This document shows, piece by piece, positions 1 through 64,000 of a stretch of 64,000 nt of DNA (position 1 is its first letter; each line of letters starts with the position of its first letter). The stretch comes from Actinomycetota bacterium (GTDB lineage Bacteria; Actinomycetota; Thermoleophilia; RBG-16-64-13), in NCBI GenBank assembly GCA_012523095.1, contig JAAYJE010000048.1:1-64000 (forward strand). The letters are read 5' to 3'. Made by a program: the position numbers and the translations under genes. The notes beneath the pieces are model-generated. The model did not search any database, had not been told where the DNA came from, and worked only from the letters and a program-made list of their open reading frames with translations.

Positions 1-80
1 CGAGTTCCCGTTGTGCCTCGCGTGCGTGCTAGACTCTGGAATCGTTTATCCTGATCCCGTTCCCCGTGCGGAGGCTCCCC

Positions 81-1268
81 ATGCCCGTAGCCAAGAAGAT
101 CGCTGAAGCTGCTTGCCGTTCCTCATGGATCAGGCAGATGTTTGAGGAGGGCGCCTGCCTGGCCGAGACCTACGGCTGCGACAAGGTGTTCGATTTCAGC
201 ATCGGCAATCCCAACCTCGACCCTCCTGAGGAGTTCCATACGGTGCTGGAGGGACTGGCGAAGGACCGTACGACGGGCATCCATGGATACATGCCGAACC
301 AGGGTTACCCTGAGGCCTGCGCGGCCGTGGCGGCCTACCTCACGGGCGATCAGGGAGTGCTGCTGTCGGGCGAGCACGTGGTCATGACCTGCGGGGCCGC
401 AGCCGCGGCCAACGTCATCTTCAAAGCGATCTTGGACCCGGGCGACGAGGTGCTGGTCCCCCGGCCGTATTTCGTCGAGTACGGCTCGTATGTGGACAAC
501 CACGGCGGTGTACTGATACCGGTCGAGAGCAAGGTGGATTTTGACTTGGATCTCGATGTCATCGCGACCGCGATCACCTGCAAGACCCGGGCCGTTCTGA
601 TCAACTCGCCCAACAACCCCACCGGGCGGGTGTATTCGGCGGACACCCTCACAGCTCTGGGTGAGTTGCTCGAGCGTAAGACGGCGGAGGTGGGCCGGGT
701 CATCTACCTGGTTTCCGATGAGCCTTACCGACGCATAGTGTTCAATGGGATGCGGGTGGCTCCGGCTATGGCTGCCTACCCAAATACGATCATCGCCTCG
801 AGCTACTCCAAAGAGCTCTCCATATCCGGGGAGAGGATAGGCTTCGTCGCGGCCAGCCCGGCCATCCCAGGGGTCGACAAGCTCATGGACGGTCTGGTTA
901 TGACCAATCGCATCCTTGGATTCGTGAACGCCCCGGCCCTCATGCAGCGGGCCGTGGCCAGACTACAGGGTGTGGGAGTGGACGTGACTCCCTACCAGCG
1001 GAACAGGGACGTCCTCTACGAGTGCCTGAGCGGCGCGGGATTTGAGGTCTTCAAGCCCCAAGGCGCCTTCTACTTCTTCCCGCGTTCGCCCATCGAGGAT
1101 GACGTCTCCTTCTGCAGAGAGATGCAGGAGCATCTGGTGCTGGTGGTGCCGGGGAGCGGTTTCGGTCTGGCGGGACACTTCCGCCTGGCCTTCTGCGTAG
1201 CTCCGGAGGTGGTGGACGGGTCGCTTCCGGCGTTCCGAGAGGTGGGAGCGAAGTATTTCGGCCGATAG
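81..1268 (+). CDS. PLP-dependent class I/II aminotransferase
   Basis: Fold-type I, pyridoxal-phosphate-dependent aminotransferase of 395 residues, near the usual family length. It shows the substrate/cofactor segment NSPNNPTG (about residues 175-182), the PLP-ring aspartate in SDEPYR (about 213) and the Schiff-base lysine in SSYSKELSISGERIGF (about Lys244). These place it among cytosolic aspartate/aromatic-type transaminases; the amino donor cannot be read from sequence. An in-frame GTG lies 15 bases upstream, but the ATG at 81 has a GGAGG-like site at a good distance, so I take it as the start. It stands alone, with no obvious operon partner. Family is certain; substrate is unknown. Confidence 0.9.
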   Translation: MPVAKKIAEAACRSSWIRQMFEEGACLAETYGCDKVFDFSIGNPNLDPPEEFHTVLEGLAKDRTTGIHGYMPNQGYPEACAAVAAYLTGDQGVLLSGEHVVMTCGAAAAANVIFKAILDPGDEVLVPRPYFVEYGSYVDNHGGVLIPVESKVDFDLDLDVIATAITCKTRAVLINSPNNPTGRVYSADTLTALGELLERKTAEVGRVIYLVSDEPYRRIVFNGMRVAPAMAAYPNTIIASSYSKELSISGERIGFVAASPAIPGVDKLMDGLVMTNRILGFVNAPALMQRAVARLQGVGVDVTPYQRNRDVLYECLSGAGFEVFKPQGAFYFFPRSPIEDDVSFCREMQEHLVLVVPGSGFGLAGHFRLAFCVAPEVVDGSLPAFREVGAKYFGR

Positions 1269-1537
1269 GCATGTTCGGCGGGTCGCGCGAGGGTGAGGGT
1301 CGTACTTGACGGCGATCGCGCGGAGGGTCGCCTCGCGCCCGCGCGGGTCCGCTCGCCGCTTCCCCGCAGCCGATAACGCGAGTCACGAAGAGGGCTGTCG
1401 CGCGCCGGCGCGGGTCTGCTCCGCGGCGGTCAGAGCGCGAGGCATCTTGACCATGACGGCAACGATACCGCATATAATGGGGCCGACCTTAGTACGGAGG
1501 GCCGGAGCTCTGCAACCGTCGAGCACAGGGGTCATCC

Positions 1538-2806
1538 TTGAAATACGTAGTACTGATCATTGATGGGGCCTCAGGGTGGCCGGCAACCGCTTTGGGAGGG
1601 CGTACCTCTCTAGAGGCCGCCCACACTCCTCATCTCGACCGGCTGGCGCGGGAGGGCACGACAGGGGTGTCTCGCAACGTGCCTCAAGACATGGAAGCCT
1701 CGAGTGCGGTCGCCTGCATGAGCGTCATGGGCTTCGATCCGTCCCTCTACTACGCCGGGCGCGGGCCGATAGAAGCCATGGCGATGGGGATCCGTCTGGA
1801 GTCGGGCCAGGTGGCCATGCGCTGCAACCTGGTGACGGTTGAGGACGGCCGGATGGTCAGTTACTCAGCCGGGAACATCACGTCCGACGAGTCGGCGGAG
1901 TTGGTGGCCGCGCTGAGGGAGGGGTTGGGGATCGTGTCCTCGGACGAGACGGATGGCGGCCGCCTCGGTCTGCATGCCGGAGTGGGTTTCAGGCATATCC
2001 TGACCGTGCGCGACGGGGCCGATCTGCTTGCGACCGAGTTCGTGCCTCCCCACAACATCACCGATCAGGAGGTGGCCGGTCACGATCCGTCGGGACCCGG
2101 CGCCGACCTCGTTCGAGACTTGATGGAGCGGTCGAAACCCATCCTGGCCGCACATCCGGTCAACAAGGCACGCGTCGCTCGTGGGCTGCTTCCCGCCACC
2201 CAGATCTGGCTTTTCTGGCCGGGGATGGAGTCGGCGCGCATGCCGACGTTCCGCGATAGCTACGGGGGGCGCCGGGCGGCGCTCACCTCGGCGGTCGACC
2301 TGCTGCGGGGACTCGCTTACCAGACCGGGATCGATTGCCTGGACATCCCCGGGGTCACCGACGGCGGCGATAACGACTTCGCGGGACAGATGGCCGGGGC
2401 CGTGGAGGCTCTCGCCGACTATGACGTGGTCTTCGTCCACGTGGAGGCACCGGACGAGATGTCGCACGCCGGCGACGCGGAGGGCAAGGTGCGGGCGATC
2501 GAGCAGGTCGACGCGTTGATGGTGCCGCAGGCGACGGCTCTGAACGAGGCCGCCGCGCGGCGCGCCGCGCCGGCGGCTCGACCGGGGGAGGCGGAAGGGG
2601 TGAGACTACTGGTCATGCCGGACCACCCGACTCCTCTGGAGATCAAGACCCATGTGCACGACCCCGTGCCCTTCGTGTTGTGGGGCCCCGGGTTCGCGGC
2701 GAACGGGGCGGAGGCTTTCACGGAGGCGGAGGCCCGGGCCACGGGCTTAGCCGTAGCGCCGGGCCACCTGTTGATGTCGCTGTTCCTCGACGGCAATACC
2801 GACTGA
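1538..2806 (+). CDS. apgM: Cofactor-independent phosphoglycerate mutase, archaeal type (ApgM-like)
   Basis: 422 residues of the alkaline phosphatase superfamily, resembling archaeal-type 2,3-bisphosphoglycerate-independent phosphoglycerate mutase, which interconverts 3- and 2-phosphoglycerate. Metal-site motifs are visible: IIDGASG near the N-terminus, HVEAPDEMSHAGD around residue 300 and a C-terminal Asp-His region (VMPDHPTP) with HVHDPVPF. The nucleophile loop normally reads GSDVAN; here it is SSAVAC (about residues 55-60). The serine is kept, but the adjacent Asp is Ala and the Asn is Cys, so activity may differ. The start is TTG; no good in-frame ATG precedes the conserved N-terminus. A related phosphonopyruvate decarboxylase-like or other phosphomutase role is possible. 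Confidence 0.85.
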   Translation: MKYVVLIIDGASGWPATALGGRTSLEAAHTPHLDRLAREGTTGVSRNVPQDMEASSAVACMSVMGFDPSLYYAGRGPIEAMAMGIRLESGQVAMRCNLVTVEDGRMVSYSAGNITSDESAELVAALREGLGIVSSDETDGGRLGLHAGVGFRHILTVRDGADLLATEFVPPHNITDQEVAGHDPSGPGADLVRDLMERSKPILAAHPVNKARVARGLLPATQIWLFWPGMESARMPTFRDSYGGRRAALTSAVDLLRGLAYQTGIDCLDIPGVTDGGDNDFAGQMAGAVEALADYDVVFVHVEAPDEMSHAGDAEGKVRAIEQVDALMVPQATALNEAAARRAAPAARPGEAEGVRLLVMPDHPTPLEIKTHVHDPVPFVLWGPGFAANGAEAFTEAEARATGLAVAPGHLLMSLFLDGNTD

Positions 2807-2863
2807 GCGCCGACTCGCCGAGGAGTGCGTAGCCGACCAGAAGCGTCGGGCCTGACGCTTCCG

Positions 2864-3028
2864 CTAGTCGCTCATCTTCTCGAATTCTTCCTTGCCGGCG
2901 CCGCACTCGGGGCAGGTCCATTCGTCGGGTAGGTCCTCGAAGGCGGTCCCCGGTGCGATCCCTTGAAGGGGATCTCCTTCTTCGGGGTCGTAGATGTATC
3001 CGCACAACAGGCACTGCCATCTTTCCAT
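2864..3028 (-). CDS. Rubredoxin
   Basis: Small one-iron electron carrier of 54 residues, the standard length. The two CxxC knuckles are CLLCG (Cys6, Cys9) and CPECG (Cys39, Cys42), with the typical YDPEEGD and LPDEWTCP segments between them. An in-frame start exists 63 bases further upstream, but the internal ATG at 3028 has a clear AAAGGA ribosome site 7 bases before it and gives the canonical MERWQC start. It is convergent with the upstream mutase and divergent from hppA. It probably serves oxygen/peroxide detoxification or another redox partner in an anaerobe; no partner gene is adjacent. Confidence 0.93.
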
Positions 3029-3230
3029 CGGATGATCCTTTCTCCAGTGGCCGATCGGACGGGTGCTCTCCGCCAGGGCCGTTATCTCCATTTACGGCGG
3101 GATCCAATCCTTGACGGGGGCATGAGCGGTTCTGTAGCATGAACGTTTGGATTTGGCCGGTGTGGGCCGTTCTTGAGGTTCAACCCTGTTTAGTGATAGG
3201 CCTTGAGGGCCGAGAAGGAGGCAATGCTGC

Positions 3231-5708
3231 ATGGAAGTCAAACCGCGTAAAGCGCCGACGCGTCGTTGGAGGAGGTTCGCCCTTCTCTTTGCCGTCGCGG
3301 CGGTCTTCTTGCTGGTTCTTGCGCCGGTAGCGCAGGCCGGCGAGGCAGAGCTGGTGCTGCCCGAGTTGAACCAGGTGGATTTCCACGGGATATCCGGCAG
3401 CCTCCTACTGGGCCTTGGTCTCATCATCTGCGGTCTCGGTCTCCTGTTCGGCGTCGTCGCCTACTTCCAGCTCCGAAGACTCCCCGCGCACAGATCGATG
3501 AAGGAGATCTCCGAGCTCATTTGGCAGACTTGCAAGACCTACCTTATGAAGCAGGGACAATTCCTGGTCATACTGTGGATCTTCATCGCCATCGTGATCG
3601 CGGTCTATTTCGGAGCCCTGAGCGACTTCTCGGCCGGTAGAGTGGTTATCATCCTGGCCTTCAGTGTCATCGGCATCCTGGGCAGCTACGGGGTGGCCTG
3701 GTTCGGCATCCGGGTGAACACCTACGCGAACTCGCGTACGGCTTTCGAGAGCCTGCGAGGCAAGCCGTACGGGATCCACGCCATCCCCATGAAGTCCGGC
3801 ATGAGCGTGGGCATGATGCTCATCAGCGTCGAGCTCATCATCATGCTCATCATCCTCATCTGGATCCCGCGCGAATATGCCGGCCAGTGCTTCATCGGCT
3901 TCGCCATTGGCGAATCCCTTGGCGCCGCTGCGTTAAGGATCGCAGGCGGTATCTTCACCAAGATAGCCGACATCGGCTCCGATCTCATGAAGATCGTCTT
4001 CAACATCAAAGAAGACGACGCTCGCAACCCGGGCGTGATCGCCGACTGCACAGGCGACAACGCAGGCGACTCGGTAGGCCCCAGCGCCGACGGTTTTGAG
4101 ACCTACGGCGTCACCGGTGTGGCCCTCATCACCTTCATCATCCTGGCCGTGGCCGATCCTCTTATCCAGGTGGCTCTCCTGGTGTGGATCTTCGCCATGC
4201 GCATCATGATGATCATCTCTAGCGGCGGCTCTTATTTCCTGAACGCGGCCATCGCTAAGGCGCGCTACAAGAACGCCGAGAAGATGAACTACGAAGGGCC
4301 CCTCACCTCTCTGGTGTGGCTCACCTCGATCATCTCCATCATCCTCACCTTCGTGGTGTCATATGTCCTGATCGGTGGGAACTCGCTGGTGGGGGAGGCG
4401 CACCCCAACTATTGGTGGATGCTCTCCATTATCATCAGCATGGGTACCCTCGCCGGTGCGCTCATCCCTGAGTTGGTCAAGATTTTCACCTCCACCAAGT
4501 CCGCTCACGTCAAAGAAGTCGTTACGTCCTCCAGAGAAGGCGGTCCTTCGCTCAACATCCTGTCTGGGTTGGTGGCCGGCAACTTCAGCGGCTTCTATAT
4601 CGGTTTCGCCATCATGGTCCTCATGGGTATCGGCTACATCGTCAGCACCTTTGGGTTCGATATCAACGACGGCGGCATCATGATCGCTCCTGCCGTGTTC
4701 GCCTTCGGCCTCGTGGCCTTCGGCTTCCTAGGCATGGGCCCTGTGACCATCGCGGTGGACTCCTACGGTCCGGTCACGGACAACGCCCAGTCGGTGTATG
4801 AGCTGTCCACCATCGAGCAGATCGAAGGCGTCGACCAGGAGATCGAGAAGGACTTCGGCTTCAAGCCGGATTGGGACGTGGCCAAAGAGAACCTGGAGGA
4901 GAACGACGGGGCCGGCAACACCTTCAAGGCGACGGCTAAGCCGGTGCTCATCGGCACGGCCGTGGTCGGCGCCACTACGATGATCTTCTCCATCATCATG
5001 ATGTTGACCGAGGAGCTCACCGTCAACGTCGACAAACTGTCGCTGCTGTATCCGCCGTTCCTTCTGGGCATCGTCATGGGAGGCGCGGTGATCTACTGGT
5101 TCACCGGCGCGGCCACGCAGGCCGTCACCACCGGCGCCTACCGTGCGGTGGAGTTCATCAAGCGCCACATCAGGCTCGATGTTGAGACGGGCAGCGCCAA
5201 CGTGGAAGATAGCAAGAAGGTGGTCGGCATCTGCACGCAATACGCGCAGAAAGGCATGATCAATATCTTCTTGGCCGTGTTCTTCGGCACCCTGGCCTTC
5301 GCCTTCCTGGAGCCGTACTTCTTCATCGGGTACCTCATCTCGATAGCGGTCTTCGGTCTGTTCCAGGCCGTTTTCATGGCCAACGCCGGTGGTGCATGGG
5401 ACAACGCCAAGAAGATCGTGGAGACCGACCTGAAGGAGAAGGGTACCGACCTGCACGCCGCGACTGTTATCGGCGACACGGTGGGCGACCCGTTCAAGGA
5501 CACATCTTCGGTGGCCCTGAACCCCATCATCAAGTTCACCACTCTGTTCGGTCTTCTGGCGGTCGAACTGGCCGTGAGTATCGTTGACGGCGCCGACGGC
5601 AGCCATATCCTCACGTGGATCCTGGCGGCAGTGTTCTTCGTGATCTCTCTGTATTTCGTCATCCGCTCCTTCTACGGCATGCGGATCAAGAAGCAGAAGG
5701 AGGCCTAA
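3231..5708 (+). CDS. hppA: Membrane-bound proton-pumping pyrophosphatase, divergent type
   Basis: 825-residue polytopic membrane protein that couples pyrophosphate hydrolysis to ion export across the cytoplasmic membrane. The Asp-rich catalytic loop is present as IADCTGDNAGDSVGPSADGFETYG (about 270-293), and the C-terminal substrate loop as GDTVGDPFKDTSSVALNP. Instead of the canonical GADLVGKVE it has GSDLMKIVFNIKEDD. In the GNTxxA segment it reads GNTFKATAK with Lys566, the residue that gives K+ independence in H+-PPases. This combination matches the evolutionarily divergent H+-PPase subfamily described in Chlorobium and Cellulomonas. A 30-residue hydrophobic leader precedes the first conserved helix. 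AAGGAGG lies 9 bases before the ATG, and a strong terminator follows. Confidence 0.93.
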   Translation: MEVKPRKAPTRRWRRFALLFAVAAVFLLVLAPVAQAGEAELVLPELNQVDFHGISGSLLLGLGLIICGLGLLFGVVAYFQLRRLPAHRSMKEISELIWQTCKTYLMKQGQFLVILWIFIAIVIAVYFGALSDFSAGRVVIILAFSVIGILGSYGVAWFGIRVNTYANSRTAFESLRGKPYGIHAIPMKSGMSVGMMLISVELIIMLIILIWIPREYAGQCFIGFAIGESLGAAALRIAGGIFTKIADIGSDLMKIVFNIKEDDARNPGVIADCTGDNAGDSVGPSADGFETYGVTGVALITFIILAVADPLIQVALLVWIFAMRIMMIISSGGSYFLNAAIAKARYKNAEKMNYEGPLTSLVWLTSIISIILTFVVSYVLIGGNSLVGEAHPNYWWMLSIIISMGTLAGALIPELVKIFTSTKSAHVKEVVTSSREGGPSLNILSGLVAGNFSGFYIGFAIMVLMGIGYIVSTFGFDINDGGIMIAPAVFAFGLVAFGFLGMGPVTIAVDSYGPVTDNAQSVYELSTIEQIEGVDQEIEKDFGFKPDWDVAKENLEENDGAGNTFKATAKPVLIGTAVVGATTMIFSIIMMLTEELTVNVDKLSLLYPPFLLGIVMGGAVIYWFTGAATQAVTTGAYRAVEFIKRHIRLDVETGSANVEDSKKVVGICTQYAQKGMINIFLAVFFGTLAFAFLEPYFFIGYLISIAVFGLFQAVFMANAGGAWDNAKKIVETDLKEKGTDLHAATVIGDTVGDPFKDTSSVALNPIIKFTTLFGLLAVELAVSIVDGADGSHILTWILAAVFFVISLYFVIRSFYGMRIKKQKEA

Positions 5709-5799
5709 CACGGTAGGCAGGGGCGCGGATTCGCGTCGAGCACCGCGGGATACCGCAGAGCTTCTCGCAGACTCGTCCCTCTGCAGGCGTTGGTTCACG

Positions 5800-5843
5800 A
5801 GGCCGCCCGCCGCACCTCAGTGCGGCGGGCGGCCTGTTGTTTG
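5800..5843 (+). terminator. Rho-independent terminator after hppA
   Basis: A 15-bp perfect GC-rich stem (5800-5814 with 5821-5835), a 6-base loop and a T-rich tail (GTTGTTT). It lies 91 bases after the hppA stop codon and separates it from the convergent activase genes. Confidence 0.85.
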
Positions 5844-5992
5844 GAGCTTCGTGTGCCTTTACATCGCCGGCTTTCTCAGCCGGGGGAGACGGGAAGGTGG
5901 TGCTCATCGAGCGGGATCCCAACCGGCTCGATGGTCAGAAGGGAACTTGCAGGGGATGGTTGACCTCCGGCACGGTGCGCACCGTCCTTTGC

Positions 5993-7360
5993 CTAAGGCC
6001 TGCCTATCTTCTTGCGTCGCCTGTACGTCTTGGCTAGTTCCAGGAAGATCCCCACGTCGCGGTCGAGATCGCTCTGTGTGCCGTCGAAGTAGAACACGCG
6101 CACGGGGATGCCGTCATGATCCTTACTCACGCGCGGGTAGACGGCCTCGGTGACAATGCCGTTCATGCAACTGAAGGGGCTGATGTCGATGACGCCGTCG
6201 ACCCCTCGGCGATAGAGAGCGATGGTTCCTCCGGTGGACAGGACCATCTCGCCCAGGGCGCCCGACTGGGGCAGATAGGACTCCGCAGCCTCGAGTACTT
6301 CGTGAACATGGGGATCGGGTCGGTTGGCGAATATCTCCCCGAAGTCCTTGTAGAGGGTCTTCTCATCGCTCTTCATCAACCGTCCGGTGAGGAACGTCCT
6401 CAGCCAGGGCTTGGTGAAACGGCTCTTCTCCTCACGATGACGGCGGAAGGCTTCTGCGTTTGTGTACCAGACCCATTCGCCGACGCCGATCAACCAGCAT
6501 TCCCCGCCCTGAGCTTCGACGTGCCGGATGATCTCGTTGTTCGCGAAGGTGTTGAGACGGCAGAAGATCTCGCCCACCACTCCGATGAGCGGACGGTCTT
6601 CCGCCTTGACCGGGATCGCCAGGAACGCCTCTTTGACCTCGCGGAGCCCCGCCTTGGTCTGTCTCAGTCGCTCCTTGTTGCTGAGACCTTGTTGGGCGAT
6701 TATCTCGCCCATTCGATCGAGGCCTGCCAGATAGACCTTGTCGGTCTGACCTGGGTGGACCTCGTAGGGCCGGATCATGAGCAACAGCTTGAGCAGGATG
6801 TCCTGCACGACCACCGCCCGCCAAGCAGTGCGGATGACCTCTCCGGCCTGGTCGCCGATACCGGCGTATCCGTCGGCCGATGTGAAAGAGAGGATGGCCA
6901 CGTCTCCGTATCCCTGCTCATCCAGGATACGGCGAAGCAGCCTGATGTACTGTCCGAAGCGACAGGGCCCGTTGGCCGTGGGAAGCAGGAAGGCGGTCTT
7001 CTTGGGGTCTAGTCTCTCGTCCTCGATCAGCTTCATGTAGTCGCCGAGCACTATGCGCTGCGGATAACACTCGTCTCCCGAGTTGTACTTGGCGCCCAAC
7101 TCGAGTGTGCGGGCGTCTTCTTCAGGCGTGACCCGGGTGTCCATGCCGATCGATTGGAAAGCCGCCGCCAGCATGCGCGACCCTCCGTAGGGCATGCGAC
7201 AGAGCCAGGTGGTGCGGTTCTTGATGTCCACGGCGTCTTCGACGGGGCTGGTATCAGCTCCTCGTGCCGCGATAGGCTGGGGCAGTATGTCCAGGGCTGC
7301 TTCAGCCGCTTCACGCGGGCCCTTGCCGTTGCCGCCCTTGGTCTCGGTGGCCGTATCCAC
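5993..7360 (-). CDS. Acyl-CoA dehydratase activase-related protein, C-terminal module
   Basis: 455-residue cytoplasmic protein resembling the C-terminal third of the giant (about 1400-residue) 2-hydroxyacyl-CoA dehydratase activase-like proteins. That region is related to the dehydratase D-component. Visible landmarks are MPYGGSRMLAAAFQSIGMDT (about 57-76), the Cys-containing segment SGDECYPQR, and NGPCRFGQY, which is typical of the family's Fe-S region. It starts 50 bases after the stop of the 1043-residue activase gene on the same strand, so the pair form an operon and together equal one full-length homologue. The exact reaction is unknown; the family handles ATP-driven low-potential electron transfer. 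Confidence 0.8.
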   Translation of the reverse strand: MDTATETKGGNGKGPREAAEAALDILPQPIAARGADTSPVEDAVDIKNRTTWLCRMPYGGSRMLAAAFQSIGMDTRVTPEEDARTLELGAKYNSGDECYPQRIVLGDYMKLIEDERLDPKKTAFLLPTANGPCRFGQYIRLLRRILDEQGYGDVAILSFTSADGYAGIGDQAGEVIRTAWRAVVVQDILLKLLLMIRPYEVHPGQTDKVYLAGLDRMGEIIAQQGLSNKERLRQTKAGLREVKEAFLAIPVKAEDRPLIGVVGEIFCRLNTFANNEIIRHVEAQGGECWLIGVGEWVWYTNAEAFRRHREEKSRFTKPWLRTFLTGRLMKSDEKTLYKDFGEIFANRPDPHVHEVLEAAESYLPQSGALGEMVLSTGGTIALYRRGVDGVIDISPFSCMNGIVTEAVYPRVSKDHDGIPVRVFYFDGTQSDLDRDVGIFLELAKTYRRRKKIGRP

Positions 7361-7410
7361 TAGTCCTCCACGTTCGCTAGGACCCGATGTCCGTCAGGAC
7401 CCTTCGTCCG

Positions 7411-10400
7411 TCAGGACCCTCTGACCGGTTGCTTCTTCCTGTTCTCACGCACCCACCAGCGCAGGAACCCCTTGCTGTCGAGGTAGGCCTCGCAGCGGGT
7501 CATGGCCCCCGCGTCGTTGGTGTGCTCGTCGAACTGCAGCACCAGATGAGGTTCGGGGTCGGCGGCTCCCACGTAGTGTTTGATGTACGAATCGGGACCG
7601 CACTTGAAGTTGGTCATGTAGATGATGTGCAGATTGGGGTGCTGGGCGACCACCTTAGCCGCCTGCAGGATCTTCCGTCCGTAACCCCAATACATGTTCA
7701 CGGTGACGTCCTCGGTCTGCACGCCCCACAGGGGTAGGAAGTCGAAGGGGATGAGATTGACCCCGTAGTAACGGCGGAGCTTGGCCGGGATGTCCATGTT
7801 GACCCCGGGGTCGTAGATGTTGTACGGTCGGCCGACAAGGACGATACCCAGTTCGTCGTGCTCTTCGAGCAAGGCCAGGGCCTCGGTGCCCGCCAGAAGC
7901 AGACGTCCGCGGAACTCGGCCTGGGCTTCGTAGGCTTCCTTCACGGCCGCATCCACCACTCGGGCCGGAACGCCCAGAGGCTTCATGGTCGCCCGTAGAG
8001 TGGCTCCGATGTACTCCGGCCCCCGTCGGAAATGCAGAGTGGGGAAGAGGAAGCGGTCGGCATAGGGCTCGAAGTGTGGCGCGAAACGGATGACATGAGG
8101 CAGCGTCTGCCCCCACGGGCAGGCGTGCGACTCGATGTCGGGGTGGTCGGTCTCTTCGTTCAGCATGTTGGGGATGAAGATGTGGTCGGCACCCTCCTCG
8201 AGCAACTCCATGACATGGCCATGCGCCACCCGGATGGGGAAGCACGGCTCGGCCACCGACCCTTCGATGCCCCACTCACGGATCTTCTTGTCGGTCTGAC
8301 GGGAGAGCATGACGTCGAAGCCGCACGACTTGAAGAAGGTGGCCCAGAACGGCAGGCGTTCGTATGTGTACATGGCCCGCGGGATGCCGATCGCGCCACG
8401 ACAAGGAGAGCCGGCGCTGCTGCGAAGCAGCGTGGCGGTGTCGTCGGTCTCGTCGGTCACATATGAATAGAGAAGCGCGTTCCGGAACTCGAGCAGGTCG
8501 CGGATCACAGGCTCCTTGTCGACCTTGGCCCGCTTGCGATAGCGGTCGGAGCACTTGTCGCCCCAGTAAGTCTTCTCGCCTCCTATGGTGAATTGGCGCA
8601 TGTCGCACTCGTTGCTGCAGCCTTTGCAGGTGAATTCTCGGACGCTGTACTCCACCTTGTCTAAGTCCCAGCCACGGAAGCGGGAGGGGGTCCCGGTCGC
8701 CGCCATCTTCTCGCGCGCCAAGAGCGCCACACCGATGGCTCCGACCACCCCGTTGTGCGGCGGTACGATGATCTCCTTGTCGAGGATCCTGCTGAAAGCA
8801 GCCGCTACGGAATCGTTGTAGGCGGTACCGCCCTGGAAGTAGATGGTGTCTCCTATATGGCGACGGCCGACCAAGCGGTTGAGGTAGTTGTAGGCGATGG
8901 AGTAAGCCAACCCGGCCACGAGATCTTTCTTGTCGGCTCCCCTTTGGAGGTAGGAGTTGACGTCTCGCTCCATAAAGACGGTGCAGCGTTCACCCAGCTT
9001 GACCGGCGCCTTGGAAGACAGGGCCAGCTCCGCGAACTCGCCGATGATGTTGATGTCCAACTTCTCAGCCTGCTCTTCCAGAAAGGAGCCGGTACCGGCT
9101 GCGCAGGCCTCGTTCATGGCGAAGTCGACCACTACTCCGTCCTGGAGGCTGATGAACTTAGAATCCTGTCCACCGATCTCGAAGATGGTGTCGGGCACCC
9201 GATCGATGAGCTTGCGCCCGATGAAGGTGGCGCCCATATTGTGGGCGGTGATCTCGTCGTTCACGGTGTCGGCCCCTATGAGCTCCCCGATCAGTTCCCG
9301 CCCGGAGCCTGTGGTGGCCACTCCTAGGATATCCAAACGCGGGCCCATCTCATTCCAGATGTCGGTGAGCCCCTTGGCGACCACCTCGACGGGACGACCG
9401 TCGGTCTTGACGTAAATCTCTTTGACTACCTCGCCGTCTTCGTCCAGGACCACCAGATTGGTGGAGACCGAGCCGACGTCGATGCCCAGGTAGGCTCCGA
9501 TCTTGCCCTCACCAGGCGGGAACTGATAGGGCTTCACCCGATCACGCAGTGGGATGACGCGCTCCAGAGAAAGGGCCTCGCTGGTCTGGAAGTCTGACGA
9601 CTGTCCCTGTTCCAAGAGGGTCGGTTCTATAGTGACCATCTCCGTCGCGGTATGCTCGTCGAGGACGATGAGGGCGCTGCCGATGGCGCCCATCCACGCA
9701 TAGTAGGCGGGGACGATCAGCCCCTGTTCGTCCGTCTCGAACGCCTCGCGCATGGCTGCGACGGCTCCTTTGTTAGCCGCCACTCCACCGATGAAGGCCA
9801 CCCGCCCGCCGACCTCTTTGCCTTTGGCGATGGCGCCCTTGTAGTTGCGCACTACCGCGTTGCAGAGACCTTTCAGGACCTCGGGCGGCTGATAGCCTTT
9901 CTGCTGGGCGTGGATCATGTCGGATTTGGCGAACACCGAACAGCGGCCTGCGATGGACGCGGCCTTGCCGGCACCCTGCACGATGTCGCCCACGTCCTCG
10001 ATGTCGTACAGTAAACGGCTGGCCTGCTGATCCATGAACGAACCGGTGCCTGCCGCGCAGTCTCCGTTGGTGCCGTAGTCGGCGATGCCGACCCGACCGG
10101 ACGAGGCGTCGGTTTCGAGGCTGATGAACTTGGAGGTCTCACCGCCCATCTCGAACACTGTGGTGATATCCGGGTGGAGTGCGCCTACGGCGCGTGCGAT
10201 GGCCTTGAACTCGTTCTGATACGGCACGCCTAACATGGTGCCGACCAGCCGTCCCCCGGTACCGGTGACGCCTATGCCTGTGATCGAGCCCTCGGGCAGG
10301 GCGGCCAAGACCTGGGTAAGTAGCTCGCGGGCGGCTTCGGTAGGGCTGCCTTTGATGCGCCGGTAGACCGTAGCCAGTATGGGTGGAGCATCAACGTGAG

Positions 10401-10542
10401 GAAGCACCCGCTCGTCGGACTCGGGGTCGTGGAAGAGGGCCGAGTCGAACGCGAGCTTCACGAATGACTCTCGGTCCTGCGGCCCGCCCACAACGGCGAT
10501 CTTCACGCTGATACAGCCTATGTCGATACCAAGCGTCGCCAT
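7411..10542 (-). CDS. Acyl-CoA dehydratase activase with two BcrAD/BadFG ATPase domains
   Basis: 1043 residues with two tandem ASKHA ATPase domains of the BcrA/BadF/HgdC family. Each keeps an ATP-binding start (MATLGIDIGCISVK at 1; AYLGIDVGSVSTN near 358) and the cluster-binding signature: NGDCAAGTGSF with Cys162 and NEACAAGTGSF in the second domain. A Cys-rich linker (CKGCSNEC, then GDKCSDRYRKR) leads into a DUF2229-type region. Known relatives hydrolyse ATP to inject low-potential electrons into 2-hydroxyacyl-CoA dehydratases or benzoyl-CoA reductases. No dehydratase A/B subunits lie nearby, so the partner is the downstream 455-residue gene or an enzyme encoded elsewhere. Family call is solid; substrate is unknown. 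Confidence 0.88.
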   Translation of the reverse strand: MATLGIDIGCISVKIAVVGGPQDRESFVKLAFDSALFHDPESDERVLPHVDAPPILATVYRRIKGSPTEAARELLTQVLAALPEGSITGIGVTGTGGRLVGTMLGVPYQNEFKAIARAVGALHPDITTVFEMGGETSKFISLETDASSGRVGIADYGTNGDCAAGTGSFMDQQASRLLYDIEDVGDIVQGAGKAASIAGRCSVFAKSDMIHAQQKGYQPPEVLKGLCNAVVRNYKGAIAKGKEVGGRVAFIGGVAANKGAVAAMREAFETDEQGLIVPAYYAWMGAIGSALIVLDEHTATEMVTIEPTLLEQGQSSDFQTSEALSLERVIPLRDRVKPYQFPPGEGKIGAYLGIDVGSVSTNLVVLDEDGEVVKEIYVKTDGRPVEVVAKGLTDIWNEMGPRLDILGVATTGSGRELIGELIGADTVNDEITAHNMGATFIGRKLIDRVPDTIFEIGGQDSKFISLQDGVVVDFAMNEACAAGTGSFLEEQAEKLDINIIGEFAELALSSKAPVKLGERCTVFMERDVNSYLQRGADKKDLVAGLAYSIAYNYLNRLVGRRHIGDTIYFQGGTAYNDSVAAAFSRILDKEIIVPPHNGVVGAIGVALLAREKMAATGTPSRFRGWDLDKVEYSVREFTCKGCSNECDMRQFTIGGEKTYWGDKCSDRYRKRAKVDKEPVIRDLLEFRNALLYSYVTDETDDTATLLRSSAGSPCRGAIGIPRAMYTYERLPFWATFFKSCGFDVMLSRQTDKKIREWGIEGSVAEPCFPIRVAHGHVMELLEEGADHIFIPNMLNEETDHPDIESHACPWGQTLPHVIRFAPHFEPYADRFLFPTLHFRRGPEYIGATLRATMKPLGVPARVVDAAVKEAYEAQAEFRGRLLLAGTEALALLEEHDELGIVLVGRPYNIYDPGVNMDIPAKLRRYYGVNLIPFDFLPLWGVQTEDVTVNMYWGYGRKILQAAKVVAQHPNLHIIYMTNFKCGPDSYIKHYVGAADPEPHLVLQFDEHTNDAGAMTRCEAYLDSKGFLRWWVRENRKKQPVRGS

Positions 10543-10754
10543 CGTATGTGCGAAGCCTCCGCTATAGCGTCACAAAGAGAACCGCGCCGACGATGGGCGT
10601 CCCCCAACACCCTCCGGCACGGACTGACTGCCCACTGTACCGTGCATTCCGGCCCGGAAATCTTACCATGAGACGGCAGGGGCCGGTCTGCGACCACTCT
10701 GTGGCTGAAGCGCCACCGAGAAGAGACGCCCCAGACGATTCCAGGTCGGCAGGT

Positions 10755-11060
10755 CTCGCCCATGTGGAGTGATCCCAATCGAGGGTTTCCTCGCAGCTCC
10801 TGGGGCTCACCACTAAGCGCGATCGCTCCCTTTTCTATTACAAACACGCGGTCTGCCAACGCCAAGCCGCGTTCCACGTTCTGCTCAATGATAAGCATCG
10901 TAGTTCCGTGGTCGCGGATAGTCGGCAAGGAGAACTCCGTGAAGGCCGTAGAAGAGAACCACCCCCAGGTGCCGGCTCTTTCCGGGTTCCTCTCGGTGGC
11001 CTTTGCCAAGAGACGCGCGCCGCTATCCTGTAGACCGCCGCTCGGTTCTTCGCCCAGCGT
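10755..11060 (-). pseudogene. Decayed LivF-type ABC ATPase fragment
   Basis: The stretch read on the minus strand contains a clear C-terminal piece of a branched-chain-type ABC ATPase: IRDHGTTMLIIEQNVERGLA, then ADRVFVIEKGAIALSGEP, about residues 101-159 of an open frame. Upstream, similarity fades into an unrelated-looking frame with only a hint of the SGG signature. No Walker A or Walker B is recognisable. The reading frame from 11231 is open for 237 codons, but most of it is not LivF-like, so I treat it as a remnant rather than a gene. A complete livF lies 7.5 kb downstream. Confidence 0.6.
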
Positions 11061-11229
11061 GGGTACGCGAACACCCGCATCAGCGACATCTGTAGAGAGG
11101 TGGGCGTGACTGCTCAGTTCCTCTGCAGCCACTTTTCCAGTAAGAGGCGCCTCTTCATCGCCTGCTACCAGGTCTGTTTCTCCTGTCGCTGATATCATTC
11201 TTGGCGAAGCACGTTCGACGGGAGTCACC

Positions 11230-13197
11230 ATGGTTGCCAGGAAGTTCCCTCACCTCTTCAGCCCGCTCAAGATCGGTCCCCTGACTCTCAAGAACCGTAT
11301 CGAGGCCGCCCCTACGTCCCTGGCCGAGCTATCGCCGGACGGCTATCTCACCCGCGATAACATCGCCTACTACCGGCTCAAGGCTAAGGGCGGAGCCGCC
11401 ATCGTCACCATCGGGGAAAGCATCGTCCACACGCCCACCGGCAAATCGCACCCTAAGCAGATCCCCCTCGACGACAGAGGCGTCATCCCCTCGCTGGTAG
11501 AAACGGCCGATGCCATCCATCAGTACGGGGCCCTCGCCTCCATAGAGCTGTCCCACGGAGGCATGGAATGTGATCCGGTGTTTCTTGACGGTAGGAATCC
11601 CATCGGGCCGTCTGCCCGGACGATAAACATCGGCTTCCGCACCGCCGGGGCGCGGACCGTCGAGGTGGAGGAGATGTCCGAAGCCCTGATGGAGAAGATC
11701 GCCGAGGCCTATGCTGAGGCGGCCGCCACGGTCAGGCTTGCCGGTTTCGACATGTGCATGGTGCACGCTGCTCACGGCTGGCTGCTCGCCCAGTTCTTGT
11801 CGCCACTCATCAACAAGCGCATCGACAAGTACGGCGGCAGTCTCGAAAACCGGGCCCGCTTCCCCCTGATGGTGCTCGACCGAGTGCGGGAACGGGTGGG
11901 GAGCGACTTCCCCATCGAGTTCCGCATCGGCGGGTCGGAGCTCGCCGAAGGCGGCTATACGATCGACGATGCGGTGGCGTTGGCCAAGATGGTGCAGGAC
12001 AAGGTCGACCTGCTCCACGTGTCGGCAGGCGCCCACTACTTCGTCGACACCATGACCACGATGCATCCGTCGATGTTCCTACCCCACGGCTGCAACGTGT
12101 ACCTGGCCGAGGCGGTCAAGAAGGCTGTGAGCATACCGGTGACCACCGTGGGGGGGATCTCCGACCCCGCTCAGATGGAAGAGATCATCGCGAGTGGGAG
12201 GGCGGACGTCATCGCCATAGCCCGCGGTCTGATCGCCGATCCCGAGATCCCCAAGAAGGCTCTCTACGGCCGAGACGACCAGATCGTCCACTGCCTGCGC
12301 TGCTTTGAGTGCATGGGAGGCATGTTCATCACCAGCACCATGAAGTGCGCGGTGAACCCCATTATCGGCCGAGAGTTCGAAGCGGGCCTCACACCTGCGC
12401 CGGCTGAATCGAAGAAGGTGGTCGTCGTCGGCGGGGGGCCGGCCGGTCTACAGGCGGCCATCACGGCGGCTGAGCGGGGCCACGACGTGACGTTGTACGA
12501 GAAGAGCGATTCTCTGGGTGGGGCGCTCAAGTACGCCGCGGGGGTCTCGTTCAAGGAGGATCTCGACAAGTTCATGGGGCATCTGATACGTAAGACCGCC
12601 ACCCTGCCGACCCTTGCCGTCGTGTTGAACACAGAAGCGGCTCCCAGTCTGGTCGAGGCGGCGAACCCGGATGTGGTGATCGTGGCGGTGGGCGCGGAAC
12701 CCGTAGTCCCCGACATCCCAGGCGCGGATGGGGATTCGGTCCTCTTGGCGGCTGACGTGCATTCGGAGGGCGCCGAGATTGGAGAGGGGGTCGTTATGGT
12801 AGGCGGCGGTCTCGTCGGCTGTGAGACCGGGCTGTACTTGGCGCAGCAGGGCAAAGAAGTCACAATCGTGGAGATGCTGGACGAGGTCGCGTCTGACGCG
12901 AACATCATGCATGGGCGTGCCTTAAGGTTGGAACTTGAGAAGGCGGTGACGATCAAGACCGGTCTGCGCTGTGTGGAGATCACCGGCGAGGGTGTGGTGT
13001 GCACCGACTGTGAAGATGGGTGGGTGACCATACCGTGCGACACGGTCGTGATCGCGGTGGGATACAAGCCTCGGACCGACGCGGTCGAGGCACTGCTCGA
13101 CACGGCCACCGAAGTCATGACCATTGGCGACTGTGTCAGGTCCCGGCGGGTGCTGCAGGCTGTTCGCACAGGCTACGACGCGGCGATGGCGATCTAA
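11230..13197 (+). CDS. FMN/FAD/Fe-S ene-reductase (2,4-dienoyl-CoA reductase / BaiCD type)
   Basis: 655-residue three-domain enzyme. An old-yellow-enzyme TIM barrel (residues 1-340, FSPLKIGPLTLKNRI at the start) is followed by a four-Cys [4Fe-4S] site (Cys355, Cys358, Cys361, Cys373). A C-terminal FAD/NAD(P)H domain carries the dinucleotide motif VVVVGGGPAGLQAA and a second one, VMVGGGLVGCETG. This is the layout of FadH, BaiCD/BaiH and gut-bacterial flavone or cinnamate ene-reductases, which reduce activated C=C bonds in the anaerobic cytosol. GGAG precedes the ATG by 5 bases. Neighbouring RidA and transporter genes hint at a role in uptake-linked catabolism; the substrate is not deducible. 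Confidence 0.88.
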   Translation: MVARKFPHLFSPLKIGPLTLKNRIEAAPTSLAELSPDGYLTRDNIAYYRLKAKGGAAIVTIGESIVHTPTGKSHPKQIPLDDRGVIPSLVETADAIHQYGALASIELSHGGMECDPVFLDGRNPIGPSARTINIGFRTAGARTVEVEEMSEALMEKIAEAYAEAAATVRLAGFDMCMVHAAHGWLLAQFLSPLINKRIDKYGGSLENRARFPLMVLDRVRERVGSDFPIEFRIGGSELAEGGYTIDDAVALAKMVQDKVDLLHVSAGAHYFVDTMTTMHPSMFLPHGCNVYLAEAVKKAVSIPVTTVGGISDPAQMEEIIASGRADVIAIARGLIADPEIPKKALYGRDDQIVHCLRCFECMGGMFITSTMKCAVNPIIGREFEAGLTPAPAESKKVVVVGGGPAGLQAAITAAERGHDVTLYEKSDSLGGALKYAAGVSFKEDLDKFMGHLIRKTATLPTLAVVLNTEAAPSLVEAANPDVVIVAVGAEPVVPDIPGADGDSVLLAADVHSEGAEIGEGVVMVGGGLVGCETGLYLAQQGKEVTIVEMLDEVASDANIMHGRALRLELEKAVTIKTGLRCVEITGEGVVCTDCEDGWVTIPCDTVVIAVGYKPRTDAVEALLDTATEVMTIGDCVRSRRVLQAVRTGYDAAMAI

Positions 13198-13363
13198 GCG
13201 AGCGCCTCAGGTAGCGGCCTTTGCTGTGGCGCGCACGACCTTGCAAAAAATGGGCCACTGAGCTGTAATGAAAGCCGGCTGGGATGGAAGTCGGTAGAGG
13301 GATGCAGCTCTTCCTCCGGTCATTGCCAACGAGTGTCCGAATCCACACCACCTGAGGAGGAGC

Positions 13364-13804
13364 ATGGCTGAGCATGTGAAGTTCTATCCGGAGTACTGGG
13401 GCGGCAAGAAACTCTCGTATCCTAACTTTCCGCCGGAAGCGCCCAAGTTCTCTCGGTCGGTCGTAGCCGGGAATCTCATCTTCATCTCGGGCTGCCAGGG
13501 CCAGAACGATGAGACCATCACGGTCGACACCGATGTAGCCGAAGAGCAGATGATCATCGCGCTCGACAAGGTCCGGCACGCCATGGAAGAGGCCGGGAGC
13601 TGCATGGACAATGTGATCAAGATGCTGATGCTGTTCAGGAATCCCGAGGACTACCCGTGTCTACGGAGGGTCGAGTTCGAGTACTTTCAGAAGCACGCCC
13701 CGCTGCTTGTAGAAGACCCGCCGGCCAGCACCGTCATACGGGCTGATCTCGGCCCCGGTCTCCTTGTCGAGATGGATGTGGTCGGCGTCGTTTCGCGCGG
13801 GTGA
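13364..13804 (+). CDS. RidA/YjgF/UK114 family protein
   Basis: 146 residues, slightly longer than the usual 125-130. The RidA core is visible from VVAGNLIFISGCQG through CLRRVEFEYFQKHAP to the end ASTVIRADLGPGLLVEMDVVGVV. Family members deaminate reactive enamine/imine intermediates, and some act in aromatic or nitrogen-heterocycle catabolism as ring-opening or dehydration partners. The catalytic Arg of classical RidA (in the segment PARxxV) is not present in that form here (DPPASTVIRADL), so a deaminase role is uncertain. A GAGGAGG site lies just before the ATG. It follows the ene-reductase on the same strand after 166 bases. Confidence 0.85.
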   Translation: MAEHVKFYPEYWGGKKLSYPNFPPEAPKFSRSVVAGNLIFISGCQGQNDETITVDTDVAEEQMIIALDKVRHAMEEAGSCMDNVIKMLMLFRNPEDYPCLRRVEFEYFQKHAPLLVEDPPASTVIRADLGPGLLVEMDVVGVVSRG

Positions 13805-14141
13805 CGACCGGTTCAGTCCTCGCGGGCCCTGCACCTCTCACGGCGGGTGATGGCCCGCCCGTATCCCGCACGACCTCTTGAAGGGTCTGGATATGATCGT
13901 GGGTGTAAGCAGTATTCAGGAAGCGGACGCTGTGACTGTGATAGTGTTATGCGGCAGGGATCAGTGGAACCGGCAGGACTGAGGGCCTGGGAGGGACGGG
14001 AACTGAGCGCCCGACAGATCGTCCTTCAGCACACCCATCGTGCTCATCCGATCCGGCCGGCAATGCACTGAGGGCCGGACTATGTGCTTGGCCTTCAGAT
14101 GAGTTGCAGAGGCAACATCTAGTGATGGGGGTGGAAGAGAC
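13805..14141. other. Intergenic region before transporter operon
   Basis: 337 bases without a credible gene. A GCGGGCC/GGCCCGC inverted pair near 13822-13860 could close the ridA transcript but has no T-tract. I could not identify a convincing promoter, riboswitch or operator in the remainder. Confidence 0.4.
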
Positions 14142-15392
14142 ATGAAGAAGTTTCGGATCCCGAGTATGTTCATCGTGGTGGCCTTAGCCGTCTCCCTGAT
14201 GCTGGCCGGGTGTGGGGAAGGTGAGGATACCACCACCGCGGCTCCCACCGAGACCACCGCCGGGCAGGCGACCGAGACTCTTGAGATCGGCGCTGTTGTC
14301 TGGACGGGTTGGCCGCTCGGCTACGACATGAAGCGCGGCGTTGAGATCATGGTCAAACTCGACAACGAGGCCGGGGGTCTCGACATCGGCGGGACCAAAT
14401 ACAACGTAGAGTTCGTCTTCATCGAGTCCAACAACGACCAGGCAACCACGATGGCGGGCGTCAACAAGCTGATCTACGAGAACAAGGTCCAGTACATCGT
14501 TACCGACACCATGTACCCAGGCGCCGTTTTCGCTGAGACCGAGAAGAACAAGGTCATCTCCCTTACCGGCTGTCCCATCCCAACGATGTTCGATCCCTCG
14601 TTCGAGTACACGTTCCAGGGTGGCACTATGATGCAGGCCACCCCTGAGGTGGCCGGTTGGATCGCTGAGAACGTTTCGGAGATCACCACCATCGACCTGG
14701 CCTGCCCCGACGAGGCCGGCGGCCGTGCTTATGCCGAGGGTGCGATGACGGTGTTTGAGCATTACGGCCTCGAGGTGAATCTGATTATCTATCCGGTCAC
14801 GTCGACCGACTTCAGTTCCGTCGGTACTCAGGTCAAGGCCAACAATCCTTCGGCCTTCATCGCGCTCGGCAACAGCGCCATGGACGCCCTGATCTATCAG
14901 GCCGTAGTGCAGGCCGGCTATGACGGCATCCTGTTCACCACCCCCACGACCACCTACGAGACTCTGAAGACGGCCGTCTCCGAAAAGGCGCTCGAGGGGT
15001 TCATCGGCGGCGCCTGGCCGGTCGAGTTTGACCCGGCGGTTACTCCGGTAGCGCAGGAGTTCAAGGACAAGTGGATCGAGGTCAACGGCAATTGGGACGG
15101 CCCGGAGATCCAACTCACCGCGGCATATGCCGCGTTGAGGGCCGCCCTGACCGAGGCCGGGACGACCGATACGGATGCGGTGGCTGAAGTGCTGGCCAAC
15201 GGACTCAAGTTCGAGGGGCCGACCGGGAAGGGCGAGATGATCCCGCGCATGGATTTGGGCATCTCTCGGACAGTGGACAACGTCTCCGAATTCTGCGTGA
15301 AGAAGATCGTGGACGGTGTACCCACGCTTCTTCACATGATCACGGTCGAAGAGGGCAAGAGCTACGTTGACCCGGCGGTGTTCGGTAATTAG
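14142..15392 (+). CDS. ABC transporter substrate-binding lipoprotein, Liv type
   Basis: 416-residue extracytoplasmic binding protein of the Leu/Ile/Val (type I periplasmic-binding) fold. A lipoprotein signal ends at the lipobox LAGC (Cys24), followed by a Thr-rich linker. The mature part begins with EIGAVVWTGWPLGYDMKRGV and has the typical NDQATTMAGVNKLI and FIALGNSAMDALIYQA segments. It is the first gene of a five-gene transporter with the permeases and ATPases that follow, separated by a hairpin terminator that would leave the binding protein in excess. Relatives carry amino acids, amides, urea or aromatic acids; the ligand cannot be told from sequence. Confidence 0.92.
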   Translation: MKKFRIPSMFIVVALAVSLMLAGCGEGEDTTTAAPTETTAGQATETLEIGAVVWTGWPLGYDMKRGVEIMVKLDNEAGGLDIGGTKYNVEFVFIESNNDQATTMAGVNKLIYENKVQYIVTDTMYPGAVFAETEKNKVISLTGCPIPTMFDPSFEYTFQGGTMMQATPEVAGWIAENVSEITTIDLACPDEAGGRAYAEGAMTVFEHYGLEVNLIIYPVTSTDFSSVGTQVKANNPSAFIALGNSAMDALIYQAVVQAGYDGILFTTPTTTYETLKTAVSEKALEGFIGGAWPVEFDPAVTPVAQEFKDKWIEVNGNWDGPEIQLTAAYAALRAALTEAGTTDTDAVAEVLANGLKFEGPTGKGEMIPRMDLGISRTVDNVSEFCVKKIVDGVPTLLHMITVEEGKSYVDPAVFGN

Positions 15393-15421
15393 ACGGCCGA
15401 CGAGATGAAGTAGCGGATGAT

Positions 15422-15470
15422 GGGTCGGCTTGGCAGGGCAGCGCTTCTGCGAAGCCGACCCGTTCTTTTT
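15422..15470 (+). terminator. Terminator/attenuating hairpin between binding protein and permease
   Basis: Arms GGGTCGGCTT (15422-15431) and AAGCCGACCC (15452-15461) are followed by GTTCTTTTTAG. It probably terminates part of the transcripts, so that the binding protein is made in excess over the membrane components that start at 15495. Confidence 0.8.
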
Positions 15471-15494
15471 AGCAGGTAGGGAGCGGACGGAACC

Positions 15495-16370
15495 GTGTCT
15501 GTGATCCTGCAACTGGCCTTCGATGGGCTCACCATAGGCCTTATATACGTCATCCTGGCGGCCGGTCTCGTGCTGATCTTGAGCGTGACAGAGATCTTCT
15601 TCGTGGCCTACGGCATGTTCTTCATGTGGGGCGCCTACGCCGCCTGGTATTGCGAGAGTGGGTTAGGGCTGTCTTACCCCGTCGCGGTGCTCGTGGCTGT
15701 AGCGGTCACGGGCGTGTTCGGCCTGCTCAGCTACATGCTGATCTTCAAGCGTCTGCAGCACATGGAAGGCCGCTTCTTGGTGACCGTCACCGGCGCCCTT
15801 GGGCTGTCGCTGATCCTGGAAAAGGCTGTTCTACCCATCTTCGGCACCCAGCCTAAGAGTATCCCCGGCATCTTCACCCAAGCCTGGAGATTGGGCGGGG
15901 TTCACATAGAGCTCAAAAAGCTGGTGCTGATCGGGGTGGGGCTCCTGGTGACCCTGGTCCTATTTTGGATCTATGAGAAGACCCGGGTGGGGCGGGCCAT
16001 GCGGGCGGTCTCTTCGAACGCAGAGGTGGCGGCGCTGCACGGGATCAGGCCTATGTGGGTCTATCTTCTCGTCATGGGGCTGGGGTGCGCTCTGGCCGGT
16101 CTCGCCGGAGGGCTATTCGCTCCCGCCTACAACGTCCATTCAGGCATGGGCGCCAACGTCATCGCCAACGTCCTTCTGATGACCATGCTGGGCGGTATGG
16201 ACAGCCTTCTGGGAGCAGTGGTCGGCGGACTGGTCGTCGGTCAGGTCCTGAGCTTTGGCCAGTATTACTTCGGCCAGATGTCCATCGTGTATCTGTTTCT
16301 GGTCATCGGGGTGATCATCTACTTCCGTCCCAACGGATTGTTGGGACACCGCACGGACCTGGGCGTATAG
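15495..16370 (+). CDS. livH: Liv-type ABC transporter permease, LivH family
   Basis: 291-residue integral membrane protein of the branched-chain amino acid permease family, starting with the typical LAFDGLTIGLIYVILAAGLVLI. It has about eight hydrophobic segments and the conserved cytoplasmic coupling loop KTRVGRAMRAVSSNAEVAALHG, plus GGMDSLLGAVVGGLVVGQV near the C-terminus. The start is GTG; no ATG fits. It pairs with the next gene, 3 bases downstream, to form the heterodimeric channel. Specificity is unknown. Confidence 0.92.
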   Translation: MSVILQLAFDGLTIGLIYVILAAGLVLILSVTEIFFVAYGMFFMWGAYAAWYCESGLGLSYPVAVLVAVAVTGVFGLLSYMLIFKRLQHMEGRFLVTVTGALGLSLILEKAVLPIFGTQPKSIPGIFTQAWRLGGVHIELKKLVLIGVGLLVTLVLFWIYEKTRVGRAMRAVSSNAEVAALHGIRPMWVYLLVMGLGCALAGLAGGLFAPAYNVHSGMGANVIANVLLMTMLGGMDSLLGAVVGGLVVGQVLSFGQYYFGQMSIVYLFLVIGVIIYFRPNGLLGHRTDLGV

Positions 16371-16373
16371 AGG

Positions 16374-17432
16374 GTGAGAGGCTTTCTGTCAAAGCACAGA
16401 CGCCCCTCGGGCTTCCTTGTCCTGCTGGTGGCTTTCGCCCTGGTCCCGTTGTGGGTGAAGTCCCCTTACTACATCGATCTTCTGGTGATGACCATGGTCA
16501 ACGCTGGGCTGGCCATGACCTTTGTGATGCTGCTCCGCACCGGGCTCATCAGTCTGTGCGTGGCGGCCTTCTGGGGCATTGGGGCCTATGCCTCGGCCGT
16601 CTTATCGGTGAACGCCGGTCTCTCCTTTTGGATCTGTCTGCCACTCTCCACGCTCATCACTGCGGCCTTTGCCCTGGTCATCGGCTACGTCATCATTAGA
16701 AACGCAGGCTTCACCTTCATCATCATGACCACCGTGCTTGCCCTGTTGTTCGTCACCGTGGTGGGCAATATCAAGGCTCTGGGGGGATACAACGGGATCT
16801 CTAACATACCAGCCCCGGACTCCATCGGATCCATCGTCTTCGATACGAAGGTGGACTTCTTCTACCTGGGCCTTGTCATCCTGGTCGTCGTCGTTCTTAT
16901 CATAAGCGCCTTCTACTCTTCGTGGGCGGGACGGGCCTGGAAGGCCATAGGGTTCAACCCGCGCCTGGCCCAGTCGATCGGGGTGAACGTGTTTCGCTAC
17001 CGGCTGCTCTCGTTCGTTGTGGGATGTGCCATCGCCGGGCTGCTGGGCAGCTTCTACGCCCACTACCAGACCTACATCAACCCCAACGTGTTCAACCTGT
17101 TCCCGAAGACCATCTTCATCCAGGTGTACGCGGTGCTGGGCGGAGCCGGCTTTGCGATATTGGGCCCCCTGGTGGGGGCGGGGCTTCTGACCTTCTTAAC
17201 CGAAACGGTCACCGTGGTCGTTCAAGACAAAGCCGAATACACATTCATGGTGGTGGGCGCCTTGGTGATCCTGGTGGTCGTGTTCCTGCCTAGAGGGGTG
17301 CTGAGCCTAGGCGAGTATTTTGCGAAGCTGTGGGCCTGGGCGCGCCGAGGAGGGGGCAGAGACGGCGGCCCGCAGCCGGAGCAGACTTTGAAGTCGGCCG
17401 GAGCGGCGCCCGAGGAGGCGGAAGGAGCATGA
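16374..17432 (+). CDS. livM: Liv-type ABC transporter permease, LivM family
   Basis: 352-residue multispanning permease with a GTG start 3 bases after livH. LivM features include LISLCVAAFWGIGAYASA, the coupling loop SWAGRAWKAIGFNPRLAQSIGVN and GGAGFAILGPLVGAGLLTFL. The C-terminal 35 residues are a charged, low-complexity Gly/Glu/Ala tail. Its TGA overlaps the ATG of the next gene (ATGA), so the genes are translationally coupled. Confidence 0.92.
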   Translation: MRGFLSKHRRPSGFLVLLVAFALVPLWVKSPYYIDLLVMTMVNAGLAMTFVMLLRTGLISLCVAAFWGIGAYASAVLSVNAGLSFWICLPLSTLITAAFALVIGYVIIRNAGFTFIIMTTVLALLFVTVVGNIKALGGYNGISNIPAPDSIGSIVFDTKVDFFYLGLVILVVVVLIISAFYSSWAGRAWKAIGFNPRLAQSIGVNVFRYRLLSFVVGCAIAGLLGSFYAHYQTYINPNVFNLFPKTIFIQVYAVLGGAGFAILGPLVGAGLLTFLTETVTVVVQDKAEYTFMVVGALVILVVVFLPRGVLSLGEYFAKLWAWARRGGGRDGGPQPEQTLKSAGAAPEEAEGA

Positions 17433-18232
17433 CTACACCAGCAGGTTCGAGCAATGGGCCTCTGCTGCGGGTAGAAGATGTCAGCAAGCACTTCGGGGGT
17501 CTGGTGGCAGTGAATCACCTGACCTTCGAGGTCGAAGAGGGCGAGATTCTAGGGATCATCGGGCCGAACGGTGCCGGCAAGAGCACTATCTTGGGTGTCA
17601 TCAGCGGTTTCTATCCGGCCACGGCCGGGAAGGTGTTCTTCGAGGGCCAAGATATCACCAACCTGAAGTCGCACGGTATCGTCCAACTGGGCATCGGCCG
17701 CCAGTTCCAGGCCTCCACCCTCTTCATGAGCCTGTCTGTGCTGGACAATGTGTACTACGGTTTTCACCTAGGCTACAAGACACCGGTTTGGAACAGACTG
17801 CTGCGCTTCCCCTCAGCCCTGCGGGAAGAGCGCGAACTACGGGCCCGCGGCGCGGAGATCTTGGATCAGATGGGTCTGGGCGCCGTCAAGAACGAGATCA
17901 CCAAGAACCTGCCTCACGGACACCAACGTATCCTCGGGGTCTGCATCGCGCTTGCCACCGACCCGAAGCTCCTTCTGCTGGATGAACCCATGACCGGCAT
18001 GAACCAGACCGAGATCGCCACGATGCTGGAATTGGTGCGGGGCATCCGGGAGAGCGGGATAACCATCGTTATGATTGAACACAACATGTCGGCGGTCATG
18101 AGTCTGTGTGACCGCATCGTAGTCTTAGACCACGGGCAGGAGATAGCCGAGGGGCTCCCCTGGGAGATCCGGGAGAACGATCAGGTGATCGAAGCGTATT
18201 TGGGGAAGGACGAGTTTCTGCTCGATGACTAA
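17429..18232 (+). CDS. livG: Liv-type ABC transporter ATPase, LivG family
   Basis: 267-residue cytoplasmic ATPase. It has Walker A GPNGAGKST, a modified signature region (LPHGHQRILGVCIAL, where LSGGQQ is usual), Walker B LLLLDEPMTGM and the H-loop MIEHNM. The start is the ATG at 17429, which overlaps the livM stop and has GGAAGGAG upstream; an open extension further upstream lies inside livM and is not real. The LPHGHQR signature is a common LivG variant. It heterodimerises with LivF. Confidence 0.92.
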   Translation: MTTPAGSSNGPLLRVEDVSKHFGGLVAVNHLTFEVEEGEILGIIGPNGAGKSTILGVISGFYPATAGKVFFEGQDITNLKSHGIVQLGIGRQFQASTLFMSLSVLDNVYYGFHLGYKTPVWNRLLRFPSALREERELRARGAEILDQMGLGAVKNEITKNLPHGHQRILGVCIALATDPKLLLLDEPMTGMNQTEIATMLELVRGIRESGITIVMIEHNMSAVMSLCDRIVVLDHGQEIAEGLPWEIRENDQVIEAYLGKDEFLLDD

Positions 18233-18953
18233 CGCCAACAACACGCTGCTCGAAGTCAAGGACTTGACCGTCTATTACGGCAAGGCCTTGGCCCTTGATC
18301 GCATCTCACTCCACGTGAAGCAGGGCGAGATCGTGGCTATGGTGGGGGCCAACGGGGCCGGCAAGACCACGGCCATCAGAGCCATCTCAGGCTCCAAGCA
18401 GCCTGCATCGGGAGAGATATGGTTTGATGGCGGCCGGCGGATCGACAAGATGCCCCCGTACAATGTGGTGCGGCTCGGTATCGTCCAGGTGCCGGCCGGC
18501 CGACAGATCTTTCAGACCATGTCGGTGCTCGACAACCTGAAGGTCGGTACTCATCGCCGCAAAGACCGCGAGGGCATTAGAAGAGACCTCGAGATGGTCT
18601 ACGAGCACTTCCCCATCCTGCGCGAGAAGCGCAGTCAGGCCGGGGGTGAACTATCCGGCGGCCAGCAGCAGATGCTGGCGGTGGGCCGGGCGCTCATGGC
18701 CGACCCCAAACTGCTCCTCATGGACGAGCCCAGCATCGGCCTCTCACCCATACTGGTCGCCGAAGTGGCCAAGATCATCAAGAACATCAACAGTCGGGGC
18801 ATCAGTGTCCTGCTGGTCGAACAGAACGCCCGGATGGCTCTCAGATTAGCGAGTCGCGCCTACATCCTCGAGACAGGTAGGATCAGTCTGAAGGGCAATT
18901 GCGAAGACCTCCTCGACAACGACGAAGTCAAGCGTTGTTACCTAGGAGGGTGA
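18225..18953 (+). CDS. livF: Liv-type ABC transporter ATPase, LivF family
   Basis: 242-residue ATPase with Walker A GANGAGKTT, the LSGGQQQMLAVGRAL signature, Walker B LLLMDEPSIGLSP and the C-terminal ARMALRLASRAYILETGRI typical of LivF. It overlaps livG by 8 bases and is the last gene of the transporter operon. A degenerate transposase fragment follows immediately, marking the edge of this module. Confidence 0.92.
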   Translation: MTNANNTLLEVKDLTVYYGKALALDRISLHVKQGEIVAMVGANGAGKTTAIRAISGSKQPASGEIWFDGGRRIDKMPPYNVVRLGIVQVPAGRQIFQTMSVLDNLKVGTHRRKDREGIRRDLEMVYEHFPILREKRSQAGGELSGGQQQMLAVGRALMADPKLLLMDEPSIGLSPILVAEVAKIIKNINSRGISVLLVEQNARMALRLASRAYILETGRISLKGNCEDLLDNDEVKRCYLGG

Positions 18954-18989
18954 GCGGGCAGGAGGCTGTCGGGCAATCACGCTCGACCT

Positions 18990-19220
18990 GGCAGGCGGAC
19001 GATCGTCCCGGATGGCCTTAGCCCCCCGGAAACTGAACCGGCGAAAGCCCCGAGCCTCTTTGATCTGCCCGAACCCCGGCTCCACCACCACCTTGCGCCG
19101 CCGGTAGAGGTCCGCACCCGGCGGCTCCTTGAGTTTCTCCCGCATCTTCTCAGCAAGAGAGCCCCTGGCCGACCGCGGTGGGGGGATATAGCAGTCAAGG
19201 GGCAGAGCTTCTGCCCGGGT
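18990..19220 (-). pseudogene. IS1182-like transposase C-terminal remnant
   Basis: The minus strand encodes a recognisable DDE transposase tail: LDCYIPPPR, then EKMREKLKEPPGADLYRRRK, VVVEPGFGQIKEARGFRRFS and FRGAKAIRDD. The EPxFGQIKEARGFRRF block, with the catalytic Glu region, is diagnostic of IS1182-type transposases. Only about 75 codons survive; the DDE Asp residues, start codon and terminal repeats are absent. It is a dead remnant filling the space between livF and the next minus-strand gene, and no other gene lies here. Confidence 0.8.
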
Positions 19221-19260
19221 GCTCCACTCATGGCACTCTCCTCCTGATTCCTCCTCGTCG

Positions 19261-19698
19261 TCACGGATCCGTTTCGGATCCCCGCTCGTACGCCTTGTCG
19301 GTCATGCCGGTCGAAAAATGAAGGATCGGTCGGTCGGCCCGCCGGATGTGCATCGGGCAGTGATGCGTACCGGCCGGGATGTACACCAGGCAGCTCTTCG
19401 TCAACATGTGGCGTTCGTCTTCGATCCACAGCTCGACCTCGCCGTTCAGTTCGAGCGGATTCTCGGGATCGCCCCCCATGAAGGCTAAGACTTCGTCAAA
19501 GTCGTGGGTGTGTCGCTTCGGCGAGAAGCGGGTCGGCTTGTGGAACCAATGTGTTTCTACATAGAAAGCGCCCTTGATGATGTTGCCGTCCAGATAGGCC
19601 ATCGCGGAGTGCACGTCGGGGGGATCCTTCTCCTCATACCCGTGCTCCTCAACCAACGGTTCGGTGATGATGAACTTCGCGTATTTGGACTCGCTCAT
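19261..19698 (-). CDS. Cupin-fold protein of unknown function
   Basis: 145 residues with a single cupin-like barrel. Likely metal ligands are in RHTHDFDEVLAF (His63, His65, with Glu69) and PAGTHHCPM (His112). A strong GGAAGGAG site precedes the ATG at 19698. It lies just upstream of the transposase remnant and 38 bases downstream of an SDR gene on the same strand, so the two may be one transcription unit. The reaction is not known; cupins of this size include isomerases, dioxygenases and sugar epimerases. Only the fold is claimed. Confidence 0.7.
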   Translation of the reverse strand: MSESKYAKFIITEPLVEEHGYEEKDPPDVHSAMAYLDGNIIKGAFYVETHWFHKPTRFSPKRHTHDFDEVLAFMGGDPENPLELNGEVELWIEDERHMLTKSCLVYIPAGTHHCPMHIRRADRPILHFSTGMTDKAYERGSETDP

Positions 19699-19735
19699 CG
19701 CAATAGCTCCTTCCGCTGTCTCGCAGTCTTCGAAC

Positions 19736-20497
19736 CTACGCTATGTCAAGCCCGCCGTCGACGGCCAAGACGTTGCCGTCCACGAACGACGCCTCGTTTG
19801 AGCAGAGCCATATCACTACGCGGGCCACGTCGTCCGGCTCTCCCATGACCTCGAGCGGGGGCCCATCTTTCACCACACTCAACATACGGTCGGACATGCC
19901 GGTCCCTTTGGTGGGCCCCGGACACACGGCATTGACCCGTATGCCTTTGTCCTTGTTCTCGATGGCGGCTATCTTGGTCAGAGCGATGACGCCTGCCTTG
20001 CTCGGGCAGTAACCGCCAAACCCCCCCTTCATCTGTATCCCGGCCGTCGATGATGTGTTGACGATCGCGCCTGAGCCCTGCTCCCTCATCTGCCGCAGCT
20101 CGTGTTTCAGGCATAAGAACACGCCCTTGAGGTTCGTGTCGACTACGCTGTCCCAGTCGTCCTCGGTCACGTCGGTCAGCGGCGCGAAGGGGATGGTCAC
20201 GCCGTCCGGGCCGACGCCGGCATTGTTGAAAGCGAAGTCTACACGCCCGAACCGAGCTACGACCTCCGCCACCATGGCCTCCACCTGGGCCTCATCGGAG
20301 ACATCGCACTTGATGAACACGGCCTCTCCGCCCATGTCGACGATCTGGTCCGCCGTCTCCTCTGCGGCCGCTACGCTACGGCCGGTGACCACGACCAGTT
20401 TCGCCCCTTTGCGGGCGAAAGCCAGGGCCGTCGCTCGTCCTATACCCGAAGCTCCGCCTGTCACAACGGCTACTTTTCCTTCAATCCCAGTGATCAT
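19736..20497 (-). CDS. Short-chain dehydrogenase/reductase (SDR)
   Basis: 253-residue classical SDR. The NAD(P)-binding motif is TGGASGIG (13-20), followed by the structural NNAGVG (91-96), the catalytic serines NTSS (about 149-150), and Tyr163/Lys167 in GGYCPSKAG. The C-terminus VDGNVLAVDGGLDIA is typical. Gly14-x3-GxG followed by TGRS after strand 2 (TGR at 38-40) leans toward NADP(H). It precedes the cupin gene in a likely two-gene operon. It resembles 2,5-dichloro-2,5-cyclohexadiene-1,4-diol or glucose dehydrogenase-like SDRs; the substrate cannot be assigned. Confidence 0.88.
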   Translation of the reverse strand: MITGIEGKVAVVTGGASGIGRATALAFARKGAKLVVVTGRSVAAAEETADQIVDMGGEAVFIKCDVSDEAQVEAMVAEVVARFGRVDFAFNNAGVGPDGVTIPFAPLTDVTEDDWDSVVDTNLKGVFLCLKHELRQMREQGSGAIVNTSSTAGIQMKGGFGGYCPSKAGVIALTKIAAIENKDKGIRVNAVCPGPTKGTGMSDRMLSVVKDGPPLEVMGEPDDVARVVIWLCSNEASFVDGNVLAVDGGLDIA

Positions 20498-20756
20498 CGC
20501 ACTCTTTTCGTGTAGGGGACTATCCGCGTGAGTCTACCAGCGTATGCTGGTGCGGTTGCTGAGAGCACCTAACCCTGCGTGTCGAGATATAAGACCGGCG
20601 GTTCAGCACGTGTACAGCCAGCGTCCCACGTTCGGAGGGCGTCCTTCCACCCCCTCACACAGCGCAGACACCGCTGCCCGGCGGCGCCGGGCAGCGCGGA
20701 ACCATTCTAACCATCCGGAGACTCGCGATCCCGGCCGTTCGCCGCATGAGCTTGGA

Positions 20757-22370
20757 TCAGAAGCTGATGATCCTCATCTCGTATATCTCGTCCATCTGCA
20801 GGCAACGGTCTATGGCCTCCTGCGGGACGTCGTTGTCGAGCCCCAGGACCATGATGGAATCGTTAAGGGCGTTATTGATCCCGCTCGACGTGACCATCCG
20901 GGAGATGTTGACCCCATATTCGCCCATGGTGGTGGTGACCGGCCCGATCACTCCGGGGACGTTCTTATGGGGGATGTAGGCCAGCTTGCCCTCGGGGATG
21001 AAGACGATGGGGAAATCTCCCACCTGCACGATGCGCGGGTGCTTGTGTTCGAGTACGGTGCCGGCGATGACGAACTCGGCGCCGTCGCTCTCGGTTACGA
21101 TCAGGCGGATGAGGTTGCGGTAGTCGCCCTGCCCGAGCGAGATGGTCTCCTTGATCTCGATGCCGATCTGTTCGGCCAACAGTCCCGCATTGACGAAGTT
21201 GACGTTACCCACGGTCATGCTGCCTTCGAGGATGCCCTTGAGTGCAACGAGGGAGAGGATCTTGGCATCCTCGGGTTCATCGATCTCCTGCCCGGCGAAG
21301 ACTATTTCGACCTTCTTGACGCTCCTGCGTCGTACCTGCCGGTACAGATTGCCCATCTGTTCGGCGAGCCGTATGAAGGTCTGCAACTTGGTGAAAGACT
21401 GCTCCGACAGGCTCGGTATGTTGACGGCGTTCTTGACGATCTCGCCGCGCAACCCGGCGAGCACCTCGGCTATGACCTCCTCGCCCACGCGCTTCGAGGC
21501 TTCGAATGTTGAGGCGCCCAGGTGTGGCGTACCCACCACAGTATCGAACTCGTAGAGGGGGTGGCTCTTCTGAGGTTCTTCGAGCCAGGTGTCGATGCCG
21601 ACCGACGCGATATGGCCCGTGGCCAAGCCACGATAGAGAGCGTCTTCGTCGAAGAGACCTCCGCGGGCGCAGTTGACCAGGCGCACCCCCTGCTTCATGA
21701 GGGTGATCTGGCCGTCGCTGATCATGTTCAAGGTCTCTGCGGTCCGGGGAGCATGGATGGTGATGAAGTCGGCCTCCTGGAGCAGCTCCCCCAAGGTGGC
21801 CTTCTTTTCCACGTTCAGATTGGTGAAGCGCGAGTCGGGGATGTAAGGGTCGTACGCGATGACCCGCATGGCGAATCCCCGCGCTCTCTGCGAGACCAGC
21901 CCGCCGATTCGGCCCAGCCCGATGATGCCCAAGGTCTTGCCGTAGAGTTCACTGCCCTCGAACTGCGTGCGCCCCCATTCGCCGCTCTTGATGAAGCGGT
22001 CTGCCCAAGGGATATTCCGGCTGCTCGCGAGCAAGAGTCCCATGGTGTGTTCGGCCGCGGAAACCACGTTGCTCTCCGGTGTGTTGCAGACGATGACGCC
22101 TTTCTGAGTGGCGTAGGCGATGTCGATGTTGTCCAGGCCTGAGCCCGCCCGTCCTACGACGCGGAGATTGACGGCTGCGTCGAGGAGTTCCTTGTCCACG
22201 ACGGTTTCGCTGCGCACGATGAGACCCGCGTAATCAGGGATGATGTTGAGGATCTCTTCCCGGCTGAGCTTGTACTTCACGTCCACCCGGCACGTAGTCT
22301 TCAAGCGCTCGACCATCTCCTCGTCGAGAAGTTCGGCCACGAGGATCCTGGCATTGTTCAGAAGTTCCAA
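20757..22370 (-). CDS. serA: D-3-phosphoglycerate dehydrogenase
   Basis: About 537 residues, the long Actinobacteria/Bacillus-type SerA that makes 3-phosphohydroxypyruvate for serine synthesis. In order: catalytic/NAD domain with GRAGSGLDNID, GIIGLGRIGGLVSQRA, the catalytic Arg in NCARGG and the His in GTPHLGAST; an intervening (ASB) domain; and a C-terminal ACT domain with GVIGPVTTTMGEYGVNISRM. No ATG is available at the N-terminus. TTG at 22370 follows GGAGGA closely and is preferred; TTG at 22388 is also possible. No serB or serC is adjacent. Confidence 0.93.
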   Translation of the reverse strand: MELLNNARILVAELLDEEMVERLKTTCRVDVKYKLSREEILNIIPDYAGLIVRSETVVDKELLDAAVNLRVVGRAGSGLDNIDIAYATQKGVIVCNTPESNVVSAAEHTMGLLLASSRNIPWADRFIKSGEWGRTQFEGSELYGKTLGIIGLGRIGGLVSQRARGFAMRVIAYDPYIPDSRFTNLNVEKKATLGELLQEADFITIHAPRTAETLNMISDGQITLMKQGVRLVNCARGGLFDEDALYRGLATGHIASVGIDTWLEEPQKSHPLYEFDTVVGTPHLGASTFEASKRVGEEVIAEVLAGLRGEIVKNAVNIPSLSEQSFTKLQTFIRLAEQMGNLYRQVRRRSVKKVEIVFAGQEIDEPEDAKILSLVALKGILEGSMTVGNVNFVNAGLLAEQIGIEIKETISLGQGDYRNLIRLIVTESDGAEFVIAGTVLEHKHPRIVQVGDFPIVFIPEGKLAYIPHKNVPGVIGPVTTTMGEYGVNISRMVTSSGINNALNDSIMVLGLDNDVPQEAIDRCLQMDEIYEMRIISF

Positions 22371-22482
22371 CCGTCCTCCAACGGTCAAGGCACGCCGGTG
22401 GCGCGCCGTGCTTATCTGCGGCGAATTTCTAGGCTAGCATACGCCGGACGGGGCGTTTGTTCGAGCCGCGTCCCCCGGTAGG

Positions 22483-22845
22483 TTACGCGTCGAACCCAGG
22501 CCAGGTCTTCATCCAGGCGACCTTCTCCTCGGGGCGGCGTTCGGGCACCGGTACGTTAGGGATGGTCCCCTCGTTCCACTCCTTTGATACGTACAGGTTG
22601 CAGTAGCAGCTGCCGTACTCTTTCACGTCGGCTTCGCGGTAATCACAAGGGCAGATGATGTCCCTGTCGAGCTCCCTGCTGCCCGAAGCGAGGCGGCAGG
22701 GGCAACACATGTATCCGTAACGCTCCTTGTTGGTGATAAGGCCCGCGATCAGCTCTCTGACGAGGGTCTCGTTCTTGCTGAAGAAATAGCCCTTGGGTTC
22801 GTTCACCCGCTTGAGCCGTTCGTAGGTCTCGTTGATGTCGCTCAT
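22483..22845 (-). CDS. Ferredoxin:thioredoxin reductase catalytic (beta) subunit
   Basis: 120 residues with the FTR catalytic signature: Cys48-Pro-Cys50, Cys65-Pro-Cys67 and Cys80-Tyr-Cys82, which hold a [4Fe-4S] cluster next to a redox-active disulfide. FTR passes electrons from ferredoxin to a thiol carrier in the cytosol. Spacing differs a little from plant FTR (14 and 12 residues between motifs). Its ATG overlaps the glutaredoxin stop, so the two are translationally coupled. No variable (alpha) subunit gene is adjacent, as is usual for bacterial FTR-like proteins. Confidence 0.88.
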   Translation of the reverse strand: MSDINETYERLKRVNEPKGYFFSKNETLVRELIAGLITNKERYGYMCCPCRLASGSRELDRDIICPCDYREADVKEYGSCYCNLYVSKEWNEGTIPNVPVPERRPEEKVAWMKTWPGFDA

Positions 22846-23099
22846 AGCTCCAGGGCCTCCAGGATCTCGCTTTCACGGTAGCCGACTATGACTTTGTCGC
22901 CGATCAATGTGGTGGGGAAGGCCGCCTGCGGGTTGACCTTTCGTACATCGTCGAGCGTAGTCTTGAGCTCGTCTTTGGGTAGGAGATCCACATCCACAGA
23001 GTCGTACTCCACGTTGTTCTCGTCAAGCAGCTTCTTCACGTTTCTACAATGACCACATGTGCTGAGAGCGTAGACGAAGATTCTGGGTCGATCCATCAT
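22842..23099 (-). CDS. Glutaredoxin/NrdH-like thiol carrier
   Basis: 85 residues with the thioredoxin fold: redox site Cys15-Gly-His-Cys18, cis-Pro segment AAFPTTLIGDKVIVGY, and an acidic C-terminal helix. The CxxC is CGHC rather than CPYC. It overlaps the FTR catalytic-subunit gene by 4 bases and precedes it, so it is probably reduced directly by that FTR. Either of two adjacent ATG codons (23099 or 23096) could start it; AAAGGTG lies upstream of both. Confidence 0.85.
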   Translation of the reverse strand: MMDRPRIFVYALSTCGHCRNVKKLLDENNVEYDSVDVDLLPKDELKTTLDDVRKVNPQAAFPTTLIGDKVIVGYRESEILEALEL

Positions 23100-23276
23100 G
23101 TCACCTTTCGCATTCGATCGGGCCTGCGGCGCCCGGGTCGTTGACGTTGGTGCATCAATACCCGAGGTTGGGAAGGATTATGCGTGGAGGCGGTGCGGAG
23201 GGCGGTGTAGCTAAGCGTGAGGTACGATGAGCGTCGACATAACGGCATTCTTAACCAGACCGCCCGGGGGTCGAGC

Positions 23277-24671
23277 ATGAAGCGTCGGTCGAGCGTGGAT
23301 GAGGGGTTACCGGCAAGGCGTGGGCGGCAAGCGTGGCGCGGGTCAGGAGCGGGGCACTGGCCACGACTGCGGAGCGTCTTTCTTGTGGGTGCCGTCATCG
23401 CCGGCGGTCTGCTCTTAGGGGCGGTTTGGGCCGCGCCGACGGACGCCGCGCAGCCTCCTGAACCCACGGTCGCTGCGCCGTCTCCCGCGTTCACGGACAT
23501 GGCCGGAGACGAGTGGTTCGCTGAGGCGGTCGGCGCGCTGGCGGCTGAGGGGGTCATCAGGGGGCGCGATGATGGTTCGTTCGGTCCCAGCGACCCTATC
23601 ACCCGGGCTCAGATGGCCGCCCTCCTGGCGCGGATCCTTGGTCTGCGGGGTGGACCGACTTCCACGCCTTTCTTGGATGTCGCGTGTGACAGCTGGTATC
23701 ACGAGTCGGTGGCGGCACTCTATGGGGCCGGCCTGGCTTCCGGAACCACACCAACGACGTTCTCCCCTGAGGTCCCGGTGACCCGTCAGCAGGCCGCCAG
23801 TCTGATGATCCGCGCCCTGGAGGCTCATCCGGCCGAGGAGTCTCGACCGGATGTCGACCTGGGGCCGGCCGAGGGAGAGGCCTCTGCCTGGTTGGCGGGT
23901 TTCCGCGACCGTCTGTTGATCGCGCCTGTGCACGTGGCGGCGGTGGCCGAGGCGTACCGTCTGGGCATAATCGAGGGCGCAGAGGGCGGCCGGCTGTACC
24001 CGGGGCTCAATCTGACCCGGGCTCAAATGGCGGCGATGCTCTACCGAGCCTTTCTACAGCCCATCACACCCCGTGACTGTTACCCTGCGGAGGTGCCCGC
24101 TGAATCAGCCTATCCGACTCAGTCCAAGGGCTCCAGCGGGATGCTGGTGGCCTTTCTGGAGTCGCGTCTGACGGCTCTTCGCTACCCGTGCGGCGATGTG
24201 GACGGGGTCTACGACGACCGCACCCGGGACGCCGTCATGGCGTTCGAGAAGGTGGAGCGACTGCCTCGAGACGGCGTCGTGGACGCCGGGGTCTGGCAAT
24301 GTCTGTTCGTGGCCCAGACGCCCACTCCCCGCCTTTCTGCGCCGGGCACACGCCTGGAGGTCGACCTCACCCGACAGGTGGTCTTCGTGGTGAGGGAGAA
24401 CGCGGTGACCGAGATCATCCACTGCTCCACCGGCAGGGCGGGCACCCCGCCCGGACACGGCAGGGTGTGGCTCATGCAGACCGGCTGGCGAGAGTGCTCG
24501 GTCGGCTGGATGTTCTATCCCTGCTACTTCTATCCGCACATAGCCATCCACGGATCGTCAAGCGTGCCCCCGTGGCCGGCCAGCCACGGTTGCGTGAGGA
24601 CGCCGAACTGGATCGCTCCGTGGGTGTATTCGCAGCTTCGCGTCGGGATGTCGGTGGACGTGTATTACTAG
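23277..24671 (+). CDS. SLH-domain, peptidoglycan-binding L,D-transpeptidase
   Basis: 464-residue exported wall enzyme. After a basic N-terminus there is a membrane/signal segment (FLVGAVIAGGLLLGAVWAA), then three SLH repeats (FTDMAGDEWF..., FLDVACDSWYHES..., and a third ending LTRAQMAAMLYRAF), which anchor proteins to secondary cell-wall polymer. A PG_binding_1 domain follows (LESRLTALRYPCGDVDGVYDDRT split over its two helices), then a YkuD catalytic domain with HGSSS and the nucleophile Cys in SHGCVR. It forms 3-3 peptidoglycan cross-links or ties polymers to the wall. An in-frame ATG 60 bases upstream is possible, but the basic MKRRSS start fits better. Confidence 0.85.
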   Translation: MKRRSSVDEGLPARRGRQAWRGSGAGHWPRLRSVFLVGAVIAGGLLLGAVWAAPTDAAQPPEPTVAAPSPAFTDMAGDEWFAEAVGALAAEGVIRGRDDGSFGPSDPITRAQMAALLARILGLRGGPTSTPFLDVACDSWYHESVAALYGAGLASGTTPTTFSPEVPVTRQQAASLMIRALEAHPAEESRPDVDLGPAEGEASAWLAGFRDRLLIAPVHVAAVAEAYRLGIIEGAEGGRLYPGLNLTRAQMAAMLYRAFLQPITPRDCYPAEVPAESAYPTQSKGSSGMLVAFLESRLTALRYPCGDVDGVYDDRTRDAVMAFEKVERLPRDGVVDAGVWQCLFVAQTPTPRLSAPGTRLEVDLTRQVVFVVRENAVTEIIHCSTGRAGTPPGHGRVWLMQTGWRECSVGWMFYPCYFYPHIAIHGSSSVPPWPASHGCVRTPNWIAPWVYSQLRVGMSVDVYY

Positions 24672-24847
24672 GAAGGCGTTCGTTGGAGCGCGGTGCTCGA
24701 CCGACGGCGGAGAGGTCGAGTGCGGTGCTTGACCGGCGACGGGGAGACGGATACAGTCTGCGCGAGGGTAGGGGCCCCTGCCCACTTGCCATTTCGAAAG
24801 GAGTCTCTCCGCCATGGCGACGGCCATCACCACTGAGGAGTGCACCT

Positions 24848-25501
24848 ATGGTTGATTTCGCCCTTGTTCCGCGTCGTACGGCCCTCATCAATATTGACCT
24901 GCAGAGATGCTTCGTCGACCCCTCTCCCGTCGCTGCTCCCGGCGGACCCGTCATCCTGGAGCGTGTGAACCGGCTGGCTGCGGCGTGCCGCGCAGCGGGT
25001 ATCCTGGTGATCCACACGGCTCTGGTCTTCCGTCCCGACGGGTCGAACATGGGCATAGTCGCGGAGACCTCAGAAGTCACCCGAGACGGTATCCTCAACA
25101 AGGGAGCCGAGTCGGCCGCCCTTCATCCTGACCTGGTGGTCGTAGAGAACGACATCCTCCTTGACAAACCCAGGATGGGTGCCTTCCACGGCACCGACTT
25201 GGAACTCATCCTGCGGGGCCGGGGTATCGACACGATCATCATCTCCGGTATCACCACCAACATCTGTTGCGACACCACAGCACGTGAGGCCATGGCCCGC
25301 GACCTGCACGTCTTCTTCTTGAGCGACGGCACCGCAGCGCCGCCCATGGGTGATCTCTCCCCGGCCGAGGTCCAGAAGGCGACGCTTGCGACGCTGGGGC
25401 ACCTGTTCGCGCAGGTGCTGACGGTTGACGAGATGCTGGAGAAGATCACGCGTTACGTGGGAGAATGTGAGGCTGAGAAAACACCCGGGCCGGCGCTGTG
25501 A
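24848..25501 (+). CDS. Isochorismatase-family cysteine hydrolase
   Basis: 217 residues. The cysteine-hydrolase triad is readable: Asp in LINIDLQRCF, Lys in DILLDKPRMGAF and nucleophile Cys in GITTNICCDTTARE. Family members hydrolyse amides (nicotinamide, N-carbamoyl compounds, biuret, maleamate) or isochorismate. The TNICCDTTAREA block with double Cys is common in carbamoylsarcosine-amidase-like proteins. GAGGAG lies 8 bases before the ATG; a much longer open frame through the upstream gene is not used. It is followed 25 bases later by an alpha/beta hydrolase gene in the same direction. Confidence 0.88.
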   Translation: MVDFALVPRRTALINIDLQRCFVDPSPVAAPGGPVILERVNRLAAACRAAGILVIHTALVFRPDGSNMGIVAETSEVTRDGILNKGAESAALHPDLVVVENDILLDKPRMGAFHGTDLELILRGRGIDTIIISGITTNICCDTTAREAMARDLHVFFLSDGTAAPPMGDLSPAEVQKATLATLGHLFAQVLTVDEMLEKITRYVGECEAEKTPGPAL

Positions 25502-25526
25502 CCGGCGTTGAGGCAGGGAGGTTCAC

Positions 25527-26258
25527 ATGGCCGACTACGTACTCGTTCACGGAGCTTGGCACGGAGGTTGGTGCTGGAAGCGGTTGACGCCTCTTCTCAG
25601 GGCCGCAGGGCACCAGGTCTTCACCCCGACCCTCACCGGCCTTGGGGAGCGTAGGCACCTGATGAGCCCGGACATAGGTCTGGAGACGCATATCAAGGAC
25701 GTTCTCGGGGTCTTGACCTATGAGGACTTGGACGACGTGATCCTGGTGGGCCACAGTTACTCGGGGATGGTGGTGACCGGAGTCGCTTACAGCGTGCCCG
25801 ACCGCATTGCCCAGCTGGTCTATCTTGACGCCTTCGTGCCGGAGGAAGGCAAAGCGCTGGTCGACTACCAGCCGCCGCAGACCCGTGAGTTATTCGTGGA
25901 GAAGACCCGCACAGAAGGCGAGGGATTCAAGTTGCCGGCTCTGATACCTCCGGAGGCCTTCGGGATCACGGACGAAGCCGATCTGGCCTGGGTGCGGCCG
26001 CGGTTGGACCCTCATCCCTTCAAGACCAAACTCGACCCGGTACGTTTCGACGACCCTCGCGGAGCCGGCATACCGCGTACGTTCATACGGTGCACCGACC
26101 CGGCGGACCTCCCGTTCGCCCAGTTCGCGGAGCACGCGCGGAGCGACGGCTCGTGGCGGTACGTTGAACTGGCCACCGGTCATGCCGCGATGATCACCAA
26201 GCCGCGGGAGCTCGCCGATCTGCTGCTCGGGTTGGCCGGCCGACCCGTGAAAGGATAG
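25527..26258 (+). CDS. Alpha/beta-fold hydrolase
   Basis: 243 residues of the plant-esterase/hydroxynitrile-lyase-like branch. It has oxyanion-hole HGAWHGGWCW (8-17), the nucleophile elbow GHSYSG (Ser77), the acid near DPADLPFA and catalytic His in ELATGHAAMITKP. It is preceded by GGGAGG and lies close behind the isochorismatase-family gene, suggesting co-transcription. It is cytosolic (no signal). An esterase or C-C/amide hydrolase role is plausible; the substrate is unknown. Confidence 0.87.
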   Translation: MADYVLVHGAWHGGWCWKRLTPLLRAAGHQVFTPTLTGLGERRHLMSPDIGLETHIKDVLGVLTYEDLDDVILVGHSYSGMVVTGVAYSVPDRIAQLVYLDAFVPEEGKALVDYQPPQTRELFVEKTRTEGEGFKLPALIPPEAFGITDEADLAWVRPRLDPHPFKTKLDPVRFDDPRGAGIPRTFIRCTDPADLPFAQFAEHARSDGSWRYVELATGHAAMITKPRELADLLLGLAGRPVKG

Positions 26259-26333
26259 CCTTTGCCTGCCACTGCGGCCGTCACGCGGTCCGCGCAATCC
26301 CGATACAATGGTTGAGATGCGGAGTGACTGACC

Positions 26334-26675
26334 GTGGAGACCGGAGTGCCGCACAAGCAGTTCATATCCGAACCCATCACCCCCATCGAGGCCTCGTTTG
26401 AGACCGTATCCATGTACACTGGAGAGCCGGGGTGTCCGATGCAGTTCGTATGGCGCGGCACCGAGTACCGAGTGGCCAGGATCCTCGAGAAGCGCAAGAC
26501 CACCGGCCCCTGCCGGCACGGGAGCCGCGAGCGGTACGTGCGCAGGCACTGGTTCAGAGTGGAACTCACCGACGGCAGAGAGATGGAGATCTACTTCGAT
26601 CGGCAGCCCCGAGTGAAGGACGTCAAGCAGAGATGGTGGCTCGCGACCATCGTGGAGAAGGAAGAGCAGGGGTAG
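26334..26675 (+). CDS. DUF6504 family protein
   Basis: 113 residues, GTG start with GGAG 9 bases upstream. It is a basic, Arg/Trp-rich small protein (FVWRGTEYRVARIL, VRRHWFRVEL, EIYFDRQPR, QRWWLATI) matching a family of unknown function often found in actinobacteria, sometimes near DNA polymerase genes. The aromatic/basic pattern suggests nucleic-acid contact, but that is only inference. It is a single gene between the hydrolase and a metallo-beta-lactamase-fold gene. Confidence 0.7.
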   Translation: METGVPHKQFISEPITPIEASFETVSMYTGEPGCPMQFVWRGTEYRVARILEKRKTTGPCRHGSRERYVRRHWFRVELTDGREMEIYFDRQPRVKDVKQRWWLATIVEKEEQG

Positions 26676-26726
26676 AAGCCAGAGCCCCTTTGTAGGCAAC
26701 GGACCGAATACCGGAGGACGTTTCGA

Positions 26727-27572
26727 ATGGAGATCAGACTCAACGCCAACGCCAGCAGCCCACTGTCAACCAAGACCTTTTTCTGCGACGACGAAGGGTT
26801 CGCAGTCGCCTCGGTCATCGTGATGGGCGAGAAAGACGCAGTGCTCATAGACGCGCAGTGGACGCTGGCGAACGCACATAGGGTGATCACCGAGATCATC
26901 GACACAGGTAAGAATCTGACCACCATCTACCTCACCCACGCCCATCCCGATCACTACTTCGGAGCCGGCGAGATCGCCGCCGCCTTCCCCAAGGCTCGAG
27001 TGGTCGCCATCCCGTCGGAGGCCGACGTGATCAACGACCAGTTCTTCGGCAAGATCGAGATCTGGGAGAACACCATAGGGGCCCACAATGTGTGCCGCAA
27101 GGAAGTGAAGATCGAGGCTCTCGAGGAGAACCACTTCGAGCTCGAAGGGCAGCGCCTGGAGATCATCCCCGAGGTGATGGGCGACATGAGGTACAACACG
27201 ATGGTTTGGATCCCATCGATAAAGACCCTCTATGCCAGTGACGTCCTGTTCAATCAGGCCCACCCCTTCACCTGTGAGGTCACGGCCGAAGAGCGCAAAG
27301 AATGGATGGCGGCGATCGAGAAGATCGAGCAGATGGATGCCGAGGTGATCATCCCCGGCCACCAGCGGCCCGGCATGCAGTTCGACAAGAGCTCGTGCGT
27401 CTTCACCAAGGCATATCTGGCCGCCACCGAAGAGGAATTGGCGCGGCAGGACACCGTCGGCGGCTTCTATTATGCTATGGCTGAGCGTTTTCCACAGGCT
27501 TGGTTGCTCCACCTGAGCAACGAGATGAACGCCAACGTGCTCAAGGGGGACCGCGACTGGCGTTGGCGGTAG
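26727..27572 (+). CDS. MBL-fold metallo-hydrolase
   Basis: 281 residues with the metallo-beta-lactamase metal motif THAHPDHYFG (His71, His73, Asp75, His76), further ligands around PEVMGDMRYNTM and SDVLFNQAHPF, and the last His in IIPGHQRPG. It has no signal peptide, so it is probably a cytosolic hydrolase of the glyoxalase II/quorum-lactonase type. GGAGGA precedes the ATG. No partner gene defines the substrate; the downstream methyltransferase is 75 bases away in the same direction. Confidence 0.88.
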   Translation: MEIRLNANASSPLSTKTFFCDDEGFAVASVIVMGEKDAVLIDAQWTLANAHRVITEIIDTGKNLTTIYLTHAHPDHYFGAGEIAAAFPKARVVAIPSEADVINDQFFGKIEIWENTIGAHNVCRKEVKIEALEENHFELEGQRLEIIPEVMGDMRYNTMVWIPSIKTLYASDVLFNQAHPFTCEVTAEERKEWMAAIEKIEQMDAEVIIPGHQRPGMQFDKSSCVFTKAYLAATEEELARQDTVGGFYYAMAERFPQAWLLHLSNEMNANVLKGDRDWRWR

Positions 27573-27647
27573 GCGCCCCGAGCGGTCGGCGACAACACAA
27601 GGGGGGTGGTGTGCGGCGGAGTCATTTTCCGCGGACGGAGGTCGGCC

Positions 27648-28289
27648 ATGTTCGAGAGGAGCGTCTCGGAGCGTCAGAGCGAGAGCTTCGCGAGCGTGGA
27701 AGCAGCTTGGAAATATGCTCGGCGCGTCCAGAGAAGCAGACGGCGGTATGAGGCGTTCCTGAAGCATCTCAAGGCGCTTGGTATCACGGGTAGATACCTG
27801 GATGTCGGCGCCGGGACGGGGACTCCCGCGGTCACCGTGGCCGAGGATCACCCGGAGGTGGAGATCACGGCGCTGGAGCTGTCTCCGGCGATGATCCAGG
27901 TCGGCAAAGAGTACGTCAGGAGCCGGGGACTTCAGGACAGGATCATTTTCGTTTTGGGCGATGCCACCGACGAGGGCACCATCGAGGCTTTGGGTGAGTT
28001 CGACATCATATACAGCACCTTCTCTCTTCATCACTGGGAGGCGCCTGCTGTGGTGATCCGCAATCTGCTGAACAGCCTCAGGGGGAGCGGCGTGTTGTAC
28101 CTCTACGACCTGAGGCGGGTGTGGTGGCTCTACTGCATCCCGGTGCACAAGGGGTTCTTCGCGTCCATCCGGGGGGCGTACGTCGCCGGCGAGATCCGCG
28201 AGTTGCTGGGTGGGCTCGGCGTTGTGTCGTACGAAGTGAAGAACGAGCCTCCCTTCCTGCTATCCGTCATCATCCGAAAGGCGGGCTGA
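27648..28289 (+). CDS. Class I SAM-dependent methyltransferase
   Basis: 213 residues. It shows Motif I LDVGAGTGTPAVTVA, the acidic end of strand 2 in ITALELSPAMI, and motif IV region FDIIYSTFSLHHW. The start is the ATG at 27648, which has GGAGG 7 bases upstream; the in-frame start 42 bases earlier has no such site. The C-terminal part (RRVWWLYCIPVHKGFF, then VAGEIRELL) is typical of UbiE/small-molecule methyltransferases. The substrate is unknown. Confidence 0.85.
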   Translation: MFERSVSERQSESFASVEAAWKYARRVQRSRRRYEAFLKHLKALGITGRYLDVGAGTGTPAVTVAEDHPEVEITALELSPAMIQVGKEYVRSRGLQDRIIFVLGDATDEGTIEALGEFDIIYSTFSLHHWEAPAVVIRNLLNSLRGSGVLYLYDLRRVWWLYCIPVHKGFFASIRGAYVAGEIRELLGGLGVVSYEVKNEPPFLLSVIIRKAG

Positions 28290-28310
28290 CAGATCGGAGC
28301 GGATCGGGAG

Positions 28311-28486
28311 ATGGAGGATCCGCTGAGCGGCGGGTTGACGGGTGACATGATCGAGGTTCTCGCCAAGGATCGCGGGGCCGATCTCCGCGGCATCGTTCCA
28401 GTGGAGCGATTTTCTCTCGCGCCGGCGGGGTTCCATCCTCGAGACATCTTCGAGCCGACTCGATCGGTGGTCTCATACCCGCAATC
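28311..28486 (+). pseudogene. N-terminal fragment of a QueG-like iron-sulfur protein
   Basis: About 58 codons resemble the N-terminus of epoxyqueuosine-reductase-like Fe-S proteins: MIEVLAKDRGADLRGIVPVE, then RFSLAPAGFHPRDIF and TRSVVSYP. The match stops abruptly and no cobalamin or ferredoxin domain follows. The frame stays open into the next gene, so it could formally be an N-terminal extension of it, but the junction sequence is Pro/Arg-rich and unlike either family. I read it as a truncated relic. Confidence 0.5.
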
Positions 28487-28589
28487 ATATACTGACGAAT
28501 CGCCGTTACAGCAACCGGATAGCCCTTGGCGCGGTGCTTCGCCTTGCGCCTGTGGTCATGAGGTTGTGGACCCACGACGGGAGCATAAG

Positions 28590-29288
28590 ATGGAGATGAT
28601 ACCGACCAGACTCGTGGACATGACGTTCCGTCTCGACACCGGCCTCCTGATGGAGAAGTGCCGGATCACGCCGGGCACAGGACATGCGCAGGTGTTCACG
28701 GACCTGGTCGAGCGCGTGCAGACGATGGGCAGGCCCAAGGCGGTCTACACGGAGGCCTACATCGGCGAGAGGGGAGACGATCGGGTCTCCGTGGGCGGGG
28801 TGAGGTTCACCAGCCGGGTCCTCGTCAAGAACCTCGATCAGGCCGAACGCCTGTTCCCCTTCGTGGCCACGTGTGGTGACGAGATCGACTCCATCGAGGG
28901 TCCGGAGGGCGACATCCGCCACAAGGCCTGGCTCTACGTCCTCAAGCAGGAGCTGGTAGGTGTGGCCGTGGCTCAGGTCCAGGAGCACATAGGGAGGCGC
29001 TATCAGATCTCGAAGCTCTCCTTCATGAACCCGGGCTCGGGCGACGCCAGTGTGTGGCCGTTGTCGCAGCAGAAAGAGCTGTTCTTGCTCTTGGGCGACG
29101 TCGAGGGAGAGATCGGAGTGAGATTGACGGACTCGTTCCTGCTGATACCGGAGATGTCTGTCTCCGGGGTCATGTTCCCCACCGAAACCGACTTCCATAG
29201 TTGCCAGGTCTGCCGCCGGGAACGCTGCCCCAACCGTAGGGCTCCGCTGGATCAGGAGTTGTGGGATGAGCTCGACGGCGGGGCTTGA
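28590..29288 (+). CDS. MetH activation-domain-like protein (cobalamin reactivation)
   Basis: 232 residues similar to the C-terminal activation domain of B12-dependent methionine synthase, as a free-standing protein. It carries the SAM-binding signature region MNPGSGDASVWPLSQQ, followed by LLGDVEGEIGVRLTDSFLLI, PEMSVSGVMFPTE and a C-terminal Cys cluster CQVCRRERCPNRR. Such proteins occur with corrinoid methyltransferases and probably help reduce or remethylate Co(II). No corrinoid protein gene is in this window. The ATG at 28590 follows GGGAG; the frame is open 279 bases further upstream through a QueG-like fragment. Confidence 0.8.
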   Translation: MEMIPTRLVDMTFRLDTGLLMEKCRITPGTGHAQVFTDLVERVQTMGRPKAVYTEAYIGERGDDRVSVGGVRFTSRVLVKNLDQAERLFPFVATCGDEIDSIEGPEGDIRHKAWLYVLKQELVGVAVAQVQEHIGRRYQISKLSFMNPGSGDASVWPLSQQKELFLLLGDVEGEIGVRLTDSFLLIPEMSVSGVMFPTETDFHSCQVCRRERCPNRRAPLDQELWDELDGGA

Positions 29289-29448
29289 GTCGGACCGGCT
29301 GCGGAGGTGTCGGCGTCCGCCGAAGGGTGACTGCGCCGGATTCGCGGGCGCGGGCCGGCCCGGCCCGGGCCCCCACGAATGAGGCCCTTTGCTAATCCGC
29401 ATGCCTCCTATATTGTCTTCATACACCAATGATCAAGGAGAGGCTGGC

Positions 29449-30411
29449 ATGATCAAGGAGATCGCCGCGCAGGATCTGGACACCAAGAGCTTCATAGCGG
29501 AGAAGGTGGCCGACATCCGCTCCACGGTGGGCGATGGATGGGCCATCAACGCTTTGTCCGGCGGGGTGGATTCGTCCGTGGTCACCATGTTGGGGCATCT
29601 GGCGCTGGGCGACAAGCTGAAGACCATCTTCGTCCAGAACGGCCTCATGCGGGCGGGCGAGGCCGAGCAGGTCACCGGGTTCTTCCGTGATCTGGGCGTC
29701 GCCGTGGAAGTCGTCGACGCGCGCGACGAGTTCTTCGCAGCCCTGAAGGGGGTCACCGACCCCGAGGCGAAACGGGAGGCCATCACGCAGACCTTCTATC
29801 GAGAGGTCTTCGGTCGCCTGGTCCGGGAGAGCGGGGCGAAGCACCTGCTGCAGGGGACCATCCTCACCGACGTGGACGAGACCGTCGCCGGCATCAAGCG
29901 GCAGCACAACGTTTTCGAGCAACTGGGCATCGACCCGCAGGAGGTCTTCGGTTACAAGATCCTCGAGCCGCTCATCCGGCTCCGCAAGGACGGCGTGAGG
30001 AAGGTGGGGGAAGCGGTGGGGCTGCCGAAGGAGTTGTTCGACCGCATCCCCTTCCCGGGGCCTGGGCTGGCGGCCCGGGTGATCGGCGAGGCCACGCCGG
30101 AGCGCATCGAGATCGTGCGTGAGGCCACCAGGACGATGGAGCCGCACCTCGAGGGCTTCGGGGCCTTTCAGTATTTGGCCGTGTTGCACGAAGACCGAGT
30201 GACGGGAATGCGCGACGGCAGCCGCGACTTCGGCATGCAGATCGAGGTGCGCTGCTGGGATAGTCTCGATGCGCGTACGGCGACCCCTACCCGCGTACCC
30301 TTCGAGGTCCTTGAGAAGATGGCGAAGGACATCATCGCCGCAGTGCCGGGCGTGGTCAGCGTCACCTACAACATCGCCACCAAACCGCCGTCGACCATCG
30401 AAGTGGTGTAG
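29449..30411 (+). CDS. guaA: GMP synthase ATP-pyrophosphatase subunit
   Basis: 320 residues covering only the C-terminal half of GMP synthetase: the N-type PP-loop SGGVDSSV (37-44), then QGTILTDVDE, the KxxH-like IKRQHNV, and the dimerisation domain with RIPFPGPGLAARVIGE and the end TYNIATKPPSTIEVV. It aminates XMP to GMP using ATP and ammonia. The glutamine amidotransferase domain found at the N-terminus of bacterial GuaA is missing; AAGGAG before this ATG shows it is a true start, so the glutaminase must be a separate gene elsewhere, as in archaea. Confidence 0.9.
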   Translation: MIKEIAAQDLDTKSFIAEKVADIRSTVGDGWAINALSGGVDSSVVTMLGHLALGDKLKTIFVQNGLMRAGEAEQVTGFFRDLGVAVEVVDARDEFFAALKGVTDPEAKREAITQTFYREVFGRLVRESGAKHLLQGTILTDVDETVAGIKRQHNVFEQLGIDPQEVFGYKILEPLIRLRKDGVRKVGEAVGLPKELFDRIPFPGPGLAARVIGEATPERIEIVREATRTMEPHLEGFGAFQYLAVLHEDRVTGMRDGSRDFGMQIEVRCWDSLDARTATPTRVPFEVLEKMAKDIIAAVPGVVSVTYNIATKPPSTIEVV

Positions 30412-30616
30412 GCAGGTATGACGGAGGGTGCGGTCGACTGGGTAGAGCGGATGTGGGCTGCGGTTGTTGCTGCGCGTCCTGATCTCGCCGACCGGTCATG
30501 CGGTGGTATTGGGCGGCGATCCGGGTACTTCCGAAAGGTCGACGTCGTCTGGCGGGAGTCATAGGACGGGATGCATGCCGCCGGGAGGCGGACTGCGCCA
30601 TGTCTTCGAGCAGACG

Positions 30617-31888
30617 TCACCCGGCCGGGACTTCCCGCCGTAGCCGCCGCCTGAGTAGGTCGAGCGCCGCGTAGGCGGCGCGCTCTCTCACCTGGTCGCG
30701 CTGCCCGGGCAGTCGTATCTGTTCCACCAGGGTGACCCCCTTCACTACACTGCCGATGTAGACCAGGCCCACAGGCTTGGCTTCCGTACCCCCGGCCGGC
30801 CCTGCCACGCCGGTCGTGGAAAGGGCGCAATCGGTCCCCAGCAGACGGGTCACCCCTTCGGCCATAGCAGCCGCCACCTCTTCGCTGACGGCACCCTTCT
30901 CAGCCAGAACGTCGGCGGGCACGTCCAGGACCTGGGTCTTCACCCGATCGTCGTAGGCCGTGACCCCTCCCAGGAAGTAGTCGCTGCTGCCGGCGACGTC
31001 GGTGAACTTCTTCCCCAGGAGGCCTCCTGTGCATGATTCCGCCACGGCTACGGTCAGGCCGGCCGCCCGCAGCAGCCGGCCGGCGATCTCCGGCAACTCC
31101 TCGCCGTTGTCGCCGTAGACTCGATCGCCCAGGGCGGCGAGCACCTGCTGCTGCACTGAGTCCAGTTTCCGTTTCGCCTCGGTCGAAGCCGGACCCCGCA
31201 GGATCACGGTGACGCCGTCGAGATGGGCCCTGGTGCCGATGGTGGCCTCCGGATCGTGCCAGTCAAGATCGGCAAGGATCTCCGCCAGCGCCGACTCTCC
31301 GATGCCGAAGGTGCGTATGCGCCTCACCACCTGGGCGTTGGAGACACTCTCGATCGCCTGCCGCGCGCGACGGACCTTCAGTAGCGGTTCCACCGTCTCC
31401 TCCCACATCTGCCGAAGCTCCCAAGCGACGCCCGGAAGGGCGACCAGCAGAGTCCTGTCATGCTGCACGTAGAAGCCGGGTGCCGTCCCGGTGGGCGGGA
31501 TCGCCGAGGAGCCTCGTGGGATCAGCGCCTGCTTGCGGTTGCTATCGCCCATGACGAAGCCTCGAGAGGCGAAACGGGCTCGGATCTGCTCCAGGAGCTC
31601 GTCATGATGTTCGAGCGGCCGTCCCAGCGCCTCCGCGACCGCTTCGCGGGTCAGGTCGTCTTCAGTGGGTCCCAGGCCGCCGGAGAGCACCAGCACCACG
31701 GGACGACGGGCCAGACTGTCTCTGACGACCGCGACCATGGTCTCTAGGTCGTCGGTCACGGACAGAGCACGGGTGGTGAAGATGCCCAGGTCGAGCAGTC
31801 GTTCTCCCAGATATAGTTGGTTGGTGTTGGTCGTGTCGCCCCGCAGGAGCTCATCACCGCTGAAGATCATCTCGGCCGAATCGCCCAC
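30617..31888 (-). CDS. cinA: CinA family nicotinamide-nucleotide amidase
   Basis: 423 residues. The N-terminal MoCF-like domain (IFSGDELLRGDTTNTNQLYL, LSGGLGPTEDDLTREAVAEA) is followed by the C-terminal PncC amidase domain with VAESCTGGLLG and TGVAGPAGG. It is the NMN deamidation/ADP-ribose pyrophosphatase family, linked to competence and pyridine-nucleotide recycling. I chose GTG at 31888 because it gives the family-typical N-terminus and has GGGAG upstream; a much longer frame from 32290 crosses the trp leader and is not credible. It is divergent from the hisI-trp operon and convergent with guaA. Confidence 0.88.
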   Translation of the reverse strand: MGDSAEMIFSGDELLRGDTTNTNQLYLGERLLDLGIFTTRALSVTDDLETMVAVVRDSLARRPVVLVLSGGLGPTEDDLTREAVAEALGRPLEHHDELLEQIRARFASRGFVMGDSNRKQALIPRGSSAIPPTGTAPGFYVQHDRTLLVALPGVAWELRQMWEETVEPLLKVRRARQAIESVSNAQVVRRIRTFGIGESALAEILADLDWHDPEATIGTRAHLDGVTVILRGPASTEAKRKLDSVQQQVLAALGDRVYGDNGEELPEIAGRLLRAAGLTVAVAESCTGGLLGKKFTDVAGSSDYFLGGVTAYDDRVKTQVLDVPADVLAEKGAVSEEVAAAMAEGVTRLLGTDCALSTTGVAGPAGGTEAKPVGLVYIGSVVKGVTLVEQIRLPGQRDQVRERAAYAALDLLRRRLRREVPAG

Positions 31889-31911
31889 TTGTGGTCCGCT
31901 CCCTTCGATTC

Positions 31912-31941
31912 TTCGCAAAAGGCCGTCCAACCGTGTATCAT
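31912..31941 (+). promoter_or_regulatory. Candidate promoter for the leader-hisI-trp operon
   Basis: TTCGCA (31912-31917) and TATCAT (31936-31941) are separated by 18 bases, matching sigma-70-type hexamers at 4/6 and 5/6. It lies between cinA and the leader ORF at 31979 and would start transcription near 31948. Confidence 0.35.
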
Positions 31942-31978
31942 ACCCGTTCATTACCGTGCTGCTGATGGAGTGGGGAAG

Positions 31979-32104
31979 ATGAAAGGACAGGCCACATGTT
32001 CGACCGAGCGGCGTGCAGACGCCCTGATCCCTTCCGGGACCGGTCTTTGGTGGCATCGTCAGCACAGCGGTTCTTTTCACGGCTGGCATCCCTCGTGGAT
32101 CTAG
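31979..32104 (+). CDS. trpL: Putative Trp/His-rich leader peptide of the trp operon
   Basis: 41-codon ORF with GGAG 8 bases before its ATG. The last 18 residues, in pieces, are WWHRQHSG, SFHGWHPS and WI: four Trp (24, 25, 36, 40) and four His (26, 29, 34, 37). Such enrichment directly upstream of a hisI-trp operon is the hallmark of a ribosome-mediated attenuation leader. The stop codon runs straight into a 9-bp hairpin, and the segment CCCTCG inside the Trp-codon region (32090-32095) can pair with the same CGAGGG (32119-32124) that closes the hairpin, giving mutually exclusive structures. No U-tract follows, so the terminator mechanism is uncertain. Confidence 0.7.
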   Translation: MKGQATCSTERRADALIPSGTGLWWHRQHSGSFHGWHPSWI

Positions 32105-32126
32105 CCCCTCGCGATGTGCGAGGGGC
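32104..32126 (+). promoter_or_regulatory. Attenuator-like hairpin in the trp leader
   Basis: A perfect 9-bp stem (32104-32112 with 32118-32126), loop GATGT, beginning at the last base of the leader stop codon. An upstream copy of CCCTCG at 32090-32095, overlapping the last Trp codons, competes for the 3' arm. Ribosome stalling at those codons would therefore decide which pair forms. Confidence 0.55.
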
Positions 32127-32247
32127 GCCTCCAGCGGCTGCGTGACGATAAGCGCGAGCAGTGTTGAGTGCGAACGCGACGTCACTCGGCCGGCACCGGC
32201 GCGATGATGCGCCAACTGGTTGGTGAGTGATCTAGAGAGGGAACGAA

Positions 32248-32700
32248 ATGCAGAGCAAAGCCGACAATCCAGCAGATATGACCGCCGCATCGGGTCCGGC
32301 TGCGGCCTCGGACCCTTCCTGTATCCGGTACGACTCCCGGGGACTCGTGCCGTGCGTCGTTCAGGAATGGACCACGGGCGAGGTTCTGATGCTCGCCTAC
32401 ATGAACGCCGAATCGGTTCGCCGCACTCTCGAGACTGGGACCACCTGGTTCTTCAGTCGGTCCCGCAACGAGTACTGGAACAAAGGCGCTACGTCGGGCC
32501 ATTTCCAGAAGGTGCGCGAGCTGCGCTACGACTGCGACGGCGACACGCTGCTCGCCATCGTGGAGCAGACCGGCGGCGCCTGCCACACGGGCGACTTCAC
32601 TTGTTTCGACGGCCGATGGCTCAGCCCTCCCGCCGGAGAGCGACCCCCGTTCCTCGCCAGAGGCTCCGCTTCCGCGCAGCCTTCCGTCCGAGAAAAGTAG
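32248..32700 (+). CDS. hisI: Phosphoribosyl-AMP cyclohydrolase
   Basis: 150 residues; the third step of histidine synthesis, opening the adenine ring of phosphoribosyl-AMP. The HisI core is complete: [37 protein letters not shown], the metal-binding DCDGDT and [12 protein letters not shown] with Zn/Mg-site cysteines. The 23-residue N-terminal extension is low complexity. It is the first structural gene after the leader and only 6 bases before trpE, so a His gene heads the Trp operon. No other his gene is nearby. Confidence 0.92.
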
Positions 32701-32706
32701 ACGGCC

Positions 32707-34239
32707 ATGACATCCGGCATCATCGCCACCGCGCCCTCCCTGGAAGAGGCGCGAGAACTCAGCGCTGGGCACAATGTCCTCCCGGTCACGTGTCACTTCT
32801 TCGACGACACCGAGACCCCTGTCTCCGCGTTCCTAAAACTCCGGCAGGCATCCGGCTGCTTCCTATTGGAGAGCGCCGAGCAGGGTCTGCAGCTCGGCCG
32901 CTACTCGTTCCTGGGCGTCAAGGCCTGGGAGAGCGTACGCCTGAACGGGGCCACCGTCACCATACGTCGCAACGGAGTGGACACCGACCAGGATCTTGAG
33001 AAGCTCGGCCTTGACCCCTTCGCTTTCATGGCCAAGCACCTGGAGAGGTACCGGGGACCGTCACTCGAGGGGATGCCGCCTTTCACGGGCGGGGCCGTAG
33101 GCTACTTCGGTTACGACTGCATCCGCCACGTGGAGAGTCTGGGCAACGCTCCAGGCGACGACATGGGACTTCCCGATATGGCCTTCCTGCTTACAGACGT
33201 CATCGTGGTGTTCGATCATCTTCTTCACACCATCACCCTGCTCACCAACATATTCTGCGACGAGGAGTCCGATCTCGACAGGGCCTATGCCGCCGCTGCG
33301 AAGCGTCTGGCCGAGGTCAAAGTCCGGCTGCGGGCACCCATCCCACCGCCCAAGTGGGATCTCGATCGCGATCGCACCCACACGGAACGTGACGACGTCG
33401 AGATCCGCTCCAATTTCGAGCGCGGACGGTACCTGGCCGCTGTGGAGCGGATACGCGACTACATCTACGCCGGTGATGCCTTCCAGGTGGTGCTGTCGCA
33501 GCGTTTCGAGCGACCTATCGACGTGAGCGGGTTCTCCATCTATCGGGGGCTGCGGGCCGTCAACCCCAGTCCGTACATGTACTACATCTCGTTCCGCGAC
33601 TTCGAGGTGGTGGGCTCCAGCCCCGAGGCGCTGGTCACGGTGAGCGGCCGCCGGGCTGAGACCCGGCCCATAGCCGGCACGAGGCCCCGGGGGGCGACCC
33701 CGGCTGAGGACGCGGCCCTGGCGGAGGAGATGCTGGCCGACGAGAAGGAACGGGCCGAGCATCTCATGCTGATCGATCTGGGCCGCAACGACCTGGGTCG
33801 GGTGTGCCGGGCCGGCACCGTCAAGACCCGGCAGTTCATGGAAGTGGAGCGCTACAGCCATGTGATGCACATGGTGTCCTCGGTGGTGGGCGAGCTGGAC
33901 GACGGAGTCGTGGCGGCCGACGCACTGCGGGCGGTGTTCCCGGCCGGCACGGTGTCCGGGGCGCCCAAGGTGCGGGCCATGGAGATCATCGACGAGCTGG
34001 AGCCGACCCGCCGCGGACCGTATGGCGGTGCCATCGGCTACCTGAGCTACTCGGGCGACCAAGACTCCTGCATATACATCCGCACCATCCTGGTCCGCGA
34101 CGGCTGCGCCTACGTACAGGCCGGCGGCGGCATCGTAGCCGACTCGACGCCGGAGCGCGAGTTCCAGGAGACCGAGAACAAGGCTCGGGCGCTGTTCCGG
34201 GCCATCGAGTTGGCGACCGCTCAAGAGGAATGGGAGTAG
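32707..34239 (+). CDS. trpE: Anthranilate synthase component I
   Basis: 510 residues; converts chorismate plus ammonia (from TrpG) to anthranilate. The feedback-inhibition site FLLESAEQG (Trp-binding LLES motif) is near residue 57. The chorismate-binding catalytic half carries the motifs IRDYIYAGDAFQVVLSQRFE, RPIAGTRPRG, LIDLGRNDLGRV, FPAGTVSGAPKVRAMEII and the C-terminal QAGGGIVADSTPE. It starts 6 bases after hisI and ends 3 bases before trpG. Confidence 0.95.
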   Translation: MTSGIIATAPSLEEARELSAGHNVLPVTCHFFDDTETPVSAFLKLRQASGCFLLESAEQGLQLGRYSFLGVKAWESVRLNGATVTIRRNGVDTDQDLEKLGLDPFAFMAKHLERYRGPSLEGMPPFTGGAVGYFGYDCIRHVESLGNAPGDDMGLPDMAFLLTDVIVVFDHLLHTITLLTNIFCDEESDLDRAYAAAAKRLAEVKVRLRAPIPPPKWDLDRDRTHTERDDVEIRSNFERGRYLAAVERIRDYIYAGDAFQVVLSQRFERPIDVSGFSIYRGLRAVNPSPYMYYISFRDFEVVGSSPEALVTVSGRRAETRPIAGTRPRGATPAEDAALAEEMLADEKERAEHLMLIDLGRNDLGRVCRAGTVKTRQFMEVERYSHVMHMVSSVVGELDDGVVAADALRAVFPAGTVSGAPKVRAMEIIDELEPTRRGPYGGAIGYLSYSGDQDSCIYIRTILVRDGCAYVQAGGGIVADSTPEREFQETENKARALFRAIELATAQEEWE

Positions 34240-34242
34240 GTC

Positions 34243-34919
<677 letters not shown>

Positions 34920-34923
<4 letters not shown>

Positions 34924-35966
34924 TCGCCACATCTTTCAGTCAGACATTGCAGCAACTGGCCGAGGGTCGCGATCTCACCAGCTCTGAGGCCGCCTGGGCT
35001 CTGGAGCAGATCGTGGGTGGAGACGCCGGCGATGCGGAGGCGGCCGCGTTCCTCATGGCGCTACGGGTCAAAGGAGAGACTGCCGAAGAGATCGCCGGGC
35101 TGATGAGGACCATGCGCCGCTTCGCGGTGCCCGTGGAGACCACCTACCAGGACGCTCTGGTAGACATCGTGGGTACCGGCGGAGACTGCCTGGGTACGTT
35201 CAACGTCTCCACCACGGCGGCGTTCGTCGTCGCCGGGGCCGGCGTGAGGGTGGCCAAGCACGGGAACAGAGCCGCCAGTTCACTCTGCGGCTCGGCCGAT
35301 GTCATGGAGGCCCTCGGCGTCCGCATCGATCTGCGGCCCGCGGAGGTGGCTTTCTGTCTCGATCGCGTGGGCATCGGTTTCATGCTGGCGTCGCTTCACC
35401 ACCCTGCCACCGGCAAGGTCACGGCCGTGCGTCGCGCCTTGGGCGTCCGCACCGTCTTCAACTTCCTGGGCCCGCTGACGAACCCCGCCGGAGTCCGCCG
35501 GCAGTTGATGGGGGTCTGTTCCCCGGCCTATCTGGCGGCGCTCGCGGGAGCGCTTTCCCGGGTGGGCTGCGAATGCGCTTTGGTTGTGAGCGGTCACAAC
35601 GGCATGGACGAGTTGTCGGTCGCCGGCCCGAGCCTTATGGTAGAAGTGAGCCGAGGGGTGGTGGGCGAGCCGTATACCATCAGGCCGGAGGATTACGGGC
35701 TCTCACTACACGAGCAGGCCGCAGTGGCCGGAGGCGATCGCGAGGAGAACGCGGCCATAATCCGCCGGGTGCTCGGCGGTGAGACCGGAGCATGTCGGGA
35801 CGTGGTGCTGCTCAACGCCGCTGCGGCGCTGTTCGTCGCGGGAACGGTCATGTCCATATCGGACGGCATACGGCGGGCCGCCCAGTCTATCGACTCGGGC
35901 CGCGCCGCCGAGACGCTGGACGACATGGTGGCGGTGACGAACGAGCTGGTGGCGGGTCGGACATGA
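34920..35966 (+). CDS. trpD: Anthranilate phosphoribosyltransferase
   Basis: 348 residues; joins anthranilate to PRPP. Family blocks include DIVGTGGDCLGTFNVSTTAA (PRPP loop GTGGD), AKHGNRAASSLCGSADVMEALG, FMLASLHHPA (normally FLFAPxxHPA), RTVFNFLGPLTNPA and VVSGHNGMDELS. The LASLHHPA variant changes the anthranilate-channel segment slightly. It is coupled by ATGA overlaps to trpG upstream and trpC downstream. Confidence 0.95.
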
Positions 35967-36946
35967 GCGCGCTGCACGATAGACCGGGGGGCGTCTCGCG
36001 CGCTGCGTCGACGGAGGGCCACGCCCCCGCTCAGACCGGCGCGGCGTCGACCGCCGCCTACGTCGCGAGCATGCCGGTCGTCCCGGCGGGGGCCTACGCC
36101 GCGAGCATGCCGGTCGTCCCCACATATCTTGATCGCATCGTGCCGGCAGTGGTCCGCCGTCTAGAGGAGCGGAAACGGCGCCGGCCGCAGTCGGAACTGG
36201 AGGCGATTGCCGCTCCGGACCGGGGGGCGTCTTTCGCAGCCGCCCTGGGCGGGCCCGAGGTGTCGCTCATCGCGGAGGTGAAGCGTTCGTCGCCCAGCAA
36301 GGGCCCAATACGGCCCGACTTGGAGGTGGGTCCCCTCGTAGAAGCCTACGAGAGGAGTGGGGCGCGGGCGGTGTCGGTGCTGACGGAAGAGGATTTCTTC
36401 GGAGGCAATCTGGAGGACCTTCGTGTGGCCGCAGCACACACACGGCTTCCGGTGTTACGCAAGGACTTCATCGTCGACCCCTATCAGGTACACGAGGCCC
36501 GTGCATACGGGGCCTCGGCCGTGTTGCTCATCGCGGCTCTACTCGACGACAGGCTCTTGGAAGGACTGGCGGCGCTGGCCGGCAGACTCGGGCTTGACGT
36601 GCTGCTCGAGGTCCACGATGAAGCGGAGTTGGCACGCGCGCTCGCCGTCGAATACGCGATCGTGGGAATCAACAACCGAGACCTGCATTCCTTTGAAGTC
36701 TCCCTCGACACGACGATCAGACTGGCCGGTCTGGTCCCCCAGGGGAGGTTGCTCGTCGGGGAGAGCGGAATCCGGGATGGTGATCATGTGGCCCGACTGG
36801 CGTCGTCAGGTGTGGATGGTGTATTGGTGGGGGAGAGCATCTTGATGAGCACGGATGTGGGGGAGGCCATAGCCGCCCTCATGCTCCCTGCACCGCCGGT
36901 GATGCTACGACCCGAAGGTCTAACGAAGATGAAGGAGGCTCGATGA
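35963..36946 (+). CDS. trpC: Indole-3-glycerol-phosphate synthase with extended N-terminus
   Basis: 327 residues against about 260 usually. The TIM-barrel core starts at TYLDRIVPAVVRRLEERKRR and has the catalytic blocks LIAEVKRSSPSKG, LTEEDFFGG, VLRKDFIVDPYQ, GINNRDLHSF, and LVGESGI (normally SESGI). The first 48 residues are an Ala/Pro-rich extension holding two copies of a 36-base unit (36056-36120; AYxASMPVVP twice). Either internal ATG (36071 or 36107) would give a normal-length enzyme, but the ATG at 35963 overlaps the trpD stop and preserves coupling. Confidence 0.9.
   Translation: MSALHDRPGGVSRAASTEGHAPAQTGAASTAAYVASMPVVPAGAYAASMPVVPTYLDRIVPAVVRRLEERKRRRPQSELEAIAAPDRGASFAAALGGPEVSLIAEVKRSSPSKGPIRPDLEVGPLVEAYERSGARAVSVLTEEDFFGGNLEDLRVAAAHTRLPVLRKDFIVDPYQVHEARAYGASAVLLIAALLDDRLLEGLAALAGRLGLDVLLEVHDEAELARALAVEYAIVGINNRDLHSFEVSLDTTIRLAGLVPQGRLLVGESGIRDGDHVARLASSGVDGVLVGESILMSTDVGEAIAALMLPAPPVMLRPEGLTKMKEAR
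36056..36120 (+). repeat. 36-bp tandem duplication at the trpC N-terminus
   Basis: GCCTACGTCGCGAGCATGCC and its continuation (36056-36084) recur with one mismatch at 36092-36120. The period is 36 bases, in frame, and each copy contains an ATG. It duplicates the probable ancestral start region of trpC. Confidence 0.8.
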
Positions 36947-37779
36947 TCAAGTCGTTGTTGGTTGCAATGGACTCTTCCGCCTACGCGCGGGCAGGGCTCG
37001 ACCATGCGCTGGAGCTGGCCAAAGTCTACAAGGCGCGGGTCACGGGTCTCTATGTGCTCGATGTGCGGTATCTGGAGATGCCTCCCTACGTGGACTACTC
37101 GTACTCCTTCGAAGCGGTACCTCCCGTCGTAGCGCCCCTCGATCTTATGGACAAGTTCCGGGCCAAAAGCGAGCGCATCCTTGGAGATGTCCGCGAAAAA
37201 GTCGAGAAGGCGGGGATGACTATTGAGACCCGTATCGAGGAGGGGGTGCCGGGCCAGGTCATCGCCGACATGGGAGACGCCTTCGACCTGATCGTGATGG
37301 GCAAACGTGGGGAACACGCGAAATGGGCCCGCGATCTACTGGGTCCGACCGCAGAATCGGTGACCCGTCGCTCGGCGAGCCCTGTCCTTTTGGTGGAGCA
37401 GAAGTGGCGTGCAGTCAACAAGGCCCTTGTCCTGTTCGACGGCAGCCACCCGGCCAACCGCGGTCTGAAGCTGGCCGCCGATCTGGCGCTCCGAACCGGG
37501 ATCGCGCTCCGGGTGCTCACCGCCGATGACGACGCTGAGCGTGGAGAGGCCACCGTGGCCGAGGCCAGGGCCTATCTGGAGCCGTTGGCGCTGGATGCCT
37601 CCTATTCAGCCTTTCCGGGCAAGGCGGTCAAGGCGGCGACAACCGCCCTGGCCGACGATCCCGCGGATCTCGTCATCATGGGTATGCGCGGTCATTCGCC
37701 GCTCCGCTACCTCATACTCGGCCGTACGACCGAGCAACTGATGCGTTCGGTGGAACTGCCGGTGCTCTTGGCGCCATGA
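36943..37779 (+). CDS. Tandem universal stress protein inside the trp operon
   Basis: 278 residues with two UspA domains. The first begins IKSLLVAMDSSAYARAGLDH and has DLIVMGKRG; the second begins NKALVLFDGSHPANRG and has DLVIMGMRGHSPLRYLILG. The ATP motif G-2x-G-9x-G-(S/T) is nearly kept in domain 2 (GMRG, nine residues, GRT) and altered in domain 1 (ten residues, then GPT), so nucleotide binding may be asymmetric or weak. The gene overlaps trpC and trpF by 4 bases at both ends and is thus a translationally coupled part of the Trp operon. It has no known role in the pathway. Confidence 0.9.
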   Translation: MIKSLLVAMDSSAYARAGLDHALELAKVYKARVTGLYVLDVRYLEMPPYVDYSYSFEAVPPVVAPLDLMDKFRAKSERILGDVREKVEKAGMTIETRIEEGVPGQVIADMGDAFDLIVMGKRGEHAKWARDLLGPTAESVTRRSASPVLLVEQKWRAVNKALVLFDGSHPANRGLKLAADLALRTGIALRVLTADDDAERGEATVAEARAYLEPLALDASYSAFPGKAVKAATTALADDPADLVIMGMRGHSPLRYLILGRTTEQLMRSVELPVLLAP

Positions 37780-38624
37780 CTTCGACTTCGAACCTCCAGG
37801 TATCACGACCGAGACCCGCCATCAAGATCTGCGGCCTCACCAGGCTCGACGACCTGCTTCTGGCCGGGGAACTGGGCGCCTGGGCGGTGGGCTTTGTGTT
37901 CGCCGCCGGTCCGCGCCGGTTGACGCCGGCGGCGGCCCGCGGGTTGGTCGAAGGCCTGGCTACGGCGACGCAGGGACCGTGGGCCTCCGCCGACGACGCG
38001 GCCTCTGGAGCTTCAGCCTCAGGAAGGCAAGGCGCGACAGCAGGCCGGTCTGCGCCGCCCCTAACAGTGGGCGTCTTCGGCGATGTGACCGCCGGTGAGA
38101 TCGCGCGGGTGGTGAGCGAGGTGGGGCTGGATGCCGTACAGCTGCATGCTGTAGAGGGGCCGGGTGGTGACGCCGTGAGGGAGGCATTGGTCGAAGTGGG
38201 CCGCTCCGCGATCATCATCCAAGCTGTTCCCGTGGATCCACGGGAGATCGAGGCGGCTGCTCTCAGGCGCGCCGTCACGAGGGCGCGCCGGCAGGCCGAC
38301 ATCGTGCTGCTGGACACCCAGATCGGCGACAGGTTCGGAGGCACGGGCAGGGCGCTCCCGTGGTCCCTCGTCGGAGAAGCGGGAGTGGGAGAGGTGCTCG
38401 TGGCCGGCGGGATCGGACCGGAGAACGTGGAGGCCGCGCTCCACGAGTCGGGGGCCTGGGGCATCGATGTCTCGAGCGGAGTCGAGCGCTCGCCGGGGGT
38501 CAAAGACGCACGGCTTCTGAGGCGGCTCTTCGCTCGGGCGGATGCGGCGTGGCGAACGGCGGCGGTCGGTTGCGCGGCCCCCCGCGTGTACACAGGCCGA
38601 TCACAGAGAGGATCAGACAGTTGA
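37776..38624 (+). CDS. trpF: Phosphoribosylanthranilate isomerase
   Basis: 282 residues; Amadori isomerisation of PRA to CdRP. Core motifs: [13 protein letters not shown] (catalytic Cys), [49 protein letters not shown] (catalytic Asp) and [10 protein letters not shown], ending in [16 protein letters not shown]. It is longer than the usual 200-220 because of a roughly 40-residue Ala/Ser/Gly-rich insertion (about 68-105) before VGVFGDV and a C-terminal tail. It is coupled to the stress protein gene upstream and sits 2 bases before trpB. Confidence 0.93.
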
Positions 38625-38626
38625 CC

Positions 38627-39820
38627 ATGCCCCAACGTTTCGGCCCCTACGGCGGTCGCTATGTCCCGGAGACGTTGGTCTCCGCCTTGGAGGAGTTGGA
38701 GGCGGCTTACGAGACCTATCGCGCCGACCCGGGGTTCATCGCCGAACTCGATACGCTGCAGTCCGACTATGCCGGTCGGCCGACGCCGCTCTTCTTTGCC
38801 CGTCGTCTGTCGGAGAAGGTAGGCTGCCGCATCTATCTGAAGCGTGAAGATCTGGCTCACACCGGGGCCCACAAGATCAACAACACCTTGGGTCAGATAC
38901 TCCTCGCCGTGCGCATGGGCAAGAAACGCATCATAGCTGAGACAGGAGCCGGCCAACACGGCGTGGCCACCGCTACGGTGGCCGCGCTCTTCGGCCTTGA
39001 GTGCCACGTGTATATGGGTGCGGAGGACATCCGCCGCCAGGAACTGAACGTGTTTCGCATGAGGCTGCTCGGTGCTGAGGTGCTCCCCGTCACCTCCGGA
39101 GCCGGTACGCTCAAGGATGCGACGAATGAGGCCATCCGCGATTGGGTGGCCGGTGTGGAGAACACCCACTACATCATCGGCTCGGTGGTAGGACCTGCGC
39201 CCTATCCCACGCTGGTGCGCGACTTCCAAGCTGTGATCGGCCGCGAGACCCGCGCCCAGATCCTGGTCAAGGAGGGGCGGCTTCCCGACGGCTTGGTGGC
39301 ATGCGTGGGAGCGGGGAGCAACGCGATCGGCATGTTCCGTGAGTTCGTGGATGAGCCGTCGGTGCGCATGATAGGGGTGGAAGCCGCAGGGATGGGTCTA
39401 GACAGCGGCAGACACGGGGCCTCGCTGGCTCGGGGTGTGAAAGGCATACTTCACGGCTCGTACTCCTATGTCCTTCAAGACGAGGACGGCCAGATCCAGG
39501 AAGCGCACTCCATAGCGGCCGGATTAGACTACCCCTCGGTGGGTCCCGAGCACTCCTACCTGAAGGATCTGGGCCGGGTCGAGTACCAGAGCGCTACAGA
39601 TGACGAGGCCCTGGCGGCGTTCCAGACTTTGTCGCGTCTGGAGGGCATCATCCCCGCCCTCGAGAGCTCCCACGCGCTGGCCTATCTGCTCCGGGAGGGT
39701 GGCACAAAGGGGGGGAGGCCCCACGGCTTCGGCTCCGACGACGTGGTGGTGTTGAACCTCTCTGGTCGTGGCGACAAAGACGTCTACAGCGCTGCGGCCG
39801 CGTTGGGGGTGACGGCATGA
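38627..39820 (+). CDS. trpB: Tryptophan synthase beta subunit
   Basis: 397 residues, standard TrpB1 length. It starts [20 protein letters not shown]. The PLP lysine is in [13 protein letters not shown], with the catalytic Glu in [15 protein letters not shown], the phosphate loop [12 protein letters not shown], and the C-terminal [11 protein letters not shown] and NLSGRGDKD. It condenses indole (channelled from TrpA) with serine. The start is ATG at 38627, 2 bases after trpF; a long upstream open frame inside trpF is not real. The stop overlaps the trpA start. Confidence 0.95.
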
Positions 39821-40653
39821 GTGCCCACAAAGATCCGGCGTCCACCGGGCACCCGGCGGCAGCGAGCGCCCTGACCCAGGTGTTCCGCGCGGCGGGGAAG
39901 CCGCTCCTGATGCCTTACGCCGTCGGAGGCTACCCCGACCCGGACTCCTGCGTAGAGATCGTGCGCGCGTATGTGAAGAACGGTGCGGACCTGGTTGAGC
40001 TGGGCATACCCTTCTCCGACCCCTTGGCCGACGGACCGGTCGTGCAGAGCGCATCCGCAGCGGCGTTGCGCCGGGGGGTACGGCTCGCCGACGTGCTCCG
40101 TATCGCGGGCGTGATGGCCGAGGAGGGGGTCCGCGTAGTGCTGCTTTCCTACCTTAACACCATCCTGGCCTTCGGCCCCGAGCGTTTCTTCGATCGGTGC
40201 CGCGACGGCGGCGTCCTTGGTGTGGTGGTGCCCGATGTACCGGTGGAAGAGGCCACCGATCTGCGGGCCACCGCCGGGGCGCGGGGCGTCGATGTGATCC
40301 TGCTTGCTGCGCCGACGAGCACCGACGGTCGTCTTGCCCGCATCGCCCAGGCCGCCTCCGGCTTCATCTACTGCGTGTCGACGGTTGGAGTGACCGGGTC
40401 GAGGGCCTCGCTCCGGGCCGATCTCCCCGGTTTCGTAGCGCGTGTCAGAGAACACACCGAGCTGCCCTTAGCCGTGGGATTCGGGGTGAGTACGGCCGAA
40501 CAGGCTGAAGAGGTGGCCGGATACGCCGACGGAGTGATAATAGGCAGCGCCCTCGTCGATATGGTGGCCCGGAGCAGGAGTCTGAGCGAAGGATTGGCCG
40601 CAATCGGCCGCTTCGTCTACCGGGTGAGGAGTATGCCTTCTCTCTCCAGGTAG
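39817..40653 (+). CDS. trpA: Tryptophan synthase alpha subunit
   Basis: 278 residues; cleaves indole-glycerol phosphate. Motifs: [34 protein letters not shown] (catalytic Glu and Asp), [30 protein letters not shown] and [12 protein letters not shown]. It is the last gene of the operon. Its last 37 bases overlap the 3' end of the convergent bldD-like gene, with no room for a terminator between them. Confidence 0.95.
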
Positions 40654-41117
40654 TCCTTCAACGCCTGGGGACGGACGCCGTAGAGCCCTGAGAGGTAGTT
40701 CAGATCTTCCTTGCGGATGGTGAGCATGTCGCGAGAGGGGTCATTGCGTAACTCACGCAGGAACGACAGGTAGGTCTCAAGGGGCTTCCGCTCCTCCTCG
40801 TTCAGCCGTTCCAGGCTGTCGAGGCGGATGCGCAGCGGCCCGTTTGTGGCAAGGGCCAGCTGGAACTCAGGCTCGTTCTCAACATCCAGCATCGCCATGG
40901 GCGACTGGTCGTAGATTGCCGCCAGCTCACAGAGACGCTCGAGACTCAGACTGCGCTTGCCGCGTTCGTACGCGCTCAGGGTGGACACTACGAAGGAGCC
41001 GCCGGAGCGGACACAGACTTCCTGCAGGCTCATGTTCCGATCCTGCCGCATGCGGCGGAGCTTCTCGCCCACCAACTCCGCGTAACGCTTGTCCCGCTCT
41101 CTACGTCTCTCTTCCAT
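40617..41117 (-). CDS. bldD: BldD-like XRE regulator with c-di-GMP signature
   Basis: 166 residues. The N-terminal helix-turn-helix (LRRMRQDRNMSLQEVCVRSG, then YERGKRSLSLERLCELAAIY) matches BldD of actinobacteria. The C-terminal domain keeps the cyclic-di-GMP motif R-x-D-x8-R-x-x-D exactly: Arg124, Asp126, Arg135, Asp138 (RND ... RKED), followed by [20 protein letters not shown]. In Streptomyces, BldD dimerises around tetrameric c-di-GMP and represses development genes. Here it may link c-di-GMP to another lifestyle switch. It overlaps trpA convergently. Confidence 0.85.
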   Translation of the reverse strand: MEERRRERDKRYAELVGEKLRRMRQDRNMSLQEVCVRSGGSFVVSTLSAYERGKRSLSLERLCELAAIYDQSPMAMLDVENEPEFQLALATNGPLRIRLDSLERLNEEERKPLETYLSFLRELRNDPSRDMLTIRKEDLNYLSGLYGVRPQALKDYLEREGILLTR

Positions 41118-41246
41118 ATCGAAAATCCTATCACTAGGGCAAGGATAAATCTACTGAGACGGCATGCCCTATCCCCGTCTTCCGCCCAGTGAAATTCGCG
41201 GCCTGGCGCAGAATTCCTCCGCCGGGCCCGGCGATCCAGACCGCTA

Positions 41247-41546
41247 CTACCGGACCTCGACCTGCGTCATCGTCATGGTTAGTTCCATCTTGAAAGGACC
41301 CCGTTCGTCGGCGGGAACCATGTCTTCGGGAGCCTTGGTCACCTCCGGTGTGCCCACGCCTTCCTCGCTCACGGCCGTTACGGAAGAGGTGGTCCTCGAT
41401 CTGGTGGTCTCATCGACGGTCGAATCCTCGTCGGAAGCTCCCTCCACCTCGCCCTTCAGGGGGGTCGTGAGTTCATGCACCCAGGTATCTCCCGACTTGA
41501 AGGTGTATTGACGGGCGACGAGCAGCGAACGCCTGCGGATGGTCAT
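41247..41546 (-). CDS. Small hypothetical protein
   Basis: 99 residues, not recognised. It is basic at the start (MTIRRRSLLVARQYTFKSGD), acidic and Ser/Thr-rich in the middle, and ends in an alternating strand-like FKMELTMTMTQVEVR. AAGGG lies 9 bases before the ATG. It is just downstream of tRNA-Leu on the same strand. The longer frame through the tRNA is not credible. No membrane or metal motif is visible. Confidence 0.5.
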   Translation of the reverse strand: MTIRRRSLLVARQYTFKSGDTWVHELTTPLKGEVEGASDEDSTVDETTRSRTTSSVTAVSEEGVGTPEVTKAPEDMVPADERGPFKMELTMTMTQVEVR

Positions 41547-41568
41547 ACAAGGTATCCCTTGGATGCAG

Positions 41569-41654
41569 TGCCGAAGGCGGGGATCGAACCCGCACGAGGT
41601 GTGAGCCTCACTGGAGTTTGAGTCCAGCGCGTCTGCCAGTTCCGCCACTTCGGC
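41569..41654 (-). tRNA. tRNA-Leu (anticodon CAA)
   Basis: 86 nt with a long variable arm (class II). The 7-bp acceptor GCCGAAG/CTTCGGC pairs perfectly, with discriminator A. The anticodon stem CTGGA/TCCAG encloses loop CTCAAAC, so the anticodon is CAA and reads UUG. The T-arm is GCGGGTTCGATCCCCGC. CCA is not encoded. Confidence 0.95.
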
Positions 41655-41687
41655 ACGGTCTTTGACGTCGGCTATTATAGTCGATGT

Positions 41688-42332
41688 ATGAGGGAGCCGA
41701 TCGCGAAAATCGACCCGGTCCATATCTCCGCGTCGTTACAGCCCGACGCGGAGCGCTACGCGTTCTTGGCGGTGGAACTTGGGGCCACCGTGGCGGCGGC
41801 GGTCTCGGCTACGGCGATCACGATAGACGAGAGGGTGACTCTCAAGTGCGAGGTGCCCAAGTGTTTTGGCTACGGCGTATGCGCGAACTGTCCACCCCAC
41901 GCTCCATCCACACAACGGATGAGGGCCGTCATCAACATGTATCACACGGCCGTGGTCTTCCGGCTGGACGTGCCGCCACGGGTGATCGTGCGCGACCGGG
42001 ACACCATCATGGAGCGGGTGGCCGCCTATAAGAAGATGTTCTCCATCGTGAGCAGTCTGGAGAGCGCCGCCTTCTACGACGGCCACTACCTGGCCGCAGG
42101 CCTTGCTGCGGGTAGTTGCAAGAGCACTTTCTGCCATGATCTCGATTGCGCGGTCCTAGAGGGGCAGAGATGCCGGCATGATCTGGTGGCCCGGCCGTCG
42201 ATGGAGGCCGTGGGCATCGACTGCTACGCCCTTGCCGTCTCCCTGGGTTGGGACGTGTTCCCTATCGGCAGTGGAGTGACGGCCGATCGCGTGCCGGTCG
42301 GCGTGCTCATCGGGCTCTTGCTCGTGGGTTGA
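41688..42332 (+). CDS. DUF2284 metal-binding protein
   Basis: 214 residues matching predicted metal-binding DUF2284 proteins of anaerobes. Cysteine sets are at Cys54, Cys59, Cys65 and Cys68 (KCEVPKCFGYGVCANCPPHAP), with a second group in SCKSTFCHDLDCAVLEGQRCRH, enough for one or two Fe-S clusters. The role is unknown; relatives occur near corrinoid and radical-SAM systems. It starts 33 bases from the tRNA on the opposite strand, and the following gene, 294 bases on, belongs to the phloroglucinol locus. Confidence 0.75.
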   Translation: MREPIAKIDPVHISASLQPDAERYAFLAVELGATVAAAVSATAITIDERVTLKCEVPKCFGYGVCANCPPHAPSTQRMRAVINMYHTAVVFRLDVPPRVIVRDRDTIMERVAAYKKMFSIVSSLESAAFYDGHYLAAGLAAGSCKSTFCHDLDCAVLEGQRCRHDLVARPSMEAVGIDCYALAVSLGWDVFPIGSGVTADRVPVGVLIGLLLVG

Positions 42333-42626
42333 ACGTCGCGCTGGGGACGTCGTGGAAGCGGCACAACCAAGGTCGCCGACGGGTCCCGTCCGGCGGAACG
42401 CGGTCTGAATGAGCGGAACGAAGAGAGCGGGCCTCGCCGGTCGGAACGGCGATTTCCCGTTCGACGGCGTAATAGTGTACAGTTAGAATGACTTCATGCC
42501 TTCTTCGAATGGAGTTGCGATTCGCGATGCCGGGTCGCTTTTGTGCCGAACACCCAGTTCTCGATGCTCATGCGCGTGTCTCTTGGGCAATCGGACCGGG
42601 CAGACCAATGATGTGGAGGTAATTTA
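42333..42626. other. Intergenic region before the aromatic pathway
   Basis: About 294 bases with no gene. A possible -10 TAGAAT (42484-42489), with weak -35 TTCGAC 18 bases upstream, would give a leader of about 130 bases before the BKACE gene. No clear operator palindrome is seen. Confidence 0.3.
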
Positions 42627-43457
42627 ATGGAGAAGCTGATCATCACCGTAGCGTGTACGGGGGCTATGACCACCAAAGAGAACACCCCCTATCTGCCGAC
42701 CCAGCCTGAGGAGATCGCCGAAGAGGTCCGCATGGCCTACGAATGCGGAGCCACGGTCGCTCATGTGCATGTGCGCACCGTTGATGATAAGGCCACCATG
42801 GCTCTCGACAGGTTCGAAGAGACCGTCGGTCTGATCCGTGAGAGAGTACCGGACATCATCATCAACATGACCTCGTCCGGCGGTCTCGGCTTCGGCGACG
42901 AAGAGCGCATCCTGCCCCATACCGTGCTCAAGCCCGACATGGGTACGTTCGACGCCGGTTCCATGAACTTCTACAAAGGGGTGTTCTTGAACAGCCCCAT
43001 CTTCCTGGAGAAGTTGGGCAAGGCCTATATCGAGAACGGCATCAAACCGGAGGTTGAAGTCTTCGACGCCGGCATGGTATGGAATGCCAAGCGCCTACTG
43101 AAGGACGGCTTTCTGCAGGCTCCCATCCACTTCCAGTGCTGCATGCACGTGCATGGTGGCATGGAAGGCACGCCGCGTAACCTGGTGCACCTGGTCGACT
43201 CGTTCCCCGAAGGGTCCACTTGGTCGGCCTTCGGTTGCGGACCTACCGCCGATGTCATCATGGCTATGGCCATGACCATGGGGGGTCATATCCGAGTCGG
43301 TATGGAGGACAACGTCTATCTGAGCAAGGGTGTGCTTGCCGAACACAACTACCAGTTCGTCGAGAAAGTCGTGAAACTGGCCGATATCTTCAAGCGGCCG
43401 GTGGCGAACGTGGACGAGGCTCGGCAGATCCTCAGCCTGCCACCCAAAAAGAAATAA
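42627..43457 (+). CDS. BKACE-family beta-keto acid cleavage enzyme, probable triacetate acetoacetate-lyase
   Basis: 276 residues of the beta-keto acid cleavage (DUF849) family, which uses acetyl-CoA to cleave beta-keto acids. Zn ligands His46 and His48 in VAHVHVR have the same numbering as the lysine-fermentation Kce enzyme; a further Glu is in VGMEDN. The start LIITVACTGAMTTKENTP and NMTSSGG are typical. With a reductase, a dehydrogenase and a cyclohydrolase-family gene alongside, the best fit is triacetate (3,5-dioxohexanoate) acetoacetate-lyase of phloroglucinol breakdown, releasing acetoacetate and acetoacetyl-CoA. Family is certain; the substrate is inferred from context. A terminator follows. 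Confidence 0.87.
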   Translation: MEKLIITVACTGAMTTKENTPYLPTQPEEIAEEVRMAYECGATVAHVHVRTVDDKATMALDRFEETVGLIRERVPDIIINMTSSGGLGFGDEERILPHTVLKPDMGTFDAGSMNFYKGVFLNSPIFLEKLGKAYIENGIKPEVEVFDAGMVWNAKRLLKDGFLQAPIHFQCCMHVHGGMEGTPRNLVHLVDSFPEGSTWSAFGCGPTADVIMAMAMTMGGHIRVGMEDNVYLSKGVLAEHNYQFVEKVVKLADIFKRPVANVDEARQILSLPPKKK

Positions 43458-43465
43458 GGTGTCTT

Positions 43466-43495
43466 ACGGTCGGGGGCAAACCCCCGACCGTTTCA
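43466..43495 (+). terminator. Hairpin after the BKACE gene
   Basis: An 11-bp stem ACGGTCGGGGG / CCCCCGACCGT (43466-43476, 43481-43491) with a CAAA loop and a short TTTC tail, 9 bases after the stop codon. It separates the lyase gene from the cupin-SDR-dehydrogenase-cyclase unit. Confidence 0.75.
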
Positions 43496-43608
43496 CATAG
43501 CCCGTGCGCGAGGCGGGTGCCGGGGTGAGTCTTCTGGTGCGCCGGAGCCTCACGCCGGGTTGTCCAATCGACATCGCGACGAGAGTCGCCGGACGCAGGG
43601 AGTGGAGA

Positions 43609-43950
43609 ATGAAGAAGGTCTCAATCAGTGAAGCAGTGCAGTATTTCCCGCCCGCGCACAACGATTGCGCCTGCTTCAGGCTGCAGGGCAAAGACGCGAC
43701 GGGGATCACCCAGTTCTCCCTAGGTTGCACGCATTTCCTGCCGGGCGGTGGCGCTGATTTCAGCCCCGACCGGCCGTTCGATACCATTTACTTCGTCATA
43801 GAAGGCGAGGTGACCATCATAGACAAAGATAACAATGAGATAACACTCAAGAAGTATGACTCCATCTACATCCCGCCGAACGAAGGCCGCGCCATCAAGA
43901 ACAAGACCCAGTTCCCCGCCAGCATGATGGTGATCCTGGGAGTGGCCTAG
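43609..43950 (+). CDS. Small cupin lacking canonical metal histidines
   Basis: 113-residue cupin barrel (TIYFVIEGEVTIIDKDN, YDSIYIPPNEGRAIKN). The usual first cupin motif G-x5-HxH-x3-4-E is replaced by GGGADFSPDRPFDTIYFVIEG, with no HxH, so it is unlikely to hold a metal in the standard way. The start at 43609 has a GGAG site; the frame is open 105 bases upstream but through the preceding terminator region. It lies at the head of the SDR/dehydrogenase/cyclase genes. It could bind a pathway intermediate, help an isomerisation, or regulate; no function is established. Confidence 0.75.
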   Translation: MKKVSISEAVQYFPPAHNDCACFRLQGKDATGITQFSLGCTHFLPGGGADFSPDRPFDTIYFVIEGEVTIIDKDNNEITLKKYDSIYIPPNEGRAIKNKTQFPASMMVILGVA

Positions 43951-44013
43951 GCGCCCGAACCTACCGCGGGAGGACCTCGCGGACAACAACCAACCCGATT
44001 CTGGAGGTACGAA

Positions 44014-44820
44014 ATGGCTGAAGAAACACCGAGGAAGACAGTCGAAGAACTTAGGAAGATCTTCGATCTGACCGGTAAGGTGGCCGTGGTCACCGGCGCG
44101 GGCGGGACCTTGGGCCACGCTCTCGCCAAAGGCCTTGGCGTCTTCGGCGCCGACGTCGCCTGCTGGGACATCAAGACCGACATCATGGAAGATGTGGTGG
44201 CCGACATCAAAGGTCTGGGCAAGAAGTCCACCGCGACCGCCGTCAACGTCACTGATGACGCGAGCGTCAAAGCCGCCATGGATCAGGTCGTCAAGGATTT
44301 CGGTCAATGCAACATCATGGTCACCGTGGCCGGTACGGCCGGCAACCGCCAGTCTGCCGAGACCTTTGATATAGACGAGTGGCAGAAAGTCATGGACGTC
44401 AATGTGCGCGGCACCATGCTGTGCGCAAAACACGCGGGGGCGCAGTACGTCGCTCAAGGTAACGGCGGCAAGGTTATCACCATCGGTTCAGTGCGCGGCT
44501 TCCTCGGGCATCCCGGCGGGTATGCGGCCTACGGCACATCCAAGGGCGCCGTCCACCTGCTCACCAAGCAGCTGGCCACAGAGTGGGCCAAGTACAAGAT
44601 CAACGTCAACGCCATCGCGCCCTCCATCTTCTGGACGCCGCTCACACAGCAGGTGCGTGACAACCCCGAGATGGTCAAGATCTTCATGGCGCGCATCCCG
44701 ATGGGCCGCGCCGCCGAGCTGGACGACTTCATCGGCGCGTGCGTGTATCTCGCCTCACCTGCATCTGACTACGTCACCGGGCTCATCCTCTCCGTGGACG
44801 GCGGGGCGGTGGCCGGATGA
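44014..44820 (+). CDS. SDR reductase, probable phloroglucinol reductase
   Basis: 268-residue classical SDR with TGAGGTLGHALA (27-38), VAGTAGN, catalytic Ser159 in TIGSVRG and Tyr173/Lys177 in AYGTSKG, ending ILSVDGGAVAG. In the context of transhydroxylase, cyclase and BKACE genes, the likely reaction is NADPH reduction of phloroglucinol to dihydrophloroglucinol. The known phloroglucinol reductases of Eubacterium and Clostridium are also SDR enzymes. Its stop overlaps the next start by ATGA. Substrate assignment is by context. Confidence 0.85.
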   Translation: MAEETPRKTVEELRKIFDLTGKVAVVTGAGGTLGHALAKGLGVFGADVACWDIKTDIMEDVVADIKGLGKKSTATAVNVTDDASVKAAMDQVVKDFGQCNIMVTVAGTAGNRQSAETFDIDEWQKVMDVNVRGTMLCAKHAGAQYVAQGNGGKVITIGSVRGFLGHPGGYAAYGTSKGAVHLLTKQLATEWAKYKINVNAIAPSIFWTPLTQQVRDNPEMVKIFMARIPMGRAAELDDFIGACVYLASPASDYVTGLILSVDGGAVAG

Positions 44821-45776
44821 TGAAGCTGGAAGACGTCAAGAAGATCGCCATCATCGGTGGCGGCAACATGGGCCACGGCTGCGCCATGGTCTTTGCCGGC
44901 GCCGGGTACCCGGTCGGGCTCTACAGCCGCAGGGCGGAGACTCTTGAGAAGGCGGTCGTGGGCATGCGCGACGACCTGACGTTCCTCGCGGAACGCGGTC
45001 TGGGCAGGCTCGAAGACGTCGAGGCGACCGTGGGTCTCGTCAAGACCACGCAGGATATGGAAGAAGCGGCCGCAGACGCCGACTTTGTCCTCGAATGTGT
45101 GGCCGAGGACATGACTCTCAAGCAGGATATCTTCCAGAAGCTCGACCAGATGTGCAGGCCGGAAGCGATCCTGGCTACCAACACGTCGGTCATGAGCCCC
45201 ACCGAGATCGCGAGCACATCCGAGCGCCGCGAGAGGATTCTGGGGACCCACTGGTGGAATCCGCCGTTCCTCATCCCGTTGGTCGAGGTCGTGCAGACTG
45301 AAGAGACCCCGCAGTGGGTCATCGACGTGACCATGGACCTGCACTGGAAGATCGGGAAGCACCCGGTGCACGCTAAGAAGGACGTGCCGGGTTTCATAGC
45401 CAACCGCCTCCAGCACGCTCTGTGGCGTGAGGCCATCTCCATCGTGGAACGTGGCATCGCCGACCCGGCCACCGTGGACGAGAGCTTGAAGTTCGGTCCC
45501 GGTCTGCGCCTGCCGGTCATGGCTCCTCTGGAGAACGCCGACCTGGTGGGTCTTGATCTCACCTACTCCATCCACAGCTACGTCCTCAGACACCTTGAGG
45601 ACTCCCACGAACCCTCCGCGCTCCTCAAGGAGAAGGTGGACAAGGGCGAGTTGGGTTTCAAGTCTGGTGGAGTCGGTTTCCAGACTTGGACACCGGAGCA
45701 ACAGAAAGCGCTTCGCGCCAATATGCTGGACTATCTGTGCAAGGCCGTTCGGGAGATGAGAGAGAAGGACGAATAA
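44817..45776 (+). CDS. 3-Hydroxyacyl-CoA dehydrogenase-like enzyme, probable 3-hydroxy-5-oxohexanoate dehydrogenase
   Basis: 319 residues; the two-domain 3-hydroxyacyl-CoA dehydrogenase/carnitine dehydrogenase fold. The NAD motif is IAIIGGGNMGHGCA (10-23), with the family's ECVAED, and the catalytic His145 in GTHWWNPPFLIPLVEV. The C-terminal helical domain has PGFIANRLQHALWREA. Free-acid-acting members are often beside BKACE genes (as in carnitine breakdown). Here the fit is oxidation of 3-hydroxy-5-oxohexanoate to triacetate. It is coupled to the SDR gene. Confidence 0.85.
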   Translation: MMKLEDVKKIAIIGGGNMGHGCAMVFAGAGYPVGLYSRRAETLEKAVVGMRDDLTFLAERGLGRLEDVEATVGLVKTTQDMEEAAADADFVLECVAEDMTLKQDIFQKLDQMCRPEAILATNTSVMSPTEIASTSERRERILGTHWWNPPFLIPLVEVVQTEETPQWVIDVTMDLHWKIGKHPVHAKKDVPGFIANRLQHALWREAISIVERGIADPATVDESLKFGPGLRLPVMAPLENADLVGLDLTYSIHSYVLRHLEDSHEPSALLKEKVDKGELGFKSGGVGFQTWTPEQQKALRANMLDYLCKAVREMREKDE

Positions 45777-45879
45777 CGGAGTATCATTGATCAGACACGG
45801 TTCGCCGTGTCCGAGGACAAGCCGGGTCTCCGAGCCCGTCAGTCAGTAGAGCAACGAAAGAAGGAGATGAAGAAGGATC

Positions 45880-46875
45880 ATGGGGAAAGTCTGGGTTGAC
45901 CTTACACATCCGTTCAGTGCTGAGATTCCTCGTTGGCCGTATTTCGTGAAGCCGGTCATCGATTCCATGCACACCATGGCCAAGGGCGGCGTTCTCACGC
46001 AGCGTGTCGACTGTGTCCAGCACACCGGCACCCATGCCGACGCTCCTCGCCACGTCATGGAGCGTGAGTTCGACGGCCGTCGGGCTCGTTACACTCATGA
46101 GATGCCTGTCGACGCCTATACGGGCGACGCAGTCTGCCTCGAGATCAAGATCCATCCGTGGGGCCTGATCCTGCCTGAGCATCTTGAAGACGCGTGCGAA
46201 AGGGCGAATATCAAGCCGTCAGAGCTCAAGGGCATGGTCGTGTGTCTGAACACCGGCATGCATCGCCTATTCGACGATTCCAAGGCGTACTACCATTACT
46301 CTAGCGGCACCGGTATCGAGGCCGGCAAGTGGTTTGTGAAGCAGCAGGTCAAGTGCGTGGCCATGGACTCCCAGGCCCTCGACCACCCGCTCCATACCGC
46401 CATGGGCAAGAACGGCCCGCCCATGATGAACCTGCGCGGCGCCACCGGCAAGCCGATCACGGAGGAATACGCCGAGAAGTTCGGTATCGAGGCCTACGCT
46501 GAGTTCGACAAAGAGGTCTACATCCAAGTCCATGGCAAGGAAGCGTACGACAAGAAGTTCGGCGAGCTCGAAGCCATCGGCCAGGAAGGCACCTGGGAAC
46601 CGTGCCACAAGTACATGCTGGGTCACGGCATCGTGGGCGTCGAGAACCTCGGTGGTGACCTGGACAAGATCACCAACCAGCGGTTCCGCTTCTACTGCTT
46701 CCCCATCCGTTGGTACATGGGCGATGGTTCCATGGTCCGCTGCGTAGCTGAGATCGACGAAGAGAAGGTCGACAAGAGCGTGCCGGATCGCACCTACACC
46801 TACTGCGGCACCGGCTACGGCCCGGTCGGGGATGAGAAGTACGACATCTACCCGATGGCCGACCCGACCAAGTAG
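45880..46875 (+). CDS. Cyclase-family metal hydrolase, probable dihydrophloroglucinol cyclohydrolase
   Basis: 331 residues of the cyclase/kynurenine-formamidase superfamily. The metal-binding signature HTGTHADAPRH (48-58) is complete. It is longer than kynurenine formamidases (about 210) and has extra C-terminal sequence (FRFYCFPIRWYMGDGS). The superfamily includes the C-C-cleaving dihydrophloroglucinol cyclohydrolase of Clostridium scatologenes, which opens the ring to 3-hydroxy-5-oxohexanoate. The flanking genes make this the best reading. It lies 103 bases after the dehydrogenase gene and ends at a strong terminator. Confidence 0.85.
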   Translation: MGKVWVDLTHPFSAEIPRWPYFVKPVIDSMHTMAKGGVLTQRVDCVQHTGTHADAPRHVMEREFDGRRARYTHEMPVDAYTGDAVCLEIKIHPWGLILPEHLEDACERANIKPSELKGMVVCLNTGMHRLFDDSKAYYHYSSGTGIEAGKWFVKQQVKCVAMDSQALDHPLHTAMGKNGPPMMNLRGATGKPITEEYAEKFGIEAYAEFDKEVYIQVHGKEAYDKKFGELEAIGQEGTWEPCHKYMLGHGIVGVENLGGDLDKITNQRFRFYCFPIRWYMGDGSMVRCVAEIDEEKVDKSVPDRTYTYCGTGYGPVGDEKYDIYPMADPTK

Positions 46876-46931
46876 GACTCCAACTCGCGCTCGTTGAGAG
46901 CGACGCGGTTGCGGCGAGAGACGCTGCATCG

Positions 46932-46972
46932 AGCCCCCCGCCGGCGAATGCCGGCGGGGGGCTACGTTTTTG
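46932..46972 (+). terminator. Rho-independent terminator after the cyclohydrolase gene
   Basis: A 13-bp perfect stem (46932-46944 with 46951-46963), loop CGAATG, then ACGTTTTTGG. It closes the cupin-SDR-dehydrogenase-cyclase transcript. Confidence 0.88.
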
Positions 46973-47277
46973 GGGCGCGTGCAACGGCATAAGGCATCTG
47001 GCGTGTAGCCGTTTGGCAGGACTGACAGAGTGCTGCATGGCGGTATCTGGTTCCGCAATACGAGATAATGAGGAAATGCGGGCCGACGTATCCGCGGTTG
47101 CGCCGAGAGGTGCCGTAGATTATCAGGTGGAAGAGTCCTAGAATCTAGACAGGCCGGGTCGTACGTACGATCTGAGGTCGGGATTCCAGTTGGATGGCAA
47201 CCCTCGTAGGTCAGTCTTCGGTTCAGCAAATACTTGCATGGGAGTGCGTACCCGCAACAGATAAGGAGATACGAGGA
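46973..47277. other. Upstream regulatory region of athL
   Basis: About 305 bases without a gene. It contains a perfect 12-bp palindrome TCGTACGTACGA at 47159-47170 and an imperfect CTAGAATCTAG at 47139-47149, both possible operator sites. The ribosome site AAGGAG is near 47262. No copy of the IclR-type GGAATA-n2-TATTCC palindrome is present here. Confidence 0.45.
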
Positions 47278-49902
47278 ATGGGCGAAGTAGTGCGCATGAC
47301 GAACTCGTCGACCGGTGGGCCGGTGTTCGTCTACGTGGAGGACGGCAAGATCATCAGGATGACCCCGATGGATTTCGACGACGCGGTGGACGCGCCGTCT
47401 TGGAAGATCGAGGCCCGCGGCCGGACCTTCAGCCCGCCGCGTAAAACCACGGTCATGCCGTTCACAGCCGGGTTTAAGTCGATGATCTATACCGACAGAC
47501 GGAACATGTACCCGATGATCCGCGAAGATTTCGATCCCAACGGGGCCCCGGGTTCGACCGGGCCCGGCGGCCGGAACATCCAGAACCGCGGCAAGTCCGG
47601 CTACAAGAGGATCAGCTGGGATGAGGCCACCGACATCCTTGTGAGTGAGGTGAACCGGATCAAGCGCTCGGACGGCCCCGCGGCCATTTGCGCCGAACCG
47701 AGCTCTCACCACATGTGGGGCAATGTTGGCTACCGGCACAGCACCTTCTTCCGCTTCATGAACATGATGGGCTTCACATACGCCGACCACAACCCAGACA
47801 GCTGGGAAGGCTGGCACTGGGGCGGCATGCACATGTGGGGGTTCAGCTGGCGCCTTGGCAACCCCGAGCAGTACGATCTTCTCGAGGACACGCTGAAGCA
47901 CTCCGAGATGATCGTCTTCTGGTCTTCCGACCCGGATGGTACGGGTAACTTCTACGGCGGATATGAGTCCAGCATCCGCCGGAAGTGGATGAAAGAACTG
48001 GGGATCAAGATGGTGTTCATCGATCCCTTTTTCAACCACACGGCCAACCTGATAGGCGATAAATGGCTATCGCCTAAGATAGGCACGGACCACGCTCTCT
48101 CCTTCGCCATCGCCTACACGTGGTTGACTGAGGGTACGTACGACAAAGAGTACGTCGCCACGCATACCGTGGGGTTCGAAGAGTGGTCCGACCACGTGCT
48201 CGGCAAAGATGACGGGATTCCCAAAACCTGCGAATGGGCCGAAGGGGAATCGGGCGTGCCGGCCTGCGAGATCAGAGCGCTGGCCCGCGAATGGGCGAAG
48301 AAAAAGACTATGTTGGCCGCCGGTGGACTGGGCGGCTGGGGCGGCGCATGCCGGGCGTCTCATGGCATCGAGTTCGCTCGGGGCATGATCGCGCTCGCCA
48401 CCATGCAGGGCATGGGCAAACCCGGATCGAACATGTACTCGACCACGCAGGGCGCCCCGCTTGATCCCGATTTCTACTTCCCGGGCTACGCTGAGGGCGG
48501 CATCTCCGGCGACTGCGAGAACTCCGCCGCCGGCTTCAAGCTCGCGTGGAGGATGTTCGACGGCAGAACCACCTTCCCGTCGCCGTCCAACATCAACACC
48601 AGCGCCGGCCAGCACATCCCGCGTCTCAAGATCCCGGAATGCATCATGGACGGGCACTTCGAGTGGCACGGCAAGGGCTTCTGCGGCGGGGATATTCAGC
48701 ATCAGTTGCATCCCTACACCTACCCCGCCCCGGGTTATCCGCGCATCAAGATGTACTGGAAATACGGCGGCCCGCACATCGGCACGATGACGGCCACCAA
48801 CCGCTACGCGAGGATGTACACGCATCCGAGTCTGGAATTCGTGGTCAGCCAGTCGATCTGGTTCGAGGGTGAAGTCCAGTTCGCGGACCTGATCCTGCCG
48901 GCCTGCACCAACTTCGAGCGATGGGACATCTCAGAGTTCGGCAGCTGCTCCGGGTACATCCCCGACACCTACCAGCTTGCCAACCACAGGGTCATATCCT
49001 TCCAGATGAAGTGCATCGAGCCGCTGGGGGAGAGCAAGTCCGACTACGACATCTACGCGATGATCGCCGAGAAGCTGGGCATCGGACAGCAATTCACCGA
49101 GGGCAAGACCGACCTTGACTGGGTGAGGCAGTACTACAACGCGACCGACATGCCCAAGTACATGACCTTCGACGAGTTCGCCAAGAAGGGCTACTTTGTG
49201 GTGCCTGACAATCCGAACCGTAAGAAGACCCCGGGTCTCCGCTGGTTCGCCGAAGATCGGGTGCGCGACACACCTGACTGGGGTCCGCGTCTCAACAACT
49301 CCGTCGGCGGCAAGGGCCTGCAGACCCCCAGCGGCAAAGTCGAGTTCATATCGAAGACCCTTACGAACTTCGAACAGCAGGGCTACGTCGATGAGTATCG
49401 TCCGGCCATGCACCGCTGGATCCCGGCGTGGGAAGGGCCGCGCTGCGAGCTTGCGAAGAAGTACCCGCTGGGCATGCTGTCCCCGCACCCTCGTTTCTCC
49501 TTCCACACCATGGGTGACGGTAAGGACACCTTCATGAACGACATCAAGGACCATCGGATGCTGGTGGACGGTTACTACTACTGGATCATCCGCATGAACA
49601 GCGTCGATGCAGCGGCCCGCGGCATCAAAGAGGGTGACCTGGTGCGTGTCTTCAACGACCGCGGCTCGGTGATTGTCGCCGCTCAGGTCGGTGAGAGGGT
49701 CCAACCGGGGACGGTGCACACATATGAGTCGTGCGCTGAGTACAATCCGCTCGGCACTCCCGGCAAGTCGGCCGATCGAGGTGGATGCATGAACATCCTC
49801 ACGCCTGATCGCTACATGTCGAAGTACGCGTGCGGCATGGCGCCCAACAGCGCGCAGGTGGATATAGAGAAGTGGGACGGCGGCATCTATGAGACCGCGT
49901 GA
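47278..49902 (+). CDS. athL: Pyrogallol-phloroglucinol transhydroxylase, large (Mo) subunit
   Basis: 874 residues, essentially the length of the Pelobacter acidigallici enzyme. It is a bis-MGD molybdoenzyme of the DMSO reductase family that moves an OH group from tetrahydroxybenzene to pyrogallol, giving phloroglucinol without net redox. The active-site residues known from the Pelobacter structure fall at the same numbers: His144, Tyr152, Asp174, Ser175 (Mo ligand, in HNPDSWEGWHW), Trp354, Tyr404 and Tyr560. Long blocks (WGNVGYRHST, GGLGGWGGACRASHG, CTNFERWDISEF) look near-identical to it. No N-terminal Fe-S motif or signal peptide. The ATG at 47278 gives the family start MGEVVRMTNSSTGG. It is followed by athS. 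Confidence 0.95.
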   Translation: MGEVVRMTNSSTGGPVFVYVEDGKIIRMTPMDFDDAVDAPSWKIEARGRTFSPPRKTTVMPFTAGFKSMIYTDRRNMYPMIREDFDPNGAPGSTGPGGRNIQNRGKSGYKRISWDEATDILVSEVNRIKRSDGPAAICAEPSSHHMWGNVGYRHSTFFRFMNMMGFTYADHNPDSWEGWHWGGMHMWGFSWRLGNPEQYDLLEDTLKHSEMIVFWSSDPDGTGNFYGGYESSIRRKWMKELGIKMVFIDPFFNHTANLIGDKWLSPKIGTDHALSFAIAYTWLTEGTYDKEYVATHTVGFEEWSDHVLGKDDGIPKTCEWAEGESGVPACEIRALAREWAKKKTMLAAGGLGGWGGACRASHGIEFARGMIALATMQGMGKPGSNMYSTTQGAPLDPDFYFPGYAEGGISGDCENSAAGFKLAWRMFDGRTTFPSPSNINTSAGQHIPRLKIPECIMDGHFEWHGKGFCGGDIQHQLHPYTYPAPGYPRIKMYWKYGGPHIGTMTATNRYARMYTHPSLEFVVSQSIWFEGEVQFADLILPACTNFERWDISEFGSCSGYIPDTYQLANHRVISFQMKCIEPLGESKSDYDIYAMIAEKLGIGQQFTEGKTDLDWVRQYYNATDMPKYMTFDEFAKKGYFVVPDNPNRKKTPGLRWFAEDRVRDTPDWGPRLNNSVGGKGLQTPSGKVEFISKTLTNFEQQGYVDEYRPAMHRWIPAWEGPRCELAKKYPLGMLSPHPRFSFHTMGDGKDTFMNDIKDHRMLVDGYYYWIIRMNSVDAAARGIKEGDLVRVFNDRGSVIVAAQVGERVQPGTVHTYESCAEYNPLGTPGKSADRGGCMNILTPDRYMSKYACGMAPNSAQVDIEKWDGGIYETA

Positions 49903-49949
49903 GCTGAAGATATCGATCGATCTTGTGTGATCAGCAAGGAGCTTGCGAG

Positions 49950-50831
49950 ATGAAGCAATGGTATAAGGTTATAGACGTCGCCCTGTGCCACGACTGCAAC
50001 AACTGTTTCATGGCCGACAAGGACGAGTTCGTCGACAACGACTGGCCGGGATACACGGCTCCCCAACCTCGCCACGGACATCGTTGGATCGATGTCCGAC
50101 GGCGCGAGCGCGGGACCTACGCGCGCGTTGACGTTGCGTATCTGCCCCTGCTATGCCAGCAGTGCCAGAACGCGCCGTGCGAGGAAGCCGGCAACGGTGC
50201 GGTGTACAGACGGCCTGACGGTATCGTTATGATCGACATGGAGAAGGCCAAAGGCCGGAAAGACCTGGTCGACTCCTGTCCATACGGCGTGATGTGGTGG
50301 AACGAGGAAGCCCAGCTTCCTCAGAAGTGCATCCTTTGCGCCCACCTACTCGACGACGCCACCTGGCAGGCGCACACCACCCGGTGTGCCCACATCTGTC
50401 CGAACGTGGTGATGAAGACCTACTTCATCGAGCCGGAAGAGATGGAGAAGATGATCGTGGACGAGGGGCTGGAGGTCTATCTTCCGGAACTCGGGACCAA
50501 ACCGAATGTTCTGTACAAGAATCTCCATCAGTACACGAAGAACTTCATCTCCGCGGGCGTGCTCGTCGACGGGGACTGCTACGAAGGCGCGACTGTGACC
50601 CTCCGCTCGAAAGAAGGCGGTATCGCCTGCACGTTGTCCGGCGCCGGGGTGGCGAATTGTGAGGACACCTCGATTCTGGCGACGCGCACCACCAACTTCT
50701 TCGGGGAGTTCAAGTTCGACGGTCTGAACAACGGAGAGTACACGCTGGAGGTCGACGCCGGAGGCAGGAAGCACTCATCCACTGTCACCGTCGACGACCA
50801 GTCGCTTAACCTCGGGTTCATAGAACTCTAG
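49950..50831 (+). CDS. athS: Pyrogallol-phloroglucinol transhydroxylase, small (Fe-S) subunit
   Basis: 293 residues: a ferredoxin-like part with several [4Fe-4S] sites, then a C-terminal beta-sandwich (AGVLVDGDCYEGATVTL ... FFGEFKFDGLNNGEYTLEVD). Cys-rich blocks are CHDCNNC, LLCQQCQNAPC, DSCPYG, KCILCAHLLDD and RCAHICPN. The first motif reads Cys13-x2-Cys16-x2-Cys19-x3-Asp23, where a fourth Cys is expected. An insertion around GIACTLSGAGVANCEDTS, in the C-terminal domain, makes it about 20 residues longer than Pelobacter AthS. It starts 47 bases after athL; AAGGAG precedes the ATG. A terminator follows. Confidence 0.93.
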   Translation: MKQWYKVIDVALCHDCNNCFMADKDEFVDNDWPGYTAPQPRHGHRWIDVRRRERGTYARVDVAYLPLLCQQCQNAPCEEAGNGAVYRRPDGIVMIDMEKAKGRKDLVDSCPYGVMWWNEEAQLPQKCILCAHLLDDATWQAHTTRCAHICPNVVMKTYFIEPEEMEKMIVDEGLEVYLPELGTKPNVLYKNLHQYTKNFISAGVLVDGDCYEGATVTLRSKEGGIACTLSGAGVANCEDTSILATRTTNFFGEFKFDGLNNGEYTLEVDAGGRKHSSTVTVDDQSLNLGFIEL

Positions 50832-50857
50832 GCGAGAGTTGTTCCGGCCGAGCAGCT

Positions 50858-50898
50858 GTGGAGGGCTTTGGACGCCAAAGCCCTCCACGTTCTCTTTT
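50858..50898 (+). terminator. Rho-independent terminator after athS
   Basis: A 14-bp stem GTGGAGGGCTTTGG / CCAAAGCCCTCCAC (50858-50871, 50875-50888) with loop ACG and tail GTTCTCTTTT. Confidence 0.88.
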
Positions 50899-50929
50899 GT
50901 GACATGACTCTAGGAATGGAAGGGCCATC

Positions 50930-51487
50930 GTGAGACAGATCGTGATCTTCAACGGCTCCCCCCGCATGGACGGGAACACTGCGACTCTACTCAATCTGGT
51001 GGCCAGAGGGGCCAGAGAAGCCGGCGCCGAGGTGCACTTCCACACTCTTTTCAAGATGAAGTTCATGGCCTGCCAGAGCTGTTTCTCCTGCCGGATCAAC
51101 GACGATTGCGTCATCAACGACGAAGTGCACGCGGCGCTCCAGCAGGTGAAGACAGCCGACGCCGTCGTCATCGGGTCTCCTATCTACATGATGCAGATGA
51201 CCGGTCCGGTGAAGAATCTCATCGACAGGTTCTTCCCGTTGACCGACGCGGACTGGCGGCCGCGGTTCGGGACCAAGAAGATGGTGGCCGTATATACACA
51301 GGGCATGGATGATCCCCATCTGTATGAGTCGTACTTCGAGTACACGGCCGCCGTCTTCCCATGGTTCGGCTTCGATCTGGTGGAGACTATCGTCTGTACC
51401 AACGCCAACGACCCCGAGTCCGCGGAGCGCGACGCCGCCTTGAAGATCCGCGCCTATGAGGTGGGCCGGCGTCTGGCGCTTGACTAG
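50930..51487 (+). CDS. Flavodoxin-fold NAD(P)H-dependent oxidoreductase
   Basis: 185 residues with the FMN-binding loop FNGSPRMDGNT (7-17), a Cys set typical of iron-sulfur flavoproteins and related FMN reductases (Cys48, Cys51, Cys54, Cys60 in ACQSCFSCRINDDC), and GSPIYMMQMTGPVKNLIDRF. GTG start with GGAAGGG upstream. It lies between the two transhydroxylase-type operons. It may supply or remove electrons for the molybdoenzymes or reduce quinonoid intermediates; this is context only. Confidence 0.87.
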   Translation: MRQIVIFNGSPRMDGNTATLLNLVARGAREAGAEVHFHTLFKMKFMACQSCFSCRINDDCVINDEVHAALQQVKTADAVVIGSPIYMMQMTGPVKNLIDRFFPLTDADWRPRFGTKKMVAVYTQGMDDPHLYESYFEYTAAVFPWFGFDLVETIVCTNANDPESAERDAALKIRAYEVGRRLALD

Positions 51488-51525
51488 GGGGCCTTCGAGC
51501 GAGATAGTGCGACGTAGAACCCAGA

Positions 51526-51541
51526 TGGAATAGGTATTCCA
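51526..51541. promoter_or_regulatory. Palindromic operator upstream of the first iclR gene
   Basis: TGGAATA-GG-TATTCCA: 7-bp arms with a 2-base spacer, 17 bases before the iclR ATG. The core GGAATA-n2-TATTCC recurs at 52439-52452, just after the same gene. It is probably the autoregulatory site of this IclR protein. Confidence 0.7.
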
Positions 51542-51558
51542 TTGAGTGGCACTAGGAT

Positions 51559-52395
51559 ATGAGGGGGCCGATGGCGCGGACGGGCGGCAGACGGAGGGGG
51601 AGCGGGCGGTCCGGCCCGGAGGAGGACGGCGACCTGTTCGTCCGGGCCCTCGCTCGGGGTCTCAGCATCTTGGCCCTGTTCGACGTGGAGCATCCCGAGT
51701 GGGGGCTGAACGCGGTCACGGATAGCACCGGTCTGTCGAAGACGACCGCCTACAGGATGCTGCGCACGCTCGAGGCGCGAGACTTCCTGGTGTACGACCC
51801 GAAGACCGAGCGCTATCATCTGGGCGGAGCGATGTTCCCAGCGGCCTATCTGGCTATGTCCTATGTGGGGTTTGTGCGTGCCGCACGCCCCTTCTTGGAA
51901 CGGCTGGGCCGGACGACGGGCGAGATGGTGGAGCTGACAGTGGGGAGCGCTGAGGGCGCTGTTGTAGTCGACGAGGTTCCGACCACCAATCCGTTCAGGC
52001 TCAACCGCCCCACGGGCCGGATCCTGAGTAGTCTGGGGAACTCGTCCTTCCGACTCCACGTGGCCCACCGTCCTCAGGCCGAACAGAGAAGGATCGTGGA
52101 AACCTTCCAGAACCAGTCGACTCCGAGCAGCCTCGCCCACCCCGAACAGGTCATGCGCCGCCTCGCGGGCGAGAAAGAGGCGGGCCTGGCCTTTGATCTA
52201 GAGGAGCAGGACCAAGGCGTGTGTGCGGTATCCGCTCCCATTCTCGAACGTGATGGGAGTCTGAAGGCTGTGGTCACCATCATCGCGCCGGCCGAGCGTT
52301 TCGGTGCACGGTCAAGGCGGGTGAAAGTGGAGGCGCTCAGAAGCACAGTAGCGGAGATGACGAAGCACCTGGCCGAGAGGGCTTCTAAGGGTTGA
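51559..52395 (+). CDS. IclR-family transcriptional regulator
   Basis: 278 residues with an N-terminal winged helix-turn-helix (ALARGLSILALFD, LNAVTDSTGLSKTTAYRMLR, TLEARDFLVYD) and a C-terminal effector domain (YVGFVRAARPFLERLGRTTG, VGSAEGAVVVDEV, GVCAVSAPILERDGSLKAVV). IclR proteins commonly sense aromatic acids or their ring-cleavage products. It is flanked by two near-identical palindromes, one before itself and one before the second molybdoenzyme operon, arguing that it regulates both. An ATG 12 bases downstream with AGGGGG close by is an alternative start. Confidence 0.92.
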   Translation: MRGPMARTGGRRRGSGRSGPEEDGDLFVRALARGLSILALFDVEHPEWGLNAVTDSTGLSKTTAYRMLRTLEARDFLVYDPKTERYHLGGAMFPAAYLAMSYVGFVRAARPFLERLGRTTGEMVELTVGSAEGAVVVDEVPTTNPFRLNRPTGRILSSLGNSSFRLHVAHRPQAEQRRIVETFQNQSTPSSLAHPEQVMRRLAGEKEAGLAFDLEEQDQGVCAVSAPILERDGSLKAVVTIIAPAERFGARSRRVKVEALRSTVAEMTKHLAERASKG

Positions 52396-52437
52396 CTGAG
52401 CGCCAAAGCGGGCGCATAGTATGTGTGACGGTTTGAA

Positions 52438-52453
52438 CGGAATAGCTATTCCG
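52438..52453. promoter_or_regulatory. Palindromic operator upstream of the second transhydroxylase-like operon
   Basis: CGGAATAGCTATTCCG is a perfect 16-bp palindrome, 38 bases before the molybdoenzyme ATG. It shares the core GGAATA-n2-TATTCC with the site before the adjacent iclR gene. It is probably bound by that regulator. Confidence 0.72.
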
Positions 52454-52490
52454 AGGATTGGAATGATATTGGGAGTATGAAGGAGGGAAG

Positions 52491-55112
52491 ATGGCAGAGG
52501 ACCGAGCCCCTCAGGGGAGATCGGGCGAAAAGACGCTGGTGCGTGATATCAGTTTTTGCGGAGTGCCGGAGAACGGCTCGAACGCATCCATGGTGGATGT
52601 GAAGGACGGCAAGATCATCCGCATCCGCCCGATGCACTACGACTGGAAGTACGATCCCGAGAAGCACATGAACCCCTGGAAGATGGAAGTGCGGGGGAGC
52701 AGTTTCGAGCCGAGCATGAAGACGCTCATCCCGCCTTACTCCATCGCGTACAAAAAGAGGGTGTACTCGCCGGCCCGTATCCGCTACCCCATGAAGCGGG
52801 TCGATTGGGATCCGAACGGTGCCCCCGGCTCCACCGGCCCCGGTGGTCGCAACACTCAGAACCGCGGCAAGAGCAAGTATGTGCGGATCTCCTGGGACGA
52901 GGCACTTGACACCATCGTCGGCGAGATGAACCGCATCAAAGAGACGTACGGACCGACCGCCCTTCTCTACCAGTGTGACCAACACGGCGAACAGAAGATA
53001 GTGCAGGCCTGTCACGGTGCCGGTCGCAAGCTGCTCCCGCTTTGGGGCGGCTACACGCTGCAGATCCGGCAGCCCGACAGCTGGGAAGGCTGGTGGTGGG
53101 GCAGCAAGCACTTCTGGGGGTGCGAGCCGGTCGGCCAGGGCAAGCAGAGCAATCTACTCTACGACGTAGCCAAGAACTGCGAGCTGCTCCTATTTTGGGG
53201 GTGTGATCAGGAGACCACGCCTTGGGGATGGCAGGGCCAGCTCCCCAGTCGACTATCCTATTGGTATACGGAGCTCGGCATCAAGCAGATCTACGTATGT
53301 CCCGATCTCAACTACGCGGCAGCCGTGCACGCCGACCGTTGGATCCCCGTGCTGCCCAACACCGACGCGGCCCTGTACCTGGCCATCACCTATTGGTGGT
53401 TCAAGCACGGCACCTATGACAAGGAGTACCTCAAGACCCACGCCGTGGGGGTGGAGGCCTACGAGGCCTATGTCATGGGCGACGAAGACGGCATAGCTAA
53501 GACTCCAGAGTGGGCGGAGCCCATCTGCGGGGTTCCCGCCCGCGTCATCAAGGCGCTGGCGGAGGAGTGGGCATCCAAGCGCACCAGCGTGGTCATCGGC
53601 AACGGCGGTCCCGGCATCCGCGGCCCGTACGCCACCGAGCCCGCCCGTCTGCAGAACATCTGTCTTGCCATGCAGGGCCTAGGCAGGCCGGGTGTCAACC
53701 AGGTGAAGATGATCGAGTGGGGCCTGTTCGACTTCCCCGATCAGTACGCCCAGCCCAGGCCGCTCCGCGTACCCAACCTACGCACGGCATACACCGGCGG
53801 CCACCCCTCGGACACGAACCACCCGTCGCTGCCCAAGACGTATGTGCCCAAGGCCATCCTCGAGGGTAAATGCGACTGGTGGGGTTGCGAGTCCGAGACG
53901 GCTCCGCGTGAGGACCAATTCGTGCACCGGTTCTATCCGGCGGAGGGTTGCTCTAAGATCCACGCCGTCTGGACCGACTCGCCGTCTTGGATCACCTGCT
54001 GGAACTCCGGCAACGACTACGTCCGGGCCATGCAGCATCCCGACATCGAGTTCATGTGGGCTCAGCACCCGTGGCTGGAGAACGACGCCCTCTTGGCCGA
54101 CATCATACTGCCGGTCAACACCAAGCTCGAAGAGGACGACATCGCCGCAGACATCTTCAGCGGCCAGTACAACCTGCTTTTCCCCGAGCAGAAGTGCATC
54201 GAGCCGCTGGGCGAGTCATACAGCGACTACGAGATCGTATGCATGCTGGCCGACAAGCTGGGTCTTCTCGAGGAGTATACCGGCGGGAAGAGCATCCCCG
54301 AGCTCATCAAGTACGGCTACGAGACCTCCCGTTGCGCCGACCTTATCAGTTGGGAAGAGTTGAATGAGAAGGGCTACTTGGTCATCCCGACGGCCGACAA
54401 CTGGGAGGACGAACCGGCCGGCTTCCAGAAGTTCTACGAAGATCCCAAGGCCAATCCGCTCACCACTCCCACGGGACTCCTGGAGTTCGAAGCGACGGGC
54501 TTGAAGGAGAACTTCCCCGACGATGTCGAGCGTCCTGCGGTGCCCAAGTGGATACCTCAGGGCATCAGTCACGAGGAGACCGTAGGCACTGAGCGGTCCA
54601 AGAAGTATCCATTTCTTGTGTGCTCCAATCATCCACGCTGGAGTGTCCACTCGCAGCACGAGGACATCACCTGGTTGCGTGAGATCCCCACCTGTAAGAT
54701 CACCGGGCCCGACGGGTATCAATACCATCCGGTCTGGCTGCACCCGGCGACGGCAGAGGACCGGGGGATCAAGGACGGCGATGTGATCACCATATACAAT
54801 GAGCGCGGCGCTGTGCTCGGCGCGGCCTATGTGACCGAGCGCATCATGCCCGACGTCATCTATATGGACCACGGAGCCAAATGGGATCCCATCGAGCCCG
54901 GCGTCCTCGACCGGGGCGGGGCCATAAACACCATCGTCCCGCGGAATACCACCTCGAAGAACGCGGTAGGCCACGCCGTAAGCGGCTTTCTCGCCGACGT
55001 TGAGAAGACCGACTTGGCGGCGCTCAAGAATAAATATGGAGACGCCTTCGAAAAGCCCTTCCACCCCTGCGCGGGTCCGGGTCTCGAGGCCTGCATCATA
55101 GGGGAGGCGTGA
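52491..55112 (+). CDS. Transhydroxylase-like bis-MGD molybdoenzyme, large subunit (substrate unknown)
   Basis: 873 residues, clearly related to AthL: shared blocks are WDPNGAPGSTGPGGRN, NRGKSKYVRISWDEALD, QPDSWEGWWWG (Asp196-Ser197, matching the Mo-ligand Asp174-Ser175) and QKCIEPLGESYSDYEI. His165 matches AthL His144. Other pocket residues differ: AthL GGWGGACRASHG (Trp354) is GIRGPYATEP here, and the Tyr560 region is shortened. It therefore probably acts on a different phenol, as resorcinol hydroxylase, hydroxyhydroquinone transhydroxylase and catechol dehydroxylases do within this family. No Tat signal or N-terminal Fe-S site is visible. Expression is probably IclR-controlled through the palindrome upstream. 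Confidence 0.88.
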   Translation: MAEDRAPQGRSGEKTLVRDISFCGVPENGSNASMVDVKDGKIIRIRPMHYDWKYDPEKHMNPWKMEVRGSSFEPSMKTLIPPYSIAYKKRVYSPARIRYPMKRVDWDPNGAPGSTGPGGRNTQNRGKSKYVRISWDEALDTIVGEMNRIKETYGPTALLYQCDQHGEQKIVQACHGAGRKLLPLWGGYTLQIRQPDSWEGWWWGSKHFWGCEPVGQGKQSNLLYDVAKNCELLLFWGCDQETTPWGWQGQLPSRLSYWYTELGIKQIYVCPDLNYAAAVHADRWIPVLPNTDAALYLAITYWWFKHGTYDKEYLKTHAVGVEAYEAYVMGDEDGIAKTPEWAEPICGVPARVIKALAEEWASKRTSVVIGNGGPGIRGPYATEPARLQNICLAMQGLGRPGVNQVKMIEWGLFDFPDQYAQPRPLRVPNLRTAYTGGHPSDTNHPSLPKTYVPKAILEGKCDWWGCESETAPREDQFVHRFYPAEGCSKIHAVWTDSPSWITCWNSGNDYVRAMQHPDIEFMWAQHPWLENDALLADIILPVNTKLEEDDIAADIFSGQYNLLFPEQKCIEPLGESYSDYEIVCMLADKLGLLEEYTGGKSIPELIKYGYETSRCADLISWEELNEKGYLVIPTADNWEDEPAGFQKFYEDPKANPLTTPTGLLEFEATGLKENFPDDVERPAVPKWIPQGISHEETVGTERSKKYPFLVCSNHPRWSVHSQHEDITWLREIPTCKITGPDGYQYHPVWLHPATAEDRGIKDGDVITIYNERGAVLGAAYVTERIMPDVIYMDHGAKWDPIEPGVLDRGGAINTIVPRNTTSKNAVGHAVSGFLADVEKTDLAALKNKYGDAFEKPFHPCAGPGLEACIIGEA

Positions 55113-55113
55113 G

Positions 55114-55947
55114 ATGGGCAAAGTACTCGTTATCAACTACGATATCTGCAACGGCTGCTACAACTGTCAGATAGCCTGCAAGGACGAGCATGTGGTCAAC
55201 GATTGGTCGCCCATCGCCAAGCCTCAGCCGGACACAGGGCAATTCTGGAACAAGGTCTACGACAATGTGCGCGGCCAGGTGCCGAAGGTGATGATCACTT
55301 ACGAGCACAGCATCTGCCAGCACTGCGATGAGGCTCCGTGTATCGCGGCCTGCAATGCGCACGCCATCTACAAGCGGCCGGACGGCATCGTGATCATCGA
55401 TCCCGACAAGTGCCTGGGCAATAGGATGTGTATCGCGGCCTGTCCGTATGAGAACGTCATCTACTTCAACGATGCCCTCAACATAGCCCAGAAGTGCACC
55501 TTCTGCGCTCACCTCCTTGATGATGGATGGAGCGAACCGCGGTGCGTGGACGCCTGCCCGACCGGGGCCTTCACGTTCGGCGACGAAGACGATCCTATGA
55601 TCAAGGAGCTCATCGCCAAGGCGGAGCTGTTGAAACCCGAACTGGCCCATGTCAAGCCTCGGGTCTACTACATCGGCCTGCCAAAGAAGTTCATAGCCGG
55701 CGCGGTGTTCGACAAGGAGGCCGACCTCTGCCTGGAGGGCGTGACCGTCACCGCCGTCAACGCCGAGTCGGGCGAGGAGACCCGGGTAACAAGTGACGGC
55801 TACGGAGATTTCTGGCTACGTGGCCTCAAGGATGGTGTGTACACTCTTACGATAGAGAAGCCGGGCTACCTGGCTCAGAAGCACGGACCGGTGGACGTGA
55901 CCCAGAAAGACCTCAACGTAGGCGATATCGCTTTGTGGAAAGCTTGA
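55114..55947 (+). CDS. Fe-S small subunit of the second transhydroxylase-like enzyme
   Basis: 277 residues, AthS-like: polyferredoxin part plus a C-terminal carboxypeptidase-regulatory-like beta-sandwich (AGAVFDKEADLCLEGVTV ... GVYTLTIEKPGYLAQ). Unlike the neighbouring AthS, the first motif is complete (Cys12, Cys15, Cys18, Cys22 in CNGCYNCQIAC). The others are CQHCDEAPCIAAC, CLGNRMCIAACPYE, CTFCAHLL and CVDACPTGAF, enough for four [4Fe-4S] clusters. It begins 1 base after the large-subunit stop. A full electron wire suggests a net redox reaction (hydroxylation or dehydroxylation) rather than a pure OH transfer; this is inference. Confidence 0.9.
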   Translation: MGKVLVINYDICNGCYNCQIACKDEHVVNDWSPIAKPQPDTGQFWNKVYDNVRGQVPKVMITYEHSICQHCDEAPCIAACNAHAIYKRPDGIVIIDPDKCLGNRMCIAACPYENVIYFNDALNIAQKCTFCAHLLDDGWSEPRCVDACPTGAFTFGDEDDPMIKELIAKAELLKPELAHVKPRVYYIGLPKKFIAGAVFDKEADLCLEGVTVTAVNAESGEETRVTSDGYGDFWLRGLKDGVYTLTIEKPGYLAQKHGPVDVTQKDLNVGDIALWKA

Positions 55948-56239
55948 GAGACCAAACGATCTCTTGTACAGGCCTTGACCCCCTGGGCCCGCTCCCCCCG
56001 CGGGCTCAGGGGTCAGGCGCAGTAAGGGCGGGTGCGGCTCGACTGCGCGAGCAAGGCGTGGAAGGGCTGGCGGTATGTTGCTAGTATGCAGCGGGTTGAA
56101 GTGCCCGCACAGAGCATTGCCTGCTGGATGGCTCGACCGGAATGACTCACGCGGGAGGTGCCTTGACTTGGATCATTGAGTGAGGGGCAGGAGCGGCGTA
56201 TCATCCGATCTGCGGAGGAGAGCATGCGAAAGGAGCATC
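55948..56239. other. Intergenic region with GC-rich hairpin
   Basis: 292 bases. A long imperfect stem (55976-55991 with 56001-56015; TGACCCC... / ...GGGGTCA) lies 28 bases after the small-subunit stop and probably ends that transcript, though no T-run follows. The rest, before the binding-protein gene, shows no clear operator. Confidence 0.5.
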
Positions 56240-57739
56240 ATGGCGGATGAGGACAGGAATATCAGAGACGATGAATACCAGAGTGCGGCGGAAGGCAAGA
56301 CGGTCAGTCGCCGCGATTTCCTCAAGATGGCCGGAGTCGCCGGAGCGGCGGTCGGTCTTGCGGGCGGCCTGGGCGGCCTAGTCGCTGCGTGCGGCGACGA
56401 CGAAGAACCGGCGACCACCACGGCGGGGGCCGAGACCACCACCACGGCGGGGGCCGAGACCACCACCACGGCTGCGGGCGAGACGACGACCACCGCGAGC
56501 GCGGGAGCGGAGATGGGCCGCGAGGTCAAGATCGGCTTCGTCACGCCGCTGACCGGCGGGATCGCCTCCTTCGGCGTACCCGATCAGTACTGCGCGGACA
56601 GGGCCAAGGAGGCCATCGGGGACGGAATCGTCTGCGGTGACAACAAGAAACACCCGGTGACGATCGTTGTGCGCGACAGCCAGTCCGACACCAACCGGGC
56701 GGCGCAGGTGACGGGCGACCTCATCACACAGGATAATTGCGACATCATCGTGACGGCGTCCACTCCGGATACAGTCTGCCCGGTGGCCGATCAGGCCGAG
56801 GCACTGCAGACCCCCTGTCTGTCGAACGACTGTCCGTGGCAGGCGTACGTAGCCACGCGCGCGGCTGGCGATATGAACGCGACCTTCAAGTGGACCTACC
56901 ACACTTTCTGGGGCCTAGAGGATGTGGTGGCCAACTTCGTCGACATGTGGAGCCAGGTGACCACCAACAACAAGGTCGGGTGCGTGTGGTCCAACGACGC
57001 CGACGGCCAGGCCTGGAAAGAGGGCTGGGCTTCCGCGTACGAGGCGGCTGGGATTACCGCCGTTATTCCGGGCGATTTCCAGCTCCAGACTGAGGACTTC
57101 ACCAGCCAGATTGCGCAATTCAAGGCTGAAGGCTGCGAGTTGGGTCTGGGTATCTTCATCCCGCCGGACTTCACCAACTTCTGGAAGCAGGCCGCTCAGC
57201 AGGGCTGGAGGCCCAAACTGGCCAGCTTCGGGAAGGCCCTGCTCTTCCCGGAGTCGGTTGAGTCGGTGGGTGAAGTGGGTAACGGTCTGACCACTGAGGT
57301 CTGGTGGACGCCGACCCATCCGTTCACGTCGCCGCTCACCGGTGAGACCTGCCAGGAGTTCGCCGATGAGTACTCAAGGCGACATAATGACGCGCAGTGG
57401 ACTCAACCGTTGCTGCACTTCATCATCTTCGAGTGGGCCGTCGACGTGCTCAAGCGGACATCCGACGTGGATGATAAGGAAGCCATAATGGCGGCTGTCA
57501 AGACCACCAAGATGGATACCATAGGCGGCCACATCGACTTCTCTGCTCCGGTCGAGGCCGGTCCTCCGTGGACCCCGGGACCGCGTCACGTGCACGAGAA
57601 CGTCTACAAGACGCCGCAGGTCGGTGGTCAGTGGCGCACGGGCACCAAGTACCCGTACGAATTGACCATAGTCAGCACCGCGGCGGTGCCCCCCGAGCTG
57701 GGCATCAAGGTCGCCGATAAGGTGCAGCCGCTCTCTTAA
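56240..57739 (+). CDS. Tat-exported substrate-binding lipoprotein, Liv type
   Basis: 499 residues. It has a twin-arginine signal SRRDFLKMAG (23-32) ending in a lipobox-like LVAAC (Cys51), so it is probably exported folded and lipid-anchored. A Thr-rich linker with repeated TTTAGAE units follows, then a type I periplasmic-binding fold starting VKIGFVTPLTGGIASFGVPD. Tat export is unusual for this family and may mean cofactor or fast folding. It heads the second Liv-type transporter, right after the second molybdoenzyme operon, so an aromatic ligand is plausible. AAAGGAG precedes the ATG; a tatA gene lies 5 kb downstream. Confidence 0.92.
   Translation: MADEDRNIRDDEYQSAAEGKTVSRRDFLKMAGVAGAAVGLAGGLGGLVAACGDDEEPATTTAGAETTTTAGAETTTTAAGETTTTASAGAEMGREVKIGFVTPLTGGIASFGVPDQYCADRAKEAIGDGIVCGDNKKHPVTIVVRDSQSDTNRAAQVTGDLITQDNCDIIVTASTPDTVCPVADQAEALQTPCLSNDCPWQAYVATRAAGDMNATFKWTYHTFWGLEDVVANFVDMWSQVTTNNKVGCVWSNDADGQAWKEGWASAYEAAGITAVIPGDFQLQTEDFTSQIAQFKAEGCELGLGIFIPPDFTNFWKQAAQQGWRPKLASFGKALLFPESVESVGEVGNGLTTEVWWTPTHPFTSPLTGETCQEFADEYSRRHNDAQWTQPLLHFIIFEWAVDVLKRTSDVDDKEAIMAAVKTTKMDTIGGHIDFSAPVEAGPPWTPGPRHVHENVYKTPQVGGQWRTGTKYPYELTIVSTAAVPPELGIKVADKVQPLS
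56413..56475 (+). repeat. Short tandem repeat coding a Thr-rich linker
   Basis: Units near ACCACCACGGCGGGGGCCGA (21-base period) repeat in tandem and degrade further downstream. They encode ETTTTAG-type linker between the lipid-anchored Cys and the binding domain. Confidence 0.7.
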
Positions 57740-57773
57740 TCGATACGGCTACACCGGTCGGACATCGTGGTTC

Positions 57774-57820
57774 ATGGCGTTGTTGTCTGAGGCGTTCTGT
57801 GCCTCGGGCAACAACGCCAT
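57774..57820 (+). terminator. Hairpin after the Tat-exported binding-protein gene
   Basis: ATGGCGTTGTTG with TGAGGC (57774-57793) pairs with GCCTCGGGCAACAACGCCAT (57801-57820), leaving a small internal mismatch. No U-tract follows, so it may protect the mRNA 3' end or cause partial termination before the ATPase genes. Confidence 0.5.
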
Positions 57821-57925
57821 CCCTACAACGGCGGCCGAGGCATGAGCCGATGATCATGCGCCTTCTTGACCTGAATCGGTCGAGTGTGAAATGCTAGAGA
57901 CCTGCGTGATGGGATCATTCCGGGC

Positions 57926-57956
57926 TTGACCCTACCGCTGAGAGCTCCAGTACAGT
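57926..57956 (+). promoter_or_regulatory. Candidate promoter for the second transporter ATPase genes
   Basis: TTGACC (57926-57931) and TACAGT (57951-57956) have 19-base spacing and lie 40 bases before the ATG at 57996. It matches 5/6 and 4/6 consensus positions, but the spacing is long. Confidence 0.3.
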
Positions 57957-57995
57957 GAGGAAGGGATACAGGGTGATCCACGGAGGTACACACTT

Positions 57996-58724
57996 ATGAC
58001 GACGGCTCTCGAGACCCAAGACCTGCGCAAGGCCTTCGGCGGGGTCCTGGTGATCGACGATCTTAGCATCAACGTAGACACGGGAGAGGCACTGGGTATC
58101 GTGGGCCCCAATGGAGCCGGCAAGACCACGTGGTTCAACCTGATCACCGGCACTGTGCGCCCTGATGCCGGCAAGGTCGTCTTTCTTGGAAGGGATATCA
58201 CGAACCTCTCCAGGCACGAGCGTTGCCGTGAGGGGATAGGTCGCACCTTCCAGATACCAAGACCATTCTCCGGCATGACGGTATTTGAGAACGTGCTTGT
58301 GGGCGCTACTCACGGCCGGAGGATGGGGGAGCGGGCGTCATACGAACGCTGCATCGAGATCCTCGAATGGACCGGGCTGATGGGGAAAGTGAACGTCCTC
58401 GCCGGCACGCTCACACTGCTTGACCGTAAGCGTCTAGAGCTGGCTCGGGCTCTTGCCACCGACCCGCAGGTGCTACTCATGGACGAGATCGCGGGCGGTC
58501 TTACCCAGGCGGAGGTGGAGGCGCTGATCGAGGAGATCAAGGCATTGCGTGCGCAGACCGGTATCACGATCGTCTGGATAGAGCACGTTGTGCATGCACT
58601 CCTCGCTGTGGTCGACCGCATCGTGGTCATCAACTTCGGGCGGAAGCTCTGCGAGGGCGAGCCCAGGGAGGTCATGAACAGTCAGGAGGTTCAGGCCTGT
58701 TATATGGGAGGTACGCCGGCATGA
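57996..58724 (+). CDS. livG: Liv-type ABC transporter ATPase, LivG family
   Basis: 242 residues. Walker A is GPNGAGKTT. The signature region is degenerate (AGTLTLLDRKRLELARAL, typical of LivG), with Walker B VLLMDEIAGGLTQAE and H-loop WIEHVV. DEIAGG replaces the usual DEPxxG. GGAGG precedes the ATG. The gene order here (binding protein, ATPases, then permeases) differs from the first transporter, so the two are independent acquisitions rather than a recent duplication. Confidence 0.92.
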   Translation: MTTALETQDLRKAFGGVLVIDDLSINVDTGEALGIVGPNGAGKTTWFNLITGTVRPDAGKVVFLGRDITNLSRHERCREGIGRTFQIPRPFSGMTVFENVLVGATHGRRMGERASYERCIEILEWTGLMGKVNVLAGTLTLLDRKRLELARALATDPQVLLMDEIAGGLTQAEVEALIEEIKALRAQTGITIVWIEHVVHALLAVVDRIVVINFGRKLCEGEPREVMNSQEVQACYMGGTPA

Positions 58725-59419
58725 GCCTGCTGGAAATCGAGAATGTAAGTGTCTTCTATGAGGACTTCCAGGCGCTCTACGACCTCAACATCAAGATAGA
58801 AGAAGGCGAGATCTTCGCCTGTATCGGCGCCAACGGCGCCGGCAAGAGCACAATGCTGAGGACTGTTGCCGGGGTTCTGTTTCCCAGACAGGGGCACATC
58901 CTTTTCGATGGCACGCCCATCGACAACATGCCGCCCCATAAGCGCGTGGAACTCGGCATCTCATCGGTGCCGGAGGGCCGGAGGGTCTTCCCGAGTCTGA
59001 GCGTGCACGAGAATCTTCTTATCGGCGGATATCGTAATCGTAAGGGCCCGTGGACCACGGATGCCGTCTACGAGCTCTTCCCGTTGCTGCAGCCGCTGAA
59101 GAAGCGCCAAGCTTCCGGCCTGTCCGGCGGTGAGCAACAGGCTCTGGCCATCGGCCGTGCGCTCATGGCCAACCCTAGGCTCATCCTCATGGACGAGGTC
59201 TCCTTAGGTCTGGCTCCGGTGGTCATCAAGAGGATTTATGAAGCCTTCCCGATCCTTCTCCAGAACGGCTGCACCATCCTCGTTGTGGAGCAGGACGTTC
59301 AGCACGTCCTTACGGTGGCGACGCATGTGGCGTGCTTCCTCGAGGGCCGGATCGCTCTGCAGGGAGTCCCGAGCGATCTGACCACCGAACAGATAACAGC
59401 GGCCTACTTCGGGGTATAG
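58721..59419 (+). CDS. livF: Liv-type ABC transporter ATPase, LivF family
   Basis: 232 residues with Walker A GANGAGKST, signature LSGGEQQALAIGRAL, Walker B LILMDEVSLGLAP, and QDVQHVLTVATHVACFLEGRI. DEVSLG replaces DEPSLG. It overlaps the upstream ATPase gene by ATGA and is followed 2 bases later by the permease gene. Confidence 0.92.
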   Translation: MSLLEIENVSVFYEDFQALYDLNIKIEEGEIFACIGANGAGKSTMLRTVAGVLFPRQGHILFDGTPIDNMPPHKRVELGISSVPEGRRVFPSLSVHENLLIGGYRNRKGPWTTDAVYELFPLLQPLKKRQASGLSGGEQQALAIGRALMANPRLILMDEVSLGLAPVVIKRIYEAFPILLQNGCTILVVEQDVQHVLTVATHVACFLEGRIALQGVPSDLTTEQITAAYFGV

Positions 59420-59421
59420 TT

Positions 59422-60294
59422 ATGGATTGGTTAAACGCAGCAGTTCAAGGCATCCTTCTGGGCGGCCTCTATGCCCTGTTCGCGGTGGGTCTGTCGCTTG
59501 TGTTCGGGACCATGCGCCTTGTCAACCTTGCTCACGGCGACCTCACGATCATTCCCGCGTACGTGGCTCTCGTGATCGTCGGAGTCGCGAAGTTCAACGC
59601 TTTCTACTCGATCCCGATCGTCATGGTGATCATGTTCATCGTCGGTTATCTGCTGCAACGAGGGGTGCTTAACTTCGTTGTGGTCAGGGGCGATATCGCG
59701 GGCGTGATAGTGACCTTCGGACTATCCATCGTGATCGCCAACGCCCTTCAGGAGGGATTCACCGCCAACTCACAGGGTCTCGACGCGGGCAAGATCGAGA
59801 ACCTCAGCATCACCATCAACGAAAGACTAGCCATCGGCTGGTTGCCGCTTCTCATATTCGTCATGGCGCTGGTGGTCATCACTCTGCTCCAGCTGTTTAT
59901 GAACCGCACCAAGATGGGGCGGGCTTTCCGCGCCGTGTCCGATGATCAAGAGGCGGCTCGGTTGATGGGTATCAACACGAGGCACATATGGGCGGTGGCC
60001 ATGGGCGTTGCCCTCCTTATCGTCAGCATCGGCGGCGTGATGATGGGCATCAGGACGACGTTCCATCCGCTCCTCGGCGCCGACCGCCTCATATTCGCAT
60101 TTGAGGCCGTGATCATCGGAGGGATGGGATCGAGCTGGGGGACACTGCTTGGAGGCGTCATCCTGGGAATGGCCCAGACGCTCGGTGCGCGCGCCTTCGG
60201 TTCCGCGTGGCAGATCCTCGTCGGGCATGTGGTCTTCATAATCATCCTTGCACTTAGGCCACAGGGATTCCTAGCGAAGACGGTGACGGCATGA
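59422..60294 (+). CDS. livH: Liv-type ABC transporter permease, LivH family
   Basis: 290-residue membrane protein starting AAVQGILLGGLYALFAVGLS and continuing FGTMRLVNLAHGDLTII, with the coupling loop RTKMGRAFRAVSDDQEAARLMGIN and GGMGSSWGTLLGGVILGMAQ. The real start is the ATG 2 bases after livF; the open frame that runs back into livF is not used. Its stop overlaps the livM start. Confidence 0.92.
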   Translation: MDWLNAAVQGILLGGLYALFAVGLSLVFGTMRLVNLAHGDLTIIPAYVALVIVGVAKFNAFYSIPIVMVIMFIVGYLLQRGVLNFVVVRGDIAGVIVTFGLSIVIANALQEGFTANSQGLDAGKIENLSITINERLAIGWLPLLIFVMALVVITLLQLFMNRTKMGRAFRAVSDDQEAARLMGINTRHIWAVAMGVALLIVSIGGVMMGIRTTFHPLLGADRLIFAFEAVIIGGMGSSWGTLLGGVILGMAQTLGARAFGSAWQILVGHVVFIIILALRPQGFLAKTVTA

Positions 60295-61367
60295 GCACGC
60301 CCATAGCAACAAGCGTCTCCGGTGAGAAGCGATATTCCGTCTCGGTGGCAAGCCGGACGAACTTCTACATCCTTGCCGCCGGTGTAATCATCTTCATCAT
60401 CCTTGCCACACTGCCCTTGTTCGGCGGCACGGCGCTGACGCGGAGACTGGTGGATTTCTTCACCCTACTCGCTCTGGCCGAACTGTGGAACCTCATGGTT
60501 GGTTACGCAGGTCTTCTGTCGGCCGGACAGCAGGGCTTCATCGGCATCGGGTCGTACACGCTCTGGCTGTTCGCCGACAAGTTCGGCATCCATCCGTTCA
60601 TCGCCGTCATCTTCGCGGCCATCGGTGGCGCGATCATCGCGTTGCCGGCAGCTGCTTTGGTGTTCAGACTCAAGGGGGGCTATCTGGCCATCGGCACCTG
60701 GGTCATCGCGGAGACACTTCGGCTCATAGTGGCGAACATCAAGTCCACCGGCGGCGGATCGGGGATCACGATCCAGGCGGCCAGCCAACTCGGCACCGAG
60801 ACGAGGGTCCCCGGCGCGTACTGGTGGGCGCTCGCTTCGGCTCTTATCGCCATCGTGGTGACGTATCTCCTGCTTCGTTCGCGAACGGGACTTGCCTTGA
60901 AGGCGATGCGTGACAATGACCTCGCGGCGGAGAGTGCCGGCGTGAACCTGTGGCGCAGCAAGATGTACACATGGGTCATAGCCGGGGCGGGGTGTGCCTT
61001 GGTCGGCGCGATCGTGGCCATCCACTTGTTGCGGGTGCAACCGGCGGCGGCCTTCCACATCAACTGGACTGCATATCTCATTTTCATCACCGTTATCGGT
61101 GGGATGGGGACGATCGAGGGGCCGGTCATCGGGACGATCATCTTCTACGTGCTTCGCGAAACGACGAGCAAGTACGGCACCTGGTACTTCATCGCGCTCG
61201 GCATCCTGGCCATCGTCGTGACCATCTGGAGTCCGGCCGGCATCTATGGTTACGTCATCAAGAAGACGAATTTCATGGTCTTCCCGTTACAGCGGAAGCT
61301 GAGCGTGCTCGATGAAGGAACGGCGCCTGCCGAGATCGGGACCGGCGCGGAGAAGACGGCGGGCTGA
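60291..61367 (+). CDS. livM: Liv-type ABC transporter permease, LivM family
   Basis: 358 residues, multispanning, with LNMVGYAGLLSAGQQGFIG in the form LWNLMVGYAGLLSAGQQGF, the coupling loop RTGLALKAMRDNDLAAESAGVN and GGMGTIEGPVIGTIIFY. It is the last gene of the transporter operon and is followed by a terminator hairpin. Confidence 0.92.
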   Translation: MSTPIATSVSGEKRYSVSVASRTNFYILAAGVIIFIILATLPLFGGTALTRRLVDFFTLLALAELWNLMVGYAGLLSAGQQGFIGIGSYTLWLFADKFGIHPFIAVIFAAIGGAIIALPAAALVFRLKGGYLAIGTWVIAETLRLIVANIKSTGGGSGITIQAASQLGTETRVPGAYWWALASALIAIVVTYLLLRSRTGLALKAMRDNDLAAESAGVNLWRSKMYTWVIAGAGCALVGAIVAIHLLRVQPAAAFHINWTAYLIFITVIGGMGTIEGPVIGTIIFYVLRETTSKYGTWYFIALGILAIVVTIWSPAGIYGYVIKKTNFMVFPLQRKLSVLDEGTAPAEIGTGAEKTAG

Positions 61368-61386
61368 GACTGAGTGCGGCGTGCAT

Positions 61387-61438
61387 AGCCGGAGAGGGGC
61401 CGCTCTGAGAACAGTGGCCCCTCTCCGGCTCACTGTTT
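61387..61438 (+). terminator. Terminator after the second transporter
   Basis: A 15-bp perfect stem AGCCGGAGAGGGGCC / GGCCCCTCTCCGGCT (61387-61401, 61416-61430), then CACTGTTTCG. It separates the operon from the second iclR gene. Confidence 0.8.
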
Positions 61439-61461
61439 CGCCGGTGAAGGAGCGCGCCGCC

Positions 61462-62277
61462 ATGGGAAGGGGGGCTGTGAATCAGGGCAGAAGATCAGGC
61501 GTCGACTCCCATGTGCGTTCCGTAGGTCGTGCGGTTGCTATCCTTGAGCAGTTCACGCTTGACCGTCCCGAACCGACCCTCACCGAGATCAGTACTGAGA
61601 TAGGGCTCAGCAAGAGCACGACCCACCGTCTTCTCACCACCTTGGAAGCAGCCGAGATGGTCGAGTTCGACAGGAAGTCTCTGCGCTACCGGCTGGGACT
61701 CAAGGTCTTCAGGTTAGGCAGTGTGGCTTCGAAGGGCATGGACCTAGTCCGGCAGGCGGAGCCTTTGTTGCGGAGCATCGCTGAGGAGACCGACGAGACT
61801 TCCTTGCTCCTGGTGGCCGACGGGCATCAGGCGCTCTGCCTGCTGCGCTTCGACGGCGACTGCCAGGTGAGGGTGTTGTTCTCGGAACCGGGGAAGCATT
61901 CAGCCTTCAATATCGGAGCTGCACAACGGGTGCTTCTGGCTCATCTTCCTGACGATGTGTGGGAAGAAGTGGTGGCTCATCACGTGAGGCACATGACTCA
62001 GTATTCGCTTGTGGCCAGGGACGAACTGGAGCGAGACCGTCGCGAGATCCAAGAACACGGGTACGCGGTGAGCTGGGAGGACATCATCCTGTACACCTGC
62101 GGCCTGGGGGCACCGGTTCGGGATGCTGAGGGGTCGGTGGTCGCGGCGGTCAGCATCTCCGGCATCGTACAGCGGTTCTCGGCTGAAAGGCTACCTCTGC
62201 TGATCCGTAGGGTCATGCAGCTCGGAGACGATCTCTCACACCGGCTCGGATATGCGGAACGCGGGGCGGGCCGGTAA
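61462..62277 (+). CDS. IclR-family transcriptional regulator
   Basis: 271 residues. The winged HTH is VGRAVAILEQFTLDRPEPTL, then TEISTEIGLSKSTTHRLLTT; the effector domain is VRQAEPLLRSIAEETDETSL ... FNIGAAQRVLLAHLPDDVWE ... YAVSWEDIILYTCGLGAPV. The start is ATG at 61462 with AAGGAG 9 bases upstream. It is only distantly similar to the first IclR. It probably controls the adjacent transporter, but I see no matching palindromes, so its targets are open. Confidence 0.92.
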   Translation: MGRGAVNQGRRSGVDSHVRSVGRAVAILEQFTLDRPEPTLTEISTEIGLSKSTTHRLLTTLEAAEMVEFDRKSLRYRLGLKVFRLGSVASKGMDLVRQAEPLLRSIAEETDETSLLLVADGHQALCLLRFDGDCQVRVLFSEPGKHSAFNIGAAQRVLLAHLPDDVWEEVVAHHVRHMTQYSLVARDELERDRREIQEHGYAVSWEDIILYTCGLGAPVRDAEGSVVAAVSISGIVQRFSAERLPLLIRRVMQLGDDLSHRLGYAERGAGR

Positions 62278-62374
62278 CGGCTCGGACGGTGTGGTTAAAT
62301 AGAGACGAACTGAGACTCGGCGTCCGTGTGGTTCGGCGGTGCGCGCCGGGCCGAGTCGCGAGGAGGGTTTGCAT

Positions 62375-62881
62375 ATGGCCAATATCGGTATGTGGGAGAT
62401 CGCGATAGTTCTCGTGCTGATCCTCATCATCTTCGGTCCCAAGAAGCTGCCCGAGCTAGGTTCTTCGCTTGGAAAGTCGATCAGAGGCTTCAAGAAGGGT
62501 CTGAGAGACAACAAGGAAGATATCGTCTCAACCGTCGCAGAGGTCCGTGAGGCAACGGGCATCGACGAGATCAAGTCTGCTGTGGACGAAGTACGAGATG
62601 CAGTGGGCTTGGATGAGATGAAGTCGACCGTCTCCGAGCTTAAGCGGGCGACCAACGTCAAGAGCGCTCTCTCCACTCAGCCCCAACCGACCATGACGAC
62701 CACCGGATCGGCCGCCGCAACTGAGACCACCACGACGACCGAGTCGGCCACGACGACCGAGTCGGCCTCAACGACCGAGCCGGCCTCAACGACCGAGTCG
62801 GCCGCGGCGGCGCATTCAGGGATAGAGGCTGAACTACCGGCGGAGCCGCCCTCCACTCCCAAGCAGGTCGATTCCGACTAG
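62375..62881 (+). CDS. tatA: Twin-arginine translocase subunit TatA/TatB-like
   Basis: 168 residues. One N-terminal transmembrane helix (IAIVLVLILIIFGPKKLPEL, with the FG hinge) is followed by an amphipathic helix SSLGKSIRGFKKGLRD. A long acidic helix and a Thr/Ser/Glu-rich tail of TTTESA-like repeats follow. It forms the export pore or, given its length, could act as TatB. AGGAGGG lies 7 bases before the ATG. A Tat-dependent binding protein is encoded 5 kb upstream, and no tatC is in the window. Confidence 0.88.
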   Translation: MANIGMWEIAIVLVLILIIFGPKKLPELGSSLGKSIRGFKKGLRDNKEDIVSTVAEVREATGIDEIKSAVDEVRDAVGLDEMKSTVSELKRATNVKSALSTQPQPTMTTTGSAAATETTTTTESATTTESASTTEPASTTESAAAAHSGIEAELPAEPPSTPKQVDSD

Positions 62882-63181
62882 CGAGCGGATAGTTCGCGGG
62901 CGCCGGTGAGAACCGCGTCTCTTCGGAAAGGACTCGCATCGGCCACAGAGGAGGGCGTAAGGCCGGACGCGACGGTAGGGCTCGGCATCAGCGCTGCGGG
63001 CGATGCGTACGGCCTCGATTCCGTTCAGCCGGTCAATGCTCGGCCTGAGGGGTACTGAGGGGTACGGCGTGCCGGATATCGGGACGGAGATCTCCCTAGA
63101 CTGAACCGGCTGCGACCGGCGTTCGCTCCCCATGCGGTCCCAGTGCTAGTCTTAGAGGGACGGCGTAACGTAAGGAGGGGC
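62882..63181. other. Intergenic region before glnA
   Basis: 300 bases without a gene. It contains a perfect tandem copy of TGAGGGGTAC (63046-63055 and 63056-63065) and AAGGAGGGG just before the glnA ATG. No clear nitrogen-regulator operator was recognised. Confidence 0.4.
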
Positions 63182-64000
63182 ATGGTGGGTAGCACGCTGA
63201 CGAAGGAAGACGTCGTACGTCTTGTCGATGAGCACGACGTCAAGTTCATCCGGCTTTGGTTCACGGATGTGCTCGGCTTCCTCAAGAGCCTGGCGATGAC
63301 GCGCCGCGAACTTGAGACCTGCCTTGAAGAGGGCATGGGGTTCGACGGTTCGTCCATCGAGGGTTTCGCCCGGGTTCAGGAATCTGATATGGTCGCCATG
63401 CCCGATCCGGCTACGTTCGCCATTCTGCCCGGTATGCAGGAAAAAGACCGCACCGCCCGGATCTTCTGCGACATCATCCAGCCGGACGGACGGCCCTACG
63501 CGGGCGATCCACGGTTCGCTCTGAAACGCATGCTTGGTAAGGCCGCCGAGATGGGCTACACGATGTACGTGGGCCCCGAGCTGGAGTTCTACTACTTCAA
63601 GGACAACACCCGTACCGACGTTCTCGACCGCGGCGGCTACTTCGATCTCACCTCTTTGGATGTATCCACCAGCGTCCGCCGCGAGACGGTCTCCGCCCTG
63701 GAAGAGATCGGTATCGAAGTCGAGTACGCGCATCATGAGTGCGGTCCGTCCCAGCACGAGATCGACCTGCGCTACAAGGATGCCCTCACCATGGCCGATG
63801 CCGTCATGACCTACCGCTTGTTGGTGAAGGAGGTGGCCAACGCCAATAGTATCCACGCCACCTTCATGCCCAAGCCCATGTATGGCGAGGCGGGCTCAGG
63901 GATGCACGTGCATCAGTCGCTGTTCAAGGACGGCCGTAACGCCTTCTTCGACGCTGAGGACGCCTGTCACATGTCGGCGGCCTGCAAAGCGTACGTAACC
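63182..64000 (+). CDS. glnA: Glutamine synthetase type I (partial, runs off the window)
   Basis: The first 273 codons of GlnA are present; the gene continues past the end of the window. The N-terminal beta-grasp domain (VKFIRLWFTDVLGFLKSLAM) is followed by GFDGSSIEGFARVQESDM, the metal-binding GPELEFYYF, CGPSQHEIDLRY and FMPKPMYGEAGSGMHVHQSL. It makes glutamine from glutamate, ammonia and ATP. The missing C-terminus holds the Tyr-adenylylation loop, so alpha or beta subtype and regulation cannot be told. AAGGAGGGG precedes the ATG. Confidence 0.95.
   Translation, partial: MVGSTLTKEDVVRLVDEHDVKFIRLWFTDVLGFLKSLAMTRRELETCLEEGMGFDGSSIEGFARVQESDMVAMPDPATFAILPGMQEKDRTARIFCDIIQPDGRPYAGDPRFALKRMLGKAAEMGYTMYVGPELEFYYFKDNTRTDVLDRGGYFDLTSLDVSTSVRRETVSALEEIGIEVEYAHHECGPSQHEIDLRYKDALTMADAVMTYRLLVKEVANANSIHATFMPKPMYGEAGSGMHVHQSLFKDGRNAFFDAEDACHMSAACKAYVT

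Follow-up and report, generated by a model that had tools for sequence, protein, structure and literature searches.

Does one locus of an uncultured actinobacterium encode the whole anaerobic route from pyrogallol, via phloroglucinol, to acetoacetate? The fate of plant phenols in peat, sediment, and gut, where they may or may not persist, hinges on anoxic ring cleavage, and an earlier note on this DNA had proposed such a route from five enzyme families lying together: BKACE, SDR, a 3-hydroxyacyl-CoA-dehydrogenase-like (3HCDH-like) protein, a cyclase-type hydrolase, and the AthL/AthS transhydroxylase. The locus lies in the window, that is, the whole stretch of 64,000 nucleotides that was analyzed, on contig C153 of a host genome (G000) of 2.54 Mb in 161 contigs (93% complete). 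Judging from sequence, we consider it very probable that the locus encodes anaerobic pyrogallol/phloroglucinol degradation, which would extend a known route to an uncultured anaerobic Actinomycetota lineage.

Locus layout and predicted route

All five families are present where the earlier note had placed them, on the plus strand and with strong family matches. The gene content and order are established: BKACE, cupin, SDR, 3HCDH-like dehydrogenase, cyclase, AthL, and AthS, followed 3′ of athS by genes for a flavoprotein and an IclR regulator and then by another AthL/AthS-like pair and an ABC transporter. The BKACE, a predicted triacetate acetoacetate-lyase (TAL; 42627-43457; PF05853, 321 bits), has a ribosome-binding-site-like GGAGG, read directly, 7 bases 5′ of its ATG (42615-42619), and between it and the SDR lies a small cupin of 113 residues (43609-43950; PF07883). 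The gene of the SDR, a predicted phloroglucinol reductase (44014-44820; PF13561, 185 bits), overlaps by 4 bases with that of the 3HCDH-like protein, a predicted 3-hydroxy-5-oxohexanoate dehydrogenase (TfD; 44817-45776; 3HCDH_N, 192 bits), and the PF04199 cyclase, a predicted dihydrophloroglucinol cyclohydrolase (DPGC), follows at 45880-46875 (103 bits). The large subunit of pyrogallol-phloroglucinol transhydroxylase, AthL, is encoded at 47278-49902 (PF21423/PF00384/PF01568) and its iron-sulfur small subunit, AthS, at 49950-50831. Further 3′ on the same strand are an NADPH-dependent FMN reductase-like flavoprotein (50930-51487; PF03358), an IclR-type regulator (51559-52395; PF09339/PF01614), a second AthL-like molybdoenzyme, AthL2 (52491-55112), with a second AthS-like iron-sulfur subunit, AthS2 (55114-55947), a branched-chain-type ABC transporter comprising a binding protein, two ATPases, and two permeases (56180-61367), which is possibly an aromatic uptake system, and a second IclR-type regulator (61312-62277).

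The earlier note had the pathway genes directly preceding athLS, and they do adjoin it on the same strand, but the cupin, the AthLS2 pair, and the transporter had been missed. Two transcription units are likely because strong intrinsic terminator-like hairpins sit 3′ of the cyclase (46932-46963; 14-bp stem then a T run) and 3′ of athS (50857-50889; 15-bp stem), athLS probably being a unit separate from the predicted five-gene operon. The gene set recurs in 10 further members of the class.

In the route predicted from these genes, AthLS would convert pyrogallol to phloroglucinol by hydroxyl transfer, which the SDR would then reduce to dihydrophloroglucinol, NADH being the probable cofactor. The cyclase, of the manganese type, would then hydrolyze the ring in a retro-Claisen reaction to give 3-hydroxy-5-oxohexanoate, which the 3HCDH-like enzyme would oxidize to triacetate, probably with NADP+, and the BKACE, using acetyl-CoA, would cleave triacetate to acetoacetate and acetoacetyl-CoA. 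Elsewhere the host genome encodes two 3-oxoacid CoA-transferase pairs, by which acetoacetate can be activated, as well as thiolases, which together would complete the route to acetyl-CoA; it also encodes a phloretin-hydrolase-family protein, so that phloroglucinol could come from flavonoids as well. This series of intermediates, already proposed in the earlier note, agrees with residue-level and phylogenetic tests, with the qualification that the SDR falls outside the clade of the characterized reductase.

Homology and conserved residues of the pathway enzymes

AthL is 79% identical over its full length (1665 bits) to the large subunit of the crystallized Pelobacter acidigallici enzyme (PDB 4v4c-4v4e) and clusters with it in the tree at a support of 99-100, and AthS matches the small subunit (364 bits to 4v4c_B); the difference is that here the pair comes from an actinobacterial MAG and adjoins the genes for the later pathway steps. 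The athL reading frame is open from 47194, but the start was moved to ~47278 because residue 29 aligns to residue 1 of 4v4c. Ser175, which we take to be the Mo ligand, and H144, D174, W176, Y404, Y152, C557, and Y560, which we take to line the pocket, are all conserved; position 481 did not fit the reference sequence and was left out of this comparison. In a quick tree the P. acidigallici AthL nests inside actinobacterial AthL sequences, which suggests that the gene was transferred between phyla. The gut catechol dehydroxylases (eLife 2020, PMC7028382) are likewise bis-MGD molybdoenzymes acting on polyhydroxylated aromatics, but they form a separate clade near acetylene hydratase, whereas the AthL of this locus groups with the transhydroxylase. 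AthL2 shares 37% identity with the P. acidigallici large subunit; it has the Ser ligand and the His/Asp but lacks equivalents of Tyr404, Tyr152, and Cys557, and its active site is predicted to differ from that of AthL. Several relatives also have the AthL2/AthS2 pair next to the cluster, and plasmid relatives of AthL2 show 27-37% identity.

Comparison with the Clostridium scatologenes enzymes, whose four proteins are AKA68207, AKA68208, AKA68213, and AKA68216, was made via published residues and named relatives. The HTGTHADAPRH motif pointed out earlier in the cyclase was located at residues 48-58, which gives the protein the HxGTHxDxPxH metal motif, and W19/Y21 correspond to the substrate pair W20/Y22 of the ring-cleaving enzyme CsDPGC (Zhou et al. 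2023, PMC10470551). The protein is 68-82% identical to cyclases of clusters, for example those of Clostridium caldaquaticum and Acidaminobacter, in which the SDR shares 53-70% identity with the characterized reductase. Its structural model matches the folds of isatin hydrolase and kynurenine formamidase, with modest TM scores and low-confidence inserts in the model. We predict a manganese-type dihydrophloroglucinol cyclohydrolase. Two neighboring divergent PF04199 cyclases, 29-31% identical to that of the locus, were seen on another contig of the host (L043, G000:C144, 16161-17818). The W-P-S cyclases of Flavonifractor and relatives (L083-L096) were considered as gut counterparts and rejected, as they have neither Tyr22 nor an SDR or cupin nearby; they lie near thiolase, dehydrogenase, or BKACE genes and likely act on a different ring substrate.

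In the dehydrogenase, no Lys or Asn is found in the stretches that would correspond to the CoA-binding Lys56 and Asn221 of 3-hydroxybutyryl-CoA dehydrogenase. Its S124/H145/N196 correspond to the catalytic residues Ser122/His143/Asn194 of CsTfD (PMC10470551). The BKACE falls with a support of 100 inside a clade of 39 sequences made up of BKACEs from phloroglucinol clusters (the TAL clade), apart from the lysine enzyme Kce, its lineage forming a distinct branch within that clade. At the position of Kce Glu14 and CsTAL Trp16, the BKACE of the locus and its close relatives have Met (Met14) and not Trp, which is found in most members of the TAL clade and in G064, a genome of the host's genus.

The SDR is the weakest of the predicted assignments when taken alone. 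Its best PDB matches are gluconate-type dehydrogenases, and 5g4k, which we take to be the phloroglucinol reductase of Clostridium BAA-442, comes only fourth. In the tree it lies outside the clade of the characterized Clostridium reductase, an outcome that the earlier note had named as refuting, and belongs to a sister clade that also holds Rubrivivax, Moorella, and Desulfosporosinus. Four residues, G31, R161, Y170, and L210, occur without variation in every cluster SDR of both clades and in the BAA-442 reductase, and in none of three further SDRs used for comparison. The prediction of a phloroglucinol reductase was kept because of these four signature residues, the position in the operon, and a clade that includes Rubrivivax gelatinosus, a reported phloroglucinol degrader (Zhou et al. 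2023, PMC10470551).

From this homology and these conserved residues, which are established, we infer the substrates, and other substrates have to be weighed. The predicted five-gene operon may degrade a related meta-hydroxylated ring, such as a hydroxylated or alkylated resorcinol or a tetrahydroxybenzene, with phloroglucinol at best a side substrate. The separate SDR clade with its changed cofactor motif, Met14 in place of Trp, a host genome rich in AthL paralogues whose pockets are altered, and a related BKACE-cupin-SDR-dehydrogenase locus without cyclase in G028 (L184) would all fit such a ring; we nevertheless regard it as unlikely, in view of the SDR signature residues, the W/Y pair and high identity of the cyclase to those of canonical clusters, and the adjoining AthL so close to an enzyme that produces phloroglucinol. 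Some parts could still have other phenols as their true substrates, since about 12 more AthL-like genes occur in the genome, as do paralogues of the SDR, the dehydrogenase, and the BKACE. Somewhat less probable again is that the true reductase is another SDR of the genome and that the one in the locus is a second pathway dehydrogenase. The NADH-type D52 motif, the gluconate-type dehydrogenases ranking ahead of the reductase, and an SDR with an NADP-type motif on contig C140 speak for this, but it is the SDR of the locus that holds the canonical cupin-SDR-dehydrogenase-cyclase position and has all four signature residues, while the C140 SDRs lack Y170. A chance presence of BKACE and dehydrogenase from lysine fermentation (3-keto-5-aminohexanoate cleavage), to which the best solved structure (Kce, 2y7d) and the best NCBIfam model (a lysine-fermentation enzyme, below its cut-off) would point, is highly improbable given that the amino-group-binding Glu14 of Kce is Met here, that the BKACE clade is apart from Kce, and that the neighborhood with the cyclase is conserved across phyla.

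Cofactor motifs and the conserved cupin

Phloroglucinol degradation is the preferred reading, with cofactor use that is predicted to depart from the characterized system. The TR(S/N) motif of NADPH-dependent phloroglucinol reductase (Zhou 2023, PMC10470551) is absent from the SDR, which reads C-W-D52-I-K, of the NADH type. The motif lies where the second strand of the nucleotide fold ends. Among 57 loci, a few of which are duplicates, 46 have the Arg of the NADPH type at this position, and Asp, mostly as [CG]W-D-[IM]-K, occurs in 8, all from the host's class. The dehydrogenase of the same lineage reads S-R-[RK], of the NADP type (S-R-R in the locus), with the exception of G020, which reads D. 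If real, cofactor use in this lineage would be NADH in and NADPH out, the reverse of the preferences measured for C. scatologenes (PMC10470551). In one locus (L037, G058:C73, 12855-14432) two SDR genes lie side by side, one of the NADH type and one of the NADPH type.

The cupin appears to be a regular part of such clusters. Of the loci whose cyclase has W-P-Y-F, 35 have sufficient flanking sequence; an SDR is found in 33 of them, and 32 of these 33 also carry the cupin, most often directly 5′ of the SDR; in 19 loci with a W-P-S cyclase, neither SDR nor cupin was found (0/19 each). In the class, 11 of 399 genomes have the cyclase, and every one of these has the cupin. Five further genomes have the cupin without a close cyclase; in four of them (G038, G050, G237, and G311) the cluster is complete and its cyclase divergent (36-39%), and for the fifth (G097) no cluster was found in the stretch read. 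Fisher values for the co-occurrence are very low, though they take no account of common descent. The cupin is distributed across Actinomycetota, Bacillota, Chloroflexota, Acidobacteriota, Pseudomonadota, Verrucomicrobiota, Bacteroidota, and deltaproteobacterial lineages, and occurs on plasmids of Mycobacterium riyadhense and Novosphingobium. In Rubrivivax gelatinosus, too, its gene adjoins that of the SDR (L072, L073).

The invariant residues of the cupin include Y12, H17, FLPxGGA, Y61, E92, R94, and N98, and the usual metal-binding histidines are missing. The closest structure to its AF2 model (pLDDT 93.9) is the cupin TM1459, with RemF, a polyketide cyclase, also similar. Because the cyclase-free set in G028 (L184, G028:C148:1-12000), which lies next to tandem AthL2-type genes, has both cupin and SDR, the cupin seems to be tied to the SDR and not to ring cleavage. 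It goes unmentioned in Zhou et al. 2023 (PMC10470551), where four enzymes were sufficient in vitro, and is for that reason read as accessory; it is thus a conserved protein left out of the 2023 in vitro reconstitution, and no link between a cupin and phloroglucinol catabolism was seen among the papers that the literature search listed. Its context makes an accessory role in the reduction step most likely, tautomerase activity being our favored guess and not a result. The wider idea of a dedicated metal-free cupin at the reductase step, for example a keto-enol tautomerase giving the reductase keto-phloroglucinol, together with reversed cofactor use in this lineage, is tentative, and we would call it possible rather than probable.

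Distribution and AthL expansion

The earlier note had also called the whole route notable in an actinobacterium, which overstated its rarity, as the cluster was reported in 2023 from diverse bacteria including Mycobacterium (Zhou et al., PMC10470551) and AthL lies beside it in Bacillota, Chloroflexota, Deltaproteobacteria, and other Actinomycetota. Furthermore, MAGs of 13 phyla express phloroglucinol-degradation genes and undescribed actinobacterial genera express catechin-degradation genes (PMC12203004). The locus shares with the C. scatologenes cluster (PGR, DPGC, TfD, and TAL; PMC10470551) the same four enzyme families, the diagnostic residues of DPGC and TfD, a BKACE of the TAL clade, and an SDR with the reductase signature, and differs from it by the predicted NADH-type reductase and NADP-type dehydrogenase, the Met14 BKACE, and the adjoining AthLS and cupin. 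Another actinobacterial example, a plasmid of M. riyadhense (NZ_OY970457), combines BKACE, cupin, SDR, dehydrogenase, and cyclase with an IclR gene, but its proteins are divergent (about 30-40% identical) and AthLS is not nearby. What would be new here is the conservation of the cupin, the reversal predicted for the cofactors, and the expansion of AthL, all three unexpected and drawn from comparison.

With up to 16 scored candidates considered per genome, the AthL marker PF21423 has at least 13 listed matches in the host genome and from 8 to at least 16 in eight relatives, and no match in 382 of the 399 genomes of the class. AthL holders tested outside these relatives have 1-6 each, except an unrelated Dehalococcoidales MAG (G402, the genome of L067) with 11. 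Such a large transhydroxylase-like set suggests a lineage specialized on polyhydroxylated aromatics. In the host, AthL-like genes are found on contigs C153, C16, C134, C140, C15, C66, C45, C81, and C128.

In three loci (L030, L036, and L039) an AthS-like gene lies directly 3′ of the cyclase with no AthL beside it. A loss of AthL was considered and rejected for G028 and G040, where AthL homologues are found on other contigs (96% identical to AthL of the locus on C155 of G028, and 78% on C6 of G040). Contig C140 of the host (L007/L008, 40001-80000) carries a second locus in which AthL/AthS pairs and thiolases are joined by a BKACE and two sets of SDR and dehydrogenase, with no cyclase; it is probably a parallel route for another phenol.
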